Source: Oerskovia flava
GTDB lineage: Bacteria; Actinomycetota; Actinomycetes; Actinomycetales; Cellulomonadaceae
Reading direction: 5' to 3'
Length of the DNA stretch: 64,000 nt
Assembly (NCBI RefSeq): GCF_026163685.1
Contig: NZ_JAOXSR010000010.1
Coordinates: 126,780-190,779 of the forward strand
Below the pieces are notes generated by a model. That model was not told the origin of the DNA and did not search any database. It was given only the letters and a program-made list of their open reading frames with translations. The position numbers were made by a program, and so were the translations under genes. Below are positions 1 to 64,000 of the stretch, piece by piece (position 1 is the first letter of the stretch; each line of letters starts with the position of its first letter).

Positions 1-155
1 CAGAGGTCGTCCTGCTCGCGCACCGCGTCGTACAGGCCGCCGAAGGCCACCGCCCCGAGCACGACGAGCACGACGCCGGGCCACGCCCAGCGCACGACGT
101 TCCCTGCGACCTGCGCGGCCCGCACCGGGCCCGCGGGTGTGCTCTGCTGCTCCAT
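1..155 (-). CDS. N-terminus of an unidentified membrane protein (partial)
   Basis: The first 51 codons of a minus-strand gene that runs off the left edge. ATG at 155-153 gives a polar N-terminus (MEQQSTPAG...) followed by one clear membrane segment around residues 24-42 (WPGVVLVVLGAVAFGGL), then a charged stretch ending VREQDDL. An N-terminal helix followed by an acidic turn occurs in PAP2-type phosphatases and other integral membrane proteins, but no diagnostic motif is inside the window, so no function is assigned. Confidence 0.6.
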   Translation of the reverse strand, partial: MEQQSTPAGPVRAAQVAGNVVRWAWPGVVLVVLGAVAFGGLYDAVREQDDL

Positions 156-301
156 CCCGCGAGGGTAGGTCGAAAATGCCGTGCGCCGAGCATCCTCGCC
201 GTGGTTGTGTGGACACACACCGCGGTGACGTCCGTCCGGTCCGTACCGGGCGGTGGAGGGTCCGGCCAGACCCACGAGTCCGACGTCACGAGAGAACCAC
301 C

Positions 302-451
302 ATGCACCCCCTCATCACCTACGACATAGCCGTCCTCGACCGTCGCGAGCGGCTGCAGGAGCTCACCCTGCGGCGCAACCAGCTCCGACGCACCAGCACC
401 CGCGTCCCCGCCCGCACGCGCCAGGCACGCCTGACGCGCCGCGACGGATGA
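302..451 (+). CDS. Small conserved-type hypothetical protein, 49 aa
   Basis: ATG at 302 follows a GAGAG ribosome-binding site. The product begins [18 protein letters not shown] and is then arginine-rich and basic. Short proteins that start MHP and carry a charged amphipathic helix are common as uncharacterised small genes in Actinobacteria, from general knowledge. A longer upstream extension in the same frame (from 137) lacks a ribosome-binding site and is not favoured. A strong hairpin follows at 496-541, so it is probably a monocistronic unit. Function unknown. Confidence 0.55.
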
Positions 452-495
452 CGCCAGCACGCCGACCGTCTGCAGCCGCAGTCGACGGCACCCCT

Positions 496-541
496 CGAAG
501 GCCCCGGCAGCACGGACCCACCGTCCGCGCCGGGGCCTTCG
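496..541 (+). terminator. Strong hairpin after the small ORF
   Basis: A perfect 13-bp inverted repeat (CGAAGGCCCCGGC at 496-508 with its complement at 529-541) and a 20-nt loop. There is no T-run, as is usual for high-GC actinobacterial terminators. It lies between the 302-451 ORF and orn. Confidence 0.65.
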
Positions 542-590
542 TCGTCCCCGCGCGCACCCGGGGTCGGACGCACCCCATAGGCTGGTGGGC

Positions 591-1253
591 GTGAGCCCTC
601 TGAACACCAACGACCGCATCGTGTGGATCGACTGCGAGATGACCGGTCTCGACCTGGGCGCCGACGCCCTCGTCGAGGTCGCCGCCGTCGTCACCGACTC
701 CGAGCTGAACGTCCTCGGAGAGGGGGTGGACGTGCTCGTCGCACCACCCGCGGCCGCGCTCGAGCAGATGGGCGACTTCGTCCGGGACATGCACACGTCG
801 TCGGGCCTGCTCGACGAGCTCTCCGCCGGACTCACCCTGGCCGAGGCCGAGGAGAAGGTCCTCGACTACATCCGCGCCTGGGTCCCCGAGGCCGGCAAGG
901 CCCCTCTCGCCGGGAACTCCGTCGGCACCGACAAGGCGTTCCTCGACCGCGACATGCCCGGCCTCGTCGGCCACCTGCACTACCGGATCATCGACGTGTC
1001 CTCCATCAAGGAGCTCGCCCGCCGCTGGTACCCCCGGGTCTACTTCGCCTCCCCCGCGAAGAACGGCGGGCACCGCGCCCTCGCCGACATCCTCGAGTCC
1101 ATCGACGAGCTGCGCTACTACCGAGAGGCCCTCCTCGTGCCGCAGCCCGGCCCGGACTCCAAGTCCGCGAGAGCAGTCGCCGAGCGCATCAAGGCCACCA
1201 GCGTGGCTGGCGTGACGCAGGCCACGGCCGCCCCGAGTACGACCACGTCGTAG
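591..1253 (+). CDS. orn: Oligoribonuclease (3'-5' exoribonuclease)
   Basis: Orn degrades 2-5-nt RNA oligonucleotides, including the linear products of cyclic-di-nucleotide breakdown, to mononucleotides in the cytoplasm. The DEDDh exonuclease motifs are visible: [10 protein letters not shown] near the start supplies the first Asp and Glu, [15 protein letters not shown] the middle Asp, and GHRALADI the catalytic His and last Asp. About 220 aa; the C-terminus carries a short Ser/Thr/Ala-rich tail beyond the usual ~185 aa. GTG 591 is chosen because a TAGGCT -10-like box (578-583) ends 7 nt before it, as in leaderless transcripts; GTG 585 is the alternative. tRNA-His follows directly. Confidence 0.95.
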
Positions 1254-1322
1254 AGCACCCCGTGGAGCAGGTACACTTTTCGACGGTCGGTGTACCGCTC
1301 TTCGAGGGGTCACCGTAGCCGT

Positions 1323-1396
1323 GGTGGGTATAGCTCAGCTGGTAGAGCACCTGGTTGTGGTCCAGGGGGTCGCGGGTTCAAGTCCCGTTACTCACC
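1323..1396 (+). tRNA. tRNA-His (anticodon GTG)
   Basis: Full cloverleaf. Acceptor arm GTGGGTA (1324-1330) pairs with TACTCAC (1389-1395). The anticodon loop TTGTGGT lies between CCTGG and CCAGG, giving anticodon GTG. The T-arm contains GGTTCAAGTCC. The extra G at 1323 opposite C at 1396 is the G-1:C73 identity pair specific to tRNA-His. No CCA is encoded. Confidence 0.95.
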
Positions 1397-1435
1397 CCAG
1401 CGCCGAGGCCGTTCCGACGGAACAGCTCGGACGAA

Positions 1436-1476
1436 CGAAGGCCCCGGGTCGACACGATGTCGGCCCGGGGCCTTCG
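1436..1476 (+). terminator. Hairpin after tRNA-His
   Basis: A 13-bp inverted repeat, CGAAGGCCCCGGG (1436-1448) and its complement (1464-1476), closes a 15-nt loop. It separates tRNA-His from the old end of the CRISPR array and could also stop array transcription arriving from the right. Confidence 0.7.
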
Positions 1477-1550
1477 CGTTTCATCCACCCCCTTGGGCCG
1501 TCCTTCCCCCAGCGAGAGGACAACCGCTTTGCATTCTCAGGTACGCGGTC

Positions 1551-3767
1551 GGTTCATCTGAGTTCCTGCAGGGAGCACCCTCCTACTAGGACGACAGCGA
1601 CGACTGGATCATCCCCGCTTGCGGGAACACGGGCCGACCTGCGAGTCGATCTTCGTGTTCGAGGGATCATCCCCGCTCACGCGGGGAGCACTGGAGGTCG
1701 CCGGCCAGCGGGCCGACCTTCGGCGGGTCATCCCCGCTCGCGCGGGGAGCACCTCGTAGACGAGGCCCATCGGCGCCGGCCCCCGGGATCATCCCCGCTC
1801 GCGCGGGGAGCACATGACGATGACGCCTCCGAGGGCCATGCCGATCGGATCATCCCCGCTCGCGCGGGGAGCACAGTCCGTGGCGCCGGTTCGTACTGGA
1901 CGACGACGGATCATCCCTGCTCGCGCGGGGAGCACGCTCGGTCGGCCTCGCGTGCCTCGCGCGCCTTCGGATCATCCCCGCTTGCGCGGGGAGCACGGGA
2001 CAACGTCAAGGGCGTGGGCTCGAGCATCGGGATCATCCCCGCTCGCGCGGGGAGCACTTGCGCGGAAGGTCTCGCCACCACGGGGACGCCGGATCATCCC
2101 CGCTCGCGCGGGGAGCACATCTCCTCGTACTCGGTGACCAGGGCGGGGTCGGGATCATCCCCGCTCGCGCGGGGAGCACTCGATGCCGCGGCCTCGGACC
2201 GGCGCCTTCCGAGGATCATCCCCGCTCGCGCGGGGAGCACTTCCCCATGGGTGCGGGGAACATGCGTCGACCCGGATCATCCCCGCTCGCGCGGGGAGCA
2301 CTCATTCCACGCCTTCAACAGCACGCCATAATCGGGATCATCCCCGCTCGCGCGGGGAGCACGTAGTCCGTCTGCGCGCAGAGGCGTTCGAGTTCGGATC
2401 ATCCCCGCTAGCGCGGGGAGCACGCTGAGCGGTGGGGCAACATCGCGACTCAGCGGGGATCATCCCCGCTCGCGCGGGGAGCACTGGCCGGTCAACGGTG
2501 CCGCGTTCGACCCGAAGGGATCATCCCCGCTCGCGCGGGGAGCACGGCACGGTGGCGACCGGTAGGGGGGTGGTGGTGGGATCATCCCCGCTCGCGCGGG
2601 GAGCACTACGTCGTGGCCACCGGTTGCGGCACGGCCGCGGGATCATCCCCGCTCGCGCGGGGAGCACGTGGGCTCGAACATCGTGGGCGGCCTCAAGTCG
2701 GGATCATCCCCGCTCGCGCGGGGAGCACTCCGCACCCGCCAGGATCGCGTCCGCCAGCCGGGGATCATCCCCGCTCGCGCGGGGAGCACCCGAACGGGCT
2801 CACGAAGGCGCTCCTGCGGCAGGGATCATCCCCGCTCGCGCGGGGAGCACCCCGAACGTCAGGTCCGACTCCGAGATCGTCGTGGATCATCCCCGCTCGC
2901 GCGGGGAGCACGGCAGCGATCCGGGACTACGCGGCGTCGCACGGGGGATCATCCCCGCTCGCGCGGGGAGCACTTGACGATGTCGGCCTCGGTCGTGGCG
3001 AAGTTGGGATCATCCCCGCTCGCACGGGGAGCACGCCGAGACCGACGAGTGGCGGTACGGGGTCGCGGGATCATCCCCGCTCGCGCGGGGAGCACGGCAG
3101 CGATCCGGGACTACGCGGCGTCGCACGGGGGATCATCCCCGCTCGCGCGGGGAGCACTTGACGATGTCGGCCTCGGTCGTGGCGAAGTTGGGATCATCCC
3201 CGCTCGCGCGGGGAGCACGCCGAGACCGACGAGTGGCGGTACGGGGTCGCGGGATCATCCCCGCTCGCGCGGGGAGCACGTGCCCTCCGCAGTCGCCGCG
3301 TCGATGACGACCGGATCATCCCCGCTCGCGCGGGGAGCACCTGTTCCGCATGGTGGCTCAGCTCCCGGGCGAGGGATCATCCCCGCTCGCGCGGGGAGCA
3401 CTTACCGGCGACCTTGGCGAGCGCGTCGGTGGCGGGATCATCCCCGCTCGCGCGGGGAGCACCACTACGCGAAGATCGCGGGCCCCACGTCGAACGGATC
3501 ATCCCCGCTCGCGCGGGGAGCACTGCTGAGCCTTCCACGACATCCTGGGGACCTCCGGATCATCCCCGCTCGCGCGGGGAGCACTCGATGACCACCTTCG
3601 ACGTCTCCGCACGCAACGGATCATCCCCGCTCGCGCGGGGAGCACGGGATGCTGGGCGCGCCGGTGCCGGCGCCGGGGGGATCATCCCCGCTCGCGCGGG
3701 GAGCACCGCGCGAGATGGGCATCACGTCCGGCGAGGTCGGGATCATCCCCGCTCGCGCGGGGAGCAC
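1551..3767 (-). CRISPR. Type I-E CRISPR array, old (leader-distal) segment
   Basis: 35 full-length repeats from 1664 to 3767 at a 61-bp period (28-nt repeat, mostly 33-nt spacers; 29+32 in E. coli convention). On the plus strand each repeat starts GGATCATCCCC and ends CGGGGAGCAC. The crRNA-sense repeat therefore lies on the minus strand (GTGCTCCCC...GATGATCC), matching the cas operon direction. Two decayed repeats sit at the far end: 1551-1578 (about 20 of 28 bases match) and 1606-1630 (shortened to 25). Single-base variants occur at 1664, 1725, 1908, 1969, 2396 and 3007, so decay concentrates at the trailer end. The last spacer of this segment is split by an IS element. Confidence 0.98.
2912..3279 (-). 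repeat. Tandem duplication of a three-spacer block inside the array
   Basis: The spacers at 2912-2945, 2974-3006 and 3035-3067 recur in the same order at 3096-3129, 3158-3190 and 3219-3251, a 184-bp unit. The repeat at 3007 has one substitution (CGCACGGGG) absent from the equivalent repeat at 3191, so the copies have diverged slightly or exchanged repeats. Confidence 0.95.
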
Positions 3768-3791
3768 GCCTCCCCCAGATCGAGGGCTAGG

Positions 3792-4894
3792 TGTACTGAC
3801 CGGAGACGTTGGTCGAGAGAGTGTGACGCGTTGATCTGAGTGGTAGCGCGCGAGGGCCTCCCGCGGTGGAGTGGAACTGCCTAGGTATCCGCTCCGCACA
3901 CAGGAGGCCCTCGTGTCCCACGCTAATGCCGCGCTGACTCCCCGCGCCCGGCTGACGGTCGCCCGGTTGGTGGTCGACCAGCACGTCCCGATCGCGGAGG
4001 TCGCGGCGCGGTTCCAGTGCTCGTGGCCCACGGTCAAGCGGTGGGCCGACCGGTATGCCCACGGCGAGCCGATGAGCGACCGGCCCTCGCGCCCGCACCG
4101 AATGCCTGCCAAGACCGACCAGGCCATCACGCGCCGGATCGTGTCGTTGCGGCTGCGCAAGCGTCTGGGACCCGTCCAGCTGGCTGCACTGACCGGGGTG
4201 GCGCCCTCGACCGCGCACCGGGTCCTGGTCCGCTGCCGGCTCAACCGGTTGTCCCACGTGGACCGGGCAACGGGCGCGCCGGTGCGTCGCTACGAGCACG
4301 CCTACCCCGGTGCGATGCTGCACGTGGACGTCAAGAAGCTCGGCAACATCCCCGATGGTGGCGGGTGGCGGTTCGTCGGCCGCGCCCAGGGTGATCGCCA
4401 CCGAGCCGCCACGCCCGGCAAACCCAAGAACAGGCACCACAACCCGAAGATGGGGCACGCGTTCGTGCACACCGTCATCGACGATCACTCACGGGTGGCC
4501 TACGCCGAGGTCCACGACGACGAGAGAGCCGTCACCGCGACCGGTGTCCTGCGCCGTGCAGTGGCGTGGTTCGCCGCGCGCGGGATCGTCACCGAGCGGG
4601 TGCTATCCGACAACGGCTCGCCCTACGTCTCGCGCCTGTGGCACGAGACCTGCGTCGAGCTCGAGATCAAACACTCCAGGACTCGGCCCCGCCGCCCCCA
4701 GACCAACGGCAAGATCGAACGCTTCCACCGCACCCTGGCCGACGGCTGGGGCTACGCCCGCTGCTACACCTCGGAAGCCGAACGCCGCAACGCTCTGCCA
4801 GCATGGATCCACGAGTACAACCACCACCGACCCCACACCGCCAGCGGGAACAAGCCACCGGTCACCCGATTGACCAACCTGTCCGGTCAGTACA
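3792..4894 (+). mobile_element. IS481-family insertion sequence inside a CRISPR spacer
   Basis: A 1103-bp element. Terminal inverted repeats begin TGTACTGACCGGA on the left (3792) and TGTACTGACCGGA on the right (ending 4894, read on the minus strand), with GGTTGGTC/CGTTGGTC further in. It is flanked by a perfect 6-bp target duplication GCTAGG (3786-3791 and 4895-4900). The remaining 18 nt (3768-3785), one GCTAGG and 9 nt (4901-4909) add up to exactly 33 nt, the normal spacer length, so the insertion is simple and intact. It carries one transposase gene. Confidence 0.95.
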
Positions 4895-4899
4895 GCTAG
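3913..4899 (+). CDS. IS481-family transposase (DDE integrase)
   Basis: Cuts and joins the ends of its own IS element. The N-terminal ~60 residues form a helix-turn-helix (VPIAEVAARFQCSWPTVKRW). The rve-type catalytic core follows: first Asp in LHVDVKKL, second in VLSDNGSPY, and Glu in TNGKIERFHR, the DDE triad with the usual spacing before Glu. About 328 aa, full length with no frameshift. GTG 3913 is chosen because AGGAGG (3902-3907) sits 5 nt upstream; the open frame extends back to 3871 without a site. The frame runs through the right terminal repeat, and its TAG stop (4897-4899) lies in the duplicated target DNA, not in the element. Confidence 0.93.
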   Translation: MSHANAALTPRARLTVARLVVDQHVPIAEVAARFQCSWPTVKRWADRYAHGEPMSDRPSRPHRMPAKTDQAITRRIVSLRLRKRLGPVQLAALTGVAPSTAHRVLVRCRLNRLSHVDRATGAPVRRYEHAYPGAMLHVDVKKLGNIPDGGGWRFVGRAQGDRHRAATPGKPKNRHHNPKMGHAFVHTVIDDHSRVAYAEVHDDERAVTATGVLRRAVAWFAARGIVTERVLSDNGSPYVSRLWHETCVELEIKHSRTRPRRPQTNGKIERFHRTLADGWGYARCYTSEAERRNALPAWIHEYNHHRPHTASGNKPPVTRLTNLSGQYS

Positions 4900-4909
4900 G
4901 GGCGGGGTT

Positions 4910-7900
4910 GGATCATCCCCGCTCGCGCGGGGAGCACAGTCCCGGCGACTACGGAAGCGGGGCGGCGAGGGGATCATCCCCGCTCGCGCGGGGAGCACCG
5001 ATGCAGGCGAACGCCGTGGACCGCCTTGGGCGGATCATCCCCGCTCGCGCGGGGAGCACAAGGCGGGTTGGGACTGGATCTCGACGAACGTGGGATCATC
5101 CCCGCTCGCGCGGGGAGCACGCCTACGCCGCTACGTGGGATGAGTGGGGCATGGGATCATCCCCGCTCGCGCGGGGAGCACGGGAGCGTCGAAGCGGAGC
5201 CAAACGGTCAGCGCGGATCATCCCCGCTCGCGCGGGGAGCACGTAGTTCCGCGGCAGGAGGAGGTGCACCAGCCGGGATCATCCCCGCTCGCGCGGGGAG
5301 CACACCACCGCTCCCCGCCCGCGTAGGCGGCGCCGGGGATCATCCCCGCTCGCGCGGGGAGCACCGTCCGTTCTAGTCATGGTGCCTCCCATAGGGCGGA
5401 TCATCCCCGCTCGCGCGGGGAGCACCGCCGGCCCGTCGACGCCGAGCCGACGGTGAAGTTGGATCATCCCCGCTCGCGCGGGGAGCACCCCACCCTCGGG
5501 TTCGGCACGAACATCACGGACGGATCATCCCCGCTCGCGCGGGGAGCACGTAGACCTTCCCGTCGGTGGCGTCGCACATGGCGGATCATCCCCGCTCGCG
5601 CGGGGAGCACGATCTGAAGCTGCCGTTCGCGAACTCGGTCAAGGGATCATCCCCGCTCGCGCGGGGAGCACCATCGCTGCTCCTTGAGTCCGGGCCGCCA
5701 CTCGGGATCATCCCCGCTCGCGCGGGGAGCACGTCGAGTACGAGTCGGTCGGCTACCCGCAAGACGGATCATCCCCGCTCGCGCGGGGAGCACCTGGCCA
5801 GCCTGCTCGAACGACCATTCGGAGGCGGATCATCCCCGCTCGCGCGGGGAGCACTTCCCCGTCCGCGTCACGGGTGAAGCGGTACGGCGGATCATCCCCG
5901 CTCGCGCGGGGAGCACGAAGTGAGCGGGTTCGGCGAGGACGGCGCCCTGGGATCATCCCCGCTCGCGCGGGGAGCACACTAGGCGCTCCACGGTCTTGTC
6001 CGGGAGCTTCGGATCATCCCCGCTCGCGCGGGGAGCACCCCTGAGGAGGGTTCCCGATGGCCATCAACAACGGATCATCCCCGCTCGCGCGGGGAGCACA
6101 TCGTCGGGGGCACCGACGACGATCCCCGTGTGGGATCATCCCCGCTCGCGCGGGGAGCACTAGTCGGGCTCGGTGATGGTCGCCTCGTAGACCGGATCAT
6201 CCCCGCTCGCGCGGGGAGCACCGGGACTCGACGTCGAAGTCCTCGCCGCGGATCGGATCATCCCCGCTCGCGCGGGGAGCACGCAACGCATTGCACGATC
6301 CCAGCGGATTCATTCGGATCATCCCCGCTCGCGCGGGGAGCACGTGCCGATCATCGTTGGTCCGGTCACCCTGCCGGGATCATCCCCGCTCGCGCGGGGA
6401 GCACTCCATGCGCTGGTAGGCCAGGACGCCGGCACCCGGATCATCCCCGCTCGCGCGGGGAGCACTGGCACGTGTTATCCCATCCCTTCCTCGTACGGGG
6501 ATCATCCCCGCTCGCGCGGGGAGCACCCGATCGCCGTCCGGAGCTTGCCGCCCCAGTTCGGATCATCCCCGCTCGCGCGGGGAGCACGGTCTCGTCGAGC
6601 TCGGCGGCACCGTGTACCTGGGATCATCCCCGCTCGCGCGGGGAGCACCGGCCGACAACGCGCACTTCAACGCAGGCGGCGGGATCATCCCCGCTCGCGC
6701 GGGGAGCACGCACAGGGACCACGTGGAGTGGTGGTACTTCGAGGGATCATCCCCGCTCGCGCGGGGAGCACCGGCAGGTCGTCAACACCGCCGCACTGTC
6801 CGCCGGATCATCCCCGCTCGCGCGGGGAGCACGCGCTGTCGAGGACGAACCGCGAGCCCGAGTTGGGATCATCCCCGCTCGCGCGGGGAGCACGATCGAC
6901 GGCCGGGGCGCGCTCACTGGTCGGCCGGATCATCCCCGCTCGCGCGGGGAGCACTGAAAAGGTATGAGCAGTTACCCAAATGGGGAGGGATCATCCCCGC
7001 TCGCGCGGGGAGCACCTCCAGCGGCTCGACGACCACGCGCCGCACCGCGGATCATCCCCGCTCGCGCGGGGAGCACGTGCCGACGTCGGGCGACGCGGTA
7101 CAGGTGCTCGGATCATCCCCGCTCGCGCGGGGAGCACCACTCCCGGACGGTCTCGGCCGCGGTGCGGGTCGGATCATCCCCGCTCGCGCGGGGAGCACCG
7201 GCACGGTGCGTACCGCGCCGGTCATCAGTGCGGATCATCCCCGCTCGCGCGGGGAGCACCGCTTGCAGACGTAGGCCGGGCGTGGCTACCCGGGATCATC
7301 CCCGCTCGCGCGGGGAGCACCATCGCGAAAGAGCTCGTGACCGGGATCTTCCGGGATCATCCCCGCTCGCGAGGGGAGCACACGCCCACCTCCATGCTCG
7401 CCACGATGGCCGACGGATCATCCCCGCTCGCGCGGGGAGCACAAGGCCCTCGGGATCAAGTCCCCCTCGAAGGTGGGATCATCCCCGCTCGCGCGGGGAG
7501 CACGAGGTGTTGATCTGGAGTTGCGCCCAGAGGTAGGGATCATCCCCGCTCGCGCGGGGAGCACGAGCGTGATCGTGGGGGTCATGGTTGATCGCCCGGA
7601 TCATCCCCGCTCGCGCGGGGAGCACGACGTCGAGGCGGTGGCGCACACCTTGCGGAACGGATCATCCCCGCTCGCGCGGGGAGCACACTTCGACGTATCC
7701 CGGGTCACGCTCGTAGGGCGGATCATCCCCGCTCGCGCGGGGAGCACACGGCACCCGACCCGGACGCCGTCGACCGGTCGGGATCATCCCCGCTCGCGCG
7801 GGGAGCACGTGACCTCGCCGGTCGTCTCGTCGATGCGGACCGCATCATCCCCGCTCGCGCGGGGAGCACGCGCGGAGCTTGGCCTGCGCCCCAGCCTTGG

Positions 7901-10311
7901 TCGGATCATCCCCGCTCGCGCGGGGAGCACGGCGGCGGTCTCGGCTACGCGTTCGCCGGCGGGGGATCATCCCCGCTCGCGCGGGGAGCACGATCTGGTC
8001 GGGAACCGCGTGCCAGATCTGAGCGGATCATCCCCGCTCGCGCGGGGAGCACTAACGAAGGGATTCATCATGACCGCTCGGAGACGGATCATCCCCGCTC
8101 GCGCGGGGAGCACGGTGCCCCGGTCGCCGTCGCGTCCGGCGGGAACGGATCATCCCCGCTCGCGCGGGGAGCACAGCGGGGAGCGTGAGGGCGTACAGGT
8201 CAGCGTGGGATCATCCCCGCTCGCGCGGGGAGCACAGCGAGTGCGCGGTGCCGGGCACCCCGGCTCGCGGATCATCCCCGCTCGCGCGGGGAGCACGCAC
8301 ATCATTCGTGGTGTGGAATGGGAGCGTGTGGATCATCCCCGCTCGCGCGGGGAGCACTGGCACGTGTTATCCCATCCCTTCCTCGTACAGGGATCATCCC
8401 CGCTCGCGCGGGGAGCACGAGTGGCCCGCCGTGTAGTTGTCGTCCACGGCCGGATCATCCCCGCTCGCGCGGGGAGCACAGTCCCCGCGACCACGGAAGC
8501 GGGACGGCGGGGGGATCATCCCCGCTCGCGCGGGGAGCACCACTGGAGGACGTCTGAGCCCATGAACGCCCAGGGATCATCCCCGCTCGCGCGGGGAGCA
8601 CCCGGTCAGGCTGGGCTTGATGCCCTCGACGGTCGGATCATCCCCGCTCGCGCGGGGAGCACTCGTCCTCGTCCACGACCTTGGCAGGGGTCAGGGGATC
8701 ATCCCCGCTCGCGCGGGGAGCACGGGCTGTACGTGAACGGCAGGACGGCGCCGGCGGGATCATCCCCGCTCGCGCGGGGAGCACTCCTCCTGGGGGGCGA
8801 TGGAGGCGAGCAAGGACGGATCATCCCCGCTCGCGCGGGGAGCACAAGCTCAAGGCCATCGCCGCGCGCCCGGTGAACGGATCATCCCCGCTCGCGCGGG
8901 GAGCACTTGAGCGGTTCGACGATGTACTCGACGATCGTCGGATCATCCCCGCTCGCGCGGGGAGCACGCCTCCCACATTCGACGCGTGCGCTCCGCCAGG
9001 GGATCATCCCCGCTCGCGCGGGGAGCACGATGCGGTCGGATTTGTGCAGCGCGTTTACGGGGGATCATCCCCGCTCGCGCGGGGAGCACGTCGTCGTCAG
9101 CGTCCTCGCCGACACGAAGAAGGGATCATGCCCGCTCGCGCGGGGAGCACTCCGTGGCCGTCACCGTCGCGCAGCTCGCGTCGGGATCATCCCCGCTCGC
9201 GCGGGGAGCACCGTGACGGCGTCGTGGACCGCATGAGCGTCGGCGGATCATCCCCGCTCGCGCGGGGAGCACACCCCGGACGGCGGCACCCTCGAGGGCG
9301 ACGTGGGATCATCCCCGCTCGCGCGGGGAGCACGGTCATCCGACCGTCACCTCCACCGATGCGAGGGGATCATCCCCGCTCGCGCGGGGAGCACTGGACC
9401 ATCCGACCGAGCGCCGTGGTCGCCTTCGGATCATCCCCGCTCGCGCGGGGAGCACATGATGTCGCCTGCGGTGATCTGGGCGGCGGTCGGATCATCCCCG
9501 CTCGCGCGGGGAGCACAAGGGGACGGGCGATGGGGTGTACGAGGACGGCGGATCATCCCCGCTCGCGCGGGGAGCACGTCACCTACGTCCAGGCGGTCGA
9601 CGTCGACACGGGATCATCCCCGCTCGCGCGGGGAGCACAGGGGGTCGACCACGGGGCCCTGAACCTCGAACGGATCATCCCCGCTCGCGCGGGGAGCACG
9701 TGTCGGGCGTTGGGTCGAAAGGCGGCTCGTCGGGATCATCCCCGCTCGCGCGGGGAGCACGTGCACCGTGGCGCCGGCGAACCGGGCCCCGAGGGGATCA
9801 TCCCCGCTCGCGCGGGGAGCACGCCCGTAGACGTCGATCCCGCCGCCGGTGGTTGCGGATCATCCCCGCTCGCGCGGGGAGCACTCGGCGGGGCGGGTGC
9901 GGTTGCGGCTGTGGTGGGGATCATCCCCGCTCGCGCGGGGAGCACGAAGCCCACCCCGAGTACACCGAGGTGCAGGTCGGATCATCCCCGCTCGCGCGGG
10001 GAGCACACGACCGTCACGACCTGCGAGCGCTGGGACACCGGATCATCCCCGCTCGCGCGGGGAGCACGTGATCTCGGCGATCAGGTCGGAAACGGCGATG
10101 GGATCATCCCCGCTCGCGCGGGGAGCACGAGACGAAGGACTTCCCCGAGCTGTGGCAGGAGGGATCATCCCCGCTCGCGCGGGGAGCACCAGAACACGTT
10201 CAGTGCGGTGCCTGGTGCTGCGGGATCATCCCCGCTCGCGCGGGGAGCACAAGCTCAAGGCCATCGCCGCGCGTCCGGTGAACGGATCATCCCCGCTCGC
10301 GCGGGGAGCAC
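4910..10311 (-). CRISPR. Type I-E CRISPR array, leader-proximal segment
   Basis: 89 full-length repeats continuing the same array to the leader junction at 10311. Nearly all are identical; substitutions are seen at 7354 (GCGAGGGG), 7842 (GCATCAT) and 9123 (ATGCCC). Spacers are mostly 33 nt; the one before 5461 is 35. Because crRNA sense is minus, the spacer at 10251-10283 is the newest. Near-identical spacer pairs occur (6466/8358, 8846/10251, 4938/8480), as expected when related phages are sampled repeatedly. Combined with the other segment this gives 124 full repeats. The spacers look like coding DNA of similar GC, but no protospacer source can be named from sequence alone. Confidence 0.98.
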
Positions 10312-10550
10312 ACTAACTGACCTGCGAACATATCAGGATGATCAGGCTCCTGCGATCACTTCGACGGGTCGGCGCCCGGATCAGGCTCGCCACGCGAGTT
10401 GCGGCGCCTTTGCTCGATCGACGTCCCATACCGTCGCCGCCTCGATGCGTTGCTCCATCCTCTGCGGACACCAGAACTCGGGGGACGGTTGTCAGTCGTC
10501 GGGGTGGTGAGGTGATCGCTCTCGGAGGAAATGCCGCCTGACCGCGACCT
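10312..10550 (-). promoter_or_regulatory. CRISPR leader region
   Basis: The stretch between the newest repeat (ends 10311) and the conserved core of cas2, read on the minus strand into the array. It contains a 10-bp direct repeat GATCAGGCTC at 10340-10349 and 10379-10388 (39 bp apart) close to the integration site, and is somewhat richer in A/T near the array (AACATATCAGGATG). The cas2 reading frame stays open through most of it, to 10356, so leader and cas2 3' end overlap. The promoter for pre-crRNA should lie here or within cas2; no single -35/-10 pair stands out. Confidence 0.7.
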
Positions 10551-10880
10551 TTCACGGTTCGAACGGCGGGCGCTGTCGTCCAACTCGGCGGCGAACTTGC
10601 GCGACTCGGCGGTCTGTCGACGCATGAGCGTCACTCCGTCGTGGTCTGCAGTCTCCCACGCGTGGTTGTGGACGCGGAAGTCCAGCCTTTGCTCCGTCGT
10701 GGTGGACCACACCATGAGGGCGCGTCCGCGGCTCACGTCCTCGACGATGCGCAGCCACAAGAGCTCGCGAACACGGGCCGATACGTGCCCGACGTAGACG
10801 CCGGCGGAGATCTCCAGCAGCCATCGGGTGAGCTCGCCGCGGAGCTTCTCCGGTGTCACGGACAGCACGACGACGATCAC
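10356..10880 (-). CDS. cas2: CRISPR-associated Cas2 (type I-E) with an unusual C-terminal extension
   Basis: Cas2 dimers bridge two Cas1 dimers in the spacer-integration complex. Residues 1-88 match Cas2e: a beta strand (VIVVVLS), then LRGELTRWLLEISAGVYVG and VSARVRELLW, all family hallmarks. GTG 10880 follows a GAGGA site and overlaps the cas1 stop by 4 bp (GTGA), indicating translational coupling. E. coli Cas2 is about 94 aa; here the frame runs 174 aa, adding about 80 residues of Ser/Arg-rich, low-complexity sequence that reads through the leader to within 45 bp of the array. The extension may be disordered protein or simply the absence of a stop codon in the leader. Confidence 0.92.
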   Translation of the reverse strand: MIVVVLSVTPEKLRGELTRWLLEISAGVYVGHVSARVRELLWLRIVEDVSRGRALMVWSTTTEQRLDFRVHNHAWETADHDGVTLMRRQTAESRKFAAELDDSARRSNRERSRSGGISSESDHLTTPTTDNRPPSSGVRRGWSNASRRRRYGTSIEQRRRNSRGEPDPGADPSK

Positions 10881-11830
10881 CAGTCCGTTTCCTCGCCCGA
10901 GCCGTAGCTGACCCCGCCCGACACCGCTCCGAACCTGCCGTCCCAGAGCATCGAGACGTCCGCCCATTGGTCGAGCTCATTCGGATCCCTGATCAGCAGA
11001 CTGGTGATGTCTCGCACGCACCGCTCCAGCAGCTTCGCCTTGTGCAAGCGGTCGCGCATGTCGCGACGCACGTGCCCTCCGACATCCGCGAGATCCTGTG
11101 CCGCGGCGTCGAACGCGGCGGGGATCGCAAACTCCGCCTTGTAGAGATCAGCAATGTCGTAGACGAACGACCTCTCGTGCCCGGTGTGCACGAACCCGAG
11201 CCCTGGTGAGCAGCCGAGTGCTACGACGACAGCGTGCACAACTCCGTACAGGCACGTCGTCGCAGCCGAGAGCGCTTGGTTCACCGCGTCCGACGACCCG
11301 AAATCGTCGGGCCGATACTCCCGCCGCTCCCAGGGCACGCCCGTGCGTTGGGAGTGCTCTCGGTAGGACTTTCGGACTCTCGCGCCCTCCCGGCCGCGGA
11401 GCTGCTGCATCGTCAGGCCCGAGACCTCTTCGTCGGGGAATCGCATCTCGTACATCGCACGTGCGACAGCAAGTCGCGAATCGCGACGCGTCACGAGCTC
11501 AGCCTGCGCCTCGAGCAGACGAGAGGACTTGGCCAACGAGCGCCCGTGTGCGTAGTAGCGAACGCCGCGCTCCCCCACCCACACGACGGTCGCCCCACTT
11601 TCGGCGAGCAGGACCATCGCCTGGTGCGTGACGTTCGTCCCGGGCCCGAGGAGAAGCGCGCCGAGCGTCGCGGCCGGGACGTGCACCGTGCCGCGCTCAT
11701 CGGTAGCCGTGATCGCGCTCGCGTCGCGCGAGATCACGCACCGTTCGAGGTACAAGAACGTCAGGCGGTCCTGGGCGCGCACCAGCTCCGGAAGGGTCGG
11801 CGGGCGCGCGCCCGGGATCTGTTGGTTCAT
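10877..11830 (-). CDS. cas1: CRISPR integrase Cas1 (type I-E)
   Basis: The metal-dependent integrase that joins prespacers to the leader-proximal repeat. About 317 aa (E. coli 305). Conserved active-site regions are visible: Glu in the ARAMYEMRF region, His in GLGFVHTGHE and Asp in VYDIADLYKAEF, matching the E/H/D triad of type I-E Cas1. The N-terminal beta domain contains LTFLYLERCVI and ATLGALLLGPGTNVTH. ATG 11830 overlaps the cas6e stop by 4 bp (ATGA), so it is favoured over ATG 11860, which would lie well inside cas6e. It is coupled to cas2 downstream by another 4-bp overlap. Confidence 0.97.
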   Translation of the reverse strand: MNQQIPGARPPTLPELVRAQDRLTFLYLERCVISRDASAITATDERGTVHVPAATLGALLLGPGTNVTHQAMVLLAESGATVVWVGERGVRYYAHGRSLAKSSRLLEAQAELVTRRDSRLAVARAMYEMRFPDEEVSGLTMQQLRGREGARVRKSYREHSQRTGVPWERREYRPDDFGSSDAVNQALSAATTCLYGVVHAVVVALGCSPGLGFVHTGHERSFVYDIADLYKAEFAIPAAFDAAAQDLADVGGHVRRDMRDRLHKAKLLERCVRDITSLLIRDPNELDQWADVSMLWDGRFGAVSGGVSYGSGEETDW

Positions 11831-12519
11831 CGAACTGGTGCCAACGTGAGCAGCCCGCACCCGTAGCCCTTGGCGGGACCGAGACCGGTCACGAGCGCGT
11901 CACGCAGCCTGGCGGGGTCGCTCACCTCGAGCAGACCGTCGAACGACGCCGTCACGAGTGTCACGGTGCGCCCACCCCGCTGGAAGCGCCGGGTCTGACG
12001 GTCGTGCACGACGACGCCCCCACCCTCCCCGGGAAGAGTGAACCCCCAGTCGTCGGTGCGCCCGGCGAACCAGTTCAGCTGCTGCTCCACGGTGACGTGA
12101 CCGTAGCGTCGGGTCTTGGGTCGACCCTTCGCATTGAGCTCCACGGCCTCAGGCGCCGCTTCGCTCATGCGGCCTCGGCGCGCGGTGCTTCGTGTGGGAT
12201 TGGCCGTCAACCTGAACGCCCACCGCTGCCCCTCGACGAGCCCGTCGAGTACGGGGGCGTAGGGGCGCGTGTCCCAGCCCCGCTGCGTCGACGGCCATCC
12301 AGCGTCCTCCACAATTGCGGTGAAGTCCGGCTCGTACCGACTCACCACGTAGAGCCATACATGGTGCGCGTCGCGGTCGACACGCCAGAGGACCCTGCCG
12401 CGTTCGTCGTCGGGGTGCGGGAACGCCGAGAGGACGGCTGCGTGCATGGACTGAGGTGAGCCGAGCAGCTGCCGAGATGCCCGTCGCGCCGAGTTGATCT
12501 GAACACGCGAGAGGAACAT
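11827..12519 (-). CDS. cas6e: CRISPR RNA endonuclease Cas6e
   Basis: Cuts pre-crRNA at the base of each repeat hairpin and stays bound to the 3' stem-loop in Cascade. About 230 aa. N-terminus MFLSRVQIN matches the first ferredoxin-fold strand of CasE. His in SPQSMHAAVLSAF is the likely catalytic histidine of this family. The C-terminal GLGPAKGYGCGLLTLAPV is the characteristic glycine-rich loop with the G-x-x-K-x-Y-G-x-G pattern. Its start follows the cas5e stop with no gap (TGAATG), and its end overlaps cas1 by 4 bp. The matching substrate is the 6-bp GC stem in the repeat. Confidence 0.96.
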   Translation of the reverse strand: MFLSRVQINSARRASRQLLGSPQSMHAAVLSAFPHPDDERGRVLWRVDRDAHHVWLYVVSRYEPDFTAIVEDAGWPSTQRGWDTRPYAPVLDGLVEGQRWAFRLTANPTRSTARRGRMSEAAPEAVELNAKGRPKTRRYGHVTVEQQLNWFAGRTDDWGFTLPGEGGGVVVHDRQTRRFQRGGRTVTLVTASFDGLLEVSDPARLRDALVTGLGPAKGYGCGLLTLAPVR

Positions 12520-13254
12520 TCACCGGCCCCCCAGTGCAGCCATCGGGTCATGACCCCGAGGACCGGGCCCAGCTTGCGCGGTCTCTACCAGGTCGTTCGC
12601 GACCAGCACCGCATGGCGCTCCACGGTGCGCCACGAGTACGACCGGCGTCGCGGATCGAACGAGACAGGAGCGTCGTGATGGGTCGTCACCGTCTTGTCG
12701 GAGCCCGCCTCGGCCGGGACGACACCAACGTCGACGATGAGGTCGAGCGTCACCTGCGGGTCGCTCCGCCGTTTCCACCACGCCGAGGCTTGCCACGGGT
12801 ACTCGTGAAGGACCGACCACGCCGACTCTTCGTGGACGCCCAGGGTGAGCTGGCCCTCCGGCGTGAACGCACGGCGCCCGAGGTAGAGCGGAAAAACCGG
12901 GCGCCGTACCGCCTCGTCGAGAGCCTGCACGATCTCCTCCGCACCCTCGACTGCAGCGAGGAAGACAGCATCCGACCGGAAGTACCGTTGGGTGAGCGGA
13001 AAGCTCTTCGACTTGTCGAGTGTCATGGCGGTCTGGAAGTCCCGCTCGACCCTGCCCGGTTGGTCGATGCGCACGGCGAGCTGGAGACCCAGCAGGTCCT
13101 CGATCGGATCTGTCCTACGCCGTCCGAGCGCAGCCGCCAGCAGGCCGACGACTCCGCTCTTGGTGGGCGCCTCATTGGTGTCCCGGCGCGCGAACCGGGA
13201 GTCCTCGCCCCAGGACTGTTGTGGTCCGGCGAGCCTCAGCAAGAGCGTCGTCAT
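12520..13254 (-). CDS. cas5e: Cascade subunit Cas5e
   Basis: Caps the 5' handle of the crRNA in Cascade and helps recruit the Cse1 subunit. About 244 aa. The N-terminus TLLLRLAGPQQSWGEDSRFARRDT followed by TKSGVVGLLAAALGR is the typical Cas5e signature (LxGPxQSWG, then PTKSGxxGLLAAALG). An HDAPVSFDPRRRSY region is near the C-terminus. It overlaps cas7e by 4 bp at its start (ATGA) and abuts cas6e directly, so it is in the middle of one coupled operon. Confidence 0.97.
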   Translation of the reverse strand: MTTLLLRLAGPQQSWGEDSRFARRDTNEAPTKSGVVGLLAAALGRRRTDPIEDLLGLQLAVRIDQPGRVERDFQTAMTLDKSKSFPLTQRYFRSDAVFLAAVEGAEEIVQALDEAVRRPVFPLYLGRRAFTPEGQLTLGVHEESAWSVLHEYPWQASAWWKRRSDPQVTLDLIVDVGVVPAEAGSDKTVTTHHDAPVSFDPRRRSYSWRTVERHAVLVANDLVETAQAGPGPRGHDPMAALGGR

Positions 13255-14396
13255 GTGGCGTCCGTCGTGTCGGCGACCTGAAGTCGCGTGCTCACCGTCG
13301 CCGTCGCCGCCTCGACGAGCGCAGCGAACGAGAGAGCCGAGCCCAAGGGTGCCAGCCTGTCGGCGATCGGCCCGACGCCGACCGTCCAGGTCTGCACAGC
13401 GCTGCTCAAGAAGGCAGCCTCAACATCTCTCGCTTGGGCGACGAGCTTGTCGACCGACGCCGCGACCCTGCCGCCCGCCAGAGAGTCGGGTACCGGCTCC
13501 TCGAACGCTCCCACCAAGGACACCGGCTGGTCCTCCCGCAGCGAAACAACGACGGCGTCCGGCACAGTGCGGTTCGCGAACGTGTTCTGCTTTCCCGTCG
13601 GCATGCTCGTGACGAAGGATCGCAAGAAGGCGGCGACAGCGCGTTCGGTCGCTGCGGCGTCTCCGAGGTTCTGGTGAAGTCGGTCCACGTCGACCGTCGC
13701 GTAGCGGTAGAGCGTGGAGGAGTTGAACTCCACCGTGCCGATCATGCCCGCGCCTGCGTCCTCTTCCGCGTCGGCCGCCTTGTGGTCGTCGACAGCGGTG
13801 TAGTAGTCGAACTCGTTGTCCACCTTGTGCGTCGAGATCGCATGCGCCACCTGACAGGCCGCGTCGACGTTCAGGTCCGAGACGTCCGCGACCATCCGGC
13901 CGAAGAGCGCTAGGTCGATCGAGTTCTTGCCCTTCACCAGGGGTTGCGCCAAGGCCCTTGTCGGAGCGACCCCCGTGGTCAGCGAGTCCGCCCCCAACTG
14001 GGCAAGCGCCTCGATCTGCTGGGCAGACAGGAAGAGCAGGTATCCGGACTCGGCGGGCGCGCCTGCCTTGCCCCGCGGCTCAGCGGTCTTGATGCCGGCT
14101 TCTTTGAGCACCTGGGCCGCGGCAGCAAGCGCATTTTCGGTCGTGTGGCCAGTGGAGATCTCGGCGATCCGTGCACCGACGAGCTCGACGACGCGCTTGG
14201 TACGTGTTCCGAGCTCTGTTGCATCGAGGTGTCCCTGGAAGGCGGTCCGTGTCGCACGCTTCCAGGCCTGGGATGACACCCGGGCTCGACGCACTCCGCC
14301 GTAGGTCGCCGTCTTCGGGCTGCCGGTGTCGTCGCGGTTGAGATTGCTCGGAGGGACTGTCTGCAGGACATGGATGTCCAGAATCGTGCGGCTCAC
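13251..14396 (-). CDS. cas7e: Cascade backbone subunit Cas7e (Cse4/CasC)
   Basis: Six copies form the helical backbone that holds the spacer part of the crRNA and force every sixth guide base out of the duplex, the property relevant to the guide-like RNA upstream of cas3. About 381 aa, close to the family length (E. coli 363). Signature sequences: N-terminal HVLQTVPPSNLNRDDTGSPK, then RARVSSQAWKRA, and ISTHKVDNEFDYYTAVDD in the thumb region. It overlaps cse2 by 4 bp upstream and cas5e by 4 bp downstream. Confidence 0.97.
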   Translation of the reverse strand: MSRTILDIHVLQTVPPSNLNRDDTGSPKTATYGGVRRARVSSQAWKRATRTAFQGHLDATELGTRTKRVVELVGARIAEISTGHTTENALAAAAQVLKEAGIKTAEPRGKAGAPAESGYLLFLSAQQIEALAQLGADSLTTGVAPTRALAQPLVKGKNSIDLALFGRMVADVSDLNVDAACQVAHAISTHKVDNEFDYYTAVDDHKAADAEEDAGAGMIGTVEFNSSTLYRYATVDVDRLHQNLGDAAATERAVAAFLRSFVTSMPTGKQNTFANRTVPDAVVVSLREDQPVSLVGAFEEPVPDSLAGGRVAASVDKLVAQARDVEAAFLSSAVQTWTVGVGPIADRLAPLGSALSFAALVEAATATVSTRLQVADTTDAT

Positions 14397-15085
14397 GCGT
14401 GCTCCTCAGTCTCGTCGGTGCTCTCGGTGCTGGCGGTCGGGGATACCGTTGAATCGTCGACGGTGCCGGGCTTGTCGAGCCTGTGGTACTGGCGCCCCCA
14501 TCGGCGTCGAACGGCGTCGGCCTGCCCGGGGCGTTGGAACTGCAGCAGATCGTCCGCGAGCGCCCCGTAGTCGAGGCCGATGCTCTCGCCGCGCATCTGT
14601 GTCACCAGACCACGCATGTGGTGGGTGAGGTCGTCGACGCTGCTCGCGGTCACCACGATGTTGAACCGCCGGCGTACGGGGCCCGTACCGTCGTCGGCGT
14701 CCTGTCGGGCACGTCCTAGCTGCCACACGGCACGGCCGAAGCCGACCCCTCGCACATGCATCGGAGCATCCCTGGCCTGCTGGTGAAGCGCGAACAGGGT
14801 CATGGCTGCATGTACCGCTCTCTCGGCTGTGGTCGGGTCGTCGCTCCGCGCGTCAGGTGACACGTCTCGCAGTGTCACGTCCCAGATCGACGGGTCGCGG
14901 CCGGGCGGGCGCCCGACGTTGTTGCGCAGCCGTGCCAGAGTGGCGACCGCTGTCGAGCTCTCACGAGTCCTGAGCAGCCGTCGGACCCGCGTATCGACGA
15001 GCCTGCCGAGTTCGTGCTGCCCGCCGGTGCTCGACCCGACGGGTGCAGGAACGTCCTCATCGCTCGCGACTGTCTGCTCGCTCAT
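14393..15085 (-). CDS. cse2: Cascade small subunit Cse2 (CasB)
   Basis: A dimer of this subunit stabilises the R-loop in Cascade. About 230 aa, longer than E. coli CasB (160) because of acidic, low-complexity tails (SEQTVASDEDVPAPVGSS at the front; Ser/Thr/Glu-rich at the end). The helical core contains LARLRNNVGRPPGRDPSIWD and, later, TLFALHQQ, which fit the family pattern. Its position between cse1 and cas7e supports the call. It overlaps both neighbours by 4 bp. Confidence 0.93.
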   Translation of the reverse strand: MSEQTVASDEDVPAPVGSSTGGQHELGRLVDTRVRRLLRTRESSTAVATLARLRNNVGRPPGRDPSIWDVTLRDVSPDARSDDPTTAERAVHAAMTLFALHQQARDAPMHVRGVGFGRAVWQLGRARQDADDGTGPVRRRFNIVVTASSVDDLTHHMRGLVTQMRGESIGLDYGALADDLLQFQRPGQADAVRRRWGRQYHRLDKPGTVDDSTVSPTASTESTDETEEHA

Positions 15086-16791
15086 GCCATGACCTCCTCG
15101 TCGTCGACTCTCTTCGTCTGTTCCACGGCTTGCGGCGGGTAGCTGTGGGGCAGGATCTCTCGCAACTTCTTCCGGAACCTGTACTCGGCCAAGCCGGCGT
15201 CCATGTACTGGTCGCCGACCATCCGCCCGACGACCGCACCAGGGCCGGCATCTGCAATGACCTCACCCGCCAGGCGTGACAAGACGGTCTGCACCTGCAC
15301 CTGCCATCGGGTGCGCGCGTCGACCTCGTCGGCCGTGACCGCAAGGGTGCGGAGCCACTCCCGGAACGGGCCGTCGAGAGCGTCGAACCCGCGTTCCCTC
15401 GCGCGCTCCTGCGGTCCCTCGGCAGCGTCGGGTGATGCGCCTGCGGCGCGTGCGACGTTCTGCGCGAGGTAGCCGAGGTGGAGCACGGCCTTGTCCGCCT
15501 GGTCGACGGCATCGACGGCGCTCTGCGCAAGCCCGGCAGCGGACTCGCTCAGGAGTGACAGAGATAGAGACAACTTGTCGTCGATGACGGCACCGATCGC
15601 TGTCTGGTTGCTCTCGTACGTCGCACCGATGGCGCGTACACCGACGAGCCGGTCGTCGAGCATGCCGGAAAGCTGCAAAGTCCGCAGCCACGTGACGACC
15701 GCCGGCACCAACCGCTCCGACTGCCCGTCCTTGGTCCTTCGTTCGGTCGCGTGCGGCAGGAGCGACTCGAGGCCACGCCACAGCGCACGCCCGGGGACGA
15801 GTTCGAGCGGCATGTAGACGGGCTTCTTAAACTTCGCCGTCTGAGGCTTGGAGTGTCGCCAGGAGGTGAGCGGTTCGAGTCGTTGCCTGAACTGCGGCGT
15901 GGCTCGGTCTCCTTGAGCGTTGACGACGCCCGTCACGTAGGCCTCGTCGCCGACGAGTCGGACTCGGCGAGACTGCCAGGTGTAGAGATCAACAGGCCCG
16001 GTCGGCTCACGGTAGAGGTGATTGGCGGCGTCGGACTCCAACCAGTCTTCCGGGCGGGCGTCCAGCGGGGGCCGCTCCCAGACAGGCTTGTCGGGCTGCC
16101 GCGTCTCCAGCCCTGACCTGCCGGCGACCACAAGGTTCAGCATCAGCGTCTCCTGGAGGGTGTCACCGACGAGGTGGATGCCTCCGATCTGGCCCGCCCA
16201 CCCGGTCCCGATCGGATACCCCTTCCCTCCCTTGACGCGTGGGTCCCCGACTGCGCCGGAATGGATGCCCGACACGTCGTACGCGTGGACATGGACGAGC
16301 CAGCGCGCGGCCTCCGCCCAGGTGATCCGGCTCAGTCCCTCCCCCAACCGTGTCGTCAGGTAGGCGGAGTTCCCGGGGCCGTCAGCGATGATCTCCGCAG
16401 GAGACTTCAGCTCGCCGTTCGTGCTCTCGAGCCCCGCCACCTGGAAGAACGGTTCCGTGGCATGAACGAGCCAGAACCGGTCCCGGAAGCGTTCCAGGTA
16501 CTGCTCCACGCGCTCGACGGTCGAAGACCAGTTGCTGCGGATCTCACCCCATTCCTTCTCGCTACGTGGCCCTGTCTCGCGACTCGTTCCGACGGCGCGG
16601 TGCAGGATCGCGAGGAGCAGGCGAAGGTTCGCGAACGTCTGCGTCGGCAGCTCGCCGGTCAGCTCACGTAGCTCCCCGGCACGACGAAACGCGTCGACGA
16701 GCGAAAGGTCCGTCTGCTGCCCTTGGTGGTCGAGCGCGGGTAACCAGGCGCTGTCGATCAGGTTGAACCACGGGGCGAGATCTTCACTCAT
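15082..16791 (-). CDS. cse1: Cascade large subunit Cse1 (CasA/Cas8e)
   Basis: Recognises the PAM, starts target unwinding and recruits Cas3. About 569 aa (E. coli 502). N-terminus FNLIDSAWLPAL and [38 protein letters not shown] is the standard Cse1 opening. Later LVHATEPFFQVAGLES and SAYLTTRLGEGLSRITWAEAARWLVHVHAYD match the conserved core, and a four-helix C-terminal region follows. It overlaps the cas3 end by 8 bp and cse2 by 4 bp. Confidence 0.97.
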   Translation of the reverse strand: MSEDLAPWFNLIDSAWLPALDHQGQQTDLSLVDAFRRAGELRELTGELPTQTFANLRLLLAILHRAVGTSRETGPRSEKEWGEIRSNWSSTVERVEQYLERFRDRFWLVHATEPFFQVAGLESTNGELKSPAEIIADGPGNSAYLTTRLGEGLSRITWAEAARWLVHVHAYDVSGIHSGAVGDPRVKGGKGYPIGTGWAGQIGGIHLVGDTLQETLMLNLVVAGRSGLETRQPDKPVWERPPLDARPEDWLESDAANHLYREPTGPVDLYTWQSRRVRLVGDEAYVTGVVNAQGDRATPQFRQRLEPLTSWRHSKPQTAKFKKPVYMPLELVPGRALWRGLESLLPHATERRTKDGQSERLVPAVVTWLRTLQLSGMLDDRLVGVRAIGATYESNQTAIGAVIDDKLSLSLSLLSESAAGLAQSAVDAVDQADKAVLHLGYLAQNVARAAGASPDAAEGPQERARERGFDALDGPFREWLRTLAVTADEVDARTRWQVQVQTVLSRLAGEVIADAGPGAVVGRMVGDQYMDAGLAEYRFRKKLREILPHSYPPQAVEQTKRVDDEEVMA

Positions 16792-19780
16792 GCAGGCTCA
16801 CGCTCATTCCTGTGCGGCGGTCGTAGCGGATATCGAGTCCGGCCACGCAGGCACGGCCGGTGCGGTCGAGGGACAGGACGAGCTGCCCCTTCAAAGCCGG
16901 GTGCTCCTGCCAGGCGTCCCGCACGTCTACTTCCAGTGCTTCGATGAGATCGGCGACGGGGTCAGGCATTCCGTGCCGACGCGGGAGGAAGCCAGGCAAC
17001 CGCACGCTGCATCCCGCGAGCGTGCGCAACTGCGCCGCCCGGGGCACACGATCTCGGGGGAGCTCCCGATCCTCGGGTACGTCGCGGTCGAGCCAGTCGG
17101 GCAGTCTCCACTGGTCTGCGCCGTCGGTCTGGACCACCAGGACCTCGATGCCGTCCTCTCCGTCACGCACCTGCGCCCGTCCTGAAGACTCGTCCGCCTC
17201 TCCGACGCTCTGGTCGAGCCATCCCACCAAGTTGGCCTCTGACCCGGCCGCCGGGGCCGGGAGCCGATAAGTCGCCGCGCGTGACTCGGCATGGCGTTCT
17301 CTTGCATCGGAGCTCGAGCGGGCACGGAGCATGTCGTCCTGCCACGTGTCAGGCCCGAGTGCATCCTCGCCATATGCCTCTTGGACCAACGGCGAGATGT
17401 GACGTGGTAGCTCGATACCTCCCGAGCCAGCGATGATGTTGCGGACCTGCGCGGCTGCTCGAAGCAGCAGGTGCCTCCCGTAGACGGCTTCGCTCCCCCG
17501 GGGGAAGGCCGGTGGGCCGCCTGCGCGGTCCGTCATGCCGACGATCACGATCCGGGCCACTCGTAGCTCCTCGGGTCGGTGGTCCGCAGGACGGGCGTGG
17601 CGGTGGAGCCGGCCGACGCGCTGGAGCAACAGATCGGTCGGTGCGAGATCAGTGACAAGGAGGTCGAAGTCCACATCGAGGCTTTGCTCCACGACCTGGG
17701 TCGCCACGACTATCCGGCGTACGACGGGTCGCGCTCCCCTCGTGCCATCGGCTGGCGGCGGTCCGAGCTCCCTCACCAACTGCGCCTCACGCACCTTGCG
17801 GTCCAACGCGAGGAACCGAGAGTGCAAGAGCTCGACCTCGTCGCCAAAGTGCGCTTCGAGCGCCTCGTACGTCTCTTGCGCGCGAACAACGGTGTTCCGC
17901 ACCACGAGAACGCACCCCGCTGACACCGTCGCCTCGGTGACACGCCGGACCAACGTGTCGAGGTCGTCATCTGCCAGGTCGATCTTCACGTCAAGCACTC
18001 GGTCGGCGGCGTCGACGGCTGTGCTCTGCATCACGCCGGACTGCATCGAGGTCACCACCGTGGACGGGGAGTCGCTCGCGGAACCACGGATCGCGGACAC
18101 CTCGCGATCGTCACCCGGTTCGTCATCCCAGTCCGACTCCCACAGCGAGGCCGATTGGGCGGACCCTGCCCCCACCACCGTGCGGTTGCCGCGGTTGTAA
18201 GCGGCGTGGAGCCGTTCGCGAAGATGCGTGGGAAGCGTCGCCGACATGGCAACCACCGGAACCCCGTAGGCGCCGAGCCACTCCAGCGCGCGCTCGAGGT
18301 AGCTGTTCATGTACGCATCAAAAGCGTGGACCTCGTCCAACACCACCACCTTCCTCGCGACCGCGAGGTGACGTAGCGCCACGTGCCGTGACTGCAGCGC
18401 TGCGAAGAGCACCTGATCGATGGTGCCGACGACGAAATCGGCGAGGACCCCCTTCCGGTGGCCTGAGAGCCAACCGTCGACGTACGCGGCACCGAAGCGA
18501 CCTGAACCGCTCACTCCGTCTCCAATGTCCCGACCGATGTCGCGGGTGCCCGGCAGGCGTCGCGGAATCGCCGCGAAGTCTGGGTTGAGCCATGACTTGC
18601 CGTGCGCGAGGAAGACGGCGTGCGCGCCGTCGTCGTCCACGACTCCGGCAGGGTGCGCGAGGGCTTTAGCAACGCCGGAGGCGGGAATGCCCACCTGCCA
18701 TTGCAAGACGCGGCGGAACATCGCGTCGGTCGTCGCCTGGGTCGGGAGCGCGACGAGCAGTCCACCAGCGCCACTTCGCGCGGCGAGGATCTCGGCGGCG
18801 AGCAGCGCAGCCTCGGTCTTCCCTTCGCCCATCGGAGCCTCCACGATGAGCATCCCAGGAACATCCATCCGTCGGGCCGCGTCGACGACCGCCCTCTGCA
18901 CAGGACGGGCGGTGGCCGACTCCGGGAACCGGAACCGGGCGCGAAGCAGTTCGTCCGCGCCCTCCAGCAGGTCGGTCGCCGACCACGGCGAGGGCAGGCG
19001 GACCTTCGCCCAAGCCGCCGCGAGGCGTACCTCGTCGTCGTCCGGCGGGGCGAGGGGGTGCCCGTCCTCGACGGGACTCAGCGGGAAGAGCTCGGTGTTG
19101 GAGGCGAGCCAGTCGGCGACGACCACGATGCTCGTCACGAGGACCTGCACGGTGTCCGGTACCTCGCGCCACGCGTGTCCGGCGAGGAATCGCGTCGCTC
19201 CCGTACGGCGCGCCATGTGATCGAGGATCTCGTCCTGGACGTCGCGCCATGCCCGGTCACCGAGGAGTAGGGCGTTGATGCTCGAGTCGAGCGTTGCCTC
19301 ACGCACCTCGGAGGCGCTCGGCGGGATCCCGTGATGCCCGCCAACCACGACGGCCAAGCGATCCGCCTCGGGACCCACCCACTCATGCTCTTCTCGCAAC
19401 CAGCGACGCAGGATCACGTGCCCGGCAAGGCTGTGCGGACGACGTCGCCGCTCGACCACCGGGATGTCCTTCGGCATCGAGAGCCCTGCCTTGACCATCT
19501 CGTCACGCAGGGTCGGGACCTGCACGGCGAACGCCGGGCTGAGCTTCCCGCAGTCGTGGACTCCCGCGAGAAACGTGACGAGCGACCGCGCAGCATCTTC
19601 GCTGCCCGTCGCGTCAACGACCTGACGCGTGACCATCGGAGGGAGCCAGCAGTCCCACAACCTGCTCGCTATCGCTGCTGAGTCCTGCAGATGCCTCCAC
19701 AACGGGTTCCAGTGCTCGATCTCGGCGCGCATCGGCCAGCTCTTGCCCCACGCCGCCCGTGCCCCCGCGCTCAGCATCAC
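16784..19780 (-). CDS. cas3: CRISPR-associated helicase/nuclease Cas3 (HD domain first)
   Basis: Cascade recruits Cas3 to nick, unwind and degrade target DNA. About 998 aa. The HD nuclease (roughly residues 20-240) shows HLQDSAAIASRLWD, GVHDCGKLSPAF and VGGHHGIPPS. The superfamily 2 helicase follows: Walker A APMGEGKTEAAL near residue 320, DEVH in VLDEVHAFD near 482, MSATLP, and QRVGRLHRH in motif VI. First gene of the cas operon. GTG 19780 or ATG 19777 are both possible (GTGATG) and no ribosome-binding site is obvious; the 5' untranslated stretch from the AT-rich promoter is about 130 nt and contains short ORFs. Confidence 0.97.
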   Translation of the reverse strand: MMLSAGARAAWGKSWPMRAEIEHWNPLWRHLQDSAAIASRLWDCWLPPMVTRQVVDATGSEDAARSLVTFLAGVHDCGKLSPAFAVQVPTLRDEMVKAGLSMPKDIPVVERRRRPHSLAGHVILRRWLREEHEWVGPEADRLAVVVGGHHGIPPSASEVREATLDSSINALLLGDRAWRDVQDEILDHMARRTGATRFLAGHAWREVPDTVQVLVTSIVVVADWLASNTELFPLSPVEDGHPLAPPDDDEVRLAAAWAKVRLPSPWSATDLLEGADELLRARFRFPESATARPVQRAVVDAARRMDVPGMLIVEAPMGEGKTEAALLAAEILAARSGAGGLLVALPTQATTDAMFRRVLQWQVGIPASGVAKALAHPAGVVDDDGAHAVFLAHGKSWLNPDFAAIPRRLPGTRDIGRDIGDGVSGSGRFGAAYVDGWLSGHRKGVLADFVVGTIDQVLFAALQSRHVALRHLAVARKVVVLDEVHAFDAYMNSYLERALEWLGAYGVPVVAMSATLPTHLRERLHAAYNRGNRTVVGAGSAQSASLWESDWDDEPGDDREVSAIRGSASDSPSTVVTSMQSGVMQSTAVDAADRVLDVKIDLADDDLDTLVRRVTEATVSAGCVLVVRNTVVRAQETYEALEAHFGDEVELLHSRFLALDRKVREAQLVRELGPPPADGTRGARPVVRRIVVATQVVEQSLDVDFDLLVTDLAPTDLLLQRVGRLHRHARPADHRPEELRVARIVIVGMTDRAGGPPAFPRGSEAVYGRHLLLRAAAQVRNIIAGSGGIELPRHISPLVQEAYGEDALGPDTWQDDMLRARSSSDARERHAESRAATYRLPAPAAGSEANLVGWLDQSVGEADESSGRAQVRDGEDGIEVLVVQTDGADQWRLPDWLDRDVPEDRELPRDRVPRAAQLRTLAGCSVRLPGFLPRRHGMPDPVADLIEALEVDVRDAWQEHPALKGQLVLSLDRTGRACVAGLDIRYDRRTGMSVSLHE

Positions 19781-19869
19781 TGGGACCCCGCTATCGAAGA
19801 GAGTGCCGACTTAGATTGCCCACGGCGTATCACGAGAAGGGCTAGCCCCTCCCTGACCGTGAGCTTCAT
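19777..19869 (-). CDS. Possible 30-aa leader ORF coupled to cas3
   Basis: ATG 19869 opens a 30-codon frame whose TGA overlaps the cas3 start (GTGATG). Residues LLVIRRGQSKSALSSIAGSQ resemble the first helices of an XRE-type helix-turn-helix, so it could be a remnant of a regulator. It also contains rare codons for this genome (CTA, ATA twice), a feature of CreT-type RNA toxins. No ribosome-binding site is seen. A still shorter frame (ATG 19914, 14 codons, MSERSAKEVSVLPS) precedes it. Translation of either is unproven. Confidence 0.3.
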   Translation of the reverse strand: MKLTVREGLALLVIRRGQSKSALSSIAGSQ

Positions 19870-19896
19870 GATCACGACGGTAGCACCGAAACTTCC

Positions 19897-19926
19897 TTAG
19901 CGCTACGCTCACTCATATACACATTA
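19897..19926 (-). promoter_or_regulatory. cas operon promoter region with a protospacer-like match to the upstream guide RNA
   Basis: The most AT-rich stretch in the area, on the minus strand upstream of cas3. TAATGT (19926-19921) is the best -10-like hexamer; no good -35 is visible. The 26 nt from 19922 down to 19897 match the pseudo-spacer at 20001-20026 at 20 of 26 positions. Mismatches are at guide positions 6, 12, 18, 20, 24 and 25. The three bases 5' of the match are AAT, compatible with an AAN-type I-E PAM, and they lie inside the -10 box. Binding of Cascade here should block initiation at the cas promoter (inference). Confidence 0.65.
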
Positions 19927-19962
19927 TTCTTCTCCGAGGATGTCGCGACCCCCTGCTCTCGA

Positions 19963-19968
19963 TAGAAT
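19963..19968 (+). promoter_or_regulatory. -10 box for the mini-CRISPR RNA
   Basis: TAGAAT, a near-consensus -10 hexamer on the plus strand. Transcription would start about 7 nt downstream, at about 19975, right at the beginning of the first pseudo-repeat. The -35 region is weak (TGTCGC near 19941). Confidence 0.5.
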
Positions 19969-19971
19969 CGA

Positions 19972-20086
19972 CCCGTTCCCGACTTGGTCGGGATGATCCG
20001 GTGTACATGAGCGAGCGGATCGCACAGTGCTCCCCGTGTCGCGGGGCGTGAGGCGGGCGTGCCAGCTCTCAAGCCAGACACGCCCG
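19972..20086 (+). ncRNA. Mini-CRISPR / crRNA-like regulatory RNA (CreR/CreA-type)
   Basis: On the plus strand, opposite to the array. Pseudo-repeat 1 (19972-19999) keeps the 3' end GGGATGATCC followed by G, so the eight-nt Cascade 5' handle ATGATCCG is intact; its stem is a different but paired sequence, CCCGAC/GTCGGG. The pseudo-spacer is 20001-20026 (26 nt, shorter than normal). Pseudo-repeat 2 (20027-20054) begins GTGCTCCCCG with stem CCCCG/CGGGG, the 3' hairpin Cas6e holds, but its 3' end is degenerate. A hairpin follows at 20054-20086. The guide matches the cas promoter region with mismatches mostly at every sixth base. CreA/CreR RNAs of this layout beside cas genes are established for other type I systems; the assignment here rests on sequence only. 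Confidence 0.7.
20054..20086 (+). terminator. Hairpin ending the mini-CRISPR RNA
   Basis: CGGGCGTG (20054-20061) pairs with CACGCCCG (20079-20086) around a 17-nt loop, immediately after the second pseudo-repeat. No T-run. The remaining stretch 20087-20276, up to the end of the DUF4262 gene, holds nothing I can identify. Confidence 0.5.
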
Positions 20087-20276
20087 TCTCCTCCCGGCGG
20101 CGCGGCGTCGGACCACACGACGGTTGTGCTCCGCTTGCTTGCGCAAGGATCAGAGCCGCTCAACAACGCCGTGGTGTCCGCGGTCCCGGAGATGGCACCG
20201 ACCGAACGACTGGTTGACGAGCACGACCCACGGATCCGGTCCTCGAGGACGAAGTGGGACGGTCCAGCGACTCACC

Positions 20277-21161
20277 TCATTGATCTGGCGACTCTGCGGG
20301 CGAATAGAGCGCCGGTTGTGCGCACCGTGGGTTGAAACCCTGTTCCCAGGGCATGCGATGAGCCTTGTCCGGCAGGACGAGCTGCCGGACGGGGACCTCG
20401 CACCCATAGGTCTCGTACGCACAGCCGAGCGGGTCTGCGAGCTCGACGACGCTCCTCAGCTGAGGGGCGTAGCCACCGTCCAGCAGGCCCTCGATCCGCT
20501 CACCATCAGGGATGCTCGTTCCCCCGAGGAGCCGCTCGGCGACATCGTCGAGCAGTCGCCCACCTGCTTCCTCTGCCAAGCCGTAGACGATGAGCTCAGG
20601 GATCCTCTTGTCCCAGAGCCCGACCGTGTACTGGAACTCCTGCGCGGAAGGGTCTTCCGGCCGGACCGACACGACCGTCCAGCCGTACGCGTCGATCTGC
20701 TCCCGAACCGACATGCCCCTCGTCGGGCGCGATCCGACCTGTCGAGGAACCGCGGCGGCCCGATCTCCATCGCCCAAGGGAAGGTCTCGTGTCAGTCCGG
20801 CCTGCTTCATGCTGGCGGTGTCCGATTCGAGCAGTTCGACCAGATCACGATCCCGGTACGGCCCGAAGACGTGCCACGAGCCAGTCTCTCCGTCCCGCAC
20901 CCCCCGAATGGCGTACTGGCCGGGCCTCAGGTCGAGAGAGAGCAGGTCACGGTCCATCTCCGGCACACGCCCAGGCGCGACGATCACCGGATCGTCGTCA
21001 TCCGCCTCCTGCAGCGACAGGACCAACCACTCACCGTCGTGCCAGTAGAGGACGAGAGCCGGGGCGAATCCGTGGTCCGTGACCTTCGAGCTCGTGGTGA
21101 TCGTCGCCGCGGTGGCTAGTGAGACCGGTCGCTTCTTTCGCCCTCGACCCTGCCACTTCAT
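20277..21161 (-). CDS. DUF4262-domain protein with an uncharacterised N-terminal half
   Basis: About 294 aa. The C-terminal ~150 residues match the DUF4262 pattern: AYGWTVVSVRPED, FQYTVGLWDKRIPELIVYGL, then LGCAYETYGCEVPVRQLVLPDKAHRMPWEQGFNPRC. DUF4262 proteins have no established function. The N-terminal half (TDHGFAPALVLYWHDGEWLVLSLQEAD and GQYAIRGVRDGETGSWHVFGPYRDRDLVELL) is not recognised and may be a second domain. The gene ends 190 bp before the mini-CRISPR RNA, in the same orientation as the cas operon. A link to CRISPR is only positional. Confidence 0.75.
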   Translation of the reverse strand: MKWQGRGRKKRPVSLATAATITTSSKVTDHGFAPALVLYWHDGEWLVLSLQEADDDDPVIVAPGRVPEMDRDLLSLDLRPGQYAIRGVRDGETGSWHVFGPYRDRDLVELLESDTASMKQAGLTRDLPLGDGDRAAAVPRQVGSRPTRGMSVREQIDAYGWTVVSVRPEDPSAQEFQYTVGLWDKRIPELIVYGLAEEAGGRLLDDVAERLLGGTSIPDGERIEGLLDGGYAPQLRSVVELADPLGCAYETYGCEVPVRQLVLPDKAHRMPWEQGFNPRCAQPALYSPAESPDQ

Positions 21162-21194
21162 GATGTCGCCCGGTGCCGGAGGCAGGCGGCGTCG

Positions 21195-22118
21195 TCAGCC
21201 CGCGGGCGTGACGCGAGCGGCGACGGCGTCGGCGAACCGGTCGAGGGCTCCGGGTGCGAATCCGAAGAAGAGTGACGGCTCGGTGAGCTCGAGCTCGATG
21301 ACGGTCGGTACGTCGTTGTCGCCGACGACCAGGTCGACGCGGGCGTAGAGGTACGGGCCGTCGCCGGGTACGGCCTTCGCGGCCACCTCGAGTGCACGGC
21401 GGGCGACGTCGATCTCCGCCTCGGTCGCCTCGTGGCGCCGCATCTCCTCCTGCTTGTACAGGCCCTGCGTGGGGCGGTGCGGGCCGGTGAGGAGGGCGTT
21501 CTTGCGCAGCGCGTGGGAGAACTCGCCGTCGATGAAGACGATGCAGGTCTCCCCCGCGGTGTCGACGCTGCGGATGTACGGCTGAACCATGACCTGCCGC
21601 CCGGAGACGAGGAGCGCCTTCGCGTGCTGGATCGCGAGCCCGCGGGAGTACGCCTCACCGGACTGGTAGCGGCCGGTGTCGTTCGCGCCCGCGCTCACGA
21701 CGGGCTTGATGACGAAGTCGCCCTGGGCGGGCAGACGGGTGTGGATCGCGCGCGAGGAGAGGTTGCGCTCGGGGTCGAGCCACAGCGTCGGGATCACGGG
21801 GACGCCGTGCGCGTCCAGCTCGCGCAGGTAGCCCTTGTCCGTGTTCCAGCGCACGACGGGCTCGGGGTTCAGCAGGTGAGGCACCCGGGCCGCCCAGGCC
21901 ACGAAGTCGTCGCGGCGCGCCGAGTAGTCCCACGTGGAGCGCAGCACGACGGCGTCGAAACCGGACCAGTCGACGGACTCGTCGTCCCAGACCGCCGGCT
22001 CGGCGTCGACCCCGCGCTCGGCGAGCGCGCCGATCAGGGGCGCGTCGTCGGGGTCCAGGTGGGGCAGGACGGAACAGGTGGCAAGGGCGACCCGCGGTCG
22101 CGTCGTCTCGGTGGTCAC
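21195..22118 (-). CDS. ATP-grasp domain protein
   Basis: About 307 aa. The overall arrangement is of an ATP-grasp ligase of the RimK/glutathione-synthetase type. The N-terminal pre-ATP-grasp region starts RVALATCSVLPHLDPDD. The central Lys in GDFVIKPVVSAGANDTGRY binds ATP, and the C-terminal DLVVGDNDVPTVIELELTEPSLFF carries the acidic and polar metal ligands. Such enzymes join a carboxylate to an amine; the substrate cannot be told. It stands alone, 33 bp from the DUF4262 gene, and may be cotranscribed with it. Three Cys residues are scattered, with no cluster. Confidence 0.8.
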   Translation of the reverse strand: MTTETTRPRVALATCSVLPHLDPDDAPLIGALAERGVDAEPAVWDDESVDWSGFDAVVLRSTWDYSARRDDFVAWAARVPHLLNPEPVVRWNTDKGYLRELDAHGVPVIPTLWLDPERNLSSRAIHTRLPAQGDFVIKPVVSAGANDTGRYQSGEAYSRGLAIQHAKALLVSGRQVMVQPYIRSVDTAGETCIVFIDGEFSHALRKNALLTGPHRPTQGLYKQEEMRRHEATEAEIDVARRALEVAAKAVPGDGPYLYARVDLVVGDNDVPTVIELELTEPSLFFGFAPGALDRFADAVAARVTPAG

Positions 22119-22154
22119 GGGACGAGCCTACGGGAGCGACGGGCGACGAGGACC

Positions 22155-23228
22155 TCAGGTCCGCGATGCGCCGTCCGCGATCCGGCGCAGCCCGGCGAGG
22201 ATCCCGTCCGCGGTGAGGGAGCCGACGACGGTCCCGTCCGTGTCCACGACGGGCACCCGACCCATCGCGGCGGCGGGCAGCGCGGCGATGGCCTCGAACG
22301 CCTCGCTGAGCGGCGCACCCAGTCGCACGGCGGGCGGGGCGGGTTGCACGATGTGCCCGGCGTCGTCGAGGTCCGCCTGCTCGACGCGCGCGAGCGCGAG
22401 CATCCGTACCGGCGCGCCGTCGCCGATGAAGTCGCGGACCGGACCGCTCGCGGGGTGCGCGAGCACCGTCACGGGCTCGGCGAGCTGCTCGAGCCGGCCG
22501 CCGCTGCTCAGGACCGCGATGCGGTCCCCGAGGAGCACCGCCTCGTCGATGTCGTGGGTGACGAGGAGCACCGTGGTCCCGAGCTCGCGCTGGATCCGGC
22601 GGAACTCGGCCTGCAGCCGGCGCCGGCCGGCCGGGTCGACCGCACCGAACGGCTCGTCCATGAGCAGCACGGGCGGGTCCGTCACGAGCGCCCGGGCGAC
22701 ACCCACCCGCTGACGCTCCCCGCCGGAGAGCTCGTGCGGGTAGCGCGCGGCGTAGGTGTCGGGCGCGAGCCCGACCAGCTCCAAGAGGTCGTGCACCCGG
22801 GACCGGGTGCGCTGACGGTCCCAGCCGAGCAGGCCGGGGACGGTGGCGACGTTCTGGGCGACCGTGCGGTGCGGGAAGAGGCCCACGTTCTGGATGACGT
22901 ACCCGATGCGGCGGCGCAGCTGCACCGGGTCGACCTGCGTGACGTCCTCGCCACGCAGGAGGATCCGCCCGCTCGAGGGCTCGACCAACCGGTTGACCAT
23001 CCGCATGATCGTCGACTTGCCGCAGCCGGAGGCACCCACCAGGGCGAGCAGCTCGTGCTCGCGCACGCTCATCGAGAGGTTGTCGACCGCGACGGTGCCG
23101 TTCGGGTACTCCTTGCGGACCTCGTCGAGCTCGATGACGACGTCGCCCGGGGTGTACCCCAGGTCGTCCGACTCTCCGCCCGCCGGGGCGCGGTCGGTCA
23201 CGGAGCTGCTCGCGGCGGGGCTCGACAT
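22155..23228 (-). CDS. ABC importer ATPase, glycine betaine/choline (OpuCA/ProV) type
   Basis: Powers uptake of quaternary-amine osmolytes. About 357 aa. Walker A GASGCGKST, Q-loop VIQNVGLFPH, signature LSGGERQR, Walker B VLLMDEPFGAVD and the switch His in VTHDIDEA are all present. The C-terminal region contains a CBS-like segment (GRVPVVDTDGTVVGSLTADGI), as in OpuCA. ATG 23228 is chosen; an upstream extension to 23309 would overlap the divergent permease gene. It is transcribed away from the permease and binding-protein genes, with only 70 bp between starts. Confidence 0.9.
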   Translation of the reverse strand: MSSPAASSSVTDRAPAGGESDDLGYTPGDVVIELDEVRKEYPNGTVAVDNLSMSVREHELLALVGASGCGKSTIMRMVNRLVEPSSGRILLRGEDVTQVDPVQLRRRIGYVIQNVGLFPHRTVAQNVATVPGLLGWDRQRTRSRVHDLLELVGLAPDTYAARYPHELSGGERQRVGVARALVTDPPVLLMDEPFGAVDPAGRRRLQAEFRRIQRELGTTVLLVTHDIDEAVLLGDRIAVLSSGGRLEQLAEPVTVLAHPASGPVRDFIGDGAPVRMLALARVEQADLDDAGHIVQPAPPAVRLGAPLSEAFEAIAALPAAAMGRVPVVDTDGTVVGSLTADGILAGLRRIADGASRT

Positions 23229-23298
23229 GGCACCGACGCTACCCGGCGGGACCCACACCGGCGCGCGCACGTGGGTGCCTGCCGGTACGTTCGAGCGC

Positions 23299-24021
23299 AT
23301 GCCACCCAACCCGTGGTTCTCCTGGGACTACGTCGTGAACAACTGGGACGAGCTGTCCACGGCGCTCGTCCAGCACACGACGATCACCCTCCAGGCGATC
23401 CTCATCGCGCTCGTGATCGCGCTGCCGCTGGCCGTGCTCGCGCACAACGTCCGTTGGCTCGCCGCGCCCGTGCTCGGCACCGCCGGAGTGCTCTACACCG
23501 TGCCGTCCCTGGCGCTCTTCGCGATCCTCGTGCCGTTCACCGGGATCGGCCGCACCCCGGTCCTCATCGGGCTCGTGATGTACGCGCTGCTCATCCTCGT
23601 GCGCAACGCCCTCGTCGGCCTGCAGGGGGTCGACCCCGACGTGCGCGACGCCGCCACGGGCCTGGGTTACGGGCGCTGGCGGCTGCTGGTCGCCGTCGAG
23701 CTCCCCAACGCGCTGCCGAGCATCATCACGGGTGTGCGGCTCGCGACCGTGACCACCGTCGCGCTCGTGACCGTCGGCTTCGTCGCGGGCTACGGCGGCC
23801 TGGGCACCGTCATGTTCCGCGGGTTCCGGTCCAGCTACAACGCGCAGATCCTCACCGCGACGCTCCTGTGCGTGGTGCTCGCGGTCGTGCTCGACGTCGC
23901 GCTCTACCTGCTCGGGCGGGCCCTCATGCCGTGGTCCCGCACGGGGTCCGGTGAAAGCCGTCGCGTGCGCCGAGCCCGACTTCGGGCACGTACGCCCGGC
24001 ACGCTGGAGGGCGCCGCGTGA
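23299..24021 (+). CDS. ABC importer permease, OpuC/ProW type (first)
   Basis: About 240 aa with around five membrane helices (for example TLQAILIALVIALPLAVLA and TTVALVTVGFVAGYGGLG). The EAA-like loop appears as AATGLGYGRWRLLVAVELPNALPSIITG. Partner of the ATPase encoded divergently at 22155-23228. ATG 23299 is preceded by TACGTT (7 nt gap), a leaderless-type -10. The tail is Arg-rich. Its stop overlaps the next permease by 4 bp (GTGA). Confidence 0.9.
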   Translation: MPPNPWFSWDYVVNNWDELSTALVQHTTITLQAILIALVIALPLAVLAHNVRWLAAPVLGTAGVLYTVPSLALFAILVPFTGIGRTPVLIGLVMYALLILVRNALVGLQGVDPDVRDAATGLGYGRWRLLVAVELPNALPSIITGVRLATVTTVALVTVGFVAGYGGLGTVMFRGFRSSYNAQILTATLLCVVLAVVLDVALYLLGRALMPWSRTGSGESRRVRRARLRARTPGTLEGAA

Positions 24022-24698
24022 ACATCCTCGACGACGCCCTGACCTGGCTCAACGATCCCCTCAACTGGACGGCGCCCGGCGGGCTGATCGACCGGACGGG
24101 CGAGCACCTCGCAATGACGGGGATCGCGGTGCTCCTCGCCGCCCTCGTCGCGCTGCCGCTCGGGATCTGGTTGGGGCACACGGGGCGCGGCGCCGCCGCC
24201 ACGATCGTCGCGGCGAACACGACCCGCGCGCTGCCGACCTTCGGCATCCTGCTCATCCTCGCCGCCGGCGGCCTCTTCGGTGACCGCGCCGCGATCATCG
24301 GCGCCGCCGTGTTCGCCGTGCCGCTCATCCTGTCCAACACGTACACGGGGGTGGCGGGCGTCGATCCCGCCGCGCGCGACGCGGCCCGCGGGATGGGCAT
24401 GGCCCCGCTCCGGTCCTTGTGGATCGTCGAGCTCCCGCTCGCCGTGCCCCTCATCGCGGCGGGACTGCGCACCGCGATCGTCCAGGTCGTGGCGACCATC
24501 CCGCTCGCCGCGTTCGTCGGCGGCGGCGGCCTGGGCGTACCGCTGCGCGCCGGGTTCGCCACCCAGCGCTACGGCCAGGTCCTCGCGCTCGGCCTCGTCA
24601 TCGCGCTCCTGTGCCTCGCCATCGACGGGCTGCTCTCCCTCGTCCAGCGTGCTGTGACTCCTCGACCACTGCGAGCCTCCGCACGGGTGCGCGGATGA
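24018..24698 (+). CDS. ABC importer permease, OpuC/ProW type (second)
   Basis: About 226 aa. Homologous in layout to the preceding permease, so the transporter probably uses a heterodimer, as in OpuB/OpuC-type systems with two permeases. EAA-like loop: AARGMGMAPLRSLWIVELPLAVPLIAAGLR. GTG 24018 overlaps the upstream stop. A 160-bp gap with no recognisable gene precedes the binding-protein gene. Confidence 0.9.
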   Translation: MNILDDALTWLNDPLNWTAPGGLIDRTGEHLAMTGIAVLLAALVALPLGIWLGHTGRGAAATIVAANTTRALPTFGILLILAAGGLFGDRAAIIGAAVFAVPLILSNTYTGVAGVDPAARDAARGMGMAPLRSLWIVELPLAVPLIAAGLRTAIVQVVATIPLAAFVGGGGLGVPLRAGFATQRYGQVLALGLVIALLCLAIDGLLSLVQRAVTPRPLRASARVRG

Positions 24699-24858
24699 CC
24701 GTGCCCGCCTCCGGTTGCCACGCCTCGCGCGCGACGGTCCAATAGGACGTCATCCACGCGCGTGAGCCCCTGCCTCATCCCCGTGCTGCCGCAGAACACC
24801 GCCGCACGCCACCTGCCGCGACACCCTGAACGACACGCCCGACAGACGAGAGGCCACG

Positions 24859-25887
24859 ATGTCACCCCGCCTGACCACTTCCCGCCGCGCACCCCTGCGC
24901 ACCGTCGCCGTCTCCGCGGCCCTGCTCGTGGCGCTGGCCGCCTGCGGGGACCCCGGGTCCTCGGGCGGCGGCACCACCCCCGACGCCGACGACGCGCCCA
25001 CGTCAGGTGCACCCGTGTGCGACCCGATCGCGGGCGACACCCTGGTCGTCCTCGACGACGACCAGAACCTGCAGACCGTCGACAACATCATCCCGGCCGC
25101 GAACGCCGCGGCCGTCGCCGACGACCCCGCCGTGATCGAGATCCTGGACTCCGTGTCCGCGGCGCTCGACACCGACAAGCTCATCGCCCTCAACCGCGCC
25201 GTGGACGTCGACCGTCAGACGTCGGCGCAGGCGGCCGCGCAGTTCGTCGAGGACGAGGGTCTCGCCGTAGCGGACGACGCCACCGGGTCGAGCACCGTCG
25301 TCGTCGGCGCGGCGAACTTCTCCGAGAGCGTCACGCTCGCCGAGATCTACGCCGCGGTCCTCGCGAGCGCGGGGTACGACACCTCGGTGCAGACCATCGA
25401 CGCCCGCGAGACCTACCTGCCCGCCCTGGAGGACGGGCAGATCACCGTCTTCCCCGAGTACGTGGGCACCCTCACCGAGTTCCTCAACAAGTCGGTCAAC
25501 GGGGAGGACGCGGAGGCGGTCGCGAGCGGTGACCTCGACGCGACGGTCGCCGCGCTGACCGAGCTCGGCGAGGAGCGTGGGCTGGTCTTCGGCGAGGCCT
25601 CGGCCGCGCAGGACCAGAACGCGTTCGCCGTGACGCAGGCCTTTGCCGACGAGCACGGTGTCACGACGCTCACCGAGCTCGCCGAGGCGTGCAGCGGACT
25701 GGTGCTCGGTGCGGGCCCGGAGTGCGTGGAGCGCCCGTTCTGCCGGCCCGGCCTCGAGGAGACCTACGGTCTCGAGTTCGCCGACTTCGTCGCGCTCGAC
25801 GTCGGCGGCCCGCTGACGAAGACCGCCCTGCAGCAGGGCGAGATCTCCCTGGGCCTCGTGTTCTCCTCGGACGGCCAGCTGGGCTGA
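24859..25887 (+). CDS. Lipoprotein substrate-binding protein of the betaine/choline ABC importer, apparently circularly permuted
   Basis: About 342 aa. A signal peptide ends in lipobox LAAC (Cys29), so it is anchored outside the membrane to capture the osmolyte. After a disordered linker, residues 54-135 (LVVLDDDQNLQTVDNIIP ... SVSAALDTDKL ... VDVDR) look like the normal C-terminal segment of OpuAC/ProX-type proteins. Residues 145-342 (VVVGAANFSESVTLAEIY ... GQITVFPEYVGTLTEFL) look like the normal start and middle, and the protein stops at LGLVFSSDGQLG, just where ordinary members continue into VVLEDDK-like sequence. This order reversal suggests a natural circular permutation. Genomic context fixes its role as partner of the two permeases. 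Confidence 0.85.
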   Translation: MSPRLTTSRRAPLRTVAVSAALLVALAACGDPGSSGGGTTPDADDAPTSGAPVCDPIAGDTLVVLDDDQNLQTVDNIIPAANAAAVADDPAVIEILDSVSAALDTDKLIALNRAVDVDRQTSAQAAAQFVEDEGLAVADDATGSSTVVVGAANFSESVTLAEIYAAVLASAGYDTSVQTIDARETYLPALEDGQITVFPEYVGTLTEFLNKSVNGEDAEAVASGDLDATVAALTELGEERGLVFGEASAAQDQNAFAVTQAFADEHGVTTLTELAEACSGLVLGAGPECVERPFCRPGLEETYGLEFADFVALDVGGPLTKTALQQGEISLGLVFSSDGQLG

Positions 25888-25915
25888 CCGGGCGCCCCGG
25901 CTGCTCGGGAACGGC

Positions 25916-27442
25916 CTACAGGCCGTACTTCTCGAGCAGCCGGAGCCACACCTCGCTGATCGTCGGGTAGGACGGCACGGCGTGCCACAGGCGCGCGAGC
26001 GGCACCTGCCCGACGATCGCGACCGTCGCCGCGTGCAGCATGTCCGCGGCGTCCGGGCCCACGAAGGTCGCCCCGACGATCACCTCGCGCTCGGTGTCCA
26101 CGACGATCTGAGCGGTCCCGGTGTACCCGTCGGCGACGAGCACGGCCCCTGCCACCGACCCGACGTCGTAGCGCACGCACCGCACCGACAGCCCCGCCTT
26201 CTTGGCACCGGCCTCCGTCAGCCCGACGGAGGCGACCTCAGGCCGGGTGAACACGACCTGGGTGGCCGCCGCACCGTCGGCGGTCGCGGCGTACCGCGTC
26301 CACGGGGCAGGCTCGTCGCCCACCGCAGGTGGCTCGTCCCCCGAGGTCGGCGCACCGGACGTCTGTCGCCCGTACCGGGCGGCGATGACGTCCCCGACCA
26401 CGCGTCCCTGGTACTTGCCCTGGTGCGTCGTCGGCGCGCGGCCCGTCACGTCGCCGGCCGCGTAGAACCACCCGTCCGACGCCTGGGCGTCCGCGCCCTC
26501 GGGCCACCGCACCTGCAGCGCCTCGTCAACCCGGAGCGGCGCGCCTGCCTTGAGCCCGACCGACTCCAGGCCCAGGTCCTGCGTGCGCGGCACACGCCCC
26601 GTCGCGACGAGCACCCGTTCCGCCGACACCGACCCCGCCCCGGCGCCCTCGAGCACGAGGCGCGCGCCGCCGTCGGGCAGGGCGACCACACCGCTCACGC
26701 TCACCCCGGTGCGCACGTCCACGCCGAGCTCCCGCAGCCCCGTCGCGACGGCCTCCCCCGCCCACGGCTCCATCTGGCCCAGCAGCCCGCCGCGGGACAG
26801 CAGCGTCACGCGGCTCCCGAGGTCGGTGAAGGCCACCGCCATCTCCGTGGCGACGACACCGCCCCCGATGATCGCGAGCGAGGCGGGGACCTCCTGCACG
26901 CTCGTCGCCTCTCGGCTGGTCCAGGGGTTCACCTCGGCGAGGCCAGGCGTCGACGGCAGCACCGGAGCGCTCCCGGTGGAGGCGACCACCGCGTACCGCG
27001 CCTCGAGCAGCCGCGTCGCCGGGACGTCGTCGACGTCGGCATCCGGTTCCTCGGGCACGACCTCGACCAGCCGCGGGCCGACGATCCGCCCGAGCCCACG
27101 TTCCACCGTGATCCCGACGCCGTCGAGCCACTGCACCTGCCCGGAGTCGTCCCAGTCGGCGACCATCACGTCCCGGCGCGCGAGGATCGCCGCCGGATCG
27201 AGCGTGGCGGACGCCTCGATCCCCGGCACAGCCCGCGCGGCCGCGAGCGCCGCTCCTGGTCGCAGCAGGGTCTTCGACGGCATGCACGCCCAGTAGGAGC
27301 ACTCACCTCCGACGAGCTCAGCCTCGACGACGGCGACGCTCAGGCCGGTCCGGCTCGCCCGGTCGGCGGCGTTCTCGCCGACCGGGCCACCGCCGATCAC
27401 GATGACGTCGTAGATGTGGTCCGGTGTGCGTGATGCGGTCAT
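25916..27442 (-). CDS. Class I pyridine nucleotide-disulfide oxidoreductase
   Basis: About 508 aa. FAD-binding GGGPVGENAADRA, a redox-active CxxxxC in GGECSYWACMPSKTLL, a second dinucleotide-binding site IIGGGVVATEMAVAF, the FAD-contacting YAAGDVTG, and the C-terminal His in LWHAVPSYPTISEVWL. This is the layout of dihydrolipoamide dehydrogenase and mercuric reductase relatives. It lacks the N-terminal metal-binding domain of MerA, and no lipoyl-complex genes are nearby, so the electron acceptor is unknown. It ends convergently with the binding-protein gene, 28 bp away. Confidence 0.88.
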   Translation of the reverse strand: MTASRTPDHIYDVIVIGGGPVGENAADRASRTGLSVAVVEAELVGGECSYWACMPSKTLLRPGAALAAARAVPGIEASATLDPAAILARRDVMVADWDDSGQVQWLDGVGITVERGLGRIVGPRLVEVVPEEPDADVDDVPATRLLEARYAVVASTGSAPVLPSTPGLAEVNPWTSREATSVQEVPASLAIIGGGVVATEMAVAFTDLGSRVTLLSRGGLLGQMEPWAGEAVATGLRELGVDVRTGVSVSGVVALPDGGARLVLEGAGAGSVSAERVLVATGRVPRTQDLGLESVGLKAGAPLRVDEALQVRWPEGADAQASDGWFYAAGDVTGRAPTTHQGKYQGRVVGDVIAARYGRQTSGAPTSGDEPPAVGDEPAPWTRYAATADGAAATQVVFTRPEVASVGLTEAGAKKAGLSVRCVRYDVGSVAGAVLVADGYTGTAQIVVDTEREVIVGATFVGPDAADMLHAATVAIVGQVPLARLWHAVPSYPTISEVWLRLLEKYGL

Positions 27443-27491
27443 GCCTTATGGTGGCGCGAGTTCGCGCTCCGCGCTCGGCACCGCGCGGAGG

Positions 27492-28244
27492 TCACCGTCG
27501 CCGGTAGGCGAGGTCGGTGATCGTCCGACCGGCGTCGTGCGCCTTGTTCTCGAAGCTGGTGCGGACTCGTCCGTCGAACCGTGCGACCACGCCGTCGTCG
27601 CGCGCGACGGGCGCGAACCGGTCGTCGGCCTCGACGACGGCCCGCATCTGGTCGGCGTAGTGCGCCCAGTCCGTGGCCAGGCGCCAGGTGCCGCCGGGGG
27701 CGAGGACGCGGGCGGCGAGGCCGACGAACTCCGGTGTCACGAGCCGGCGCTTGTGGTGGCGGGCCTTGTGCCACGGGTCGGGGAAGAAGACCCAGAGCTC
27801 GTCGACGCTGGCCGGGGGCAGGGTGGTGGCGAGGACCTCGGCGGCGTTCGCCTGCAGGAGCCGCAGATTGCCGAGGTCGCGTTGGGCGGCGCGCAGCACG
27901 GTCTGCGCCAGCCCGGGCGTGTACACCTCGACGGCGAGGAAGTCGCGCTCCGGCGCCGCTGCCGCCGCTGCGACGACGGCCTCGCCCTGCCCCGACCCGA
28001 TCTCGACGACGAGGGGTGCCGAGCGCCCGTAGGTGGCCGCGACGTCGAGCACGTGGGCGGGGTCCACGGAGGTGCGGGCGATGTGCCGGGGAACCTCGAG
28101 GAGGTAGCGTCCGTCGTCGGCGTCCCACGCACGCTGCTGGCGCGGGTTGAGGCGTCCGCTGCGGCGCATGAAGGACACCGGCTGGGTGCGGAACCGCGAG
28201 AGGTCGTCCGGTCGCGGCGGGGTGGCAGGAGCGTGCTCGGGCAT
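27492..28244 (-). CDS. trmB: tRNA (guanine-46-N7)-methyltransferase
   Basis: Methylates N7 of G46 in the tRNA variable loop using S-adenosylmethionine. About 250 aa. The SAM-binding motif VVEIGSGQGEA, the family motif WVFFPDPWHKARHHKRRLV and the C-terminal RTSFENKAHDAG (T-x-[FY]-E-x-K) are all present. ATG 28244 is preceded by TATCCT with a 6-nt gap, a leaderless-type start; the open frame extends further upstream but only as shadow of the divergent DUF2252 gene. Confidence 0.95.
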   Translation of the reverse strand: MPEHAPATPPRPDDLSRFRTQPVSFMRRSGRLNPRQQRAWDADDGRYLLEVPRHIARTSVDPAHVLDVAATYGRSAPLVVEIGSGQGEAVVAAAAAAPERDFLAVEVYTPGLAQTVLRAAQRDLGNLRLLQANAAEVLATTLPPASVDELWVFFPDPWHKARHHKRRLVTPEFVGLAARVLAPGGTWRLATDWAHYADQMRAVVEADDRFAPVARDDGVVARFDGRVRTSFENKAHDAGRTITDLAYRRR

Positions 28245-28329
28245 CCGTCCAGGATACGAGCGCCCACGTGTCGGGAGGACCCACGGGCGCCCGGTGGCGG
28301 TCGTGCGGCCGAGGGCTACGCTCGGGATC

Positions 28330-29718
28330 GTGGACTCGCCCCTCTCCGCGCGTTCGGCAGTCGGCAAGGCAGCACGCCGCCGAGCACCCCGCAGCGCCCT
28401 CGGCGCATGGCGGCCCGCGGCGGACCGCCCCGACCCGGTCGGTGTGCTGCAGGCCCAGGCCACCACCCGTGTCCCGGAGCTCGTACCGATCCGCTACGGG
28501 CGGATGCTCGCCAACCCGTTCGCCTTCTTCCGCGGAGCGGCGGCGATCATGGCGGCCGATCTCGCGACGCTGCCGACGTCGGGCCTGCTCGTGCAGGCGT
28601 GCGGTGACGCGCACCTGGCGAACTTCGGGCTCTTCGGGTCGCCCGAGCGCACGCTCGTGTTCGACATCAACGACTTCGACGAGACGCTTCCCGGCCCGTG
28701 GGAGTGGGACGTCGCCCGGCTGGCGGCGAGCCTCGCGGTCGCCGGGCGCCACAACCGCTTCTCGCCCGCCGAGCGGCGTGTGGTGGTGACCGCGGCCGCT
28801 GCCGAATACCGCCACGCGATGGCCGAGTTCGCCGCCCAGCGGAACCTGGACGTCTGGTACGCCAACGCCCGGGTCGAGGAGGGCCTGCCGCGGGTCGCGG
28901 CGCTCCACGACGACGCCGCGCTCAAGAAGGCACGCAAGCTGGTCGCGAAGGCGCGGACCAAGGACTCCGCGCAGGCGGCGTCCCGGCTCTCCCACGTCGT
29001 CGACGGGAAGGTCCGGCTCCTCGCCGACCCGCCGCTCCTCGTCCCGATCGAGGACCTGCTGACCCCGGAGCTCGCCGCGTCGTTCACCGACTGGATCCGC
29101 GAGGTCCTGGCCGCGTACCGGTCGACGCTCCCGCCCGACCGCCGTCTGCTCCTCGACCAGTTCCGCCTCGTGCACGTCGCGCGCAAGGTCGTCGGGGTCG
29201 GGAGCGTCGGGACCAGGGTCTGGGTGCTGCTGATGGAAGGCCGTGACACCGACGACCCGCTGGTGCTGCAGGCGAAGGAGGCCGAGGCGTCGGTGCTCGA
29301 GCCGCACCTCGCACCGAGCCGCTTCGGCCAGCACGGCCGCCGGGTGGTCGAGGGGCAGCGGCTGATGCAGGCGACGAGCGACATCTTCCTCGGGTGGACC
29401 CGCACGGACGGGCTCGACGGGCGGACCCACGACTACTACATCCGCCAGCTCCGCGACTGGAAGGGCTCGTGGGACCCCGAGGAGATGGGGCCCACGACGA
29501 TGGCCGCGTTCGGGACGTCGTGCGCGTGGACCCTCGCCCGGGCGCACGCCCGGTCGGGCGACCGCGTCGCGATCGCGTCCTACCTCGGCCGCTCGGACAC
29601 CTTCGACCGCGCGGTGGCCGACTTCGCCGAGCTCTACGCGGACCAGAACGAGCACGACCACACGGCGCTGACCCGCGCCGTCGACGACGGCCGCTGCACC
29701 GCGCAGACCGGGCTCTGA
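28330..29718 (+). CDS. DUF2252 family protein (first copy)
   Basis: About 462 aa. Recognised by VPIRYGRMLANPFAFFRGAAAIMAADLA, QACGDAHLANFG, NDFDETLPGPWEWDVARLAAS, VGVGSVGTR and a C-terminal YADQNEHDHTAL. The GDAHLxNFG and D-x-D-E residues resemble the catalytic loop of aminoglycoside phosphotransferase/kinase-fold enzymes, so a kinase-like activity is possible but unproven for the family. GTG 28330 is chosen because TACGCT lies 7 nt upstream. A second member is encoded at 32647-34026 on the other strand. Confidence 0.85.
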   Translation: MDSPLSARSAVGKAARRRAPRSALGAWRPAADRPDPVGVLQAQATTRVPELVPIRYGRMLANPFAFFRGAAAIMAADLATLPTSGLLVQACGDAHLANFGLFGSPERTLVFDINDFDETLPGPWEWDVARLAASLAVAGRHNRFSPAERRVVVTAAAAEYRHAMAEFAAQRNLDVWYANARVEEGLPRVAALHDDAALKKARKLVAKARTKDSAQAASRLSHVVDGKVRLLADPPLLVPIEDLLTPELAASFTDWIREVLAAYRSTLPPDRRLLLDQFRLVHVARKVVGVGSVGTRVWVLLMEGRDTDDPLVLQAKEAEASVLEPHLAPSRFGQHGRRVVEGQRLMQATSDIFLGWTRTDGLDGRTHDYYIRQLRDWKGSWDPEEMGPTTMAAFGTSCAWTLARAHARSGDRVAIASYLGRSDTFDRAVADFAELYADQNEHDHTALTRAVDDGRCTAQTGL

Positions 29719-29767
29719 CGACGCCGGCAGCCGGTGCACGAGCGACGGGTGCACAACCGCAGACGAA

Positions 29768-29801
29768 AGGCCCCGACCCGCATCACTGCTGGTCAGGGCC
29801 T
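29768..29801. terminator. Hairpin between DUF2252 and tRNA-Lys
   Basis: GGCCCCGACC (29769-29778) pairs with GGTCAGGGCC (29791-29800) with one mismatch and a 12-nt loop. It lies where the plus-strand DUF2252 gene and the minus-strand tRNA-Lys converge, so it can serve both. Confidence 0.6.
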
Positions 29802-29810
29802 CTCGGGTGG

Positions 29811-29883
<73 letters not shown>

Positions 29884-29955
29884 GCGAGAAGAAACACTAG
29901 CAGCCGCTCGGACTCTGGTGGAAATCAGATCGGGCGTCGAGACCTGTGACCTGCG

Positions 29956-30318
29956 CTACAGGTACAGGCCCGTCTGACCCGAGGTGTCCTCGGGCTCCGA
30001 GACGGCGTGCACGTCGCGCTCGCGGAGCAGCACGTAGTGCTCCCCGCCGAGCTCCACCTCGGCACGCTCGTCGGGGTCGAACAGCACCCGGTCCCCCACC
30101 GACACCTGCCGCACGTGCTCCCCCGCCGCGACCACCCGCGCCCACGCGAGCCGCTTGGGGCCGACGGCGGTGGCCGGGATCACGAGGCCCGCGGAGGACT
30201 GGCGCTCGGCGGCGTCGACCTCCGGCAGGACGAGCAGCCGGTCGTGCAGCATCCGGATCGGCAGCGGGCCGGCGGGCACCGAGGTGCTCGGCGAGGTCGG
30301 GGCGGGTGTCGTGCTCAC
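29956..30318 (-). CDS. GroES-like co-chaperone family protein
   Basis: About 120 aa. The core LPIRMLHDRLLVLPEVDAAERQSSAGLVIPA, RVVAAGEHV, VSVGDRVLFDPDERAEVELGGEHYVLLRERDVHAV follows the Cpn10 fold, including the segment equivalent to the mobile loop. It differs from canonical GroES by a Pro/Ser/Thr-rich N-terminus and a short acidic tail ending SGQTGLYL, and there is no groEL partner beside it. It is probably an accessory paralogue. GTG 30318 is preferred because TAGCGT ends 7 nt upstream. Divergent from bcp. Confidence 0.85.
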   Translation of the reverse strand: MSTTPAPTSPSTSVPAGPLPIRMLHDRLLVLPEVDAAERQSSAGLVIPATAVGPKRLAWARVVAAGEHVRQVSVGDRVLFDPDERAEVELGGEHYVLLRERDVHAVSEPEDTSGQTGLYL

Positions 30319-30393
30319 ACCGCTCACGCTACCGGGGTCCTCTAGGCTCGAGGTCACCGCTGCACACCGCAGCCCGCACCACGAAGGAGCTTC

Positions 30394-30867
30394 ATGAGCA
30401 CACGTCTGCAGGTCGGGGACACCGCTCCCGACTTCACCCTGCCCACCACCGACGGGAAGGTCTCGCTGTCCGACCTGCGCGGGCAGCACGTCGTCGTGTA
30501 CTTCTACCCCGCGGCCGGGACGCCGGGCTGCACCAAGCAGGCGTGCGACTTCCGCGACTCCCTGGCGTCCCTGCAGGGCGCGGGGTACACCGTCGTGGGG
30601 ATCTCCCCGGACCCGCTGACGAAGATCGCGGCGTTCGTCGAGGCGGAGCAGCTGACGTTCCCGCTCGCGTCCGACGAGGACCGCTCCGTCCTCGCGGCGT
30701 ACGGCGCGTGGGGCGAGAAGTCGCTCTACGGCAAGACGGTGACCGGGGTGATCCGCTCGACCGTCGTCGTCGGCCCGGACGGGCTCGTCGAGCTCGCCCA
30801 GTACAACGTCAAGGCCACGGGCCACGTCGCCAAGCTGCGCCGCGACCTCGGGATCGACACCGCCTGA
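30394..30867 (+). CDS. bcp: Thioredoxin-dependent peroxiredoxin (Bcp/PrxQ type)
   Basis: Reduces hydrogen peroxide and organic peroxides in the cytoplasm, with thioredoxin as reductant. 157 aa, the normal length. The peroxidatic Cys is in [15 protein letters not shown], and the second Cys five residues on is the resolving Cys of PrxQ-type enzymes. The [26 protein letters not shown] opening is characteristic. GAAGGAG lies 6 nt before ATG. A thioredoxin gene is at 42498-42890. Confidence 0.95.
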
Positions 30868-30916
30868 CCGCTCGACCGGAGCACCGCGCCCTCGCGCGCC
30901 CGTAGACTGTGCGGGC

Positions 30917-30998
30917 GCGCGAGTGGCGTAACTGGCAGCCGCGCCAGGTTTAGGTCCTGGTGTCTTCGGACGTGCGGGTTCGAGTCCCGCCTCGCGCA
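30917..30998 (+). tRNA. tRNA-Leu (anticodon TAG)
   Basis: A class II tRNA of 82 nt. Acceptor GCGCGAG (30917-30923) pairs with CTCGCGC (30991-30997). The anticodon loop TTTAGGT lies between CCAGG and CCTGG (TAG). The long variable arm is TGTCTTCGGACG, and the T-arm GGTTCGAGTCC. A -10-like TAGACT (30903-30908) lies just upstream. No encoded CCA. Confidence 0.95.
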
Positions 30999-31026
30999 CT
31001 CTCGGAGCGCTGCCCCACCAGGCGTG

Positions 31027-31500
31027 CTAGCGGACGACCTTCCCGTCCGCGTCCCGGGGACGCACCGGGTGCTGGCTGAGGATCGAGATCCGGTTGAACG
31101 CGTTGATCGTGACCGCCACCCACTCCGCCGCGACGAACGTCTCGTCGCCGAGGACCGACCGCGCGCCGGCGAGGTCGGCCTCCGACTCCTCGGAGAGAGG
31201 GAGCGACGTAGCCGCCTCGGCGACCACCAGCACCGCGCTCTGCCGCTCGTCGAACAACCCCGACTCCCGCCAGGCCGGCAGCACGTCCAGCTGCTGCTGC
31301 ACGATCCCCACCTTCCGCGCGTCACGCGCGTGCAGGTCCAGGCAGAACGCGCACCCGTTGATCTGCGACGCACGCAGCTTGATGAGCTCGGACTCCTGGA
31401 CCGAGAGACCGTGACGCGAGGCCTCCTCCCGGATCACCGACGACAGGGCCGCCATCGCCTGCCACGCGTCGGGCATGACCTTGTCCATGAACGGACGCAT
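31027..31500 (-). CDS. Carboxymuconolactone decarboxylase/AhpD-like protein
   Basis: About 157 aa. The AhpD signature is present: LRASQINGCAFCLDLHARDARK holds the CxxC pair and the following His typical of AhpD-like peroxidase/reductase folds. Members of this family act in alkylhydroperoxide reduction or in lactone decarboxylation; the CxxC-xx-H version favours a redox role. ATG 31500 follows GAGGAGAT. A motif shared with two other units nearby (TTGACC..TGT.CC) lies about 190 bp upstream at 31674-31686. Confidence 0.85.
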   Translation of the reverse strand: MRPFMDKVMPDAWQAMAALSSVIREEASRHGLSVQESELIKLRASQINGCAFCLDLHARDARKVGIVQQQLDVLPAWRESGLFDERQSAVLVVAEAATSLPLSEESEADLAGARSVLGDETFVAAEWVAVTINAFNRISILSQHPVRPRDADGKVVR

Positions 31501-31747
31501 CACATCTCCTCTTCTCAGCCGGGACCGTGGCCGCCCGCTGCTTCACCTCAGGCAGCCCGGCACGAAATCGTACGCCCGCCTCGTGACTCTCCTTCTCGGT
31601 TCACGCTCACGGTGGACGACCGGGCCATGTGCACGGACTCCATCACCCACGATGCAGTTCACCCCGTGTACCGGGTACAGGGTCAAGCGCTGCGCTCTCC
31701 CGCCGCCTCGTCGCGGTCGCGGAGCGCGCCCCGAGCCCACCCGTCCG

Positions 31748-32482
31748 CTAGGTCCGCGGCAGCACCGCGGCGGCGACGATGACGTTGTTGACGATCGTCG
31801 CGGTGACCGTGCGCGCCACCGCCTCTGCTGCGGCACCGGCACCCCAGCTCCCGTTCTTGAGCTCCTCGGCGCGCGCGATCACCGGGGAGCTCCACGGGAT
31901 GTCGCGGTCGAACTGCGGCAACGTCCCGCTCCCGTAGAGAAGCGCTGCGAGCGCCGCGACGCGTGGCGTCGGCGTCTCGCCGTCGACGAGCACGGCCCGG
32001 ACGTCGGCGAGCAGGCCCGCTCGCCGGCCGCTGTCGCCCTCCGTGAGCACGGTGGTGTCGAACACGCCGAACGTCTTGCGCGTGCCGCGGTAGACGTCTC
32101 CGCGGTCGACGAGCCGGTCGAGCAGCGGTCCACGCAGGGTCGGTCCCGTCGCTGCGAGGACGGTCTGCACCCCCCGTGGCTTGTCGGCGACGTACTCCCA
32201 GCTCGCGCGAAGGAGGTGATCCGTCGGCGGGTTCTCCGCGATGGCCTCGACCGTCATCGTCCCCGTCCGGCCCGTGCCGGTCCGGACGTTCCCTGCGAGA
32301 CCGAGGTCCGCGAGCACCGCCCCGGCGAGCACGTAGTAGAGCGTGCCCTCACCGGCGATGGTCCCGCTGCGGGGCTGGAACAGGAGCAGGAGGAGGTCCT
32401 CCGCCACCGTCGGGCTACCTGCTGCTGTCTGGTCCGGCTGCTCGGAGGAGTCCGGACGACCGTCGGCGTTCTGCTCAGTCAT
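31748..32482 (-). CDS. GPP34 (GOLPH3/VPS74-like) family protein
   Basis: About 244 aa. AEDLLLLLFQPRSGTIAGEGTLYYVLAGAVLADLGLAG followed by DHLLRASWEYVADKPRGVQTVL is the typical GPP34 opening; the eukaryotic members bind phosphatidylinositol-4-phosphate at the Golgi, while the bacterial ones are uncharacterised. The N-terminus is acidic and Gln/Ser-rich. The C-terminus (TVTATIVNNVIVAAAVLPRT) is hydrophobic. ATG 32482 is chosen. The TTGACC motif lies 65-70 bp upstream (32535-32552). Confidence 0.85.
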   Translation of the reverse strand: MTEQNADGRPDSSEQPDQTAAGSPTVAEDLLLLLFQPRSGTIAGEGTLYYVLAGAVLADLGLAGNVRTGTGRTGTMTVEAIAENPPTDHLLRASWEYVADKPRGVQTVLAATGPTLRGPLLDRLVDRGDVYRGTRKTFGVFDTTVLTEGDSGRRAGLLADVRAVLVDGETPTPRVAALAALLYGSGTLPQFDRDIPWSSPVIARAEELKNGSWGAGAAAEAVARTVTATIVNNVIVAAAVLPRT

Positions 32483-32646
32483 GGCATGTTCCGTTCTCTT
32501 CTCGCGATCGGGCAGGAGGCCAGTCGAGGCCATGTTCTGGGAACAGGGTCAAGTCAGGCAGACATCACCGTCCGTCCGCCTGACTGCCGTCGAGAGCCGG
32601 GACGCCACGGACTCGAACCCGTCGGGACGATCGTCGATTAGGCCTG

Positions 32647-34026
32647 CTACCAGGCTCTCTCAGCGGCCCTGACCTCGTCGTTCGCGATCGCGGCGCGGAG
32701 ATCGGCGTGGTCGACGCGGTTCTGCTCGGCGTAGGCGCGGGCGAAGCCGAGAATGCCGGCAGCGAAGGCGTCCCCGCCGCCGATGTAGCCCGCCACCGCC
32801 TCGGGGTCACCGCTGCGAGCGTGCGACTTCGCCAGCGCACGTCCGCACGCCGCGGCGAACTGGGGCAGGTACCCCGAGATCTCCTGCCCGCTGGGGATGA
32901 TCTTCATGTCGCGGAACTGGCGCACGTAGTAGTCGTGGCCGTCGACCCGCATGTGGCCGAGGAAGATGTCGCTCGCGGTCTGCATGAGGCGTTGACCGAC
33001 GATGACGCGTTCGCCGTGGTTCGAGAACTCGCTGGGGCCCAGGTGCTCCTCGTAGACGGATGCCGTCGCCTGCTTGACCTGGGAGAACACCGGCTGACGA
33101 CCGCTGTCGCCCTCCAGCAGGTGCAACCAGACGCGCATGCCGACGCTCCCCACGCCCACGATCTGCCGGACGGAGTCGACGCGGCTGAACCGCTCGACGA
33201 GCCGCCGCAGATGGGGCGGGATCGAGGCGAGGTACGTGTCGTAGACCTGTTCGTAGGCGCGGGACCGCTGGGCGTCGTCCAGTCCGTCGTCGATGCGCTT
33301 CATGGGGTCCAGGGCGATCCTCCGGCGCCCGTCCTCGTCGACGACGAGCTGCTTCGCGACCCCCTGGTGCGTCCGCTTCCTCGACTGCTTCTCGATGGTG
33401 CGGGCCGCGGCTTCCGCGAACTCCGAGCTCAGACCCTTCAGCGGCACGTCCGGCGTGATCCGGTCGTACCACACGTCCAGCTCACCCATCCGCGCGTACC
33501 GCCGCATCGCCGCGCGGTACGCCTCGACGGCGGCAGCCGCGGCGTCGTCCCCGCACGAGACCTCGAGCTGCTCCGCGTCCGCGAGCACGTAGACGCTGGT
33601 CGCGAGGCGCTTGAGGTCCCACTCGAACGGCCCGGGCAGGGTCTCGTCGAAGTCGCGGGCGTCGAAGAGCAGCTGTCGCTCCGGGGACGCCCAGAACCCG
33701 AAGTTGAGGATGTGCGCATCGCCGCACATCTGCACCGTGAGGCCCGAGTGCGGTGCGGCGGCAAGGTCCGCCGCCATGACGGCAGCAGCACCCCGCAGGT
33801 ACGTCCACGGGGAGGTCGCCATCCGGGCATAGCGCAACGGCATGAGCGCCTGGTCGCGCACGGCTTCTTGCGCGCGCAGCCGGTCGATCGCGCTCACGCG
33901 ACGGACGCCCGGGTCCCACAGCCCGGCGGACCGCCGCGGGGCGCGCCGGCGCGCGCGACGCCCGTCGTCGGCGTCTGCACCGACTCGCTCGGACGCGCGG
34001 ACGCGCGCGACCGGCTCACCGGTCAT
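32647..34026 (-). CDS. DUF2252 family protein (second copy)
   Basis: About 459 aa. Same signatures as the copy at 28330-29718: MPLRYARMATSPWTYLRGAAAVMAADLA, QMCGDAHILNFGFW, DARDFDETLPGPFEWDLKRLATS, VGVGSVGMRVWL and YAEQNRVDHADL. The N-terminal 40 residues are Arg-rich and differ from the other copy, and the sequences are clearly diverged, so the pair is not a recent duplication. It overlaps the glutaminase gene by 4 bp (34023-34026), so it belongs to the acetyltransferase-glsA-DUF2252 operon. Confidence 0.85.
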   Translation of the reverse strand: MTGEPVARVRASERVGADADDGRRARRRAPRRSAGLWDPGVRRVSAIDRLRAQEAVRDQALMPLRYARMATSPWTYLRGAAAVMAADLAAAPHSGLTVQMCGDAHILNFGFWASPERQLLFDARDFDETLPGPFEWDLKRLATSVYVLADAEQLEVSCGDDAAAAAVEAYRAAMRRYARMGELDVWYDRITPDVPLKGLSSEFAEAAARTIEKQSRKRTHQGVAKQLVVDEDGRRRIALDPMKRIDDGLDDAQRSRAYEQVYDTYLASIPPHLRRLVERFSRVDSVRQIVGVGSVGMRVWLHLLEGDSGRQPVFSQVKQATASVYEEHLGPSEFSNHGERVIVGQRLMQTASDIFLGHMRVDGHDYYVRQFRDMKIIPSGQEISGYLPQFAAACGRALAKSHARSGDPEAVAGYIGGGDAFAAGILGFARAYAEQNRVDHADLRAAIANDEVRAAERAW

Positions 34027-35339
34027 GACGGGACCCCACCGTAGGTCGCACCGTGGACCGTCGTGCTCGCCACGTGCCCGACGTCGTCGATCACCGTGAC
34101 CCTGCCGCCGTCGCCGGGTTCGGGGTCAGGGAGGATGGTCTCCGGGTCGACGAGGTAGACCTCGTGGCCGTCCAGCGTGAGCCGACGCACGATCTCGAGC
34201 ACCATGCGCCGTGCCACGTCGTCGATCGAGGAGACCAGCGTGAGGTCGAGGACGACCCGGTACTCCGAGGGCGGGTGGTCCACGACCTCACGGACGACGC
34301 GTTCGGCCGCGGCGAAACGGATCCCTCCCTGCAGGTGGAGCACACGGATCGCGTCCGGTCCACGCCCGACGACCTCGTTGGAGCGCACGACCGCGAGCGC
34401 CGTGGGTGGAACCTCCATCACGTGCAGGCCCATGTCGGACGAGAACCGTTCGAACAGCGACACGCCGCGCACGCTGTTCCCGTGGACGTCCAGCCGTGGC
34501 GAGAAGGTGGCGATGCCGATCTGACCGGGCAGGGCACCGATCAGGCCGCCCGCCACGCCGCTCTTCGCCGGGATGCCGACCTGGGTCGCCCAGTCACCGG
34601 CCGCGTCGTACATGCCGCAGGTGGCCATGAGGCTCAGCACCTGCCGCACCACCCGCGCGTCGACGACCTGCTCGCCCGAGACGGGGTTCACCCCACGGTT
34701 GGCCAGCGTGGCCGCCATCATGGCCAGGTCGCGTGCGGTGACCAGCACCGAGCACTGGCGGACGTAGCCGTCCACCACGGCCCGCGGATCCTCGGTGAGG
34801 ATGTCGTGGCTGCGGAGCATGTGCGCGATCGCCAGGTTGCGGTGGGCGTGCTCCATCTCGGACGCGCACACGGCCTCGTCGACCGTCAGGCGGCGTCCGG
34901 CGAACGACGACAGGCCGTGGACCACGCGTTCCACGCGCTCTGTCGGGCTCAGACCTTCCGCACCCGCCAGCGAGTGAGCGGTCATCGCGCCCGCGTTGAT
35001 CATGGGGTTGAAGGGGCGCCCGGTGTCGCTCTCGAGGGAGATCTGGTTGAACGCCTCTCCCGACGGCTCCACACCCACCTTGGCGAGCACGGCGTCGAAG
35101 CCGCGGTCAGCCAGTGCCAGCGCGTACGCGAACGGCTTGGAGATCGACTGGATCGTGAACTCGGTGTCGACGTCGCCGGCCCCGTAGACCTGGCCGTCCA
35201 CGGTGGCGAAGACCGCGCCGAGCCGATCAGGGTCCGCTGCTGCGAGCTCGGGGATGTACTGCGCCAGGACACCTGAGGTGTCCGCCTCGACATCACCGAG
35301 CACCTCCGTCAGGTAGTCGGGGACGACTGGCCGCATCAT
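34023..35339 (-). CDS. glsA: Glutaminase A with C-terminal STAS domain
   Basis: Hydrolyses glutamine to glutamate and ammonia. The catalytic beta-lactamase-like domain (residues 1-305) has the S-x-x-K nucleophile in FTIQSISKPFAYALAL, plus NPMINAGAMTAHSL, SEMEHAHRNLAIAHML and IPAKSGVAGGLIGALP. Residues about 320-410 (IRVLHLQGGIRFAAAERVVREVV ... VLDLTLVSSIDDVARRMV) form a STAS-like domain, as in other actinobacterial long glutaminases; STAS domains bind nucleotides or partner proteins. ATG 35339 overlaps the acetyltransferase stop by 4 bp. Confidence 0.93.
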   Translation of the reverse strand: MMRPVVPDYLTEVLGDVEADTSGVLAQYIPELAAADPDRLGAVFATVDGQVYGAGDVDTEFTIQSISKPFAYALALADRGFDAVLAKVGVEPSGEAFNQISLESDTGRPFNPMINAGAMTAHSLAGAEGLSPTERVERVVHGLSSFAGRRLTVDEAVCASEMEHAHRNLAIAHMLRSHDILTEDPRAVVDGYVRQCSVLVTARDLAMMAATLANRGVNPVSGEQVVDARVVRQVLSLMATCGMYDAAGDWATQVGIPAKSGVAGGLIGALPGQIGIATFSPRLDVHGNSVRGVSLFERFSSDMGLHVMEVPPTALAVVRSNEVVGRGPDAIRVLHLQGGIRFAAAERVVREVVDHPPSEYRVVLDLTLVSSIDDVARRMVLEIVRRLTLDGHEVYLVDPETILPDPEPGDGGRVTVIDDVGHVASTTVHGATYGGVPS

Positions 35340-35728
35340 GCCCCGCCTCGTACCGCACGGGTGACCACGGTGATGTCTGCCGATGTCGGCTTCCGGAACA
35401 CGCCGCCGCGCGCGACGAACTCGTCACCGTGCCTCGTCAGGTGGCGGGCGAAGAGCGGGCACACCGGGACGACGGTGAGGCCGTTGCGGATGCTGTCGTC
35501 GAGCGCCGCGCTCACCAGCACGCCGGCGAGACCGCGCCCCCCGAACTCCGCGTCCACCTCGGTGTGGAAGACGATCCGCTCGTGGTCTGCCGCCGGAGGA
35601 TCGATGAAGTCGACCCTGCCGACCGCAGAGCCGTCGGCGATCCGCACGACGTAGGCGCTGATCGGTCGGCCGGGCTCGATCCCCACCGTCACCGGGTCGC
35701 CGTTCCTGTCGGTCAGTTCGTGTGTCAC
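35336..35728 (-). CDS. Small GCN5-related N-acetyltransferase-like protein
   Basis: About 130 aa. The core IVFHTEVDAEFGGRGLAGVLVSAALDDSIRNGLTVVPVCPLFARHL is the short Acetyltransf_CG/YjdJ type, which keeps the acetyl-CoA-binding (R/G)xGxA loop (FGGRGLAG). Substrate unknown. GTG 35728 follows AGAGGA and is preferred to ATG 35767. First gene of a coupled set with glsA and DUF2252. The motif shared with the two preceding units is about 95-100 bp upstream (35820-35833). Confidence 0.8.
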   Translation of the reverse strand: MTHELTDRNGDPVTVGIEPGRPISAYVVRIADGSAVGRVDFIDPPAADHERIVFHTEVDAEFGGRGLAGVLVSAALDDSIRNGLTVVPVCPLFARHLTRHGDEFVARGGVFRKPTSADITVVTRAVRGGA

Positions 35729-35885
35729 GCGAAGTCCTCTCTCCTGCCGTGCTGCACGACGTCGCACGGTCGGGCCGGATGACCCCCTGGTGCGGCGCCG
35801 TCAGTCGACACCGTGTGGTCGGAACATGGTCAACCCTGGCCCACCGAGAGCACCCGCGCATCGGCGCGGGACCGACCTTCTCCGT

Positions 35886-36554
35886 TCAGGGTCGCTCCCC
35901 GAGCAGGGCCGGCACGGAGTCGCTCGTGAGATCGCGGAGCCGGCCGACGTCGACGTTCGCACCGAAGGCAGGCGTCCCGGGCTCGAGCCGGGCTCCCGCT
36001 GTGAGGTCGCCGATGGTGAGCGCGTCGAAACCGAGGGCGTCGACCAGCTCGGAGACGACCGCGAGATCCTCGGGCGAGTCCCCGGCGATCGCGATCGCCT
36101 TGCGCCCGGGTGTGCTCCGCGGGCGGGCCTCGCCCTCGAGGTCGTGGTAACCCATGTGGTTGAGCGCCTTGACGACCCGCGCTCCCGTCAGCGTCTGCTG
36201 CACGACGCCGCTCGAGGTGGCGTCCGGCGGGAGGACCGCGTCCCGGGGACCGTCGATCTCCCACCAGTGGTTCATCGCGTCGACCACCAGCTTCCCTCCC
36301 AGCTCCGGGAGGGGGAGGTCGCGGTGCTTGCTGAGCGGGAGCGCGAGGATCACCACGTCCGCGGCCTGGGCGACCTCGGCCGGCCAGGCGGGGATCGCTC
36401 CCGGGGTGAGGACCTCGGTGGTCAGCGAGATCTTCGCAGGGTCGCCGGACCCGGAGACCAGGACCCGGTAGCCGGCGGCGACTGCCAGCCGCGCGAGCAC
36501 GGTCCCGACCTTGCCGGCGCCCAGGATCCCGAGCGTGGTGACGGGGCCCGTCAT
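35886..36554 (-). CDS. NADPH-dependent F420 reductase-like NAD(P)-binding protein
   Basis: About 222 aa. An N-terminal Rossmann motif [20 protein letters not shown] is followed by [17 protein letters not shown] and [13 protein letters not shown], as in F420:NADP oxidoreductase and related pyrroline-5-carboxylate-reductase-like folds. Overlap by 4 bp with the upstream luciferase-like gene suggests that the two enzymes share a cofactor pathway. Whether the flavin is F420 or FMN is not decided by sequence alone. Confidence 0.82.
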
Positions 36555-37621
36555 CGTGCCGCTCCGACCGCACCGGCGGGGAGCTCGGCCAGGATCTCGC
36601 GGACCCGCGGGATGACCTGCGCGCCGTACAGCTCGACCGAGCGCATCCGGGCGGACGCCGAGACGGTGCCGGCCGCGGAATAGATCATGTCGAACCGGCC
36701 CGCGTCCAGCGCACGGATCGCGTGGGCGATCCTCGCCGCGACGGTCTCGACCGAACCGACGTACAGCGACCCGTGCTCGACGTCAGCGTCGAACTCTTCC
36801 CGACGGAGCGGTGGCCAGCCGCGCAGTGCCCCGATCCGGTCACGGATCTCCTTGTACCCGGTGTAGAACAGCTCCTTCGCCTCGGCGTCGGTGGCCGCCA
36901 CGAATCCGGGTGAGTGCATCCCCACCGGCTGCGCGGTCGTGCCGAGCTGCTCGCTCGCGCGCCGGTAGAGATCGACATAGGGCGCGAACCGGTCGGGCGC
37001 TCCGCCGATGATCGCGAGCATGAGCCGGAACCCGTAGCGGGCGGTGCGGATCACCGACTGCGGCGACCCGCCCACACCCACCCAGGTGTCGAGACGCCCT
37101 GACTCGGTCTTGGGGTACACGTCGGCGTCCTGCAGGGCGGCACGGGTCGTGCCCTCCCACGTGACCGGCTTCTCGTCCAGGAGCCGGTGGAACAGGTCGA
37201 TCTTCTCCTCGAACAGGACCTCGTAGTCCTTCAGGTCGTACCCGAACAGCGGGAACGACTCGGTGAACGAACCCCGGCCGAGGATCACCTGGGCCCGACC
37301 GCTGGAGAGCGCGTCCACGGTCGCGAACCGTTGGAACACCCGCACCGGGTCGTCCGAGGACAGTACCGTCACGCCCGAGGCGAGGCGGATCCGCTTCGTG
37401 GCGGTCGCGATTCCGGCCAGCACCGTCTCCGGGCTGGAGATCGCGTACTCCGGCCGGTGGTGCTCGCCCAGGGCGACCACGTCGATACCGACCTGGTCCG
37501 CCAGCACCGCCTCGGCCACCGCGGCGCGGATCGCCTGCGCGTGCGAGACGATCTCCCCGCGATCGTCCCGGGGGCGGTCCCCGAAGCTGTCGATGCCGAA
37601 CTCGATCTGCGAGACATCCAT
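36551..37621 (-). CDS. LLM-class (luciferase-like) flavin-dependent oxidoreductase
   Basis: About 356 aa. TIM-barrel flavin oxidoreductase signatures: [61 protein letters not shown], and [23 protein letters not shown]. Substrate unknown. ATG 37621 with GGGAG about 9 nt upstream is chosen over GTG 37654, which would fall next to the operator. Divergent from the marR gene, with the symmetric operator between them, so probably repressed by that regulator. Confidence 0.9.
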
Positions 37622-37657
37622 CGTGCGCAACTCCCTCGAACGTGTCGTTCCCACCGT

Positions 37658-37705
37658 GTAGTTGACACGTCAATCATGTCTCCATATGATTCACATGTCA
37701 ACTAC
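37658..37705. promoter_or_regulatory. MarR operator with two overlapping divergent promoters
   Basis: A perfect 10-bp inverted repeat, GTAGTTGACA (37658-37667) and TGTCAACTAC (37696-37705). Each arm holds a TTGACA -35 box. On plus: TTGACA (37662-37667), 17 nt, TATGAT (37685-37690). On minus: TTGACA (37701-37696), 17 nt, CATGAT. The two promoters thus overlap face to face, and a dimer bound to the palindrome would cover both -35 boxes. Confidence 0.75.
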
Positions 37706-37717
37706 TAAGGAGGGGCG

Positions 37718-38194
37718 ATGGGCACCGCGTCGCGTCGCAGGGTCCCCACGCGGGACGAGCTCGCGATCTGGCGAGCGCACCTCGAGACGTTCGAGATCGT
37801 GCGCGCTCGCATCGAGGCTCGGCTGCACCAGGACTCACAGCTCTCGAGCGGGGACTACCGGGTGCTCCTCGCGCTGAGCGAGGCGGACGGAAGAGCGCTG
37901 CGGTCCTCAGCCCTCGCCGATCTCATCGGGTGGGAACGCAGCCGCCTGTCCGGCCAGCTCGGCCGGATGGAGAAGCGCGGCCTGGTGCGCCGAGAGCCCT
38001 GCGAGGAGGACGCCCGCGGGTCCCGCGTGTCCCTCACCGACGAGGGCGCGCGCGCCTTCGGTGCCAGCACCCTCCCCCACTTCCAGGCAATCAAAGAGGT
38101 CTTCGTCGACGCCTTCACCCCTGAGCAGCTCGCCCATCTCGGTGAGGCAGCGGCGGCGATGCGCCGCCACCTGGACCTGGACGGCCCGGCGTGA
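37718..38194 (+). CDS. MarR-family transcriptional regulator
   Basis: About 158 aa. The winged helix is visible: LSSGDYRVLLALSEADGRALRSSALADLIGWERSRLSGQLGRMEKRGLVRREPCEEDARGSRV, with the D-x-R wing sequence. AAGGAGGGG lies 5 nt before ATG. It is likely autoregulatory and controls the divergent luciferase-like/reductase pair through the palindrome at 37658-37705, typically relieved by a small aromatic or oxidised ligand (family knowledge). Its stop overlaps the monooxygenase start by 4 bp. Confidence 0.92.
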   Translation: MGTASRRRVPTRDELAIWRAHLETFEIVRARIEARLHQDSQLSSGDYRVLLALSEADGRALRSSALADLIGWERSRLSGQLGRMEKRGLVRREPCEEDARGSRVSLTDEGARAFGASTLPHFQAIKEVFVDAFTPEQLAHLGEAAAAMRRHLDLDGPA

Positions 38195-39327
38195 CGACGT
38201 CGTCCACCACAGGGCCCCTGCGCCGCGCGACGGTGGTCGTGATCGGCGCCGGGCAGGCAGGCCTCTCGGCCGGGTACCACCTGAGCCGGCGCGGGTTCGC
38301 CAGCGCCCTGGCCGAGCCCGACGCCGACCGCAGCTTCGTCGTGCTGGACGCCGAGGACAGGCCCGGAGGGGCGTGGCTGCACCGCTGGGAGTCCCTCACG
38401 ATGGCGACCGTCAACGGCATCTTCGACCTGCCGGGGTTCCGGCGGACACCCGTCGATCCGTCGGTGCCCGCTCGCCGCGCGGTGCCCGCGTACTTCGCCG
38501 CGTTCGAGCATCAGATGCAGCTGCCGATCCTGCGCCCCGTCCGGGTCGACTCCGTGACGCGCGCCGACGACGAGCCCGACGGTGACCTCCTGGTCGACAC
38601 CGACAGCGGCACCTGGGCGGCGCGGGCGATCATCAACGCGACCGGGACCTGGACCAACCCGACGGTGCCCACCTATCCCGGTCAGGAGAGCTTCACCGGA
38701 CGCCAGCTCCACACGCAGCACTACACCTCGCTCGAGGAGTTCGCGGGCCAGCGGGTCGCCGTCGTCGGAGGGGGGATCTCCGCCCTCCAGCAGCTCGAAG
38801 AGATCTCCCGCGTGGCCGAGGTGCTCTGGTACACGCGCAGGGAGCCGGTCTTCCGGGACGGCGAGTTCGATCCCGAGGTCGAGGGGCGCGAGGTGATCGC
38901 CAGGGTCACCGCCGACACCGAGGCGGGGAACCTGACGGGCAGCGTCGTGTCGTACACGGGTCTCCTCTGGACCCCCTACGCACTCGCGGCGAAGGAGCGC
39001 GGTGCGCTCGCCCGACGTCCGATGTTCACCCGCATCGAACCCCTGGGGGTGCGCGAGGCCGACGGCACGTTCACCCCGGTCGACACGATCCTCTGGGCGA
39101 CGGGGTTCCGCGCGGCGCTCGGCCACCTCGACCCGCTGGCGTTGCGCAACGCGCGGCGCGGGATCGAGATGGCAGGCACGCAGGTCGCCGACGAGCCCCG
39201 CGTCCATCTCGTCGGGTTCGGTCCCTCGCAGTCCACGATCGGCGCGAACCGCGCCGGCCGCGACGCCGTCCGCGCCCTCAGCAGGCTCCGTGCACCCGCC
39301 CTCGGCGCCGGGTCCCGAGCATCCTGA
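38191..39327 (+). CDS. FAD-dependent monooxygenase-like oxidoreductase
   Basis: About 378 aa. FAD site VVVIGAGQAGLSAGYHL, a GG-containing PGGAWLHRWESL, NADPH site VAVVGGGISALQQL and a C-terminal ATG motif DTILWATGFRAAL mark the flavin-containing monooxygenase/Trk-like family. GTG 38191 is coupled to marR (GTGA overlap), so expression should follow the same operator. Substrate not known; the pairing with an LLM oxidoreductase suggests response to a toxic or xenobiotic compound (inference). Confidence 0.88.
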   Translation: MTTSSTTGPLRRATVVVIGAGQAGLSAGYHLSRRGFASALAEPDADRSFVVLDAEDRPGGAWLHRWESLTMATVNGIFDLPGFRRTPVDPSVPARRAVPAYFAAFEHQMQLPILRPVRVDSVTRADDEPDGDLLVDTDSGTWAARAIINATGTWTNPTVPTYPGQESFTGRQLHTQHYTSLEEFAGQRVAVVGGGISALQQLEEISRVAEVLWYTRREPVFRDGEFDPEVEGREVIARVTADTEAGNLTGSVVSYTGLLWTPYALAAKERGALARRPMFTRIEPLGVREADGTFTPVDTILWATGFRAALGHLDPLALRNARRGIEMAGTQVADEPRVHLVGFGPSQSTIGANRAGRDAVRALSRLRAPALGAGSRAS

Positions 39328-39365
39328 CACCACCAGGTGTTGCCATGACACCATGGATGGTGTCA
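39325..39365 (+). promoter_or_regulatory. Operator array before the ribbon-helix-helix gene
   Basis: Three TGACACCA boxes: 39325-39332 and 39346-39353 forward, 39358-39365 reversed (TGGTGTCA). The last two form a 9-bp inverted repeat (TGACACCAT/ATGGTGTCA, 39346-39365). The same box recurs twice at 39932-39951, downstream of this regulator gene. Confidence 0.65.
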
Positions 39366-39375
39366 CTATGGCGTC

Positions 39376-39909
39376 ATGAATCTTTCACCGTACGTCGACG
39401 ACCTCCAGCACCGCCTCGTCATCGCGGCCGACGCCGCGGGTGACGACGCCCGCCAGCTCGCCCAGCGGCTGACCGCACCGCTCGACGCCGCCGTCCGCCT
39501 CGTCCTGCTCGACGCGCTCTCGGCCGCGGCCGGCGAGATCTCGGCCGAGCTCGCACCAGGCTCGGTCGACGTCCGCCTGCGCGGCGGTGACCCCGAGTTC
39601 GTCGTCGACGCCCCTGCCACGCCCACCGCCCCCTCGACTCCGGCCGCCACGGCTCCGCCCGCAGCGCTCGCCGGGCCGCCGGAGCTCCCGCCCGCCGACG
39701 CGGACGGCAGCACCACCCGGACGACCCTGCGCCTGCCCGACCACCTCAAGACGCAGGTCGAGGTCGCCGCCGCCCGCGACGGCGTCTCGGTCAACACCTG
39801 GCTCGTCCGTGCGGTCGCGGGAGCGCTCGAGCAGCCGACAGGTCACCCGGCTCCGCAGGCCCGCCCCGACAAGCGCGGCGAGACCCGGCTCACCGGCTGG
39901 GTGCGCTGA
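39376..39909 (+). CDS. Ribbon-helix-helix DNA-binding protein
   Basis: About 177 aa. The C-terminal TTRTTLRLPDHLKTQVEVAAARDGVSVNTWLVRAVAGAL is a typical Arc/CopG/HicB-type ribbon-helix-helix. The N-terminal ~70 residues form a helical domain, joined by a Pro/Ala-rich linker. No toxin partner (HicA) is beside it, so a plain repressor is more likely than an antitoxin. The TGACACCA boxes in front of this gene and in front of the next one suggest that it controls both itself and the DUF4097-ABC transporter genes. ATG 39376. Confidence 0.82.
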   Translation: MNLSPYVDDLQHRLVIAADAAGDDARQLAQRLTAPLDAAVRLVLLDALSAAAGEISAELAPGSVDVRLRGGDPEFVVDAPATPTAPSTPAATAPPAALAGPPELPPADADGSTTRTTLRLPDHLKTQVEVAAARDGVSVNTWLVRAVAGALEQPTGHPAPQARPDKRGETRLTGWVR

Positions 39910-39931
39910 CGCGGCACCACCTCACCAACCC

Positions 39932-39951
39932 TGACACCACTTCTGACACCA
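39932..39951 (+). promoter_or_regulatory. Second operator, before the DUF4097 gene
   Basis: Two direct TGACACCA boxes, 39932-39939 and 39944-39951, 12 bp apart, 14 bp before the DUF4097 start and identical to the boxes at 39325-39365. Confidence 0.6.
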
Positions 39952-39964
39952 CCTGGAGCACCCC

Positions 39965-40807
39965 ATGACCACCTTCCCCGCGCCTGCCCCCGTCCCCGTC
40001 GTCGTGGACGTGCCGTTCGGCAACCTGCACGTCGTCGCCGGCGAACGGGACGACGTCGTCGTCACCGTCCTGCCCGCCGACCCGACCAAGTCCGGCTCGG
40101 TGCGCGCCGCGGAGGAGACGCGCGTCGCCCGCGACGGCGACGCCGTCACGATCGTCTACCCGTCCGCCTGGAAGCAGTACGTCCTCCCCTTCGCGTCCGG
40201 CGGCGCGCTCGTCACGATCGAGCTCCCGGCCGGCTCGGACCTCAGCGGCAAGGCCGGCTCGCTGTACGCGGAGGGCAGGCTCGGCGACGTCGACCTCACC
40301 CTCAACGGCGGCGAGGCACGGCTCGACGGCGCCGACCGCCTCGACCTCAAGGTCTCGGCAGGGCCCGTCGTCGCCGGTCGCGTCACAGGGCCGACGTCCA
40401 TCAAGGCGAGCTCAGGCACCGTGCGCATCGCCGAGCTGGCCGGCGACGGCACCGTCCGCGCGAGCAACGGGACCACGACCGTCGACTCCGTCACCGGCTC
40501 GCTCGAGGTCGTCGGGGCGAACGGTGACGTCGCCGTGGGCCGCGTCCGCGGGACGCTCGCCGCGAAGACCGCGTTCGGCAGCATCCGCGTCGACCGCGTC
40601 GAGTCCGGGTCGGCCACGCTCACCACGTCCTACGGCTCGATCGACGTCGGCGTCCCCGAGGGAACCGCCGCCTGGCTCGACGTCGCGTCCGAGCGCGGCA
40701 CGGTCCGCAACCAGCTCACACCCACCGGCGGCCCCGTCCACGACGAGGCCACGGCCGAGATCCACGCGAGCACCGGCTACGGCGACATCATCGTCCGCCG
40801 CCCCTGA
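39965..40807 (+). CDS. DUF4097 beta-helical protein
   Basis: About 280 aa. A repetitive beta-rich sequence (for example GPTSIKASSGTVRIAELAGDGTVRASNGTTTVDSVTGSLEVVGANGDVAVGRVRG) with recurring S-x-G/N-G turns, the DUF4097 (adhesin-like beta-helix) pattern. There is no signal peptide, so it is probably cytoplasmic. DUF4097 genes often precede DrrAB-type ABC exporters with a regulator in front, as here; the function is not established. Confidence 0.85.
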   Translation: MTTFPAPAPVPVVVDVPFGNLHVVAGERDDVVVTVLPADPTKSGSVRAAEETRVARDGDAVTIVYPSAWKQYVLPFASGGALVTIELPAGSDLSGKAGSLYAEGRLGDVDLTLNGGEARLDGADRLDLKVSAGPVVAGRVTGPTSIKASSGTVRIAELAGDGTVRASNGTTTVDSVTGSLEVVGANGDVAVGRVRGTLAAKTAFGSIRVDRVESGSATLTTSYGSIDVGVPEGTAAWLDVASERGTVRNQLTPTGGPVHDEATAEIHASTGYGDIIVRRP

Positions 40808-40854
40808 CACCCGCCCCCAGATCACTACCGCTCACCAGAGAGAGGAGCTCCACC

Positions 40855-41642
<788 letters not shown>

Positions 41643-41643
<1 letters not shown>

Positions 41644-42467
41644 TGACCACGCTGACCCTCACCCCGACGGCGCACGCGCGCCCGGTGACCGACACCCTCA
41701 CCATGCTGCGCCGCAACCTCCTGCGCGCCGCCCGCTACCCGGGGCTGACCAGCTTCACCCTCGCGATCCCCGTCCTGCTCCTGCTGCTGTTCGTCTTCGT
41801 CTTCGGCGGGACGATCGGGGCGGGTGTGATGCCCGGTGTCGACCCGGGCGCGGACGGGCGGGCGGCCTACCTCGACTACATCACACCGACCATCCTGCTC
41901 TTCGCGGTCGTCGGTGCGGCGCAGAGCGTCGCCATCACCGCCGCGATGGACGCCACCGGTGGCATCATGGCTCGGTTCAAGACCATGGCGATCTCCCCCG
42001 GCTCCGTGCTCGGCGGGCCGGTGCTCGGCACCGTGGTCCAGGCCCTCGTGGCCGTCGCGGTGGTGCTCGGGCTGGCGGTCGCGCTCGGCTACCGGCCGGG
42101 CGCCGGGCCGCTGGGCTGGCTGGCGCTGACCGGGCTGCTCGCGCTGGTCACGTTCGCCTTCAGCTGGCTCTGCGTCGCGATGGGGCTGTCCGCGAGGTCG
42201 GTGGAGACGGCGTCGAACACGCCCATGATCCTCACCGCGCTGCCGTTCCTCAGCAGCGGGTTCGTCCCGGTCGAGACCATGCCGGCGGGCGTGCGCTGGT
42301 TCGCCGAGCACCAGCCCTTCACGCCGATCATCGAGACGACGAGGTCCCTGCTCACCGGAGCGTCGCCGGACGTCTCGACGACGCTCCAGGCCGTCGGCTG
42401 GTGCGTCCTGGTCGGGGCCGTCGGCTACGCCCGGTCCCGCTCCCTGTACCGCCGCGAGCGCCGCTGA
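41643..42467 (+). CDS. ABC-2 type exporter permease
   Basis: About 274 aa with six predicted helices; LAIPVLLLLLFVFVFGGTIG, ILLFAVVGAAQSVAITAA, and ILTALPFLSSGFVPVETMPAGVRWFAEHQPFTPIIETTRSLL are characteristic of ABC2 (DrrB-like) membrane subunits. Its ATG overlaps the ATPase stop (TGATG). Together they form an exporter under the RHH regulator. Confidence 0.92.
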
Positions 42468-42497
42468 CGGCTCGGGCGGGCAGGGAGCCCGGGACGA

Positions 42498-42890
42498 TCA
42501 GCTGGACGCGCTGCCGTCGGCGCTCGTGCCGTTCTGGGCCGCGGCGATCTGCGCGCGGACGTCGTCCATGTCGAGACCCTTGACGGCGTCGACGACCTGG
42601 GCGAGCGCGGGCGCCGGCAGCGCGCCGGGCTGGGAGAAGACGAGGACACCCTCGCGGAACGCCATCAGCGTCGGGATCGACGTGATGCCTGCCGCAGAGG
42701 CGATCGCCCGCTCGGCCTCGGTGTCGATCTTGCCGTGCACGACGTCGGGGTGGGTCTCCGAGGACGCCTCGAAGACGGGTGCGAACTGCCGGCACGGGCC
42801 GCACCACTCGGCCCAGAAGTCCACGAGGACGATGTCGTTGTCCTTGATGGTCTGCTCGAACGTGGCGTCGGTGAGCTCCTGCGTGGCCAT
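42498..42890 (-). CDS. trxA: Thioredoxin
   Basis: About 130 aa. Active site WAEWCGPCRQFAP and the cis-Pro region TSIPTLMAFREG are standard. The C-terminus has a ~25-residue Ala/Gln/Ser extension (VRAQIAAAQNGTSADGSASS). AAGGGA ribosome-binding site before ATG 42890. Supplies reducing power to enzymes such as the Bcp peroxiredoxin at 30394. Confidence 0.93.
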   Translation of the reverse strand: MATQELTDATFEQTIKDNDIVLVDFWAEWCGPCRQFAPVFEASSETHPDVVHGKIDTEAERAIASAAGITSIPTLMAFREGVLVFSQPGALPAPALAQVVDAVKGLDMDDVRAQIAAAQNGTSADGSASS

Positions 42891-43001
42891 AAGTGTCCCT
42901 TCCTGGGGCGTCGTGGGTTCCTCCCGTTCAGCGTGCCACGGCGCGCTGGTATTCCCGGGCACCCCGCCTGCGGGGCGCCACCGCGCTCTAGGGTGGCTCC
43001 T

Positions 43002-44441
43002 GTGACGAACGCCACCGACGGTCGACCCGACGAGACCGACCCCGCGCTGCCCCCCACGGATCGCCGCCAGGGAGCGCCCCCCTCCCGCCGGACGATCGCC
43101 GGCTACGCGATCGGCTCGGTCGGGACCGGCGGCTTCGGTACCCTGCCCGGTCTCGTCCTGCTCTACTACCTGACGGACGCGCTCGCCGTGCCCGCCGCCC
43201 TCGCCGGCCTCGTCGTCACGGGTGCCAAGGTGTGGGACGTCGTCATCGATCCCGCCATCGGGTACGCCACCGACCGCGACCTCGCCCGGCGAGGCTCGCG
43301 CCGCCGGCTCATGACGATCGGTGCCCTCACCCTGCCCGTGTTCTTCGCGCTCACCTTCGCGGTACCCGCGGGGACCACCGGCACCGCCGCAGCGCTGTGG
43401 GTCCTCGTGGCGTTCCTCCTTGCCGCGACGTCGTTCAGCCTCTTCCAGGTGCCGTATATCGCGCTGCCCGCCGAGATGGTGGGCAGCTACGACGGGCGCA
43501 CCCGCCTGCTCGCCTGGCGCGTGGCGGTGCTCGCCCTCGCGATCCTGCTGTTCGGCGCCGGCGGGCCGGCGCTGCGCGGGGACGGCGACTCCCTGACCGG
43601 TTACCTCGTCATGGGCGTGGTGGCCGGCGTGACCATCGGCGCGGGCATGCTCGTCACCGCCCGCACCGCACCCCGTACCACCCCGCGCGCGGCAGCGGGC
43701 GGCCCGCTCGGCGCCGCCCCGCGTGGCGCGGTGCGCGACGCCGTCCGCGGGTCCGTGCGGGAGGCCGCCGGGGCGCTGCGCCGCAGCACCCCCTTCCGGA
43801 TGCTGCTCGTCGCGTTCGTCCTGCAGGCCGTCGCGGTCGGGGCCATGCTCGCCGGCGCCGCCTACGTCGCGACGTACGTCCTCGACTCCGAGTCCGCCGT
43901 GAGCCTGCTGTTCGCCGCGCTCATCGCCCCCGCCCTGCTCGTCATGCCGCTGTGGACCCGCATCGCCCGGCGCACCGGCAAGGAGCGCGGCTTCGTCGTC
44001 GCGACGGTGCTGTTCACCGTCGCCACCCTCGGGATGGTCCCTCTGCTGTGGGTCCCCGGCCCGTGGGTGTACGCGCCGACGGCGCTCGCGGGCATCGCCT
44101 ACGCCGGCATGCAGGTGCTGCCGCTGTCGATGCTGCCCGACGTCATCGCGCACGACGCCCGCGTCCACCGCCCGGGCCGGGGCGGGGCGTTCAGCGGGGT
44201 GTGGACGGCCGGGGAGACGACCGGGATGGCGCTCGGGGCCGGAGCGCTGTCGGTCGTGCTGGGCGTGACCGGGTTCCGCCCGTCCACCGTGGACGTCGAC
44301 CTGGTCCAGCCCGCCGCCGCGATCGACGGCATCGTGTGGAGCTTCTCCCTGCTCCCCGCGGCCCTCGTCGCGGGCAGCCTGCTCGCCCTCGCGCGGTACC
44401 GCCTGCGCAGGGAAGACATCGACGGAGAGGACCGACAGTGA
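43002..44441 (+). CDS. GPH-family (MFS_2) sugar/cation-type transporter
   Basis: About 479 aa with roughly twelve membrane segments. The GPH signature is seen in WDVVIDPAIGYATDRDLARRGSRRRLM (D-x-x-x-D-P-x-x-G) and SFSLFQVPYIALPAEM. The N-terminus is Pro/Arg-rich and polar. Substrate cannot be told; family members carry glycosides, pentosides, hexuronides or lipids. GTG 43002 is preceded by TAGGGT with a 7-nt gap, the leaderless pattern. Its end overlaps the PLP-enzyme start by 4 bp. Confidence 0.88.
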   Translation: MTNATDGRPDETDPALPPTDRRQGAPPSRRTIAGYAIGSVGTGGFGTLPGLVLLYYLTDALAVPAALAGLVVTGAKVWDVVIDPAIGYATDRDLARRGSRRRLMTIGALTLPVFFALTFAVPAGTTGTAAALWVLVAFLLAATSFSLFQVPYIALPAEMVGSYDGRTRLLAWRVAVLALAILLFGAGGPALRGDGDSLTGYLVMGVVAGVTIGAGMLVTARTAPRTTPRAAAGGPLGAAPRGAVRDAVRGSVREAAGALRRSTPFRMLLVAFVLQAVAVGAMLAGAAYVATYVLDSESAVSLLFAALIAPALLVMPLWTRIARRTGKERGFVVATVLFTVATLGMVPLLWVPGPWVYAPTALAGIAYAGMQVLPLSMLPDVIAHDARVHRPGRGGAFSGVWTAGETTGMALGAGALSVVLGVTGFRPSTVDVDLVQPAAAIDGIVWSFSLLPAALVAGSLLALARYRLRREDIDGEDRQ

Positions 44442-46021
44442 CCCATGAGACCACCGGACCAGAAGGGCTCCCCGCCGTCCCCGTCCGCACCGACGGGATC
44501 CTCGAGCGGCTCGACGCACTGCGCACCGCCGACGCCCCGACGCACGGCGGACGGGTGCTGTCCTACGTGTACGACCCGGACCTCGCCGAGCTCGACGAGC
44601 TCGCCGCCCGGGCGATCCGCGCGGTGCAGCCGCTCAACGGGCTCGACCCGACGACCTTCACGTCCGTCGGCGTGATGGAGCGTGAGCTCGTCGGCTTCGC
44701 GCGCGACGTCCTGCACGGCGACGACGAAGTCGTCGGGACGGTGACGACCGGCGGGACCGAGAGCTGCCTGCTGGCCGTCAAGGCCGCGCGCGAGGCATGG
44801 CGTGCACGCGGCACGGGCGGCACGGGTGGGCCGCGCATCGTCGCGCCCGTCACCGTGCACGCCGCGTTCCACAAGGCCGCGCAGTACCTCGGCCTCGACC
44901 TCGACCTGGTCCCCGTCGACCCGGTCACCGGCGCCGTGCGGGCCGCCGACGTCGTCGCCCGGCTGGGAGCGGACGTCGCGCTCGTCGTCGTCTCCGCCCC
45001 GTCGTACCCCTACGGCGCGATCGACCCGGTGGCCGAGGTCGCCGCATCCGCCGCGGACGCCGCGATCCCGGTCCACGTGGACGCGTGCATCGGCGGCTGG
45101 GTCCTGCCCTTCTGGCCCGACGACGTCCCGCCCTTCGACTTCCGGGTGCGCGGCGTGACGAGCATCTCCGCGGACGTGCACAAGTACGGCTACGCCCCGA
45201 AGGGCACCTCCGTGCTGCTCGTGCGCGGGCGCGACCTGCAGCGCGGGCACTTCTTCGCCACGACCGCCTGGCCCGGGTACCCGGTCGTCAACCCGACCGT
45301 GCTCGGGTCCCGGTCGGCCGGTCCGCTCGCCGCCGCGTGGGCCGTGACCCAGGCGCTGGGTGTGCCGGGCTACGAGGCGCTCGCCGCCCGCTGCGCCCAC
45401 GCCACGGCCCGGCTCACCGCGACCGTCGCGGGCATCACCGGGCTCCGGCTCATGGGTGCGCCGACCGGGCCGCTGCTCGCGGCCGCCGCGGACACCGGCC
45501 GGCCACCGCACGAGCAGGTCGACCCGCACGTGTGGGCCGACCGGGTCCGAGGCTACGGCTGGGTGCTCCAGCCCCAGCCCGCGAGCACGCAGCCCGACGG
45601 GACGCGCCTCGGGCGCACCACGCACCTGACCGTGACGCCCGTCACCGCGCGCATCGTCGACGAGCTCTGCGACGACCTCGTCCGCGCCGCCGACGAGGTC
45701 CGTGGTGAGCCCGCCCCCGACCCCGCCGACGTCGTCCGCGCGCTGACGGGCCGCATGCTCCCGGGTGCGGGCACGGCCGACGTCGCCGCCGCGCTCGCAT
45801 CGCTCGACGCCGCGGGAGCGTGGGCCGTGCTGCAGCACGCCGGCCTGGGCGGCACGGACGCCGAGCCCGGCGTCGACGTCCCGGCCGAGACGGCCCCGCT
45901 CATGGCGCTCGTCGACGGGCTGCCCGGGCCCGCGGTCGAGCGCCTGCTCGTCGAGCTCATCGCCCGCCTCGTCGAGCCCGCGGGGCACCGGCCAGGCACT
46001 CCTGGTAGAACAGTCGGGTGA
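44438..46021 (+). CDS. PLP-dependent decarboxylase/lyase, sphingosine-1-phosphate lyase-like
   Basis: About 527 aa. Group II PLP-enzyme layout: GTVTTGGTESCLLAVKAAREAW, then HAAFHKAAQYLGLDL, VHVDACIGGWVLPFWPD (PLP-contacting Asp) and the Schiff-base Lys in SISADVHKYGYAPKGTS. The closest family patterns are the S1P lyase/glutamate decarboxylase group. The C-terminal ~80 residues (MLPGAGTADVAAALASLD ... VERLLVELIARL) are an extra segment. GTG 44438 follows GGAGAGG; both ends overlap their neighbours by 4 bp, giving an operon with the transporter and Nudix-like gene. Confidence 0.88.
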   Translation: MTHETTGPEGLPAVPVRTDGILERLDALRTADAPTHGGRVLSYVYDPDLAELDELAARAIRAVQPLNGLDPTTFTSVGVMERELVGFARDVLHGDDEVVGTVTTGGTESCLLAVKAAREAWRARGTGGTGGPRIVAPVTVHAAFHKAAQYLGLDLDLVPVDPVTGAVRAADVVARLGADVALVVVSAPSYPYGAIDPVAEVAASAADAAIPVHVDACIGGWVLPFWPDDVPPFDFRVRGVTSISADVHKYGYAPKGTSVLLVRGRDLQRGHFFATTAWPGYPVVNPTVLGSRSAGPLAAAWAVTQALGVPGYEALAARCAHATARLTATVAGITGLRLMGAPTGPLLAAAADTGRPPHEQVDPHVWADRVRGYGWVLQPQPASTQPDGTRLGRTTHLTVTPVTARIVDELCDDLVRAADEVRGEPAPDPADVVRALTGRMLPGAGTADVAAALASLDAAGAWAVLQHAGLGGTDAEPGVDVPAETAPLMALVDGLPGPAVERLLVELIARLVEPAGHRPGTPGRTVG

Positions 46022-46590
46022 CGGACACCGCGGACTTCCCGCCTGACGACAACTACTCCCGCGACGAACCGGCCCCCGCCGGCTGGCTGAGCCCGGAGGA
46101 GATCGCCGCGACCCGTTCCCGGGTACCCCTCGTCTACGTCGACGCCATCCCGGTGCGTGTCGACGACTCGGGCGACGTCGTGGCGGTCGGTCTGCTGCTG
46201 CGCGTCTCGACCGACGGCCTCATGACACGGGCGCTCGTCTCCGGCCGCGTGATGTACCACGAGCGCATCCGCGACGCGCTGCTGCGCCACATCGAGAAGG
46301 ACCTCGGCCCGGTCGCGCTCCCCCACGTCCCGGCGTCCCCGCAACCCTTCACGGTCGCCGAGTATTTCCCGACCCCGGGGATCACCGCCTACCACGACCC
46401 GCGCCAGCACGCGGTGTCGCTCGCGTACGTCGTCCCGGTGTCCGGAGACTGCCGCCCGCAGCAGAACGCCCTCGACCTCGCATGGCTCACACCCGAGCAG
46501 GCGTGCAGCGACGAGGTCCAGTCGGAGATGCGTGGTGGGCAGGGCGTGCTCCTGCGCCAGGCGATGGCGTTCGTGGGCCGGCTGCCGTGA
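46018..46590 (+). CDS. Nudix-hydrolase-like DUF4916 protein
   Basis: About 190 aa. LVYVDAIPVRVDDSGDVVAVGLLLRV and ITAYHDPRQHAVSLAYVVPVSGDC fit the Nudix fold. In place of the canonical Nudix box (GX5EX7REUXEEXGU) it has a GX5EX7RH-IEKDLG version in GRVMYHERIRDALLRHIEKDLG, so the metal-binding glutamates are changed; hydrolase activity is doubtful or uses other residues. It is coupled by 4-bp overlaps to both neighbours. GTG 46018. Confidence 0.8.
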   Translation: MTDTADFPPDDNYSRDEPAPAGWLSPEEIAATRSRVPLVYVDAIPVRVDDSGDVVAVGLLLRVSTDGLMTRALVSGRVMYHERIRDALLRHIEKDLGPVALPHVPASPQPFTVAEYFPTPGITAYHDPRQHAVSLAYVVPVSGDCRPQQNALDLAWLTPEQACSDEVQSEMRGGQGVLLRQAMAFVGRLP

Positions 46591-47276
46591 CCGAGGCGAC
46601 GGGCGCCACGCCCGTCGGCACCGCACCCCCGCCCGCGACGACGCCCACGCGCCCGACCGCCGCCCGGTGGTGGCACGGCGCGGTCGCGGTGATCGCGCTC
46701 GTCGGGGTCCTCATGGAGGTCGTCACGGCGGTCGTCGAGGGCCCCGGGACCGCCCCGACGCACACCGAGCGCATCGTGCGCGTCTTCAGCTACTTCACCA
46801 TCCAGTCGAACCTCCTCGTCGGGATCACGTGCCTCCTGCTCGCCCTCGACCCGCGCCGTGACGGGCCGGTCTTCCGCGTCGCCCGGCTCGACGGCCTGCT
46901 GTGCATCGCCGTGACCGGCGTCGTCTACCACACGGCGTTGCGCGGGCTCGTGGACCTCACGGGTGCCGGCGTGATCTCGAACCTGCTCCTGCACACCGGC
47001 GCACCCGTGGTCGCCGTGATGGGTTGGCTGCTGGTGGGACCACGGCCGCGCACGGGCGCCCGCACCGTCTGGTGGTCGGTGGTCCTCCCGCTCGCGTGGA
47101 TCGCCTATACGTTCCTCCGGGGCGCGGTCGTCGACTGGTACCCGTACCCGTTCCTGGACGTCTCCGCGATCGGCTACCCGCAGGCGCTGGCCAGCACGGC
47201 CGTCGTCGCCGTGCTGTTCCTGGCCCTCGCCGCCGTCGTCGGTGTCGTGGACCGGCGGCTGCGCCCCGCGCCCTGA
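46587..47276 (+). CDS. Pr6Pr-like integral membrane protein
   Basis: About 229 aa with about six membrane segments (VAVIALVGVLMEVVTAVV, FSYFTIQSNLLVGITCLLLAL, LLLHTGAPVVAVMGWLL, WWSVVLPLAWIAYTFLRG). The FTIQSN and DWYPYPFLD motifs are typical of the Pr6Pr family of bacterial membrane proteins, of unknown function. GTG 46587 overlaps the Nudix-like stop. A 19-bp duplication spans its stop codon (47258-47296). Confidence 0.82.
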   Translation: MTEATGATPVGTAPPPATTPTRPTAARWWHGAVAVIALVGVLMEVVTAVVEGPGTAPTHTERIVRVFSYFTIQSNLLVGITCLLLALDPRRDGPVFRVARLDGLLCIAVTGVVYHTALRGLVDLTGAGVISNLLLHTGAPVVAVMGWLLVGPRPRTGARTVWWSVVLPLAWIAYTFLRGAVVDWYPYPFLDVSAIGYPQALASTAVVAVLFLALAAVVGVVDRRLRPAP

Positions 47277-47296
47277 CGCTGCGCCCCGCGCCCTGA
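47258..47296 (+). repeat. Tandem duplication of the Pr6Pr gene's last codons
   Basis: GCTGCGCCCCGCGCCCTGA occurs at 47258-47276 and again at 47278-47296. The first copy contains the actual stop; the second is non-coding. A small local duplication. Confidence 0.85.
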
Positions 47297-47327
47297 GTGC
47301 GTCCGGGGTCCGCGCTGACGCGATCGG

Positions 47328-48038
47328 TCACCGCACCTCGGCCAGCGCGTTCTGCGTCGCGGTGTGGATGACGTCCGCGACGGTTCCTGCCTGCGTCATG
47401 AAGACGGCGTGGCTGGCGGAGACCTCGGTGATCTCGGCGCCCGCGCGCGTCGCCATGTGCCGCAGCATGGCCTGGTCGAAGGACTGGTCCTCGGTGGCGA
47501 TGACGGCCCAGGCCGGCTTGTCCCGCCACGCGGCGTGCGTGACGGGCGTGGCGAACGCCGACATGTTGATCGGCACCTGCGAGTCGCGCAGGAACGCCGC
47601 GTCCTCGTCGCCGGCGTCCGCGGCGAAGCCGAGCTTGAACGTGTCGTGGTGGAGGAAGCCGAACCCGTCCTCACCGACGTCGATGGTGAAGTTCGGCGTG
47701 GGCGCGAAACCCTCGTACTGCTGCGCCGTGCTCTCGCCGCTGTCGGGAGCCAGCGCCGAGACGTACACCAGTCCGGCGACGGCGGGGTGGTTGCCGGCCT
47801 CGGTGATGACCGTGCCACCCCAGGAGTGACCGACGAGGATCGTCGGACCGTCCTGCAGGTCGAGCACGCGCGTGGTGGCCGCGACGTCGTCCGCGAGCGA
47901 GGTGAGCGGGTTCTGCACGATCGTGACCCGGTGCCCTCCGGCCGTCAGCGTGTCGTACACGCTCCGCCAGCCTGAACCGTCGGCGAACGCGCCGTGCACC
48001 AGCACGACGTTCTTGATGCCTTCGTCCGTGTGACTCAT
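47328..48038 (-). CDS. Alpha/beta hydrolase (first of three)
   Basis: About 236 aa. Oxyanion region VVLVHGAFADGSGW and nucleophile elbow GHSWGGTV, with the catalytic His in VSASHAVFMTQ near the end. The type is that of small esterases/lyases annotated as alpha/beta fold hydrolases (salicylate-esterase-like). About 118 bp separate it from the next hydrolase, and the two are paralogues (both VLVHGAFA, ALAPDSGESTAQ/AFAPDTGESTAQ). Confidence 0.88.
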   Translation of the reverse strand: MSHTDEGIKNVVLVHGAFADGSGWRSVYDTLTAGGHRVTIVQNPLTSLADDVAATTRVLDLQDGPTILVGHSWGGTVITEAGNHPAVAGLVYVSALAPDSGESTAQQYEGFAPTPNFTIDVGEDGFGFLHHDTFKLGFAADAGDEDAAFLRDSQVPINMSAFATPVTHAAWRDKPAWAVIATEDQSFDQAMLRHMATRAGAEITEVSASHAVFMTQAGTVADVIHTATQNALAEVR

Positions 48039-48155
48039 GATGCCGTTCCTCTCCTGTCCCGCGTGCCTCCGCCCGCGGGGTCGTCGTCGAGCCGGCGGCT
48101 GCCGGCCCGGGGGTGTGGCTCGGTGGATCGTCGAGCGATGTGGCTCGTCGAGCGG

Positions 48156-48872
48156 TCACCGGGCGATGGCCGCGAGGATGGTCCGCGCGACGACCTCCGG
48201 CTGGGAGACCGCGACCGCGTGCGAGGCGTCCTCGACGCGCGTCGTGCCTCTCGACCCCGCGCGCTCCGCGAAGAAGGCGAGCGCGGCCTCGGGGATGTTC
48301 TTGTCGGCGCTGCCGTAGACGAACCACGACGGGATGCTCCGCCACCCCGGCGTCGGGGCCGCGAGCGCCTCGTTCAGGGCGCGGTCGGAGATCGCGCGTT
48401 GGGTCAGGCCCATGAGCGTCGCCGTGGCGTCGTCGACGTCCGCGCAGAACTGCCGGTGGAACAGCTCGGGACGGATGGTGAGATCGGTCTCGCCCGATGT
48501 CAGCGGCGTCCCGGTGACGCTCTCGCCGAGCGTGCTGCCCGGGTAGAGCCCCGTGAGCTGGGCCGTGCTCTCGCCGGTGTCGGGGGCGAAGGCGCCGACG
48601 TAGACGAGGGCCTCGACGTTGCTGACGGCGGACGCCGCCTGCGTGGTGACGAAGCCCCCGTAGGAGTGTCCGACCAGGACGACCGGGCCGTCGACGCCCC
48701 GCACGACGTCGGCGACGTACTCGCCGTCGCTCGCCACGCTGCGCAGGGGGTTGGACGCCGCGACCGCGCGGACGCCGTCCTGCGCCAGCCGTTCGATCAC
48801 GCCGTTCCAGCTGGAGTTCTCGGCGAAGGCGCCGTGCACCAGCACGACGGTGGTGTTGCTGTGGGGAGACAT
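48156..48872 (-). CDS. Alpha/beta hydrolase (second of three)
   Basis: About 238 aa. VVLVHGAFAENSSW, nucleophile GHSYGGFV, and catalytic His in VEDASHAVAVSQPE. A paralogue of the preceding hydrolase. It ends at 48156 and begins at ATG 48872, two bases after the end of the upstream esterase (48875), suggesting cotranscription. Substrate unknown. Confidence 0.88.
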   Translation of the reverse strand: MSPHSNTTVVLVHGAFAENSSWNGVIERLAQDGVRAVAASNPLRSVASDGEYVADVVRGVDGPVVLVGHSYGGFVTTQAASAVSNVEALVYVGAFAPDTGESTAQLTGLYPGSTLGESVTGTPLTSGETDLTIRPELFHRQFCADVDDATATLMGLTQRAISDRALNEALAAPTPGWRSIPSWFVYGSADKNIPEAALAFFAERAGSRGTTRVEDASHAVAVSQPEVVARTILAAIAR

Positions 48873-48874
48873 GA

Positions 48875-49837
48875 TCACTCGCTCCTTCCGTGAGTACCGA
48901 GCGCCTCGCCCAGGACGTGGACGGCCTGCGCGATCGCCGCGGCGGCCGCCGCGGAAGAGCGCAGGGGGTTGACCATCAGGAAGTCGTGGAGGATGCCGTT
49001 GTAGCGGACGCTGGTCGTTCGCACTCCGAGCCGGGTGAGCCGACGGCCGTAGGCCTCGCCCTCGTCGCGCAGGACGTCGTTCTCGTCGACGACGATGAAC
49101 GTCTCGGGCAGCCCCGCGAGCTCCTCGTCGGACGCGCGCAGCGGCGAGACGATCGGGTCCGACCGCACGGCCGGGTCGGGTGTGTAGGCGTCCCAGAACC
49201 ACGCCATCGACGCCGCCGTCAGGAACGGCCCGTCGGCGAACTCCCGGTAGCTGTCGGTGTCCTGCGCCCCGTCGGTGACGGGGTAGTACAGGGACTGATG
49301 GACGAACGCGACATCGCCACGTCGCCGGGCGAGGAGAGCGACCGCCGTGGCCATGCACCCGCCGACCGAGTCTCCCGCCACCGCGAGCCGGCCGGCGTCG
49401 AGTGCCTCCGACTCCGCGTTCTCGACGATCCACCGGGCGGTGGCGTACGCCTGCTCGACGGCGACGGGGAAGGCTGCCTCGGGCGAGCGGTCGTACTCCA
49501 CGAAGGCGAGCGCCGCCCCGGCCCCCGCGCACAGCTCGCGCGTGAGCCGGTCGTGGGTGGCCGCGTCGCCGAGGATCCACCCACCGCCGTGGACGTACAG
49601 GATGACCGGGAGCACCCCGGTCGCCCCCGGGGGCCGGAGGATCCGGACCCGGACGTCGCCGACGTCCGCCGGCACCGTCACCCAGCTCTCGTCGACCTCG
49701 ACGGTGACGACCGGTGCGGACTGGACGTCCTCGAGGACCTTCCTCGCCGCATCCGGTCCGATCTCGTACAGGTACGGAGGCCTGGCCGTCGCGTCCGCGA
49801 AGGCCTGCCCCTCCTTCTCCAGCACGTGCTCGACCAT
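48875..49837 (-). CDS. Alpha/beta hydrolase, hormone-sensitive-lipase (bHSL) family
   Basis: About 320 aa. The HGGG oxyanion motif (LYVHGGGWILGD), nucleophile GDSVGG, Asp in VDENDVLRDEG and His in GILHDFLMVN are all in place. The N-terminal cap region begins MVEHVLEKEGQAFADATARPP. It is the first of three hydrolase genes read in one direction, divergent from a LuxR-type regulator, so the cluster probably degrades a short-chain ester under that regulator (inference). Confidence 0.9.
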   Translation of the reverse strand: MVEHVLEKEGQAFADATARPPYLYEIGPDAARKVLEDVQSAPVVTVEVDESWVTVPADVGDVRVRILRPPGATGVLPVILYVHGGGWILGDAATHDRLTRELCAGAGAALAFVEYDRSPEAAFPVAVEQAYATARWIVENAESEALDAGRLAVAGDSVGGCMATAVALLARRRGDVAFVHQSLYYPVTDGAQDTDSYREFADGPFLTAASMAWFWDAYTPDPAVRSDPIVSPLRASDEELAGLPETFIVVDENDVLRDEGEAYGRRLTRLGVRTTSVRYNGILHDFLMVNPLRSSAAAAAAIAQAVHVLGEALGTHGRSE

Positions 49838-49925
49838 GTCCTGCTCCCCTCGGTGCTCCCGGCTCGTGCGGGCGGTGGTACGCCCCGCACACAGCGAGCA
49901 TCTGCCGCCCGGGCGACGCGCTGAA

Positions 49926-49939
49926 GAGTCGATCGACTC
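49926..49939. promoter_or_regulatory. Perfect 14-bp palindrome in the divergent intergenic region
   Basis: GAGTCGATCGACTC lies between the bHSL esterase and the LuxR-type regulator (49838-50062), with a further half-site CGCGAGTCGGAC at about 49971-49982. A possible binding site for the regulator; no direct evidence. Confidence 0.35.
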
Positions 49940-50062
49940 GCACGGGTCATCAAGGGGTCGTCACGGGTCACGCGAGTCGGACAGCACGACGCTCGGGAGC
50001 GCCCGCAGGTCGTGTCGGAGAGAGGGGGTGCGGGCCGGCACCCGCCGTTCGTACCATCGATC

Positions 50063-52141
50063 ATGGTGACCCCCACGCCGTGCGACGGCGGCGCGCCTGC
50101 TTCGTCCGCACTCGTCCTGCGGCACGCCGAGGACCTGTACCGTGGCGAGCCCGTCCCCCCGGCGGCCGTCGAGCGCCTCGCCCGGCATGATCACTGGTTC
50201 GAGATCCTCCCCCGCCCCAGCGAGGTTCCAGCCGCAGGCACGGCGCTCGTCGACGACTTCCGCGCGCTGACGCCCGATCTCCGTGGGCATCTGGTGGCGC
50301 TCGCGCTGCAGGGCCCGGTGGGCGCTGCGACCGTGGTGCGCGCGTCGGCCGCCTCGACAGGATGGGTGGAGGTCGCACCGCACGGACGCATCGAGTGGGC
50401 CTCCGACCTGCACCGGATCGCCGCCCTGGCGGCCGCCGAACCGGACGACCACCGGCTCGCGGGCGCTCTGCGACTCCCGGACCGCTCGATGCCCGGCGGA
50501 GCTGCGCTCCACCTGCTCCTCGCCGACGAGGCGGTCCAGGTCCCGGACCTGGTCGTCGCCGCCGACTTCTTCGCGCACTCCGACCGGCCGTCGTGGGCGG
50601 TGCACTGCCTCGTCAGTGCCGCCGACCTGGCGACCACAGCGGGCAGCACGGCCTCGCTGGCCGCCGCAGCCGCCAACATCGCCGCCTTCGACGGGGACTT
50701 CTGCGTCGCCGAGCGCGTCCTGGAGCGCTTCGCGGTGTCGGACACACGAGTGCTCGTCCGGGAGAGCGCCCCGGCCCGAGCACTGCGGCAAGCTCTCGTC
50801 GAGAACGATCCCGTCGCGGCGAGGTCGACCGTCCTCGCACGGCTGGGAGAGGACGACCTGACCTCCAGCGCCACCGGAGAAGCGCTCGCCGTCTACGCCC
50901 TCGCCAACGTGATCGACGGCGACGTGACCGCGTGGGAGGGCTTCGTCAAGACCTGCACCGCGGTGCCGGTGCCGCTGCACCCCGAGATCGTCGCGATCGC
51001 GGCCACCTACGGCGCCCCGAACATCGCGTCCGAGCCTCATCTGGGCTTCCCCGTCGCTGCCGACGGGCGCGGATGGCTGCAGCTCGCGGCATGCATGAAC
51101 TCGGCCCTCCACATGTACCGCGAGATGCGGCTGGGCTCGTCCGACCCGCCCCTCGGCGTCGGGACGGGCGTGGACAACCGCCTCGTCCGGATGGTCGCGG
51201 CGACGTCGGCCTCGGTCATGCTCGCGCACAACCAGCACTGGAGCAGGCTCGAGACGGCGCTGAGCATCGCGGACGAGACCACCGACATCGTGCCGAGCCC
51301 TCTCCTGCGTGTCAGCGCCGAGACCCTACGGGCGCTGGTCGAGGCGTTCCAGGGCGAGCCGGACTCGGCGCGGGAGCGCGTGGACCGCCTCCGCGCGGAG
51401 CCGGCGTTGCGTCGCGGCTACCGGCTGAGGATGGTCCTGGACTCCGTCGAGGTCATGCTCGAAGGGCAGCAGGGCAACTACGAGCAGGCGCTCGCGCTGC
51501 TGTCCACCCGTCAGCCCGACATCCTCGACCTCACCGTCGGTCCGTGCGGCCCGGTGGAGCTGTTCGACTTCGTCGACTACGCACTCCTGCTGCACCAGGA
51601 CGAGGAGGCGGCGGCGCGGGTCGAGCGGACCCGGGACCTCCTGCGTGAGCACCGCTCGGAGCGGGCCGACTTCGTGCTGGCCGCCTGCGACGCGGCCATC
51701 GCCGCACGCACGACGCTGACACCTGCGGAGGAGCTGCTGGCTCGCGCACAGTCGCTGCCCTTCGTGTACGAGTCCGCTCGCCTGCGCCTGGTCTACGCCG
51801 AACGCCTGAGAAGGGCAGGACGCACCGAACAGGCCCGGCGCCACCTGCTACGTGCAGAGCTCGACCTGAGGAGCGCGCAGGCCGGTGCATGGACGGGCAG
51901 GGTGCAACGCGAGCTCCGCGCATGCCGGCGGGAGATCGGCGTGACCGTCGCCGATCTCACCGAGCAGGAGGTGCGCATCGCGGAGCTCGCCGCCGACGGT
52001 CTGTCGAACAAGGAGATCGGCGCACGGCTGTACCTGTCGCCGCGGACCGTCGGCGGCCACCTCTACAAGATCTATCCGAAGCTCGGCATCACCACGCGTG
52101 CGCAGCTGCGCGACGCGTTGTCCGCGACGCGAGGTGAGTGA
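50063..52141 (+). CDS. Large LuxR-family transcriptional regulator
   Basis: About 692 aa. The C-terminal 65 residues are a GerE/LuxR helix-turn-helix: LTEQEVRIAELAADGLSNKEIGARLYLSPRTVGGHLYKIYPKLGITTRAQL. The rest is helical and Ala/Leu/Arg-rich with TPR-like spacing; there is no P-loop, so it is not a MalT/LAL-type ATPase. Divergent from the hydrolase cluster. ATG 50063 is chosen; TACCAT (50052-50057) is a possible -10 for a leaderless start, with GTG 50066 an alternative. Confidence 0.88.
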   Translation: MVTPTPCDGGAPASSALVLRHAEDLYRGEPVPPAAVERLARHDHWFEILPRPSEVPAAGTALVDDFRALTPDLRGHLVALALQGPVGAATVVRASAASTGWVEVAPHGRIEWASDLHRIAALAAAEPDDHRLAGALRLPDRSMPGGAALHLLLADEAVQVPDLVVAADFFAHSDRPSWAVHCLVSAADLATTAGSTASLAAAAANIAAFDGDFCVAERVLERFAVSDTRVLVRESAPARALRQALVENDPVAARSTVLARLGEDDLTSSATGEALAVYALANVIDGDVTAWEGFVKTCTAVPVPLHPEIVAIAATYGAPNIASEPHLGFPVAADGRGWLQLAACMNSALHMYREMRLGSSDPPLGVGTGVDNRLVRMVAATSASVMLAHNQHWSRLETALSIADETTDIVPSPLLRVSAETLRALVEAFQGEPDSARERVDRLRAEPALRRGYRLRMVLDSVEVMLEGQQGNYEQALALLSTRQPDILDLTVGPCGPVELFDFVDYALLLHQDEEAAARVERTRDLLREHRSERADFVLAACDAAIAARTTLTPAEELLARAQSLPFVYESARLRLVYAERLRRAGRTEQARRHLLRAELDLRSAQAGAWTGRVQRELRACRREIGVTVADLTEQEVRIAELAADGLSNKEIGARLYLSPRTVGGHLYKIYPKLGITTRAQLRDALSATRGE

Positions 52142-52243
52142 GCAGTCGTGCCCGGCAGGGTCGATCACCGGGGACGAAGGTCCCCCGCACCGGGGACCAG
52201 CGCACCTGCGAGCGCCGGTGCGCCGTCCGGCAGGCTCGAGGTC

Positions 52244-52807
52244 ATGCGAAGCGAGAACGACGTGCCCGAGGCAGTGGTGGTCTACGAGTCGATGTTCGGC
52301 AACTGCCGCCGTGTCGCCCACGAGGTGGCCGAGGGTCTCGGCCGCCATGCCCGCGTGACGGTCGTGGACGTCGCCGACGCCGCGACGCGGCCCGAGCTGC
52401 TCGACGGCGCGGACCTCCTGGTCGCCGGTGGCCCGACCCACGCGTTCTCGATGTCCCGTCCCGGCTCGCGCGCCGAGGCCGTGCAGCGGGCCAGCGAACC
52501 CGTCGCCGCCCGCACGGTCGGCCTGCGCGAGTGGTCCGGCGCCCTGCCGGACGCCGGCACCCCCCGGCTGGCCGCGACGTTCGACACCCGCGCCAGCAGG
52601 ATCCGCTCGGTCCCCGGCTCCGCCGCACGCTCCGCGGCCAAGGTCCTCACCCGCAAGGGCTACGAGCTCGTCGTGCCCTCGCGGTCCTTCTTCGTCGAGG
52701 AGTACCAGGGTCCGGTCGCCCCGGGCGAGCTCGACGCCGCCCGCACCTGGGGCGACGTCCTCGGCGCAGCGCTGCTCAGCGCCACCACGTCCCTGCGGAG
52801 CGCCTGA
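52244..52807 (+). CDS. Flavodoxin-like protein
   Basis: About 187 aa. AVVVYESMFGNCRRVAHEVAEGLG is the FMN phosphate-binding loop (T/S-x-x-G-N-x-x), and LLVAGGPTHAFSMSRPGSR contains the flavin-stacking region. A single-domain carrier with a Ser/Arg-rich stretch; electron partner unknown. ATG 52244 is chosen; the frame extends upstream without evidence. Ends 19 bp from the convergent ABC-F gene. Confidence 0.85.
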   Translation: MRSENDVPEAVVVYESMFGNCRRVAHEVAEGLGRHARVTVVDVADAATRPELLDGADLLVAGGPTHAFSMSRPGSRAEAVQRASEPVAARTVGLREWSGALPDAGTPRLAATFDTRASRIRSVPGSAARSAAKVLTRKGYELVVPSRSFFVEEYQGPVAPGELDAARTWGDVLGAALLSATTSLRSA

Positions 52808-52826
52808 GCCGCACGCTCGGTGCTCG

Positions 52827-54455
<1,629 letters not shown>

Positions 54456-54535
54456 GTCGACAACCCTATGCGGGCCGGTGCACCCGCGCGGACGCGGCCC
54501 CCGGGTGGAGGCCCCGTCGGGGGTACGGTCGGCAC

Positions 54536-54949
54536 ATGCGTCGTGCCGCCCTCCCCGTCCTGCTCGCCGTCGTCGTGGACGTCGCGGCGATCCTCGCGCT
54601 CGCCGTCGGGGGGCGTGCCTCCCACTCCGCCGACAGCCCGCTCACCGCGGTGGTGGGGATCGTCTGGCCGTTCGCCGTGGGGCTCGCGGTGGGCTGGCTC
54701 GTGCTGCGCGCCTGGCGCCGGCCGCTGGCCCCCTGGCCCGTCGGTGTCGGGCTGTGGGTGGGCACGTGGGGCGTCGCGATGGTGCTGCGCGCCGCGACGG
54801 GCGCGGGCCTCGCACCGGCGTTCCTCGTCGTCTCGGCGGCGTTCCTCGGCGCGACGCTCGTCGGGTGGCGGCTTCTCGCGCCCGCCGTGACGCACGTCCG
54901 GCAGCGCCGGGCGCGGGACGAGGTCGTGCGCAGTACCGTCGGGGGATGA
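54536..54949 (+). CDS. DUF3054 membrane protein (first copy)
   Basis: About 137 aa, four membrane segments (LLAVVVDVAAILALAVGG, VVGIVWPFAVGLAVGWLVLRAW, VGLWVGTWGVAMVLRAATG, LVVSAAFLGATLVGWRLL). WPFAVGLAVGWL and the DxxAILALAVGGRASH opening match the actinobacterial DUF3054 family, of unknown function. TACGGT about 6 nt before ATG fits a leaderless start. Its stop overlaps the start of the next copy by 4 bp (ATGA). Confidence 0.85.
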   Translation: MRRAALPVLLAVVVDVAAILALAVGGRASHSADSPLTAVVGIVWPFAVGLAVGWLVLRAWRRPLAPWPVGVGLWVGTWGVAMVLRAATGAGLAPAFLVVSAAFLGATLVGWRLLAPAVTHVRQRRARDEVVRSTVGG

Positions 54950-55383
54950 GCGCACCGCCGGCCGGGGAGGCCCGCAGGCAGGCCCGGGCATGGGTCGTCG
55001 CCCTCGCGGGCATCGCCGACGTGGTGAGCGTGCTCGCGCTCTCGCTGCTCAGCCCCTCTGCTCGCGACGGCGGGCCGGCCGGCGCGATGAGCGCCGCCTG
55101 GCCGTTCCTCGCCTCCCTGGCAGTGGGGTGGCTCGTCGCCCGCGCCTGGCGACGCCCGACGTCCCTCTGGCCCACCGGGCTGGTCGTGTGGGGCATCACC
55201 TGGGCGCTCGGTGTCGTGCTGCGGGTGACGATGACGAACGACACCGTCCCGGCGTTCAACCTCGTCGCGTTCGGTGTCCTCGCCGCCACGATCCTCGGGT
55301 GGCGGGCGGTCGTCGCGCTGCGCGACGTGCTCTCCCCGCCCGAGCGCCGCCGCCGCGCCGCCCGGTTGTCCGGGCGGCGCTGA
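54946..55383 (+). CDS. DUF3054 membrane protein (second copy)
   Basis: About 145 aa. A tandem paralogue of the preceding gene: WPFLASLAVGWLVARAWRRP corresponds to WPFAVGLAVGWLVLRAWRRP in the first copy, and VVWGITWALGVVLRVTM to the third segment. It starts at ATG 54946 within the stop of copy one, so the two are translated together and may form a heterodimer. Function unknown. Confidence 0.82.
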   Translation: MSAPPAGEARRQARAWVVALAGIADVVSVLALSLLSPSARDGGPAGAMSAAWPFLASLAVGWLVARAWRRPTSLWPTGLVVWGITWALGVVLRVTMTNDTVPAFNLVAFGVLAATILGWRAVVALRDVLSPPERRRRAARLSGRR

Positions 55384-55396
55384 CCGGCGCACGACC

Positions 55397-56050
55397 TCAG
55401 CCGGCGAGCACCCGGACCACGTCCGGGGCCAGAGCACGGAACGCGGTGCCGCGGTGGCTGATCGCGTTCTTCTCCGCGGCGCTGAGCTCCGCGCACGAGC
55501 GGGTCTCGCCCTCGGGCAGCAGGATCGGGTCGTAGCCGAACCCGCCGGTGCCGCGCGGCACGGTGAGCAGCGTGCCCCGGAGCTCCCCGGTCCGCACGAC
55601 CTCGAGGCCCTCCGGCGTGACGAGCGCGGCCGCGCACACGAACGCGGCACCACGGTGCTCAGCCGGGACCGACTCGAGCTGGGCGAGGAGCAGCCGGAGG
55701 TTGGCGACGTCGTCGCCGTGGCGCCCGGACCACCGCGCGGAGAAGATCCCGGGTGCGCCGCCGAGCACGTCCACGGCGAGGCCCGAGTCGTCGGCGACGG
55801 CGGGCAGCCCGGTGGCCGCGACGAGGGCGCGCGCCTTGATGAGGGCGTTCTCCGCGAACGTCACACCGTCCTCGACGGGCTCGGCCGCGCCGACGCCCGC
55901 CGCCGTGACGAGCGCCTCCTCGTCGAGGTCGAGGCCCGGCTGGGCGCCGAGGATGGCCCGCAGCTCGGCGAGCTTGCCCGGGTTGTGCGTCGCGAGGACG
56001 AGGCGCGCCCCGGCGGGAACACCTGCCGGCACGGCGACGGGGGCCGTCAC
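55397..56050 (-). CDS. rdgB: Non-canonical purine NTP pyrophosphatase (RdgB/HAM1)
   Basis: Hydrolyses ITP, dITP and XTP to keep them out of nucleic acids. About 217 aa. [62 protein letters not shown] and [13 protein letters not shown] are hallmark motifs. Starts with GTG overlapping the rph stop by 4 bp, the usual rph-rdgB arrangement. Confidence 0.96.
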
Positions 56051-56814
56051 CGGCTGGACGCCGTCTCGAGCGCGGCGAGCTGCAGCGCGGTCAGCTCGGA
56101 GGTGCCCCGCAGCGCGAGGTCGAGCAGGACGTCGAGCTCGGTGCGGTTGAACGGGGTCTGCTCGGCGGTGCCCTGCACCTCGACGAAGTCCCCGGACCCG
56201 GTGACGACGACGTTCATGTCCGTCTCGGCGCGCACGTCCTCCACGTAGGGCAGGTCGAGGACGGGGGTCCCGTCGACGATGCCCACGCTCACGGCGGCCA
56301 CCGAGTCCGTGAGGACCTTCTTGCCGCCACGGATCGCCCCGTGCCGCTGGCCCCACGCGACGGCGTCCGCGAGCGCGACGTACGCACCCGTGATCGCCGC
56401 GGTGCGGGTGCCGCCGTCGGCCTGCAGGACGTCGCAGTCGAGCACGATCGTGTTCTCGCCGAGGGCGCCGACGTCGATCACGGCACGCAGCGACCGGCCG
56501 ATCAGCCGCGAGATCTCGTGCGTCCGGCCACCGATGCGGCCCTTGACCGACTCGCGGTCGCTGCGGGTGCTCGTCGAGCGCGGCAGCATCGCGTACTCGG
56601 CCGTGACCCACCCCTGGCCCGAACCCTTGCGCCAGCGCGGCACGCCCTCGGTGAACGACGCGGCGCACAGCACCCGTGTGCGGCCGAACTCGACGAGGAC
56701 GCTGCCCTCGGCGGCGTCGAGCCACCCCCGGGTGATCGTCACGGGTCGCAGCTGGTCGGGGGTGCGCCCGTCGGGTCGTACGGCTGGGCGTGCGGCAGGG
56801 TTCGCAGAGGTCAT
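56047..56814 (-). CDS. rph: RNase PH
   Basis: A phosphorolytic 3'-5' exoribonuclease that trims tRNA 3' ends. About 255 aa. MTSANP... then [56 protein letters not shown] and the active-site region [18 protein letters not shown] are all characteristic. ATG 56814 is preceded by TAGGGT with a 7-nt gap. It is part of the rdgB-rph-MBL-murI gene set. Confidence 0.96.
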
Positions 56815-56836
56815 GCGGCCCACCCTATCCGCGCCG

Positions 56837-57655
56837 TCAGACGTCGAAGACGGCCCCCGACGTCGCGACGTCGATCGGGCCGTCGTACACCGCGCGCGCC
56901 TCGGCGACCGAGCGTTGCGGGTCGTTCCAGGCCGGCAGGTGCGTGAGGACGAGCCGCCGGGCGCCGGAGCGGGCCGCGACCTGCCCCGCCCGGCGACCGG
57001 TGAGGTGGATGCCGCGCGGGACGCCGTCGTCGCGCCCCTCGTGGAACGCCGCCTCGGCCAGCAGCAGGTCGACGTCCCGGGCCAGGTCGACCACCCCGTC
57101 GCAGAGGTCGGTGTCGCCGGTGTAGGCGAGCGTGACGCGTTCGCCCGGTCGCAGGCTGGACGGCCCCGTGACGCGGACCCCGTACGCCGGGACCGGGTGC
57201 AGCACCTCGAACGGCTCCAGCTCGAGCGGGCCGAGGGTCGTCGGCAGGCCGGGCTCCCAGGTGCGGACGTCGAGCTCGGCGTCCATCGTCTCGCCCGCCT
57301 CCAGCCCGTACGCCACCGCGAGGCGCCGGCCCGTCCCCTGCGGTCCCCACAGCGGCAGGCTCTTGCCCGTACCGGTGCGCTGGGACCCGCGCTCGGGGTG
57401 GTACCGCAGGTAGACGTAGAGGCCGCACACGTCGACGAAGTGGTCGGGGTGCAGGTGGGAGAGCCCGACGCCGTCGAGGTCGAGCGGGTCGACGTGGCGC
57501 TGGAGCGCACCGAGCGAGCCGTTGCCGAGGTCGAGGACGAGGTTCCACGCGCGCCCGTCGGGCGAGACGTCGGCCGGCACCTGCACCAGGTACGACGACG
57601 CGGGCGAGTCGGGCCCCGCGAACGAGCCCGACGTCCCGACGGTCACCAGACGCAT
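56837..57655 (-). CDS. MBL-fold metallohydrolase (RNase Z/phosphodiesterase-like)
   Basis: About 272 aa. Metallo-beta-lactamase fold: [23 protein letters not shown] (HxHxDH), [18 protein letters not shown] and a C-terminal region. This is the type found next to murI and rph in Actinobacteria, related to cyclic-nucleotide phosphodiesterase CpdA-like/RNase Z enzymes. ATG 57655 overlaps the murI stop by one base (TGATG). Confidence 0.88.
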
Positions 57656-58458
57656 CAGACGGCCTCCACGAGGGAGACCTCGGGGCCGAGGAAGCGCCGC
57701 GCGAGATGGTCGAACGGCTCCGCGCTGCCCGTGGCCACGAACCGGTGCGTGGGCGGCCCGACGTCGCGCGAGCGCTCGAGGCCGTGCGCCACGAGCTGGC
57801 GGTAGACGTCCTTCGCGGTCTCCTCCGCGCTCGAGACGAGCGTGATGTCCTCGCCCATGACGTACGAGATCGCGCCGGTGAGCAGCGGGTAGTGCGTGCA
57901 GCCCAGCACGAGCGTGTCGACACCGGCCGCACGGACCGGGTCGAGGTAGGAGTGCGCGACGTCGAGCACCTCGGGGCCCGAGGTGATGCCGGCCTCGACG
58001 AGGCGGACGAACTCCGGGCAGGCGCGCGACGTCAGCGAGATCCCCGGCGCGACGGCGAACGCGTCGTCGTACGAGCGGGACTCGATCGTGGCCCGGGTCC
58101 CGATCACCCCGATCTTGCCGGTGCGGGTGGCGGCCACCGCGCGGCGGGCCGCCGGCAGGATCACCTCGACCACGGGCAGGCCGTGGCGCACCGTGTAGCG
58201 CTCGCGCGCGTCCCGCAGCACCGCGGACGACGCCGAGTTGCACGCGATGACGAGCATCTTCACACCCTCGTCGACGAGCTGGTCCATGATCGCCAGGGCC
58301 ATCGCGCGCACCGCGGCGAGGGGCTTGGGCCCGTACGGGCTGTTCGCGGTGTCACCGATGTAGTGCAGCGCCTCGTTGGGGAGCTGGTCGAGGATCGACC
58401 GGGCGACGGTCAGACCGCCCACTCCCGAGTCGAAGATCCCGATGGGTGCGTCGTTCAC
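57655..58458 (-). CDS. murI: Glutamate racemase
   Basis: Converts L- to D-glutamate for peptidoglycan. About 267 aa. [45 protein letters not shown] with the first catalytic Cys, and [14 protein letters not shown] with the second. GTG 58458 is chosen because TAGGCT ends 7 nt upstream, a leaderless-type start; the open frame extends far upstream but without motifs. Confidence 0.96.
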
Positions 58459-58549
58459 GGGATCGAGCCTAGTGCCGGGCCCGCGCCCGCGCGGCGGGAC
58501 GCGGGGCTCTCGGCGTGTGACGTGCACCGCCGACCGCACCCGGGGACGC

Positions 58550-58581
58550 CGAAGGGCGCCGCACGGGTGCGGCGCCCTTCG
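58550..58581. terminator. Near-perfect bidirectional hairpin
   Basis: A 15-bp inverted repeat (CGAAGGGCGCCGCAC at 58550-58564 and its complement at 58567-58581) with a 2-nt loop, between the small membrane protein gene and murI. It probably ends the 58777-58622 transcript, since that gene ends just above it. Confidence 0.75.
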
Positions 58582-58621
58582 CGAAAGACCTGCGGGTCGG
58601 AGCCTGCGCGACCCGCGCCCC

Positions 58622-58777
58622 CTAGACCGTCTTCTTGCCCCGTCCCACAAGCCCCAGCACGAGGCTGACGACGAGCACGGCGATACCGATCCAGATGAGG
58701 ATCTTGGCTGCTTCGACGGCAACGCCGAAGACGAGCAGCACAACACCGACGAGCAGGATGATGAGCCAGGTAGGCAT
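58622..58777 (-). CDS. Small membrane protein, 51 aa
   Basis: [18 protein letters not shown] then a second hydrophobic stretch [19 protein letters not shown] and a basic tail (GRGKKTV). Two membrane segments joined by a short polar loop. GAGAGGAC ribosome-binding site before ATG 58777. Family of short hydrophobic actinobacterial proteins without known function; the predicted terminator follows it. Confidence 0.7.
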
Positions 58778-58867
58778 GAGTGTCCTCTCTCTTGGCCGGG
58801 ACACGTGCGCCCCGGTCGAAACATCACCGTGGCACTCCCTCGGACCACTCGCATCTTCAGCGGGCGT

Positions 58868-59497
58868 TCAGGTGGCACCTCGGCGCAGCTGGTCGAGCAT
58901 CAGGCCCACCAAGGACTCCTGCAGCCAGCCTGCCAGGAGGAACACCCCGGCGAACGCCCGGCGGGCGTCGCTGCCCCGTGCCCGTCCCGCGACGACGTCG
59001 TCGTAGAGCCGCTCGACCTGCTCGTCAGTCGTCAGGCCGAGCCGCTCGGCCAGGACCAGCCGCAGGTCGGTGAGTGCGCCCGCGAACCGGTCGGCGTCCG
59101 CACGCTGGACGACGACGGCGTCCCCGGCGCCGAGCAGGCGCGCCAGGTGGCGCAGGCGCTCGGACTTCTCGTCCACGAGGTCGGCCTGCGTCAGCCGGCG
59201 GAACTCCTGACCGACCGCGTCGTCCTCGCGGGACGCGTCCGGCACGAGGCGCCGCAGCGCGGGGTCCGTCGGCGGCGCCACCGGACCGCTCGACCAGGCC
59301 GTGCCGAGCAGGTCGTCCAACTGGCCGCTACCCGGCTCCGCGGCCGAGGCCGGCCCGCCCTGCCCGGACGCGTGCGGCGCGAGCATCTCCACGACGTCCG
59401 CGGTCACGCGCCAGAGCGCGTACCGCTCGTCGGGACCGACCTCGGCGACATACCGGTCGCCGTCGGCGCGGAAGGGGCGCATCGTCACCCGCGTCAC
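58868..59497 (-). CDS. DUF2017 family protein
   Basis: About 209 aa. [33 protein letters not shown] is the family opening; [35 protein letters not shown] is near the end. Actinobacterial DUF2017 genes almost always follow clpS, as here, which suggests a link with the Clp proteolytic adaptor, though the function is unproven. GTG 59497 overlaps the clpS stop by 4 bp. Confidence 0.9.
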
Positions 59498-59853
59498 GTC
59501 CCGCTCCGCTGCAGGGTCGCCCAGAGGCCGAACCCGTGCATCGCCTGCACGTCGACCTCCATCCTCTCCCGGCTCCCGTGCGAGACGGTCGCGCGGCCCT
59601 GGCGGTGCACCTGGAGCATCAGCTCGTCGGCACGCGCCTGCGAGTAGCCGAAGTACGACTCGAACACGTAGCTGACGTACGTCATGAGGTTGACCGGGTC
59701 GTTCCACACGACGGTCGTCCACTCCGGGGCCTGCTCGGCGAGCTCACCCACCTGCTCCTCGATCTCCGTGGCGGTGCCCGTCGATGCGGTCGGGACAGGT
59801 TCGAGCGACGTTCTGCGCGTGGCGGGAGGGACAGCAGGAGCGGGAGATCTCAC
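59494..59853 (-). CDS. clpS: ATP-dependent Clp protease adaptor ClpS
   Basis: Delivers N-degron substrates to ClpAP/ClpCP proteases. About 119 aa. [46 protein letters not shown] includes the NDxxN and the hydrophobic pocket residues. GTG 59853 with TAGAGT 6 nt upstream fits a leaderless start. The N-terminus is Pro/Ala/Thr-rich. Confidence 0.95.
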
Positions 59854-59927
59854 CCCACCACTCTAGGACCGCGCGCGGCGCCGGACAGCAGCGCCCACGA
59901 TCGTCGCTCCTGCCCTAGGTTAGGTCC

Positions 59928-61355
59928 ATGCATCCCGCCGACCGACCGGGCGACGACGCCCTCTCCGTCCAGGTGACCACGGGAACGGCTGCGCACGCGG
60001 GCACGAGCACCGCCCCCCACGCAGGCGCCGGGTCCACCGCTCTCCTGACCGACCGCTACGAGCTGACGATGCTCCAGGCCGCGCTCGCCGACGGCACCGC
60101 GCACCGGCACTGCCTGTTCGAGGTGTTCACCCGCCGGCTCCCGGCCGGTCGGCGCTACGGCGTGCTCGCCGGGACGGGCCGCGTCCTCGAAGCACTGTCG
60201 GCGTTCCGTTTCGACGACGGACAGCTCGACTGGCTCGCGCGCGAGCAGGTCGTCGACTCCCGCACGCTCGACTACCTCGCCGACTACCGCTTCGCCGGCT
60301 CGATCACCGGCTACGCCGAGGGCGAGGTCTTCTTCCCGCACTCCCCGGTCATGGTGGTGGAGGGGACGTTCGCCGAGGCCGTCCTGCTCGAGACGCTCGT
60401 GCTGTCGATCCTCAACTACGACTCCGCGATCGCGTCGGCGGCGTCCCGCATGACGAGCGCCGCCGTCGACCGCCCCTGCCTGGAGATGGGTGCTCGGCGG
60501 GCGCACGAGCAGGCGGCGGTGGCGGCGGCCCGCGCGGCGACCGTCGCGGGTTTCGCGGGCACGTCGAACCTCGAGGCGGGCCGCCGCTACGGCCTGCCGA
60601 CGATCGGCACCGCCGCGCACGCCTACACGCTCCTGCACGACGACGAGGAGTCGGCCTTCGCGTCGCAGGTCGCGTCGCTCGGGCCCGGCACGACGCTGCT
60701 CGTCGACACCTACGACGTGCGCAAGGGCGTGCAGAACGCCGTGCGCGCGGCCGGCACCGGGCTCGGCGCGGTCCGCATCGACTCGGGCGACCTCGGTGTG
60801 CTGGCCGTCGAGGTCCGCAAGCAGCTCGACGGGCTCGGTGCCCGGGACACCCGGATCACGGTGACGTCCGACCTCGACGAGTACGCCATCGCCGCGCTCG
60901 CCGCCGCCCCCGTGGACTCCTACGGCGTCGGGACCTCGCTCGTGACGGGCTCCGGCGCGCCCACCTGCGGCATGGTCTACAAGCTCGTGGCCAGGGCGGA
61001 CGCGTCCGGGATCATGCAGTCCGTGGCGAAGGCCTCGACCGCCAAGACCAGCAGCGGTGGCCGCAAGATCCCGGCGCGGCAGTACGGCGACGACGGTCGC
61101 GCGGTCGCCGAGGTGCTCGTCACCGGCCGCGAGGACGTCGTGGCGCGGTGGGAGTCCGCGGACGAGCGGCTGCGCCCGCTGCACGTGCCGCTGGTGGTCG
61201 ACGGCGCCGTCGACTCCCGGTGGGTCGGCGCCTACGGGGTGCAGACCGCCACGCAGCGCCACCACGAGTCGCGCGCCGAGCTGCCGCGCGGCGCGCGTCG
61301 GCTGTCCGACGGCGAACCCGCGCTGCCGACCGTGACCCGCCACCTCGAGGACTGA
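59928..61355 (+). CDS. pncB: Nicotinate phosphoribosyltransferase
   Basis: Makes nicotinate mononucleotide in NAD salvage. About 475 aa. LLTDRYELTMLQAALADGTAHRHCLFEVFTRRLPAGRRYGVLAG, LSILNYDSAIASAASRM, GTAAHAYTLLH (with the phosphorylatable His) and VRIDSGDLGVLAVEV are all hallmarks. TAGGTT ends 6 nt before ATG 59928 (leaderless pattern). The N-terminal ~35 residues are extra low-complexity sequence. Divergent from clpS, as is common in this phylum. Confidence 0.96.
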   Translation: MHPADRPGDDALSVQVTTGTAAHAGTSTAPHAGAGSTALLTDRYELTMLQAALADGTAHRHCLFEVFTRRLPAGRRYGVLAGTGRVLEALSAFRFDDGQLDWLAREQVVDSRTLDYLADYRFAGSITGYAEGEVFFPHSPVMVVEGTFAEAVLLETLVLSILNYDSAIASAASRMTSAAVDRPCLEMGARRAHEQAAVAAARAATVAGFAGTSNLEAGRRYGLPTIGTAAHAYTLLHDDEESAFASQVASLGPGTTLLVDTYDVRKGVQNAVRAAGTGLGAVRIDSGDLGVLAVEVRKQLDGLGARDTRITVTSDLDEYAIAALAAAPVDSYGVGTSLVTGSGAPTCGMVYKLVARADASGIMQSVAKASTAKTSSGGRKIPARQYGDDGRAVAEVLVTGREDVVARWESADERLRPLHVPLVVDGAVDSRWVGAYGVQTATQRHHESRAELPRGARRLSDGEPALPTVTRHLED

Positions 61356-61388
61356 TTCGGCCACCGGCCTGCTCCGGTCAGCCGCCCG

Positions 61389-63242
61389 TCACTTCTTCCC
61401 GACGAACCAGCCGCGCAGGACCTCGAGACGCGCGTCGAGCTGGTCGACCGACGCGAGCGGCACCTCGGGGCCACCGCACCGGCGCCGCAGCTCGGTGTGC
61501 ACCGTGCCGTGGGGCTGACCGCTGCGCCGCGCCCACGCCGAGACGAGCTGGGCCAGCTCCTTGCGGCGCTCCGCGGCGCGGCGGTGGTCGAGCTCGGAGC
61601 GTTCCTCGGCTGCCCGTGCCGTGCGCGAGCGGGTGCTCAGCTGGTCCGCCTGCCGCTGCCGCAGCAGGGTCGTGACCTGGTCGGCGTCGAGCAGCCCCGG
61701 GATACCGAGGAAGTCCTGCTCCTCGTCGGAGCCGACGTCGGCCTCGGTGCCGAACTCGCCGCCGTCGAACAGCACCCGGTCGAACGAGGCCTGCGCCTCG
61801 AGCGCCTCGAAGCTGCCCTGCATACCGTCCGCGAGCGAGTCGGACGCCTTGTCCTCGGCGTTGGCCGCGGCCATCAGCGCGTCCTCGGGGTTGTACCCCT
61901 CCCCCTGCTCCTCGGCCGTGAGCGGTCGGTCGAGCGCGTGGTCGCGCTCGATCTCCAGGCCGTTGGCCAGCCCGAGGAGGTGCGGCACGCTCGGGAGGAA
62001 GACCGAGGCGGTCTCTCCGCGACGCCGGGCACGCACGAACCGGCCCACGGCCTGCGCGAAGAACAGCGGCGTCGACGTCGACGTCGCGTACACGCCCACC
62101 GCGAGCCGGGGGACGTCGACGCCCTCGGACACCATCCGCACCGCGACCATCCACCGGGCGTCGGAGTCCGCGAACTCCTCGATGCGCCCGCTCGCGCCCT
62201 CGTCGTCCGAGAGCACCAGCACCGGAGACTTCCCCGTGATCCGCGCGAGGTGCCCGGCGTACGCGCGGGCGTCGGCCTGGTCCGTCGCGATGACGAGGCC
62301 GCCGGCGTCCGGGATGGCCCGCCGGACCTCCGAGAGCCGCTTGTCCGCCGCGGCCAGCACCGACGGGATCCACTCCCCCTCCGGGTCCAGCGCGGTGCGC
62401 CAGGCCTGGCCGGTCATGTCCTTCGTGAGCGCCTCGCCGAGACGCGCGCTCACCTCGTCGCCGGCCTTGGTGCGCCAACGCATCTGCCCCGAGTAGGACA
62501 GGAAGATCACGGGGCGCACGACGTGGTCGCGCAGCGCCTCGCCGTAGCCGTACGTGTAGTCCGCCCGGGAGCGGCGGATGCCGTCGGGCCCGCGCTCGTA
62601 CGCGACGAACGGGATCGCCGCGGTGTCCGACCGGAACGGCGTCCCGGTGAGGGCGAGCCGGCGGGTCGCCCCGTCGAACGCCTCCCGCACGGCCTCGCCC
62701 CAGGACAGCGCGTCACCGCCGTGGTGCACCTCGTCGAGGATGACCAGCGTCGGCGCCGCCTCGGTACGGGCCGCGTGCAGCGCAGGCTTGGCGGCGACCT
62801 GCGCGTACGTCAGCGCGACGCCGTCGTACGACGAGCCGTGGCGACCCTGGCTGTTGCGGAAGTTCGGGTCGATGCTGATGCCCACGCGAGCGGCGGCGTC
62901 GGCCCACTGGTGCTTGAGGTGCTCGGTCGGCGCGACCACCGTGACCCGGCGCACCACCCCCTGCTCGAGAAGCTCTGTGGCCACCCGCAGGGCGAAGGTC
63001 GTCTTGCCGGCACCCGGCGTCGCGACCGCGAGGAAGTCCCGCGGCGACCGGGTGCGGTAGAGGTCGAGCGCCTCGGCCTGCCACGCGCGCAGCTTGGACG
63101 CCGCACCCCAAGGGGCGCGTCGAGGGAAGGCGGGTGACAGGTGGGAGGCCGCCGCCGAGGACGGGCTCTGCGGAGCGTTCGGTACCGGGGAACCGGGACG
63201 TGCGGTGGGCGAGGTGGGCGTCTGGTGGGGCTGACCGCTCAC
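61389..63242 (-). CDS. DEAD/DEAH superfamily 2 helicase
   Basis: About 617 aa. Q-motif-like region LRAWQAEALDLYR, Walker A AVATPGAGKTTFAL, DEVHH in LVILDEVHHGGD, TGTPFRSDTAAI, and motif VI-like AQAVGRFVRARRRGE. Superfamily 2 with an XPB/RadD-like DNA or RNA helicase pattern; the substrate is unknown. GTG 63242 overlaps the DUF3039 stop by 4 bp. It is found in this position in many Actinobacteria (general knowledge). Confidence 0.92.
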   Translation of the reverse strand: MSGQPHQTPTSPTARPGSPVPNAPQSPSSAAASHLSPAFPRRAPWGAASKLRAWQAEALDLYRTRSPRDFLAVATPGAGKTTFALRVATELLEQGVVRRVTVVAPTEHLKHQWADAAARVGISIDPNFRNSQGRHGSSYDGVALTYAQVAAKPALHAARTEAAPTLVILDEVHHGGDALSWGEAVREAFDGATRRLALTGTPFRSDTAAIPFVAYERGPDGIRRSRADYTYGYGEALRDHVVRPVIFLSYSGQMRWRTKAGDEVSARLGEALTKDMTGQAWRTALDPEGEWIPSVLAAADKRLSEVRRAIPDAGGLVIATDQADARAYAGHLARITGKSPVLVLSDDEGASGRIEEFADSDARWMVAVRMVSEGVDVPRLAVGVYATSTSTPLFFAQAVGRFVRARRRGETASVFLPSVPHLLGLANGLEIERDHALDRPLTAEEQGEGYNPEDALMAAANAEDKASDSLADGMQGSFEALEAQASFDRVLFDGGEFGTEADVGSDEEQDFLGIPGLLDADQVTTLLRQRQADQLSTRSRTARAAEERSELDHRRAAERRKELAQLVSAWARRSGQPHGTVHTELRRRCGGPEVPLASVDQLDARLEVLRGWFVGKK

Positions 63243-63565
63243 TTGCCGGAGTCGCCCTCGCCGTCCTGGGGATCCCGCAGGCCGTCGTAGATCTCCTTGC
63301 AGACCGGACACACCGGGAACTTCTTGGGGTCGCGGCCCGGTACCCAGACCTTGCCGCACAGCGCGATCACGGGCTTGCCCGAGAGCGCCGACTGCATGAT
63401 CTTCTCCTTGCGCACGTAGTGCGCGAAGCGCTCGTGGTCGCCCGGCTCGACCTCCTCACGCGTCTCCTCGCGCTCGAGCACCGACGTCGAGCCCCCGGTG
63501 CGGGGGTCACGGGTCGGGTCGTCGAACCCGGGGTCGGAGGACGCGCGCACGAGAGGTTCGGTCAT
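63239..63565 (-). CDS. DUF3039 protein
   Basis: About 108 aa. HERFAHYVRKEKIMQSALSGKPVIALCGKVWVPGRDPKKFPVCPVCKEIYD is the family hallmark, with three Cys (ALCGK, CPVCK) that could bind zinc. ATG 63565 is chosen because TAGAAT ends 7 nt before it, a leaderless-type start, and it is the family-typical MTE... N-terminus. Coupled to the helicase. Confidence 0.9.
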   Translation of the reverse strand: MTEPLVRASSDPGFDDPTRDPRTGGSTSVLEREETREEVEPGDHERFAHYVRKEKIMQSALSGKPVIALCGKVWVPGRDPKKFPVCPVCKEIYDGLRDPQDGEGDSGK

Positions 63566-63634
63566 GGTCCTGATTCTACGTCCCTCTCGTGCGCGCGGTT
63601 CGGCCGTCACACCCCCGTCACGGTGTACGGAGGC

Positions 63635-64000
63635 TCACAGCCCTTGCCAGTCGGGCTTGGACAGGTACGTCTGGCGGTAGTACCCCGCGAGCTGCAACCG
63701 CGACGCCGCAGCGTCGTCAACCAGCACCGTCGCGTGCGGATGCATCTGCATGATCGTCGCCGGCCACAACGCGCTCACCGGACCCTCCACCAGCTGGTGC
63801 ACCGCCTCCGCCTTGCCCTTGCCCGTGGCCAGCAGCACCAGGTGCCCCGCCGACATGATCGTCGCCAACCCCTGCGTCAGGCAGTGCTGCGGCACCTGCT
63901 CGATGTCATCGTCGAAGAACCGCGCGTTGTCCTCACGCGTCTGCGCCGTCAACGTCTTGATCCGCGTCCGCGACGCCAACGACGACCCCGGCTCGTTGAA
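63635..64000 (-). CDS. nagB: Glucosamine-6-phosphate deaminase, C-terminal part (partial)
   Basis: The last 121 codons of a gene whose start lies beyond the right edge. In frame from 64000 it reads FNEPGSSLASRTRIKTL, TREDNARFFDD, QGLATIMSAGHLVLLATGKGKAEAVHQLVEGPVSALWPATIMQMHPHATVLVDDAAA, the C-terminal half of NagB (isomerises and deaminates glucosamine-6-phosphate to fructose-6-phosphate). Ends 69 bp from DUF3039. Confidence 0.93.
   Translation of the reverse strand, partial: FNEPGSSLASRTRIKTLTAQTREDNARFFDDDIEQVPQHCLTQGLATIMSAGHLVLLATGKGKAEAVHQLVEGPVSALWPATIMQMHPHATVLVDDAAASRLQLAGYYRQTYLSKPDWQGL

Follow-up and report, generated by a model that had tools for sequence, protein, structure and literature searches.

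Background

CreR, reportedly described by Liu et al. in 2023, is said to be a cas-regulating RNA of mini-CRISPRs. It reportedly also occurs in type I-E systems. A survey of CRISPR-derived regulatory RNAs was reportedly presented by Shmakov et al. in 2023; these RNAs are derived from repeats, lie near cas genes and are located outside arrays, which is also the situation of the locus described here.

According to a review, autorepression of cas by CreR has been described, and CreR occurs in type I and type V-A systems (PMC12737573). For CreA of type I-B, the original study reports that pairing at guide positions 1-5 and 7-11 suffices and that changes at positions 6 and 12 are tolerated, as was shown by mutation (PMC8501985). 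Every sixth base is left unpaired by Cascade (PMC12871591), the seed of the Escherichia coli Cascade comprises positions 1-5 and 7-8 (PMC5904413), the size of the backbone tracks crRNA length (PMC6828817), and shortened spacers in type I-B repress without interference (PMC10989794).

The window, i.e., the whole stretch of 64,000 nucleotides of Oerskovia flava that was analysed (contig NZ_JAOXSR010000010.1), contains a two-repeat mini-CRISPR on the plus strand, upstream of the minus-strand cas3 gene. Judging from its sequence, this element is most likely a type I-E CreR. With CreR, it shares a predicted crRNA-like gene with a repeat-derived handle, which lies outside the array and adjoins the cas genes, and an incomplete match, on the PAM side, to a site that precedes the cas operon (20/26, with an AAT flank). 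Its likeness to CreA of the CreTA modules (PMC8501985, PMC9458426) comprises two degenerate repeats, one guide, a PAM-flanked target, pairing at 1-5 and 7-11, and freedom at 6 and 12; the window differs from these modules in that it is type I-E, its pairing reaches the third and fourth blocks, and no toxin gene was identified in it. The guide is shorter than the array spacers, as in the shortened-spacer crRNAs of the Haloarcula I-B system, although the shortened spacers of that work were engineered (PMC10989794), whereas here they are natural, with lengths clustering about six apart. CreR-like autorepression and the freedom of positions 6 and 12 are already known, and the more novel part of the present results is a class-wide signature.

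Structure of the mini-CRISPR and its surroundings

The window harbors a complete type I-E set consisting of cas3, cse1, cse2, cas7, cas5e, cas6e, cas1, cas2 and an array. The array spacers are 33 nt long in 115 of 122 cases, and the spacer of the mini-CRISPR is 27 nt long. A first-pass annotation of this DNA had placed upstream of cas3 two degenerate repeats with a handle, a compensated stem and a GC hairpin, a guide between them, a TAGAAT box before them and a hairpin after them; all of these are present in the sequence at the same positions (Table 1).

Table 1 Coordinates of the features of the locus in the window
Feature	Position	Strand	Remarks
Main CRISPR array	1664-10311	-	124 repeats (≤2 changes), 122 spacers, one 1.1-kb interruption
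cse1, cse2, cas7, cas5e, cas6e, cas1, cas2	10356-16791	-	
cas3, first operon gene	16784-19780	-	ATG at 19777-19775
TGCTACCGT, predicted extended -10 of cas promoter	19877-19885	-	by eye; target covers the -35 place
Target (protospacer strand)	19897-19922	-	20/26 matches to guide
AAT in PAM place of target	19923-19925	-	read from the sequence
TAGAAT, predicted -10 box of mini-CRISPR	19963-19968	+	14 nt 5' of repeat 1 stem
Degenerate repeat 1	19972-19999	+	type I-E repeat; compensated 7-bp stem (19977-19993), ATGATCC handle end
Predicted 8-nt 5' handle ATGATCCG of guide RNA	19993-20000	+	last 7 bases as in the array repeat
Guide	20001-20026	+	26 nt; 27-nt spacer including G20000
Degenerate repeat 2	20027-20054	+	predicted 3' hairpin
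Long G+C hairpin, possible transcript end	20050-20090	+	predicted fold; inverted repeat without T run

The stem of repeat 1 consists of a perfect 7 bp (19977-19983 with 19987-19993), and two of its pairs are altered on both sides relative to the array repeat, i.e., the changes are compensated. The terminal ATGATCC of this repeat is directly followed by the G at 20000. Repeat 2 begins with GTGCTCCCCG and has the stem CCCCG/CGGGG; it lacks an ATGATCC handle of its own and would therefore provide no second 5' handle. The predicted fold of 19969-20090 retains the repeat 1 hairpin, and the hairpin of repeat 2 is missing from the predicted minimum-energy structure.

No good -35 was seen before TAGAAT, and a consensus scan of 19760-20300 revealed no sigma-70-type promoter, either for the mini-CRISPR or for cas3. 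In the same interval, the terminator scan found no T-run terminator and did not call the G+C hairpin that ends the element, and an Rfam search of 19700-20200 gave no match up to E = 1.

Match between the guide and a site upstream of cas3

The guide had been claimed to match the minus strand at 19922-19897 in 20 of 26 positions, with misses at 6, 12, 18 and 24 and also at 20 and 25, and this comparison was reproduced exactly. The matching site is approximately 100 bp away. Within positions 1-17, all 15 non-sixth positions match (15/15), and pairing extends to position 23, except for 18 and 20. The target bases at 6, 12, 18 and 24 are T in all four cases.

An important question is whether such a match could be accidental. 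The chance expectation of a 15/15 non-sixth match in the 2-kb neighbourhood is ~1e-5; the best score of 3000 random guides in this neighbourhood was 14 of 15, and the best of the 122 array spacers was 12 (11 with an AAN flank), or 14 over 10.4-64 kb. With the sixth bases left free, the 17-nt core pattern has two occurrences in the entire 4.1-Mb genome, the guide and the target. A chance match is thereby rejected: the agreement of guide and target greatly exceeds random expectation and has no second instance in the genome. Kinship of the guide with an array spacer was also rejected, the best of the 122 spacers sharing 14 of 26 positions with it.

In Streptomyces avermitilis, the I-E system is reported to have AAN as its effective PAM (PMC12231136). 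In the array of the window, the first spacer base, which is likely the third PAM base, is C in 62 cases, G in 56, A in 3 and T in 1, i.e., C or G in 118 of 122. The AAT flank of the target differs from this preference, which counts against the explanation favored below.

The target may belong to the cas promoter, as the first-pass annotation held. The AAT-flanked target is situated 119 bp upstream of the cas3 ATG, and a candidate extended -10, TGCTACCGT (minus strand, 19885-19877), lies 12 bp from it; in genome G237 this motif has a counterpart, TGCTACTGT, with TTGCGT 17 bp before it (both by eye). The -35 place inside the target reads TAGCGC, a poor match to the consensus, and the consensus scan of 19760-20300 returned no promoter here, TGCTACCGT being absent from its output. 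The stretch between the target and cas3 also contains a 30-aa open reading frame (minus strand, 19777-19869), the stop of which overlaps the cas3 ATG.

Guide-target pairs in related genomes

Homologues of cas3 were found in 20 of 221 genomes of the family, 37 of 396 of the order, 47 of 394 of the class and 85 of 297 of the order of G771; these samples overlap, and those of the family, order and class each include the window's own genome. Set 1 comprised 158 cas3-upstream regions of Actinomycetes, including that of the window. With arrays masked, the regions were scanned for a stem followed by a handle, under search rules fixed after G000, G195 and G237 had been seen; the threshold for a match was at least 12 of the 15 non-sixth positions, and the flank considered was AAN. 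The regions of G136, G364 (400 bases only), G902, G981, G1034, G1157 and G1188 and the second copies of G961 and G946 remained unscanned. Loci L005-L007 (Clostridia) were outside the survey, and inspection of L005 and L006 revealed nothing convincing.

The scan yielded 258 candidates outside arrays, distributed over 128 loci, and 937 in-array guides, which were used as controls. Among 104 matches of at least 12/15 produced by the candidates outside arrays, 35 were AAN-flanked, compared with 0 of 97 for the in-array guides (after removal of 1453 rows that fell in masked N); the AA background was 2.7%. The 35 AAN-flanked matches represent 32 guides in 32 of the 158 loci, and their flanks are AAC (19), AAG (9), AAT (6) and AAA (1). 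All 32 loci display the same anatomy with differing guides, and each guide matches an AAN-flanked site at its own locus. When the 32 guides were tested on the regions of other loci, 8 of 5024 cross pairs attained 12, and 3 of these 8 were between near relatives. No such guide-target pair was found in 126 of the 158 regions, though 128 have a repeat-like candidate. Guide and target had been expected to co-vary among relatives, and the 32 loci bear this out, with positions 6 and 12 at chance. Within one genus, the guides of G968 and G1026 differ at position 3, and the target at the better-matching site of G968 differs likewise. When the 330-bp region was used as a DNA query, the window itself was the sole match among 59 genomes; thus, it is the anatomy that is conserved and not the sequence.

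Relative to the guide, the target is nearer to cas3 in 18 of the 32 loci, the window among them, and farther from it in 14. In 13 of 31 loci, a TANNNT motif precedes repeat 1 by 10-25 nt (mean of the shuffles 5.7, maximum 12, as many in 0 of 1000). For this count and for the mismatch and A/T counts given below, G274, a near copy of G530, was dropped, which leaves 31 guides; it was kept among the 32 guides and among the 29 mini-CRISPRs measured for length. In G810, G968 and G974 (L075, L095 and L107), one guide has a pair of AAN-flanked sites separated by 24-48 bp, which resemble double operators.

Positions that pair and positions that are free

A pick made without any positional rule (at least 13 of 17 matches plus AAN) gave 28 guides. 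Of their 89 mismatches, 22 fall at position 6 and 20 at position 12 (42/89), and 0 of 100,000 permutations gave as many at these two positions. There were no mismatches at 1, 2, 4, 5, 7 and 8, which agrees with the reported seed of the E. coli Cascade (PMC5904413); the same six positions always match in the 32 guides of set 1. Further along the guide, pairing in set 1 weakens over positions 13-17 and has fallen to the chance level at 18, and the window element is among the longest-reading examples. Matches at 6 and 12 number 12 of 62, against 25.5% expected of free positions (P 0.17); selection for mismatch at these positions, as opposed to mere freedom, is therefore unsupported.

The targets show a further regularity. 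Their bases at 6, 12, 18 and 24 are A or T in 26, 25, 23 and 20 of 31 cases, respectively, compared with 52% at the other positions of 1-17, and the excess for 6 and 12 together has a P of 7e-7, without phylogenetic correction. The guides have A or T at these positions in 10, 15, 12 and 14 of 31. Since the target is A/T-rich at the sixth bases while the guide is not, we infer selection for easily flipped bases.

Mismatches at position 9 were also raised in set 1 (9 of 31 guides), which hinted at a period of 3 nt; Jung et al. reportedly described such a periodicity for Cascade in 2017. The position-9 misses were rejected as a real pattern because they were not replicated in set 2.

Guide lengths

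The centre-to-centre distance of the repeats was measured in 29 mini-CRISPRs: 12 had 49-51, 2 (the window and G195) had 54-54.5, 1 had 58 and 14 had 60-63.5. The repeats of arrays are spaced at 61 in 789 of 873 cases. Subtraction of the 28-nt repeat leads to guides of ~21, 27 and 33 nt, which differ by 6 nt each, the length that a single Cas7 covers. This suggests that the predicted guides of mini-CRISPRs cluster near these three lengths. The 92 measurable candidates outside arrays that lack a target have scattered spacings with no clear steps (10 at 61).

Replication in a second set

Predictions were recorded before the second set was seen. This set 2 comprised 66 additional regions, of which the order of G706 contributed 58 and the remainder of the order of G771 contributed 8; identical guides were collapsed. 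Six guides passed, with a mismatch at position 6 in 6/6 and at position 12 in 3/6, and their targets have A or T at 6, 12 and 18 in 5, 3 and 5 of 6. The repeat spacings were 50, 56, 60.5, 60.5, 61 and 61, and the prediction for position 9 failed in these six guides. Set 2 replicates the position 6 pattern and the remainder only partly. AAN flanks were present in 6 of 47 matches outside arrays vs 4 of 68 in arrays, an array control that is not clean, since the mask had assigned to it four guides with AAN-flanked matches, including that of G1376 (15/15).

These four guides, from the Streptomycetales G1376, G1289, G1212 and G1335 (L185, L204, L225 and L197), stand between array-type repeats and match nearby AAN-flanked sites. 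All four miss at 6 and 12, and that of G1376 matches at all 15 non-sixth positions, so regulators may sit inside array ends, and the arrays of Streptomycetales may contain regulatory spacers.

Possible functions of the element

The explanation that we favor, with a probability of approximately 0.8, is that 19963-20090 is a two-repeat mini-CRISPR with a predicted crRNA-like guide that would load into the I-E Cascade and likely repress the cas3 operon, i.e., feedback of the CreR type. An autoregulatory I-E guide had been proposed in the first-pass annotation, and the matching of guides to their own sites in 32 of 158 loci, together with the freedom of positions 6 and 12, supports it. Autoregulation of cas fits best because 18 of 32 loci, including the window, have the target on the side of the guide that faces cas3; the complete I-E operon with Cas6e and the -10-like box at a constant position ahead of repeat 1 also speak for it. 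The lack of a consensus promoter for cas3 or the mini-CRISPR and of the repeat 2 hairpin in the predicted fold speaks against it, as do the 14 loci with the guide nearer to cas3, the 126 regions that yielded no pair, the fixing of the search rules after three loci had been seen, and the AAN flanks of set 2 (6 of 47 vs 4 of 68).

Under autoregulation, the mini-CRISPR would be transcribed from the TAGAAT box and its transcript cut by Cas6e, and the guide, with its 27-nt spacer, would assemble a Cascade one Cas7 shorter, which would pair with the target in 5+1 steps. Bound to the AAT-flanked target, Cascade may obstruct RNA polymerase where the -35 region is predicted, with no cleavage by Cas3. 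Abundant Cascade or a scarcity of array crRNAs would strengthen the repression of cas, and cas transcription would rise when crRNAs or anti-CRISPRs draw Cascade off.

The place of the 30-aa reading frame (19869-19777, minus strand) between the target and cas3, with its stop on the cas3 ATG, would also suit a CreTA-like addiction module, in which the guide is an antitoxin RNA repressing a tiny toxin and the loss of Cascade is toxic; in Haloarcula hubeiense, a creTA is located directly upstream of a cas operon (PMC8501985). However, tandem rare codons were not seen by eye in a mini-ORF at the locus, and in place of the 30-aa frame G195 has an unlike 24-aa frame and G237 none. The antitoxin alternative, which the first-pass annotation had left standing, therefore found no support, and we give it a small chance. 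There is a slim chance that the guide chiefly represses the mini-CRISPR's own promoter and holds its own dose constant, control of cas being secondary: the target of the window lies 41-66 bp upstream of TAGAAT, and 9 of 32 loci carry the guide on the same strand as cas, with the target lying upstream of the guide on the other strand. Such an arrangement agrees poorly with the target on the cas3 side in the window and 17 other loci and with a predicted cas -10 located 12 bp from the target.

Two other readings would deny the element a guide function today. A decayed end of an array, with a spacer taken from the genome itself, would explain why repeat 2 has no handle, why both repeats are degenerate and why the flank is AAT; we regard such a relic as very unlikely because the stem changes are compensated and because the pairing positions have been kept, with 6 and 12 free, in the window and 31 other loci. 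The inverted orientation of guide and target relative to each other could also be that of an operator for a DNA-binding protein, an imperfect inverted repeat overlapping repeat-like sequence by accident, but direct orientation also occurs at other loci, and the handle, the AAN flank and the sixth-base pattern would be unaccounted for, which makes the likelihood of this reading close to negligible.

Returning to Cascade autoregulation, we tentatively propose, at somewhat less than even odds, that I-E regulatory guides follow a code: pairing blocks of five bases, an operator with A/T at 6, 12, 18 and 24, and lengths in Cas7 footprints (33, 27 and 21 nt), by which Cascade would be tuned to occupy a promoter while Cas3 is not licensed. 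Both the preference for A/T at sixth bases and the stepped guide lengths may be new; no title or abstract opening on either subject in natural regulators was found in the literature searched, which is weak evidence of novelty, most subscription papers being outside the search. If the proposal is true, the reading rule of Cascade, known from engineered targets, would be readable from natural genomes as paired versus free positions, and the locus would show how guide trimming may turn a DNA-cutting system into a repressor of its own operon. It would also offer a simple search rule for such regulators (stem, handle, AAN and 5+1 match) and make the separation of binding from cleavage testable.

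Other features of the window

The locus is adjoined by a gene for a 294-aa protein with a DUF4262 domain (20277-21161, minus strand); 21195-22118 (minus strand) encodes a 307-aa protein whose match to the DcsG (D-cycloserine synthetase) model is below the cut-off (275.7 vs 360 bits). Past the far end of the main array, 1551-1633 holds two repeat-like copies that are strongly degenerate, with changes at 8-9 of 28 positions. The interruption of the array at 3768-4909 (1142 bp) is an insertion-sequence-like element, with a 342-aa open reading frame (3871-4899, plus strand) that contains integrase-core and transposase helix-turn-helix domains.
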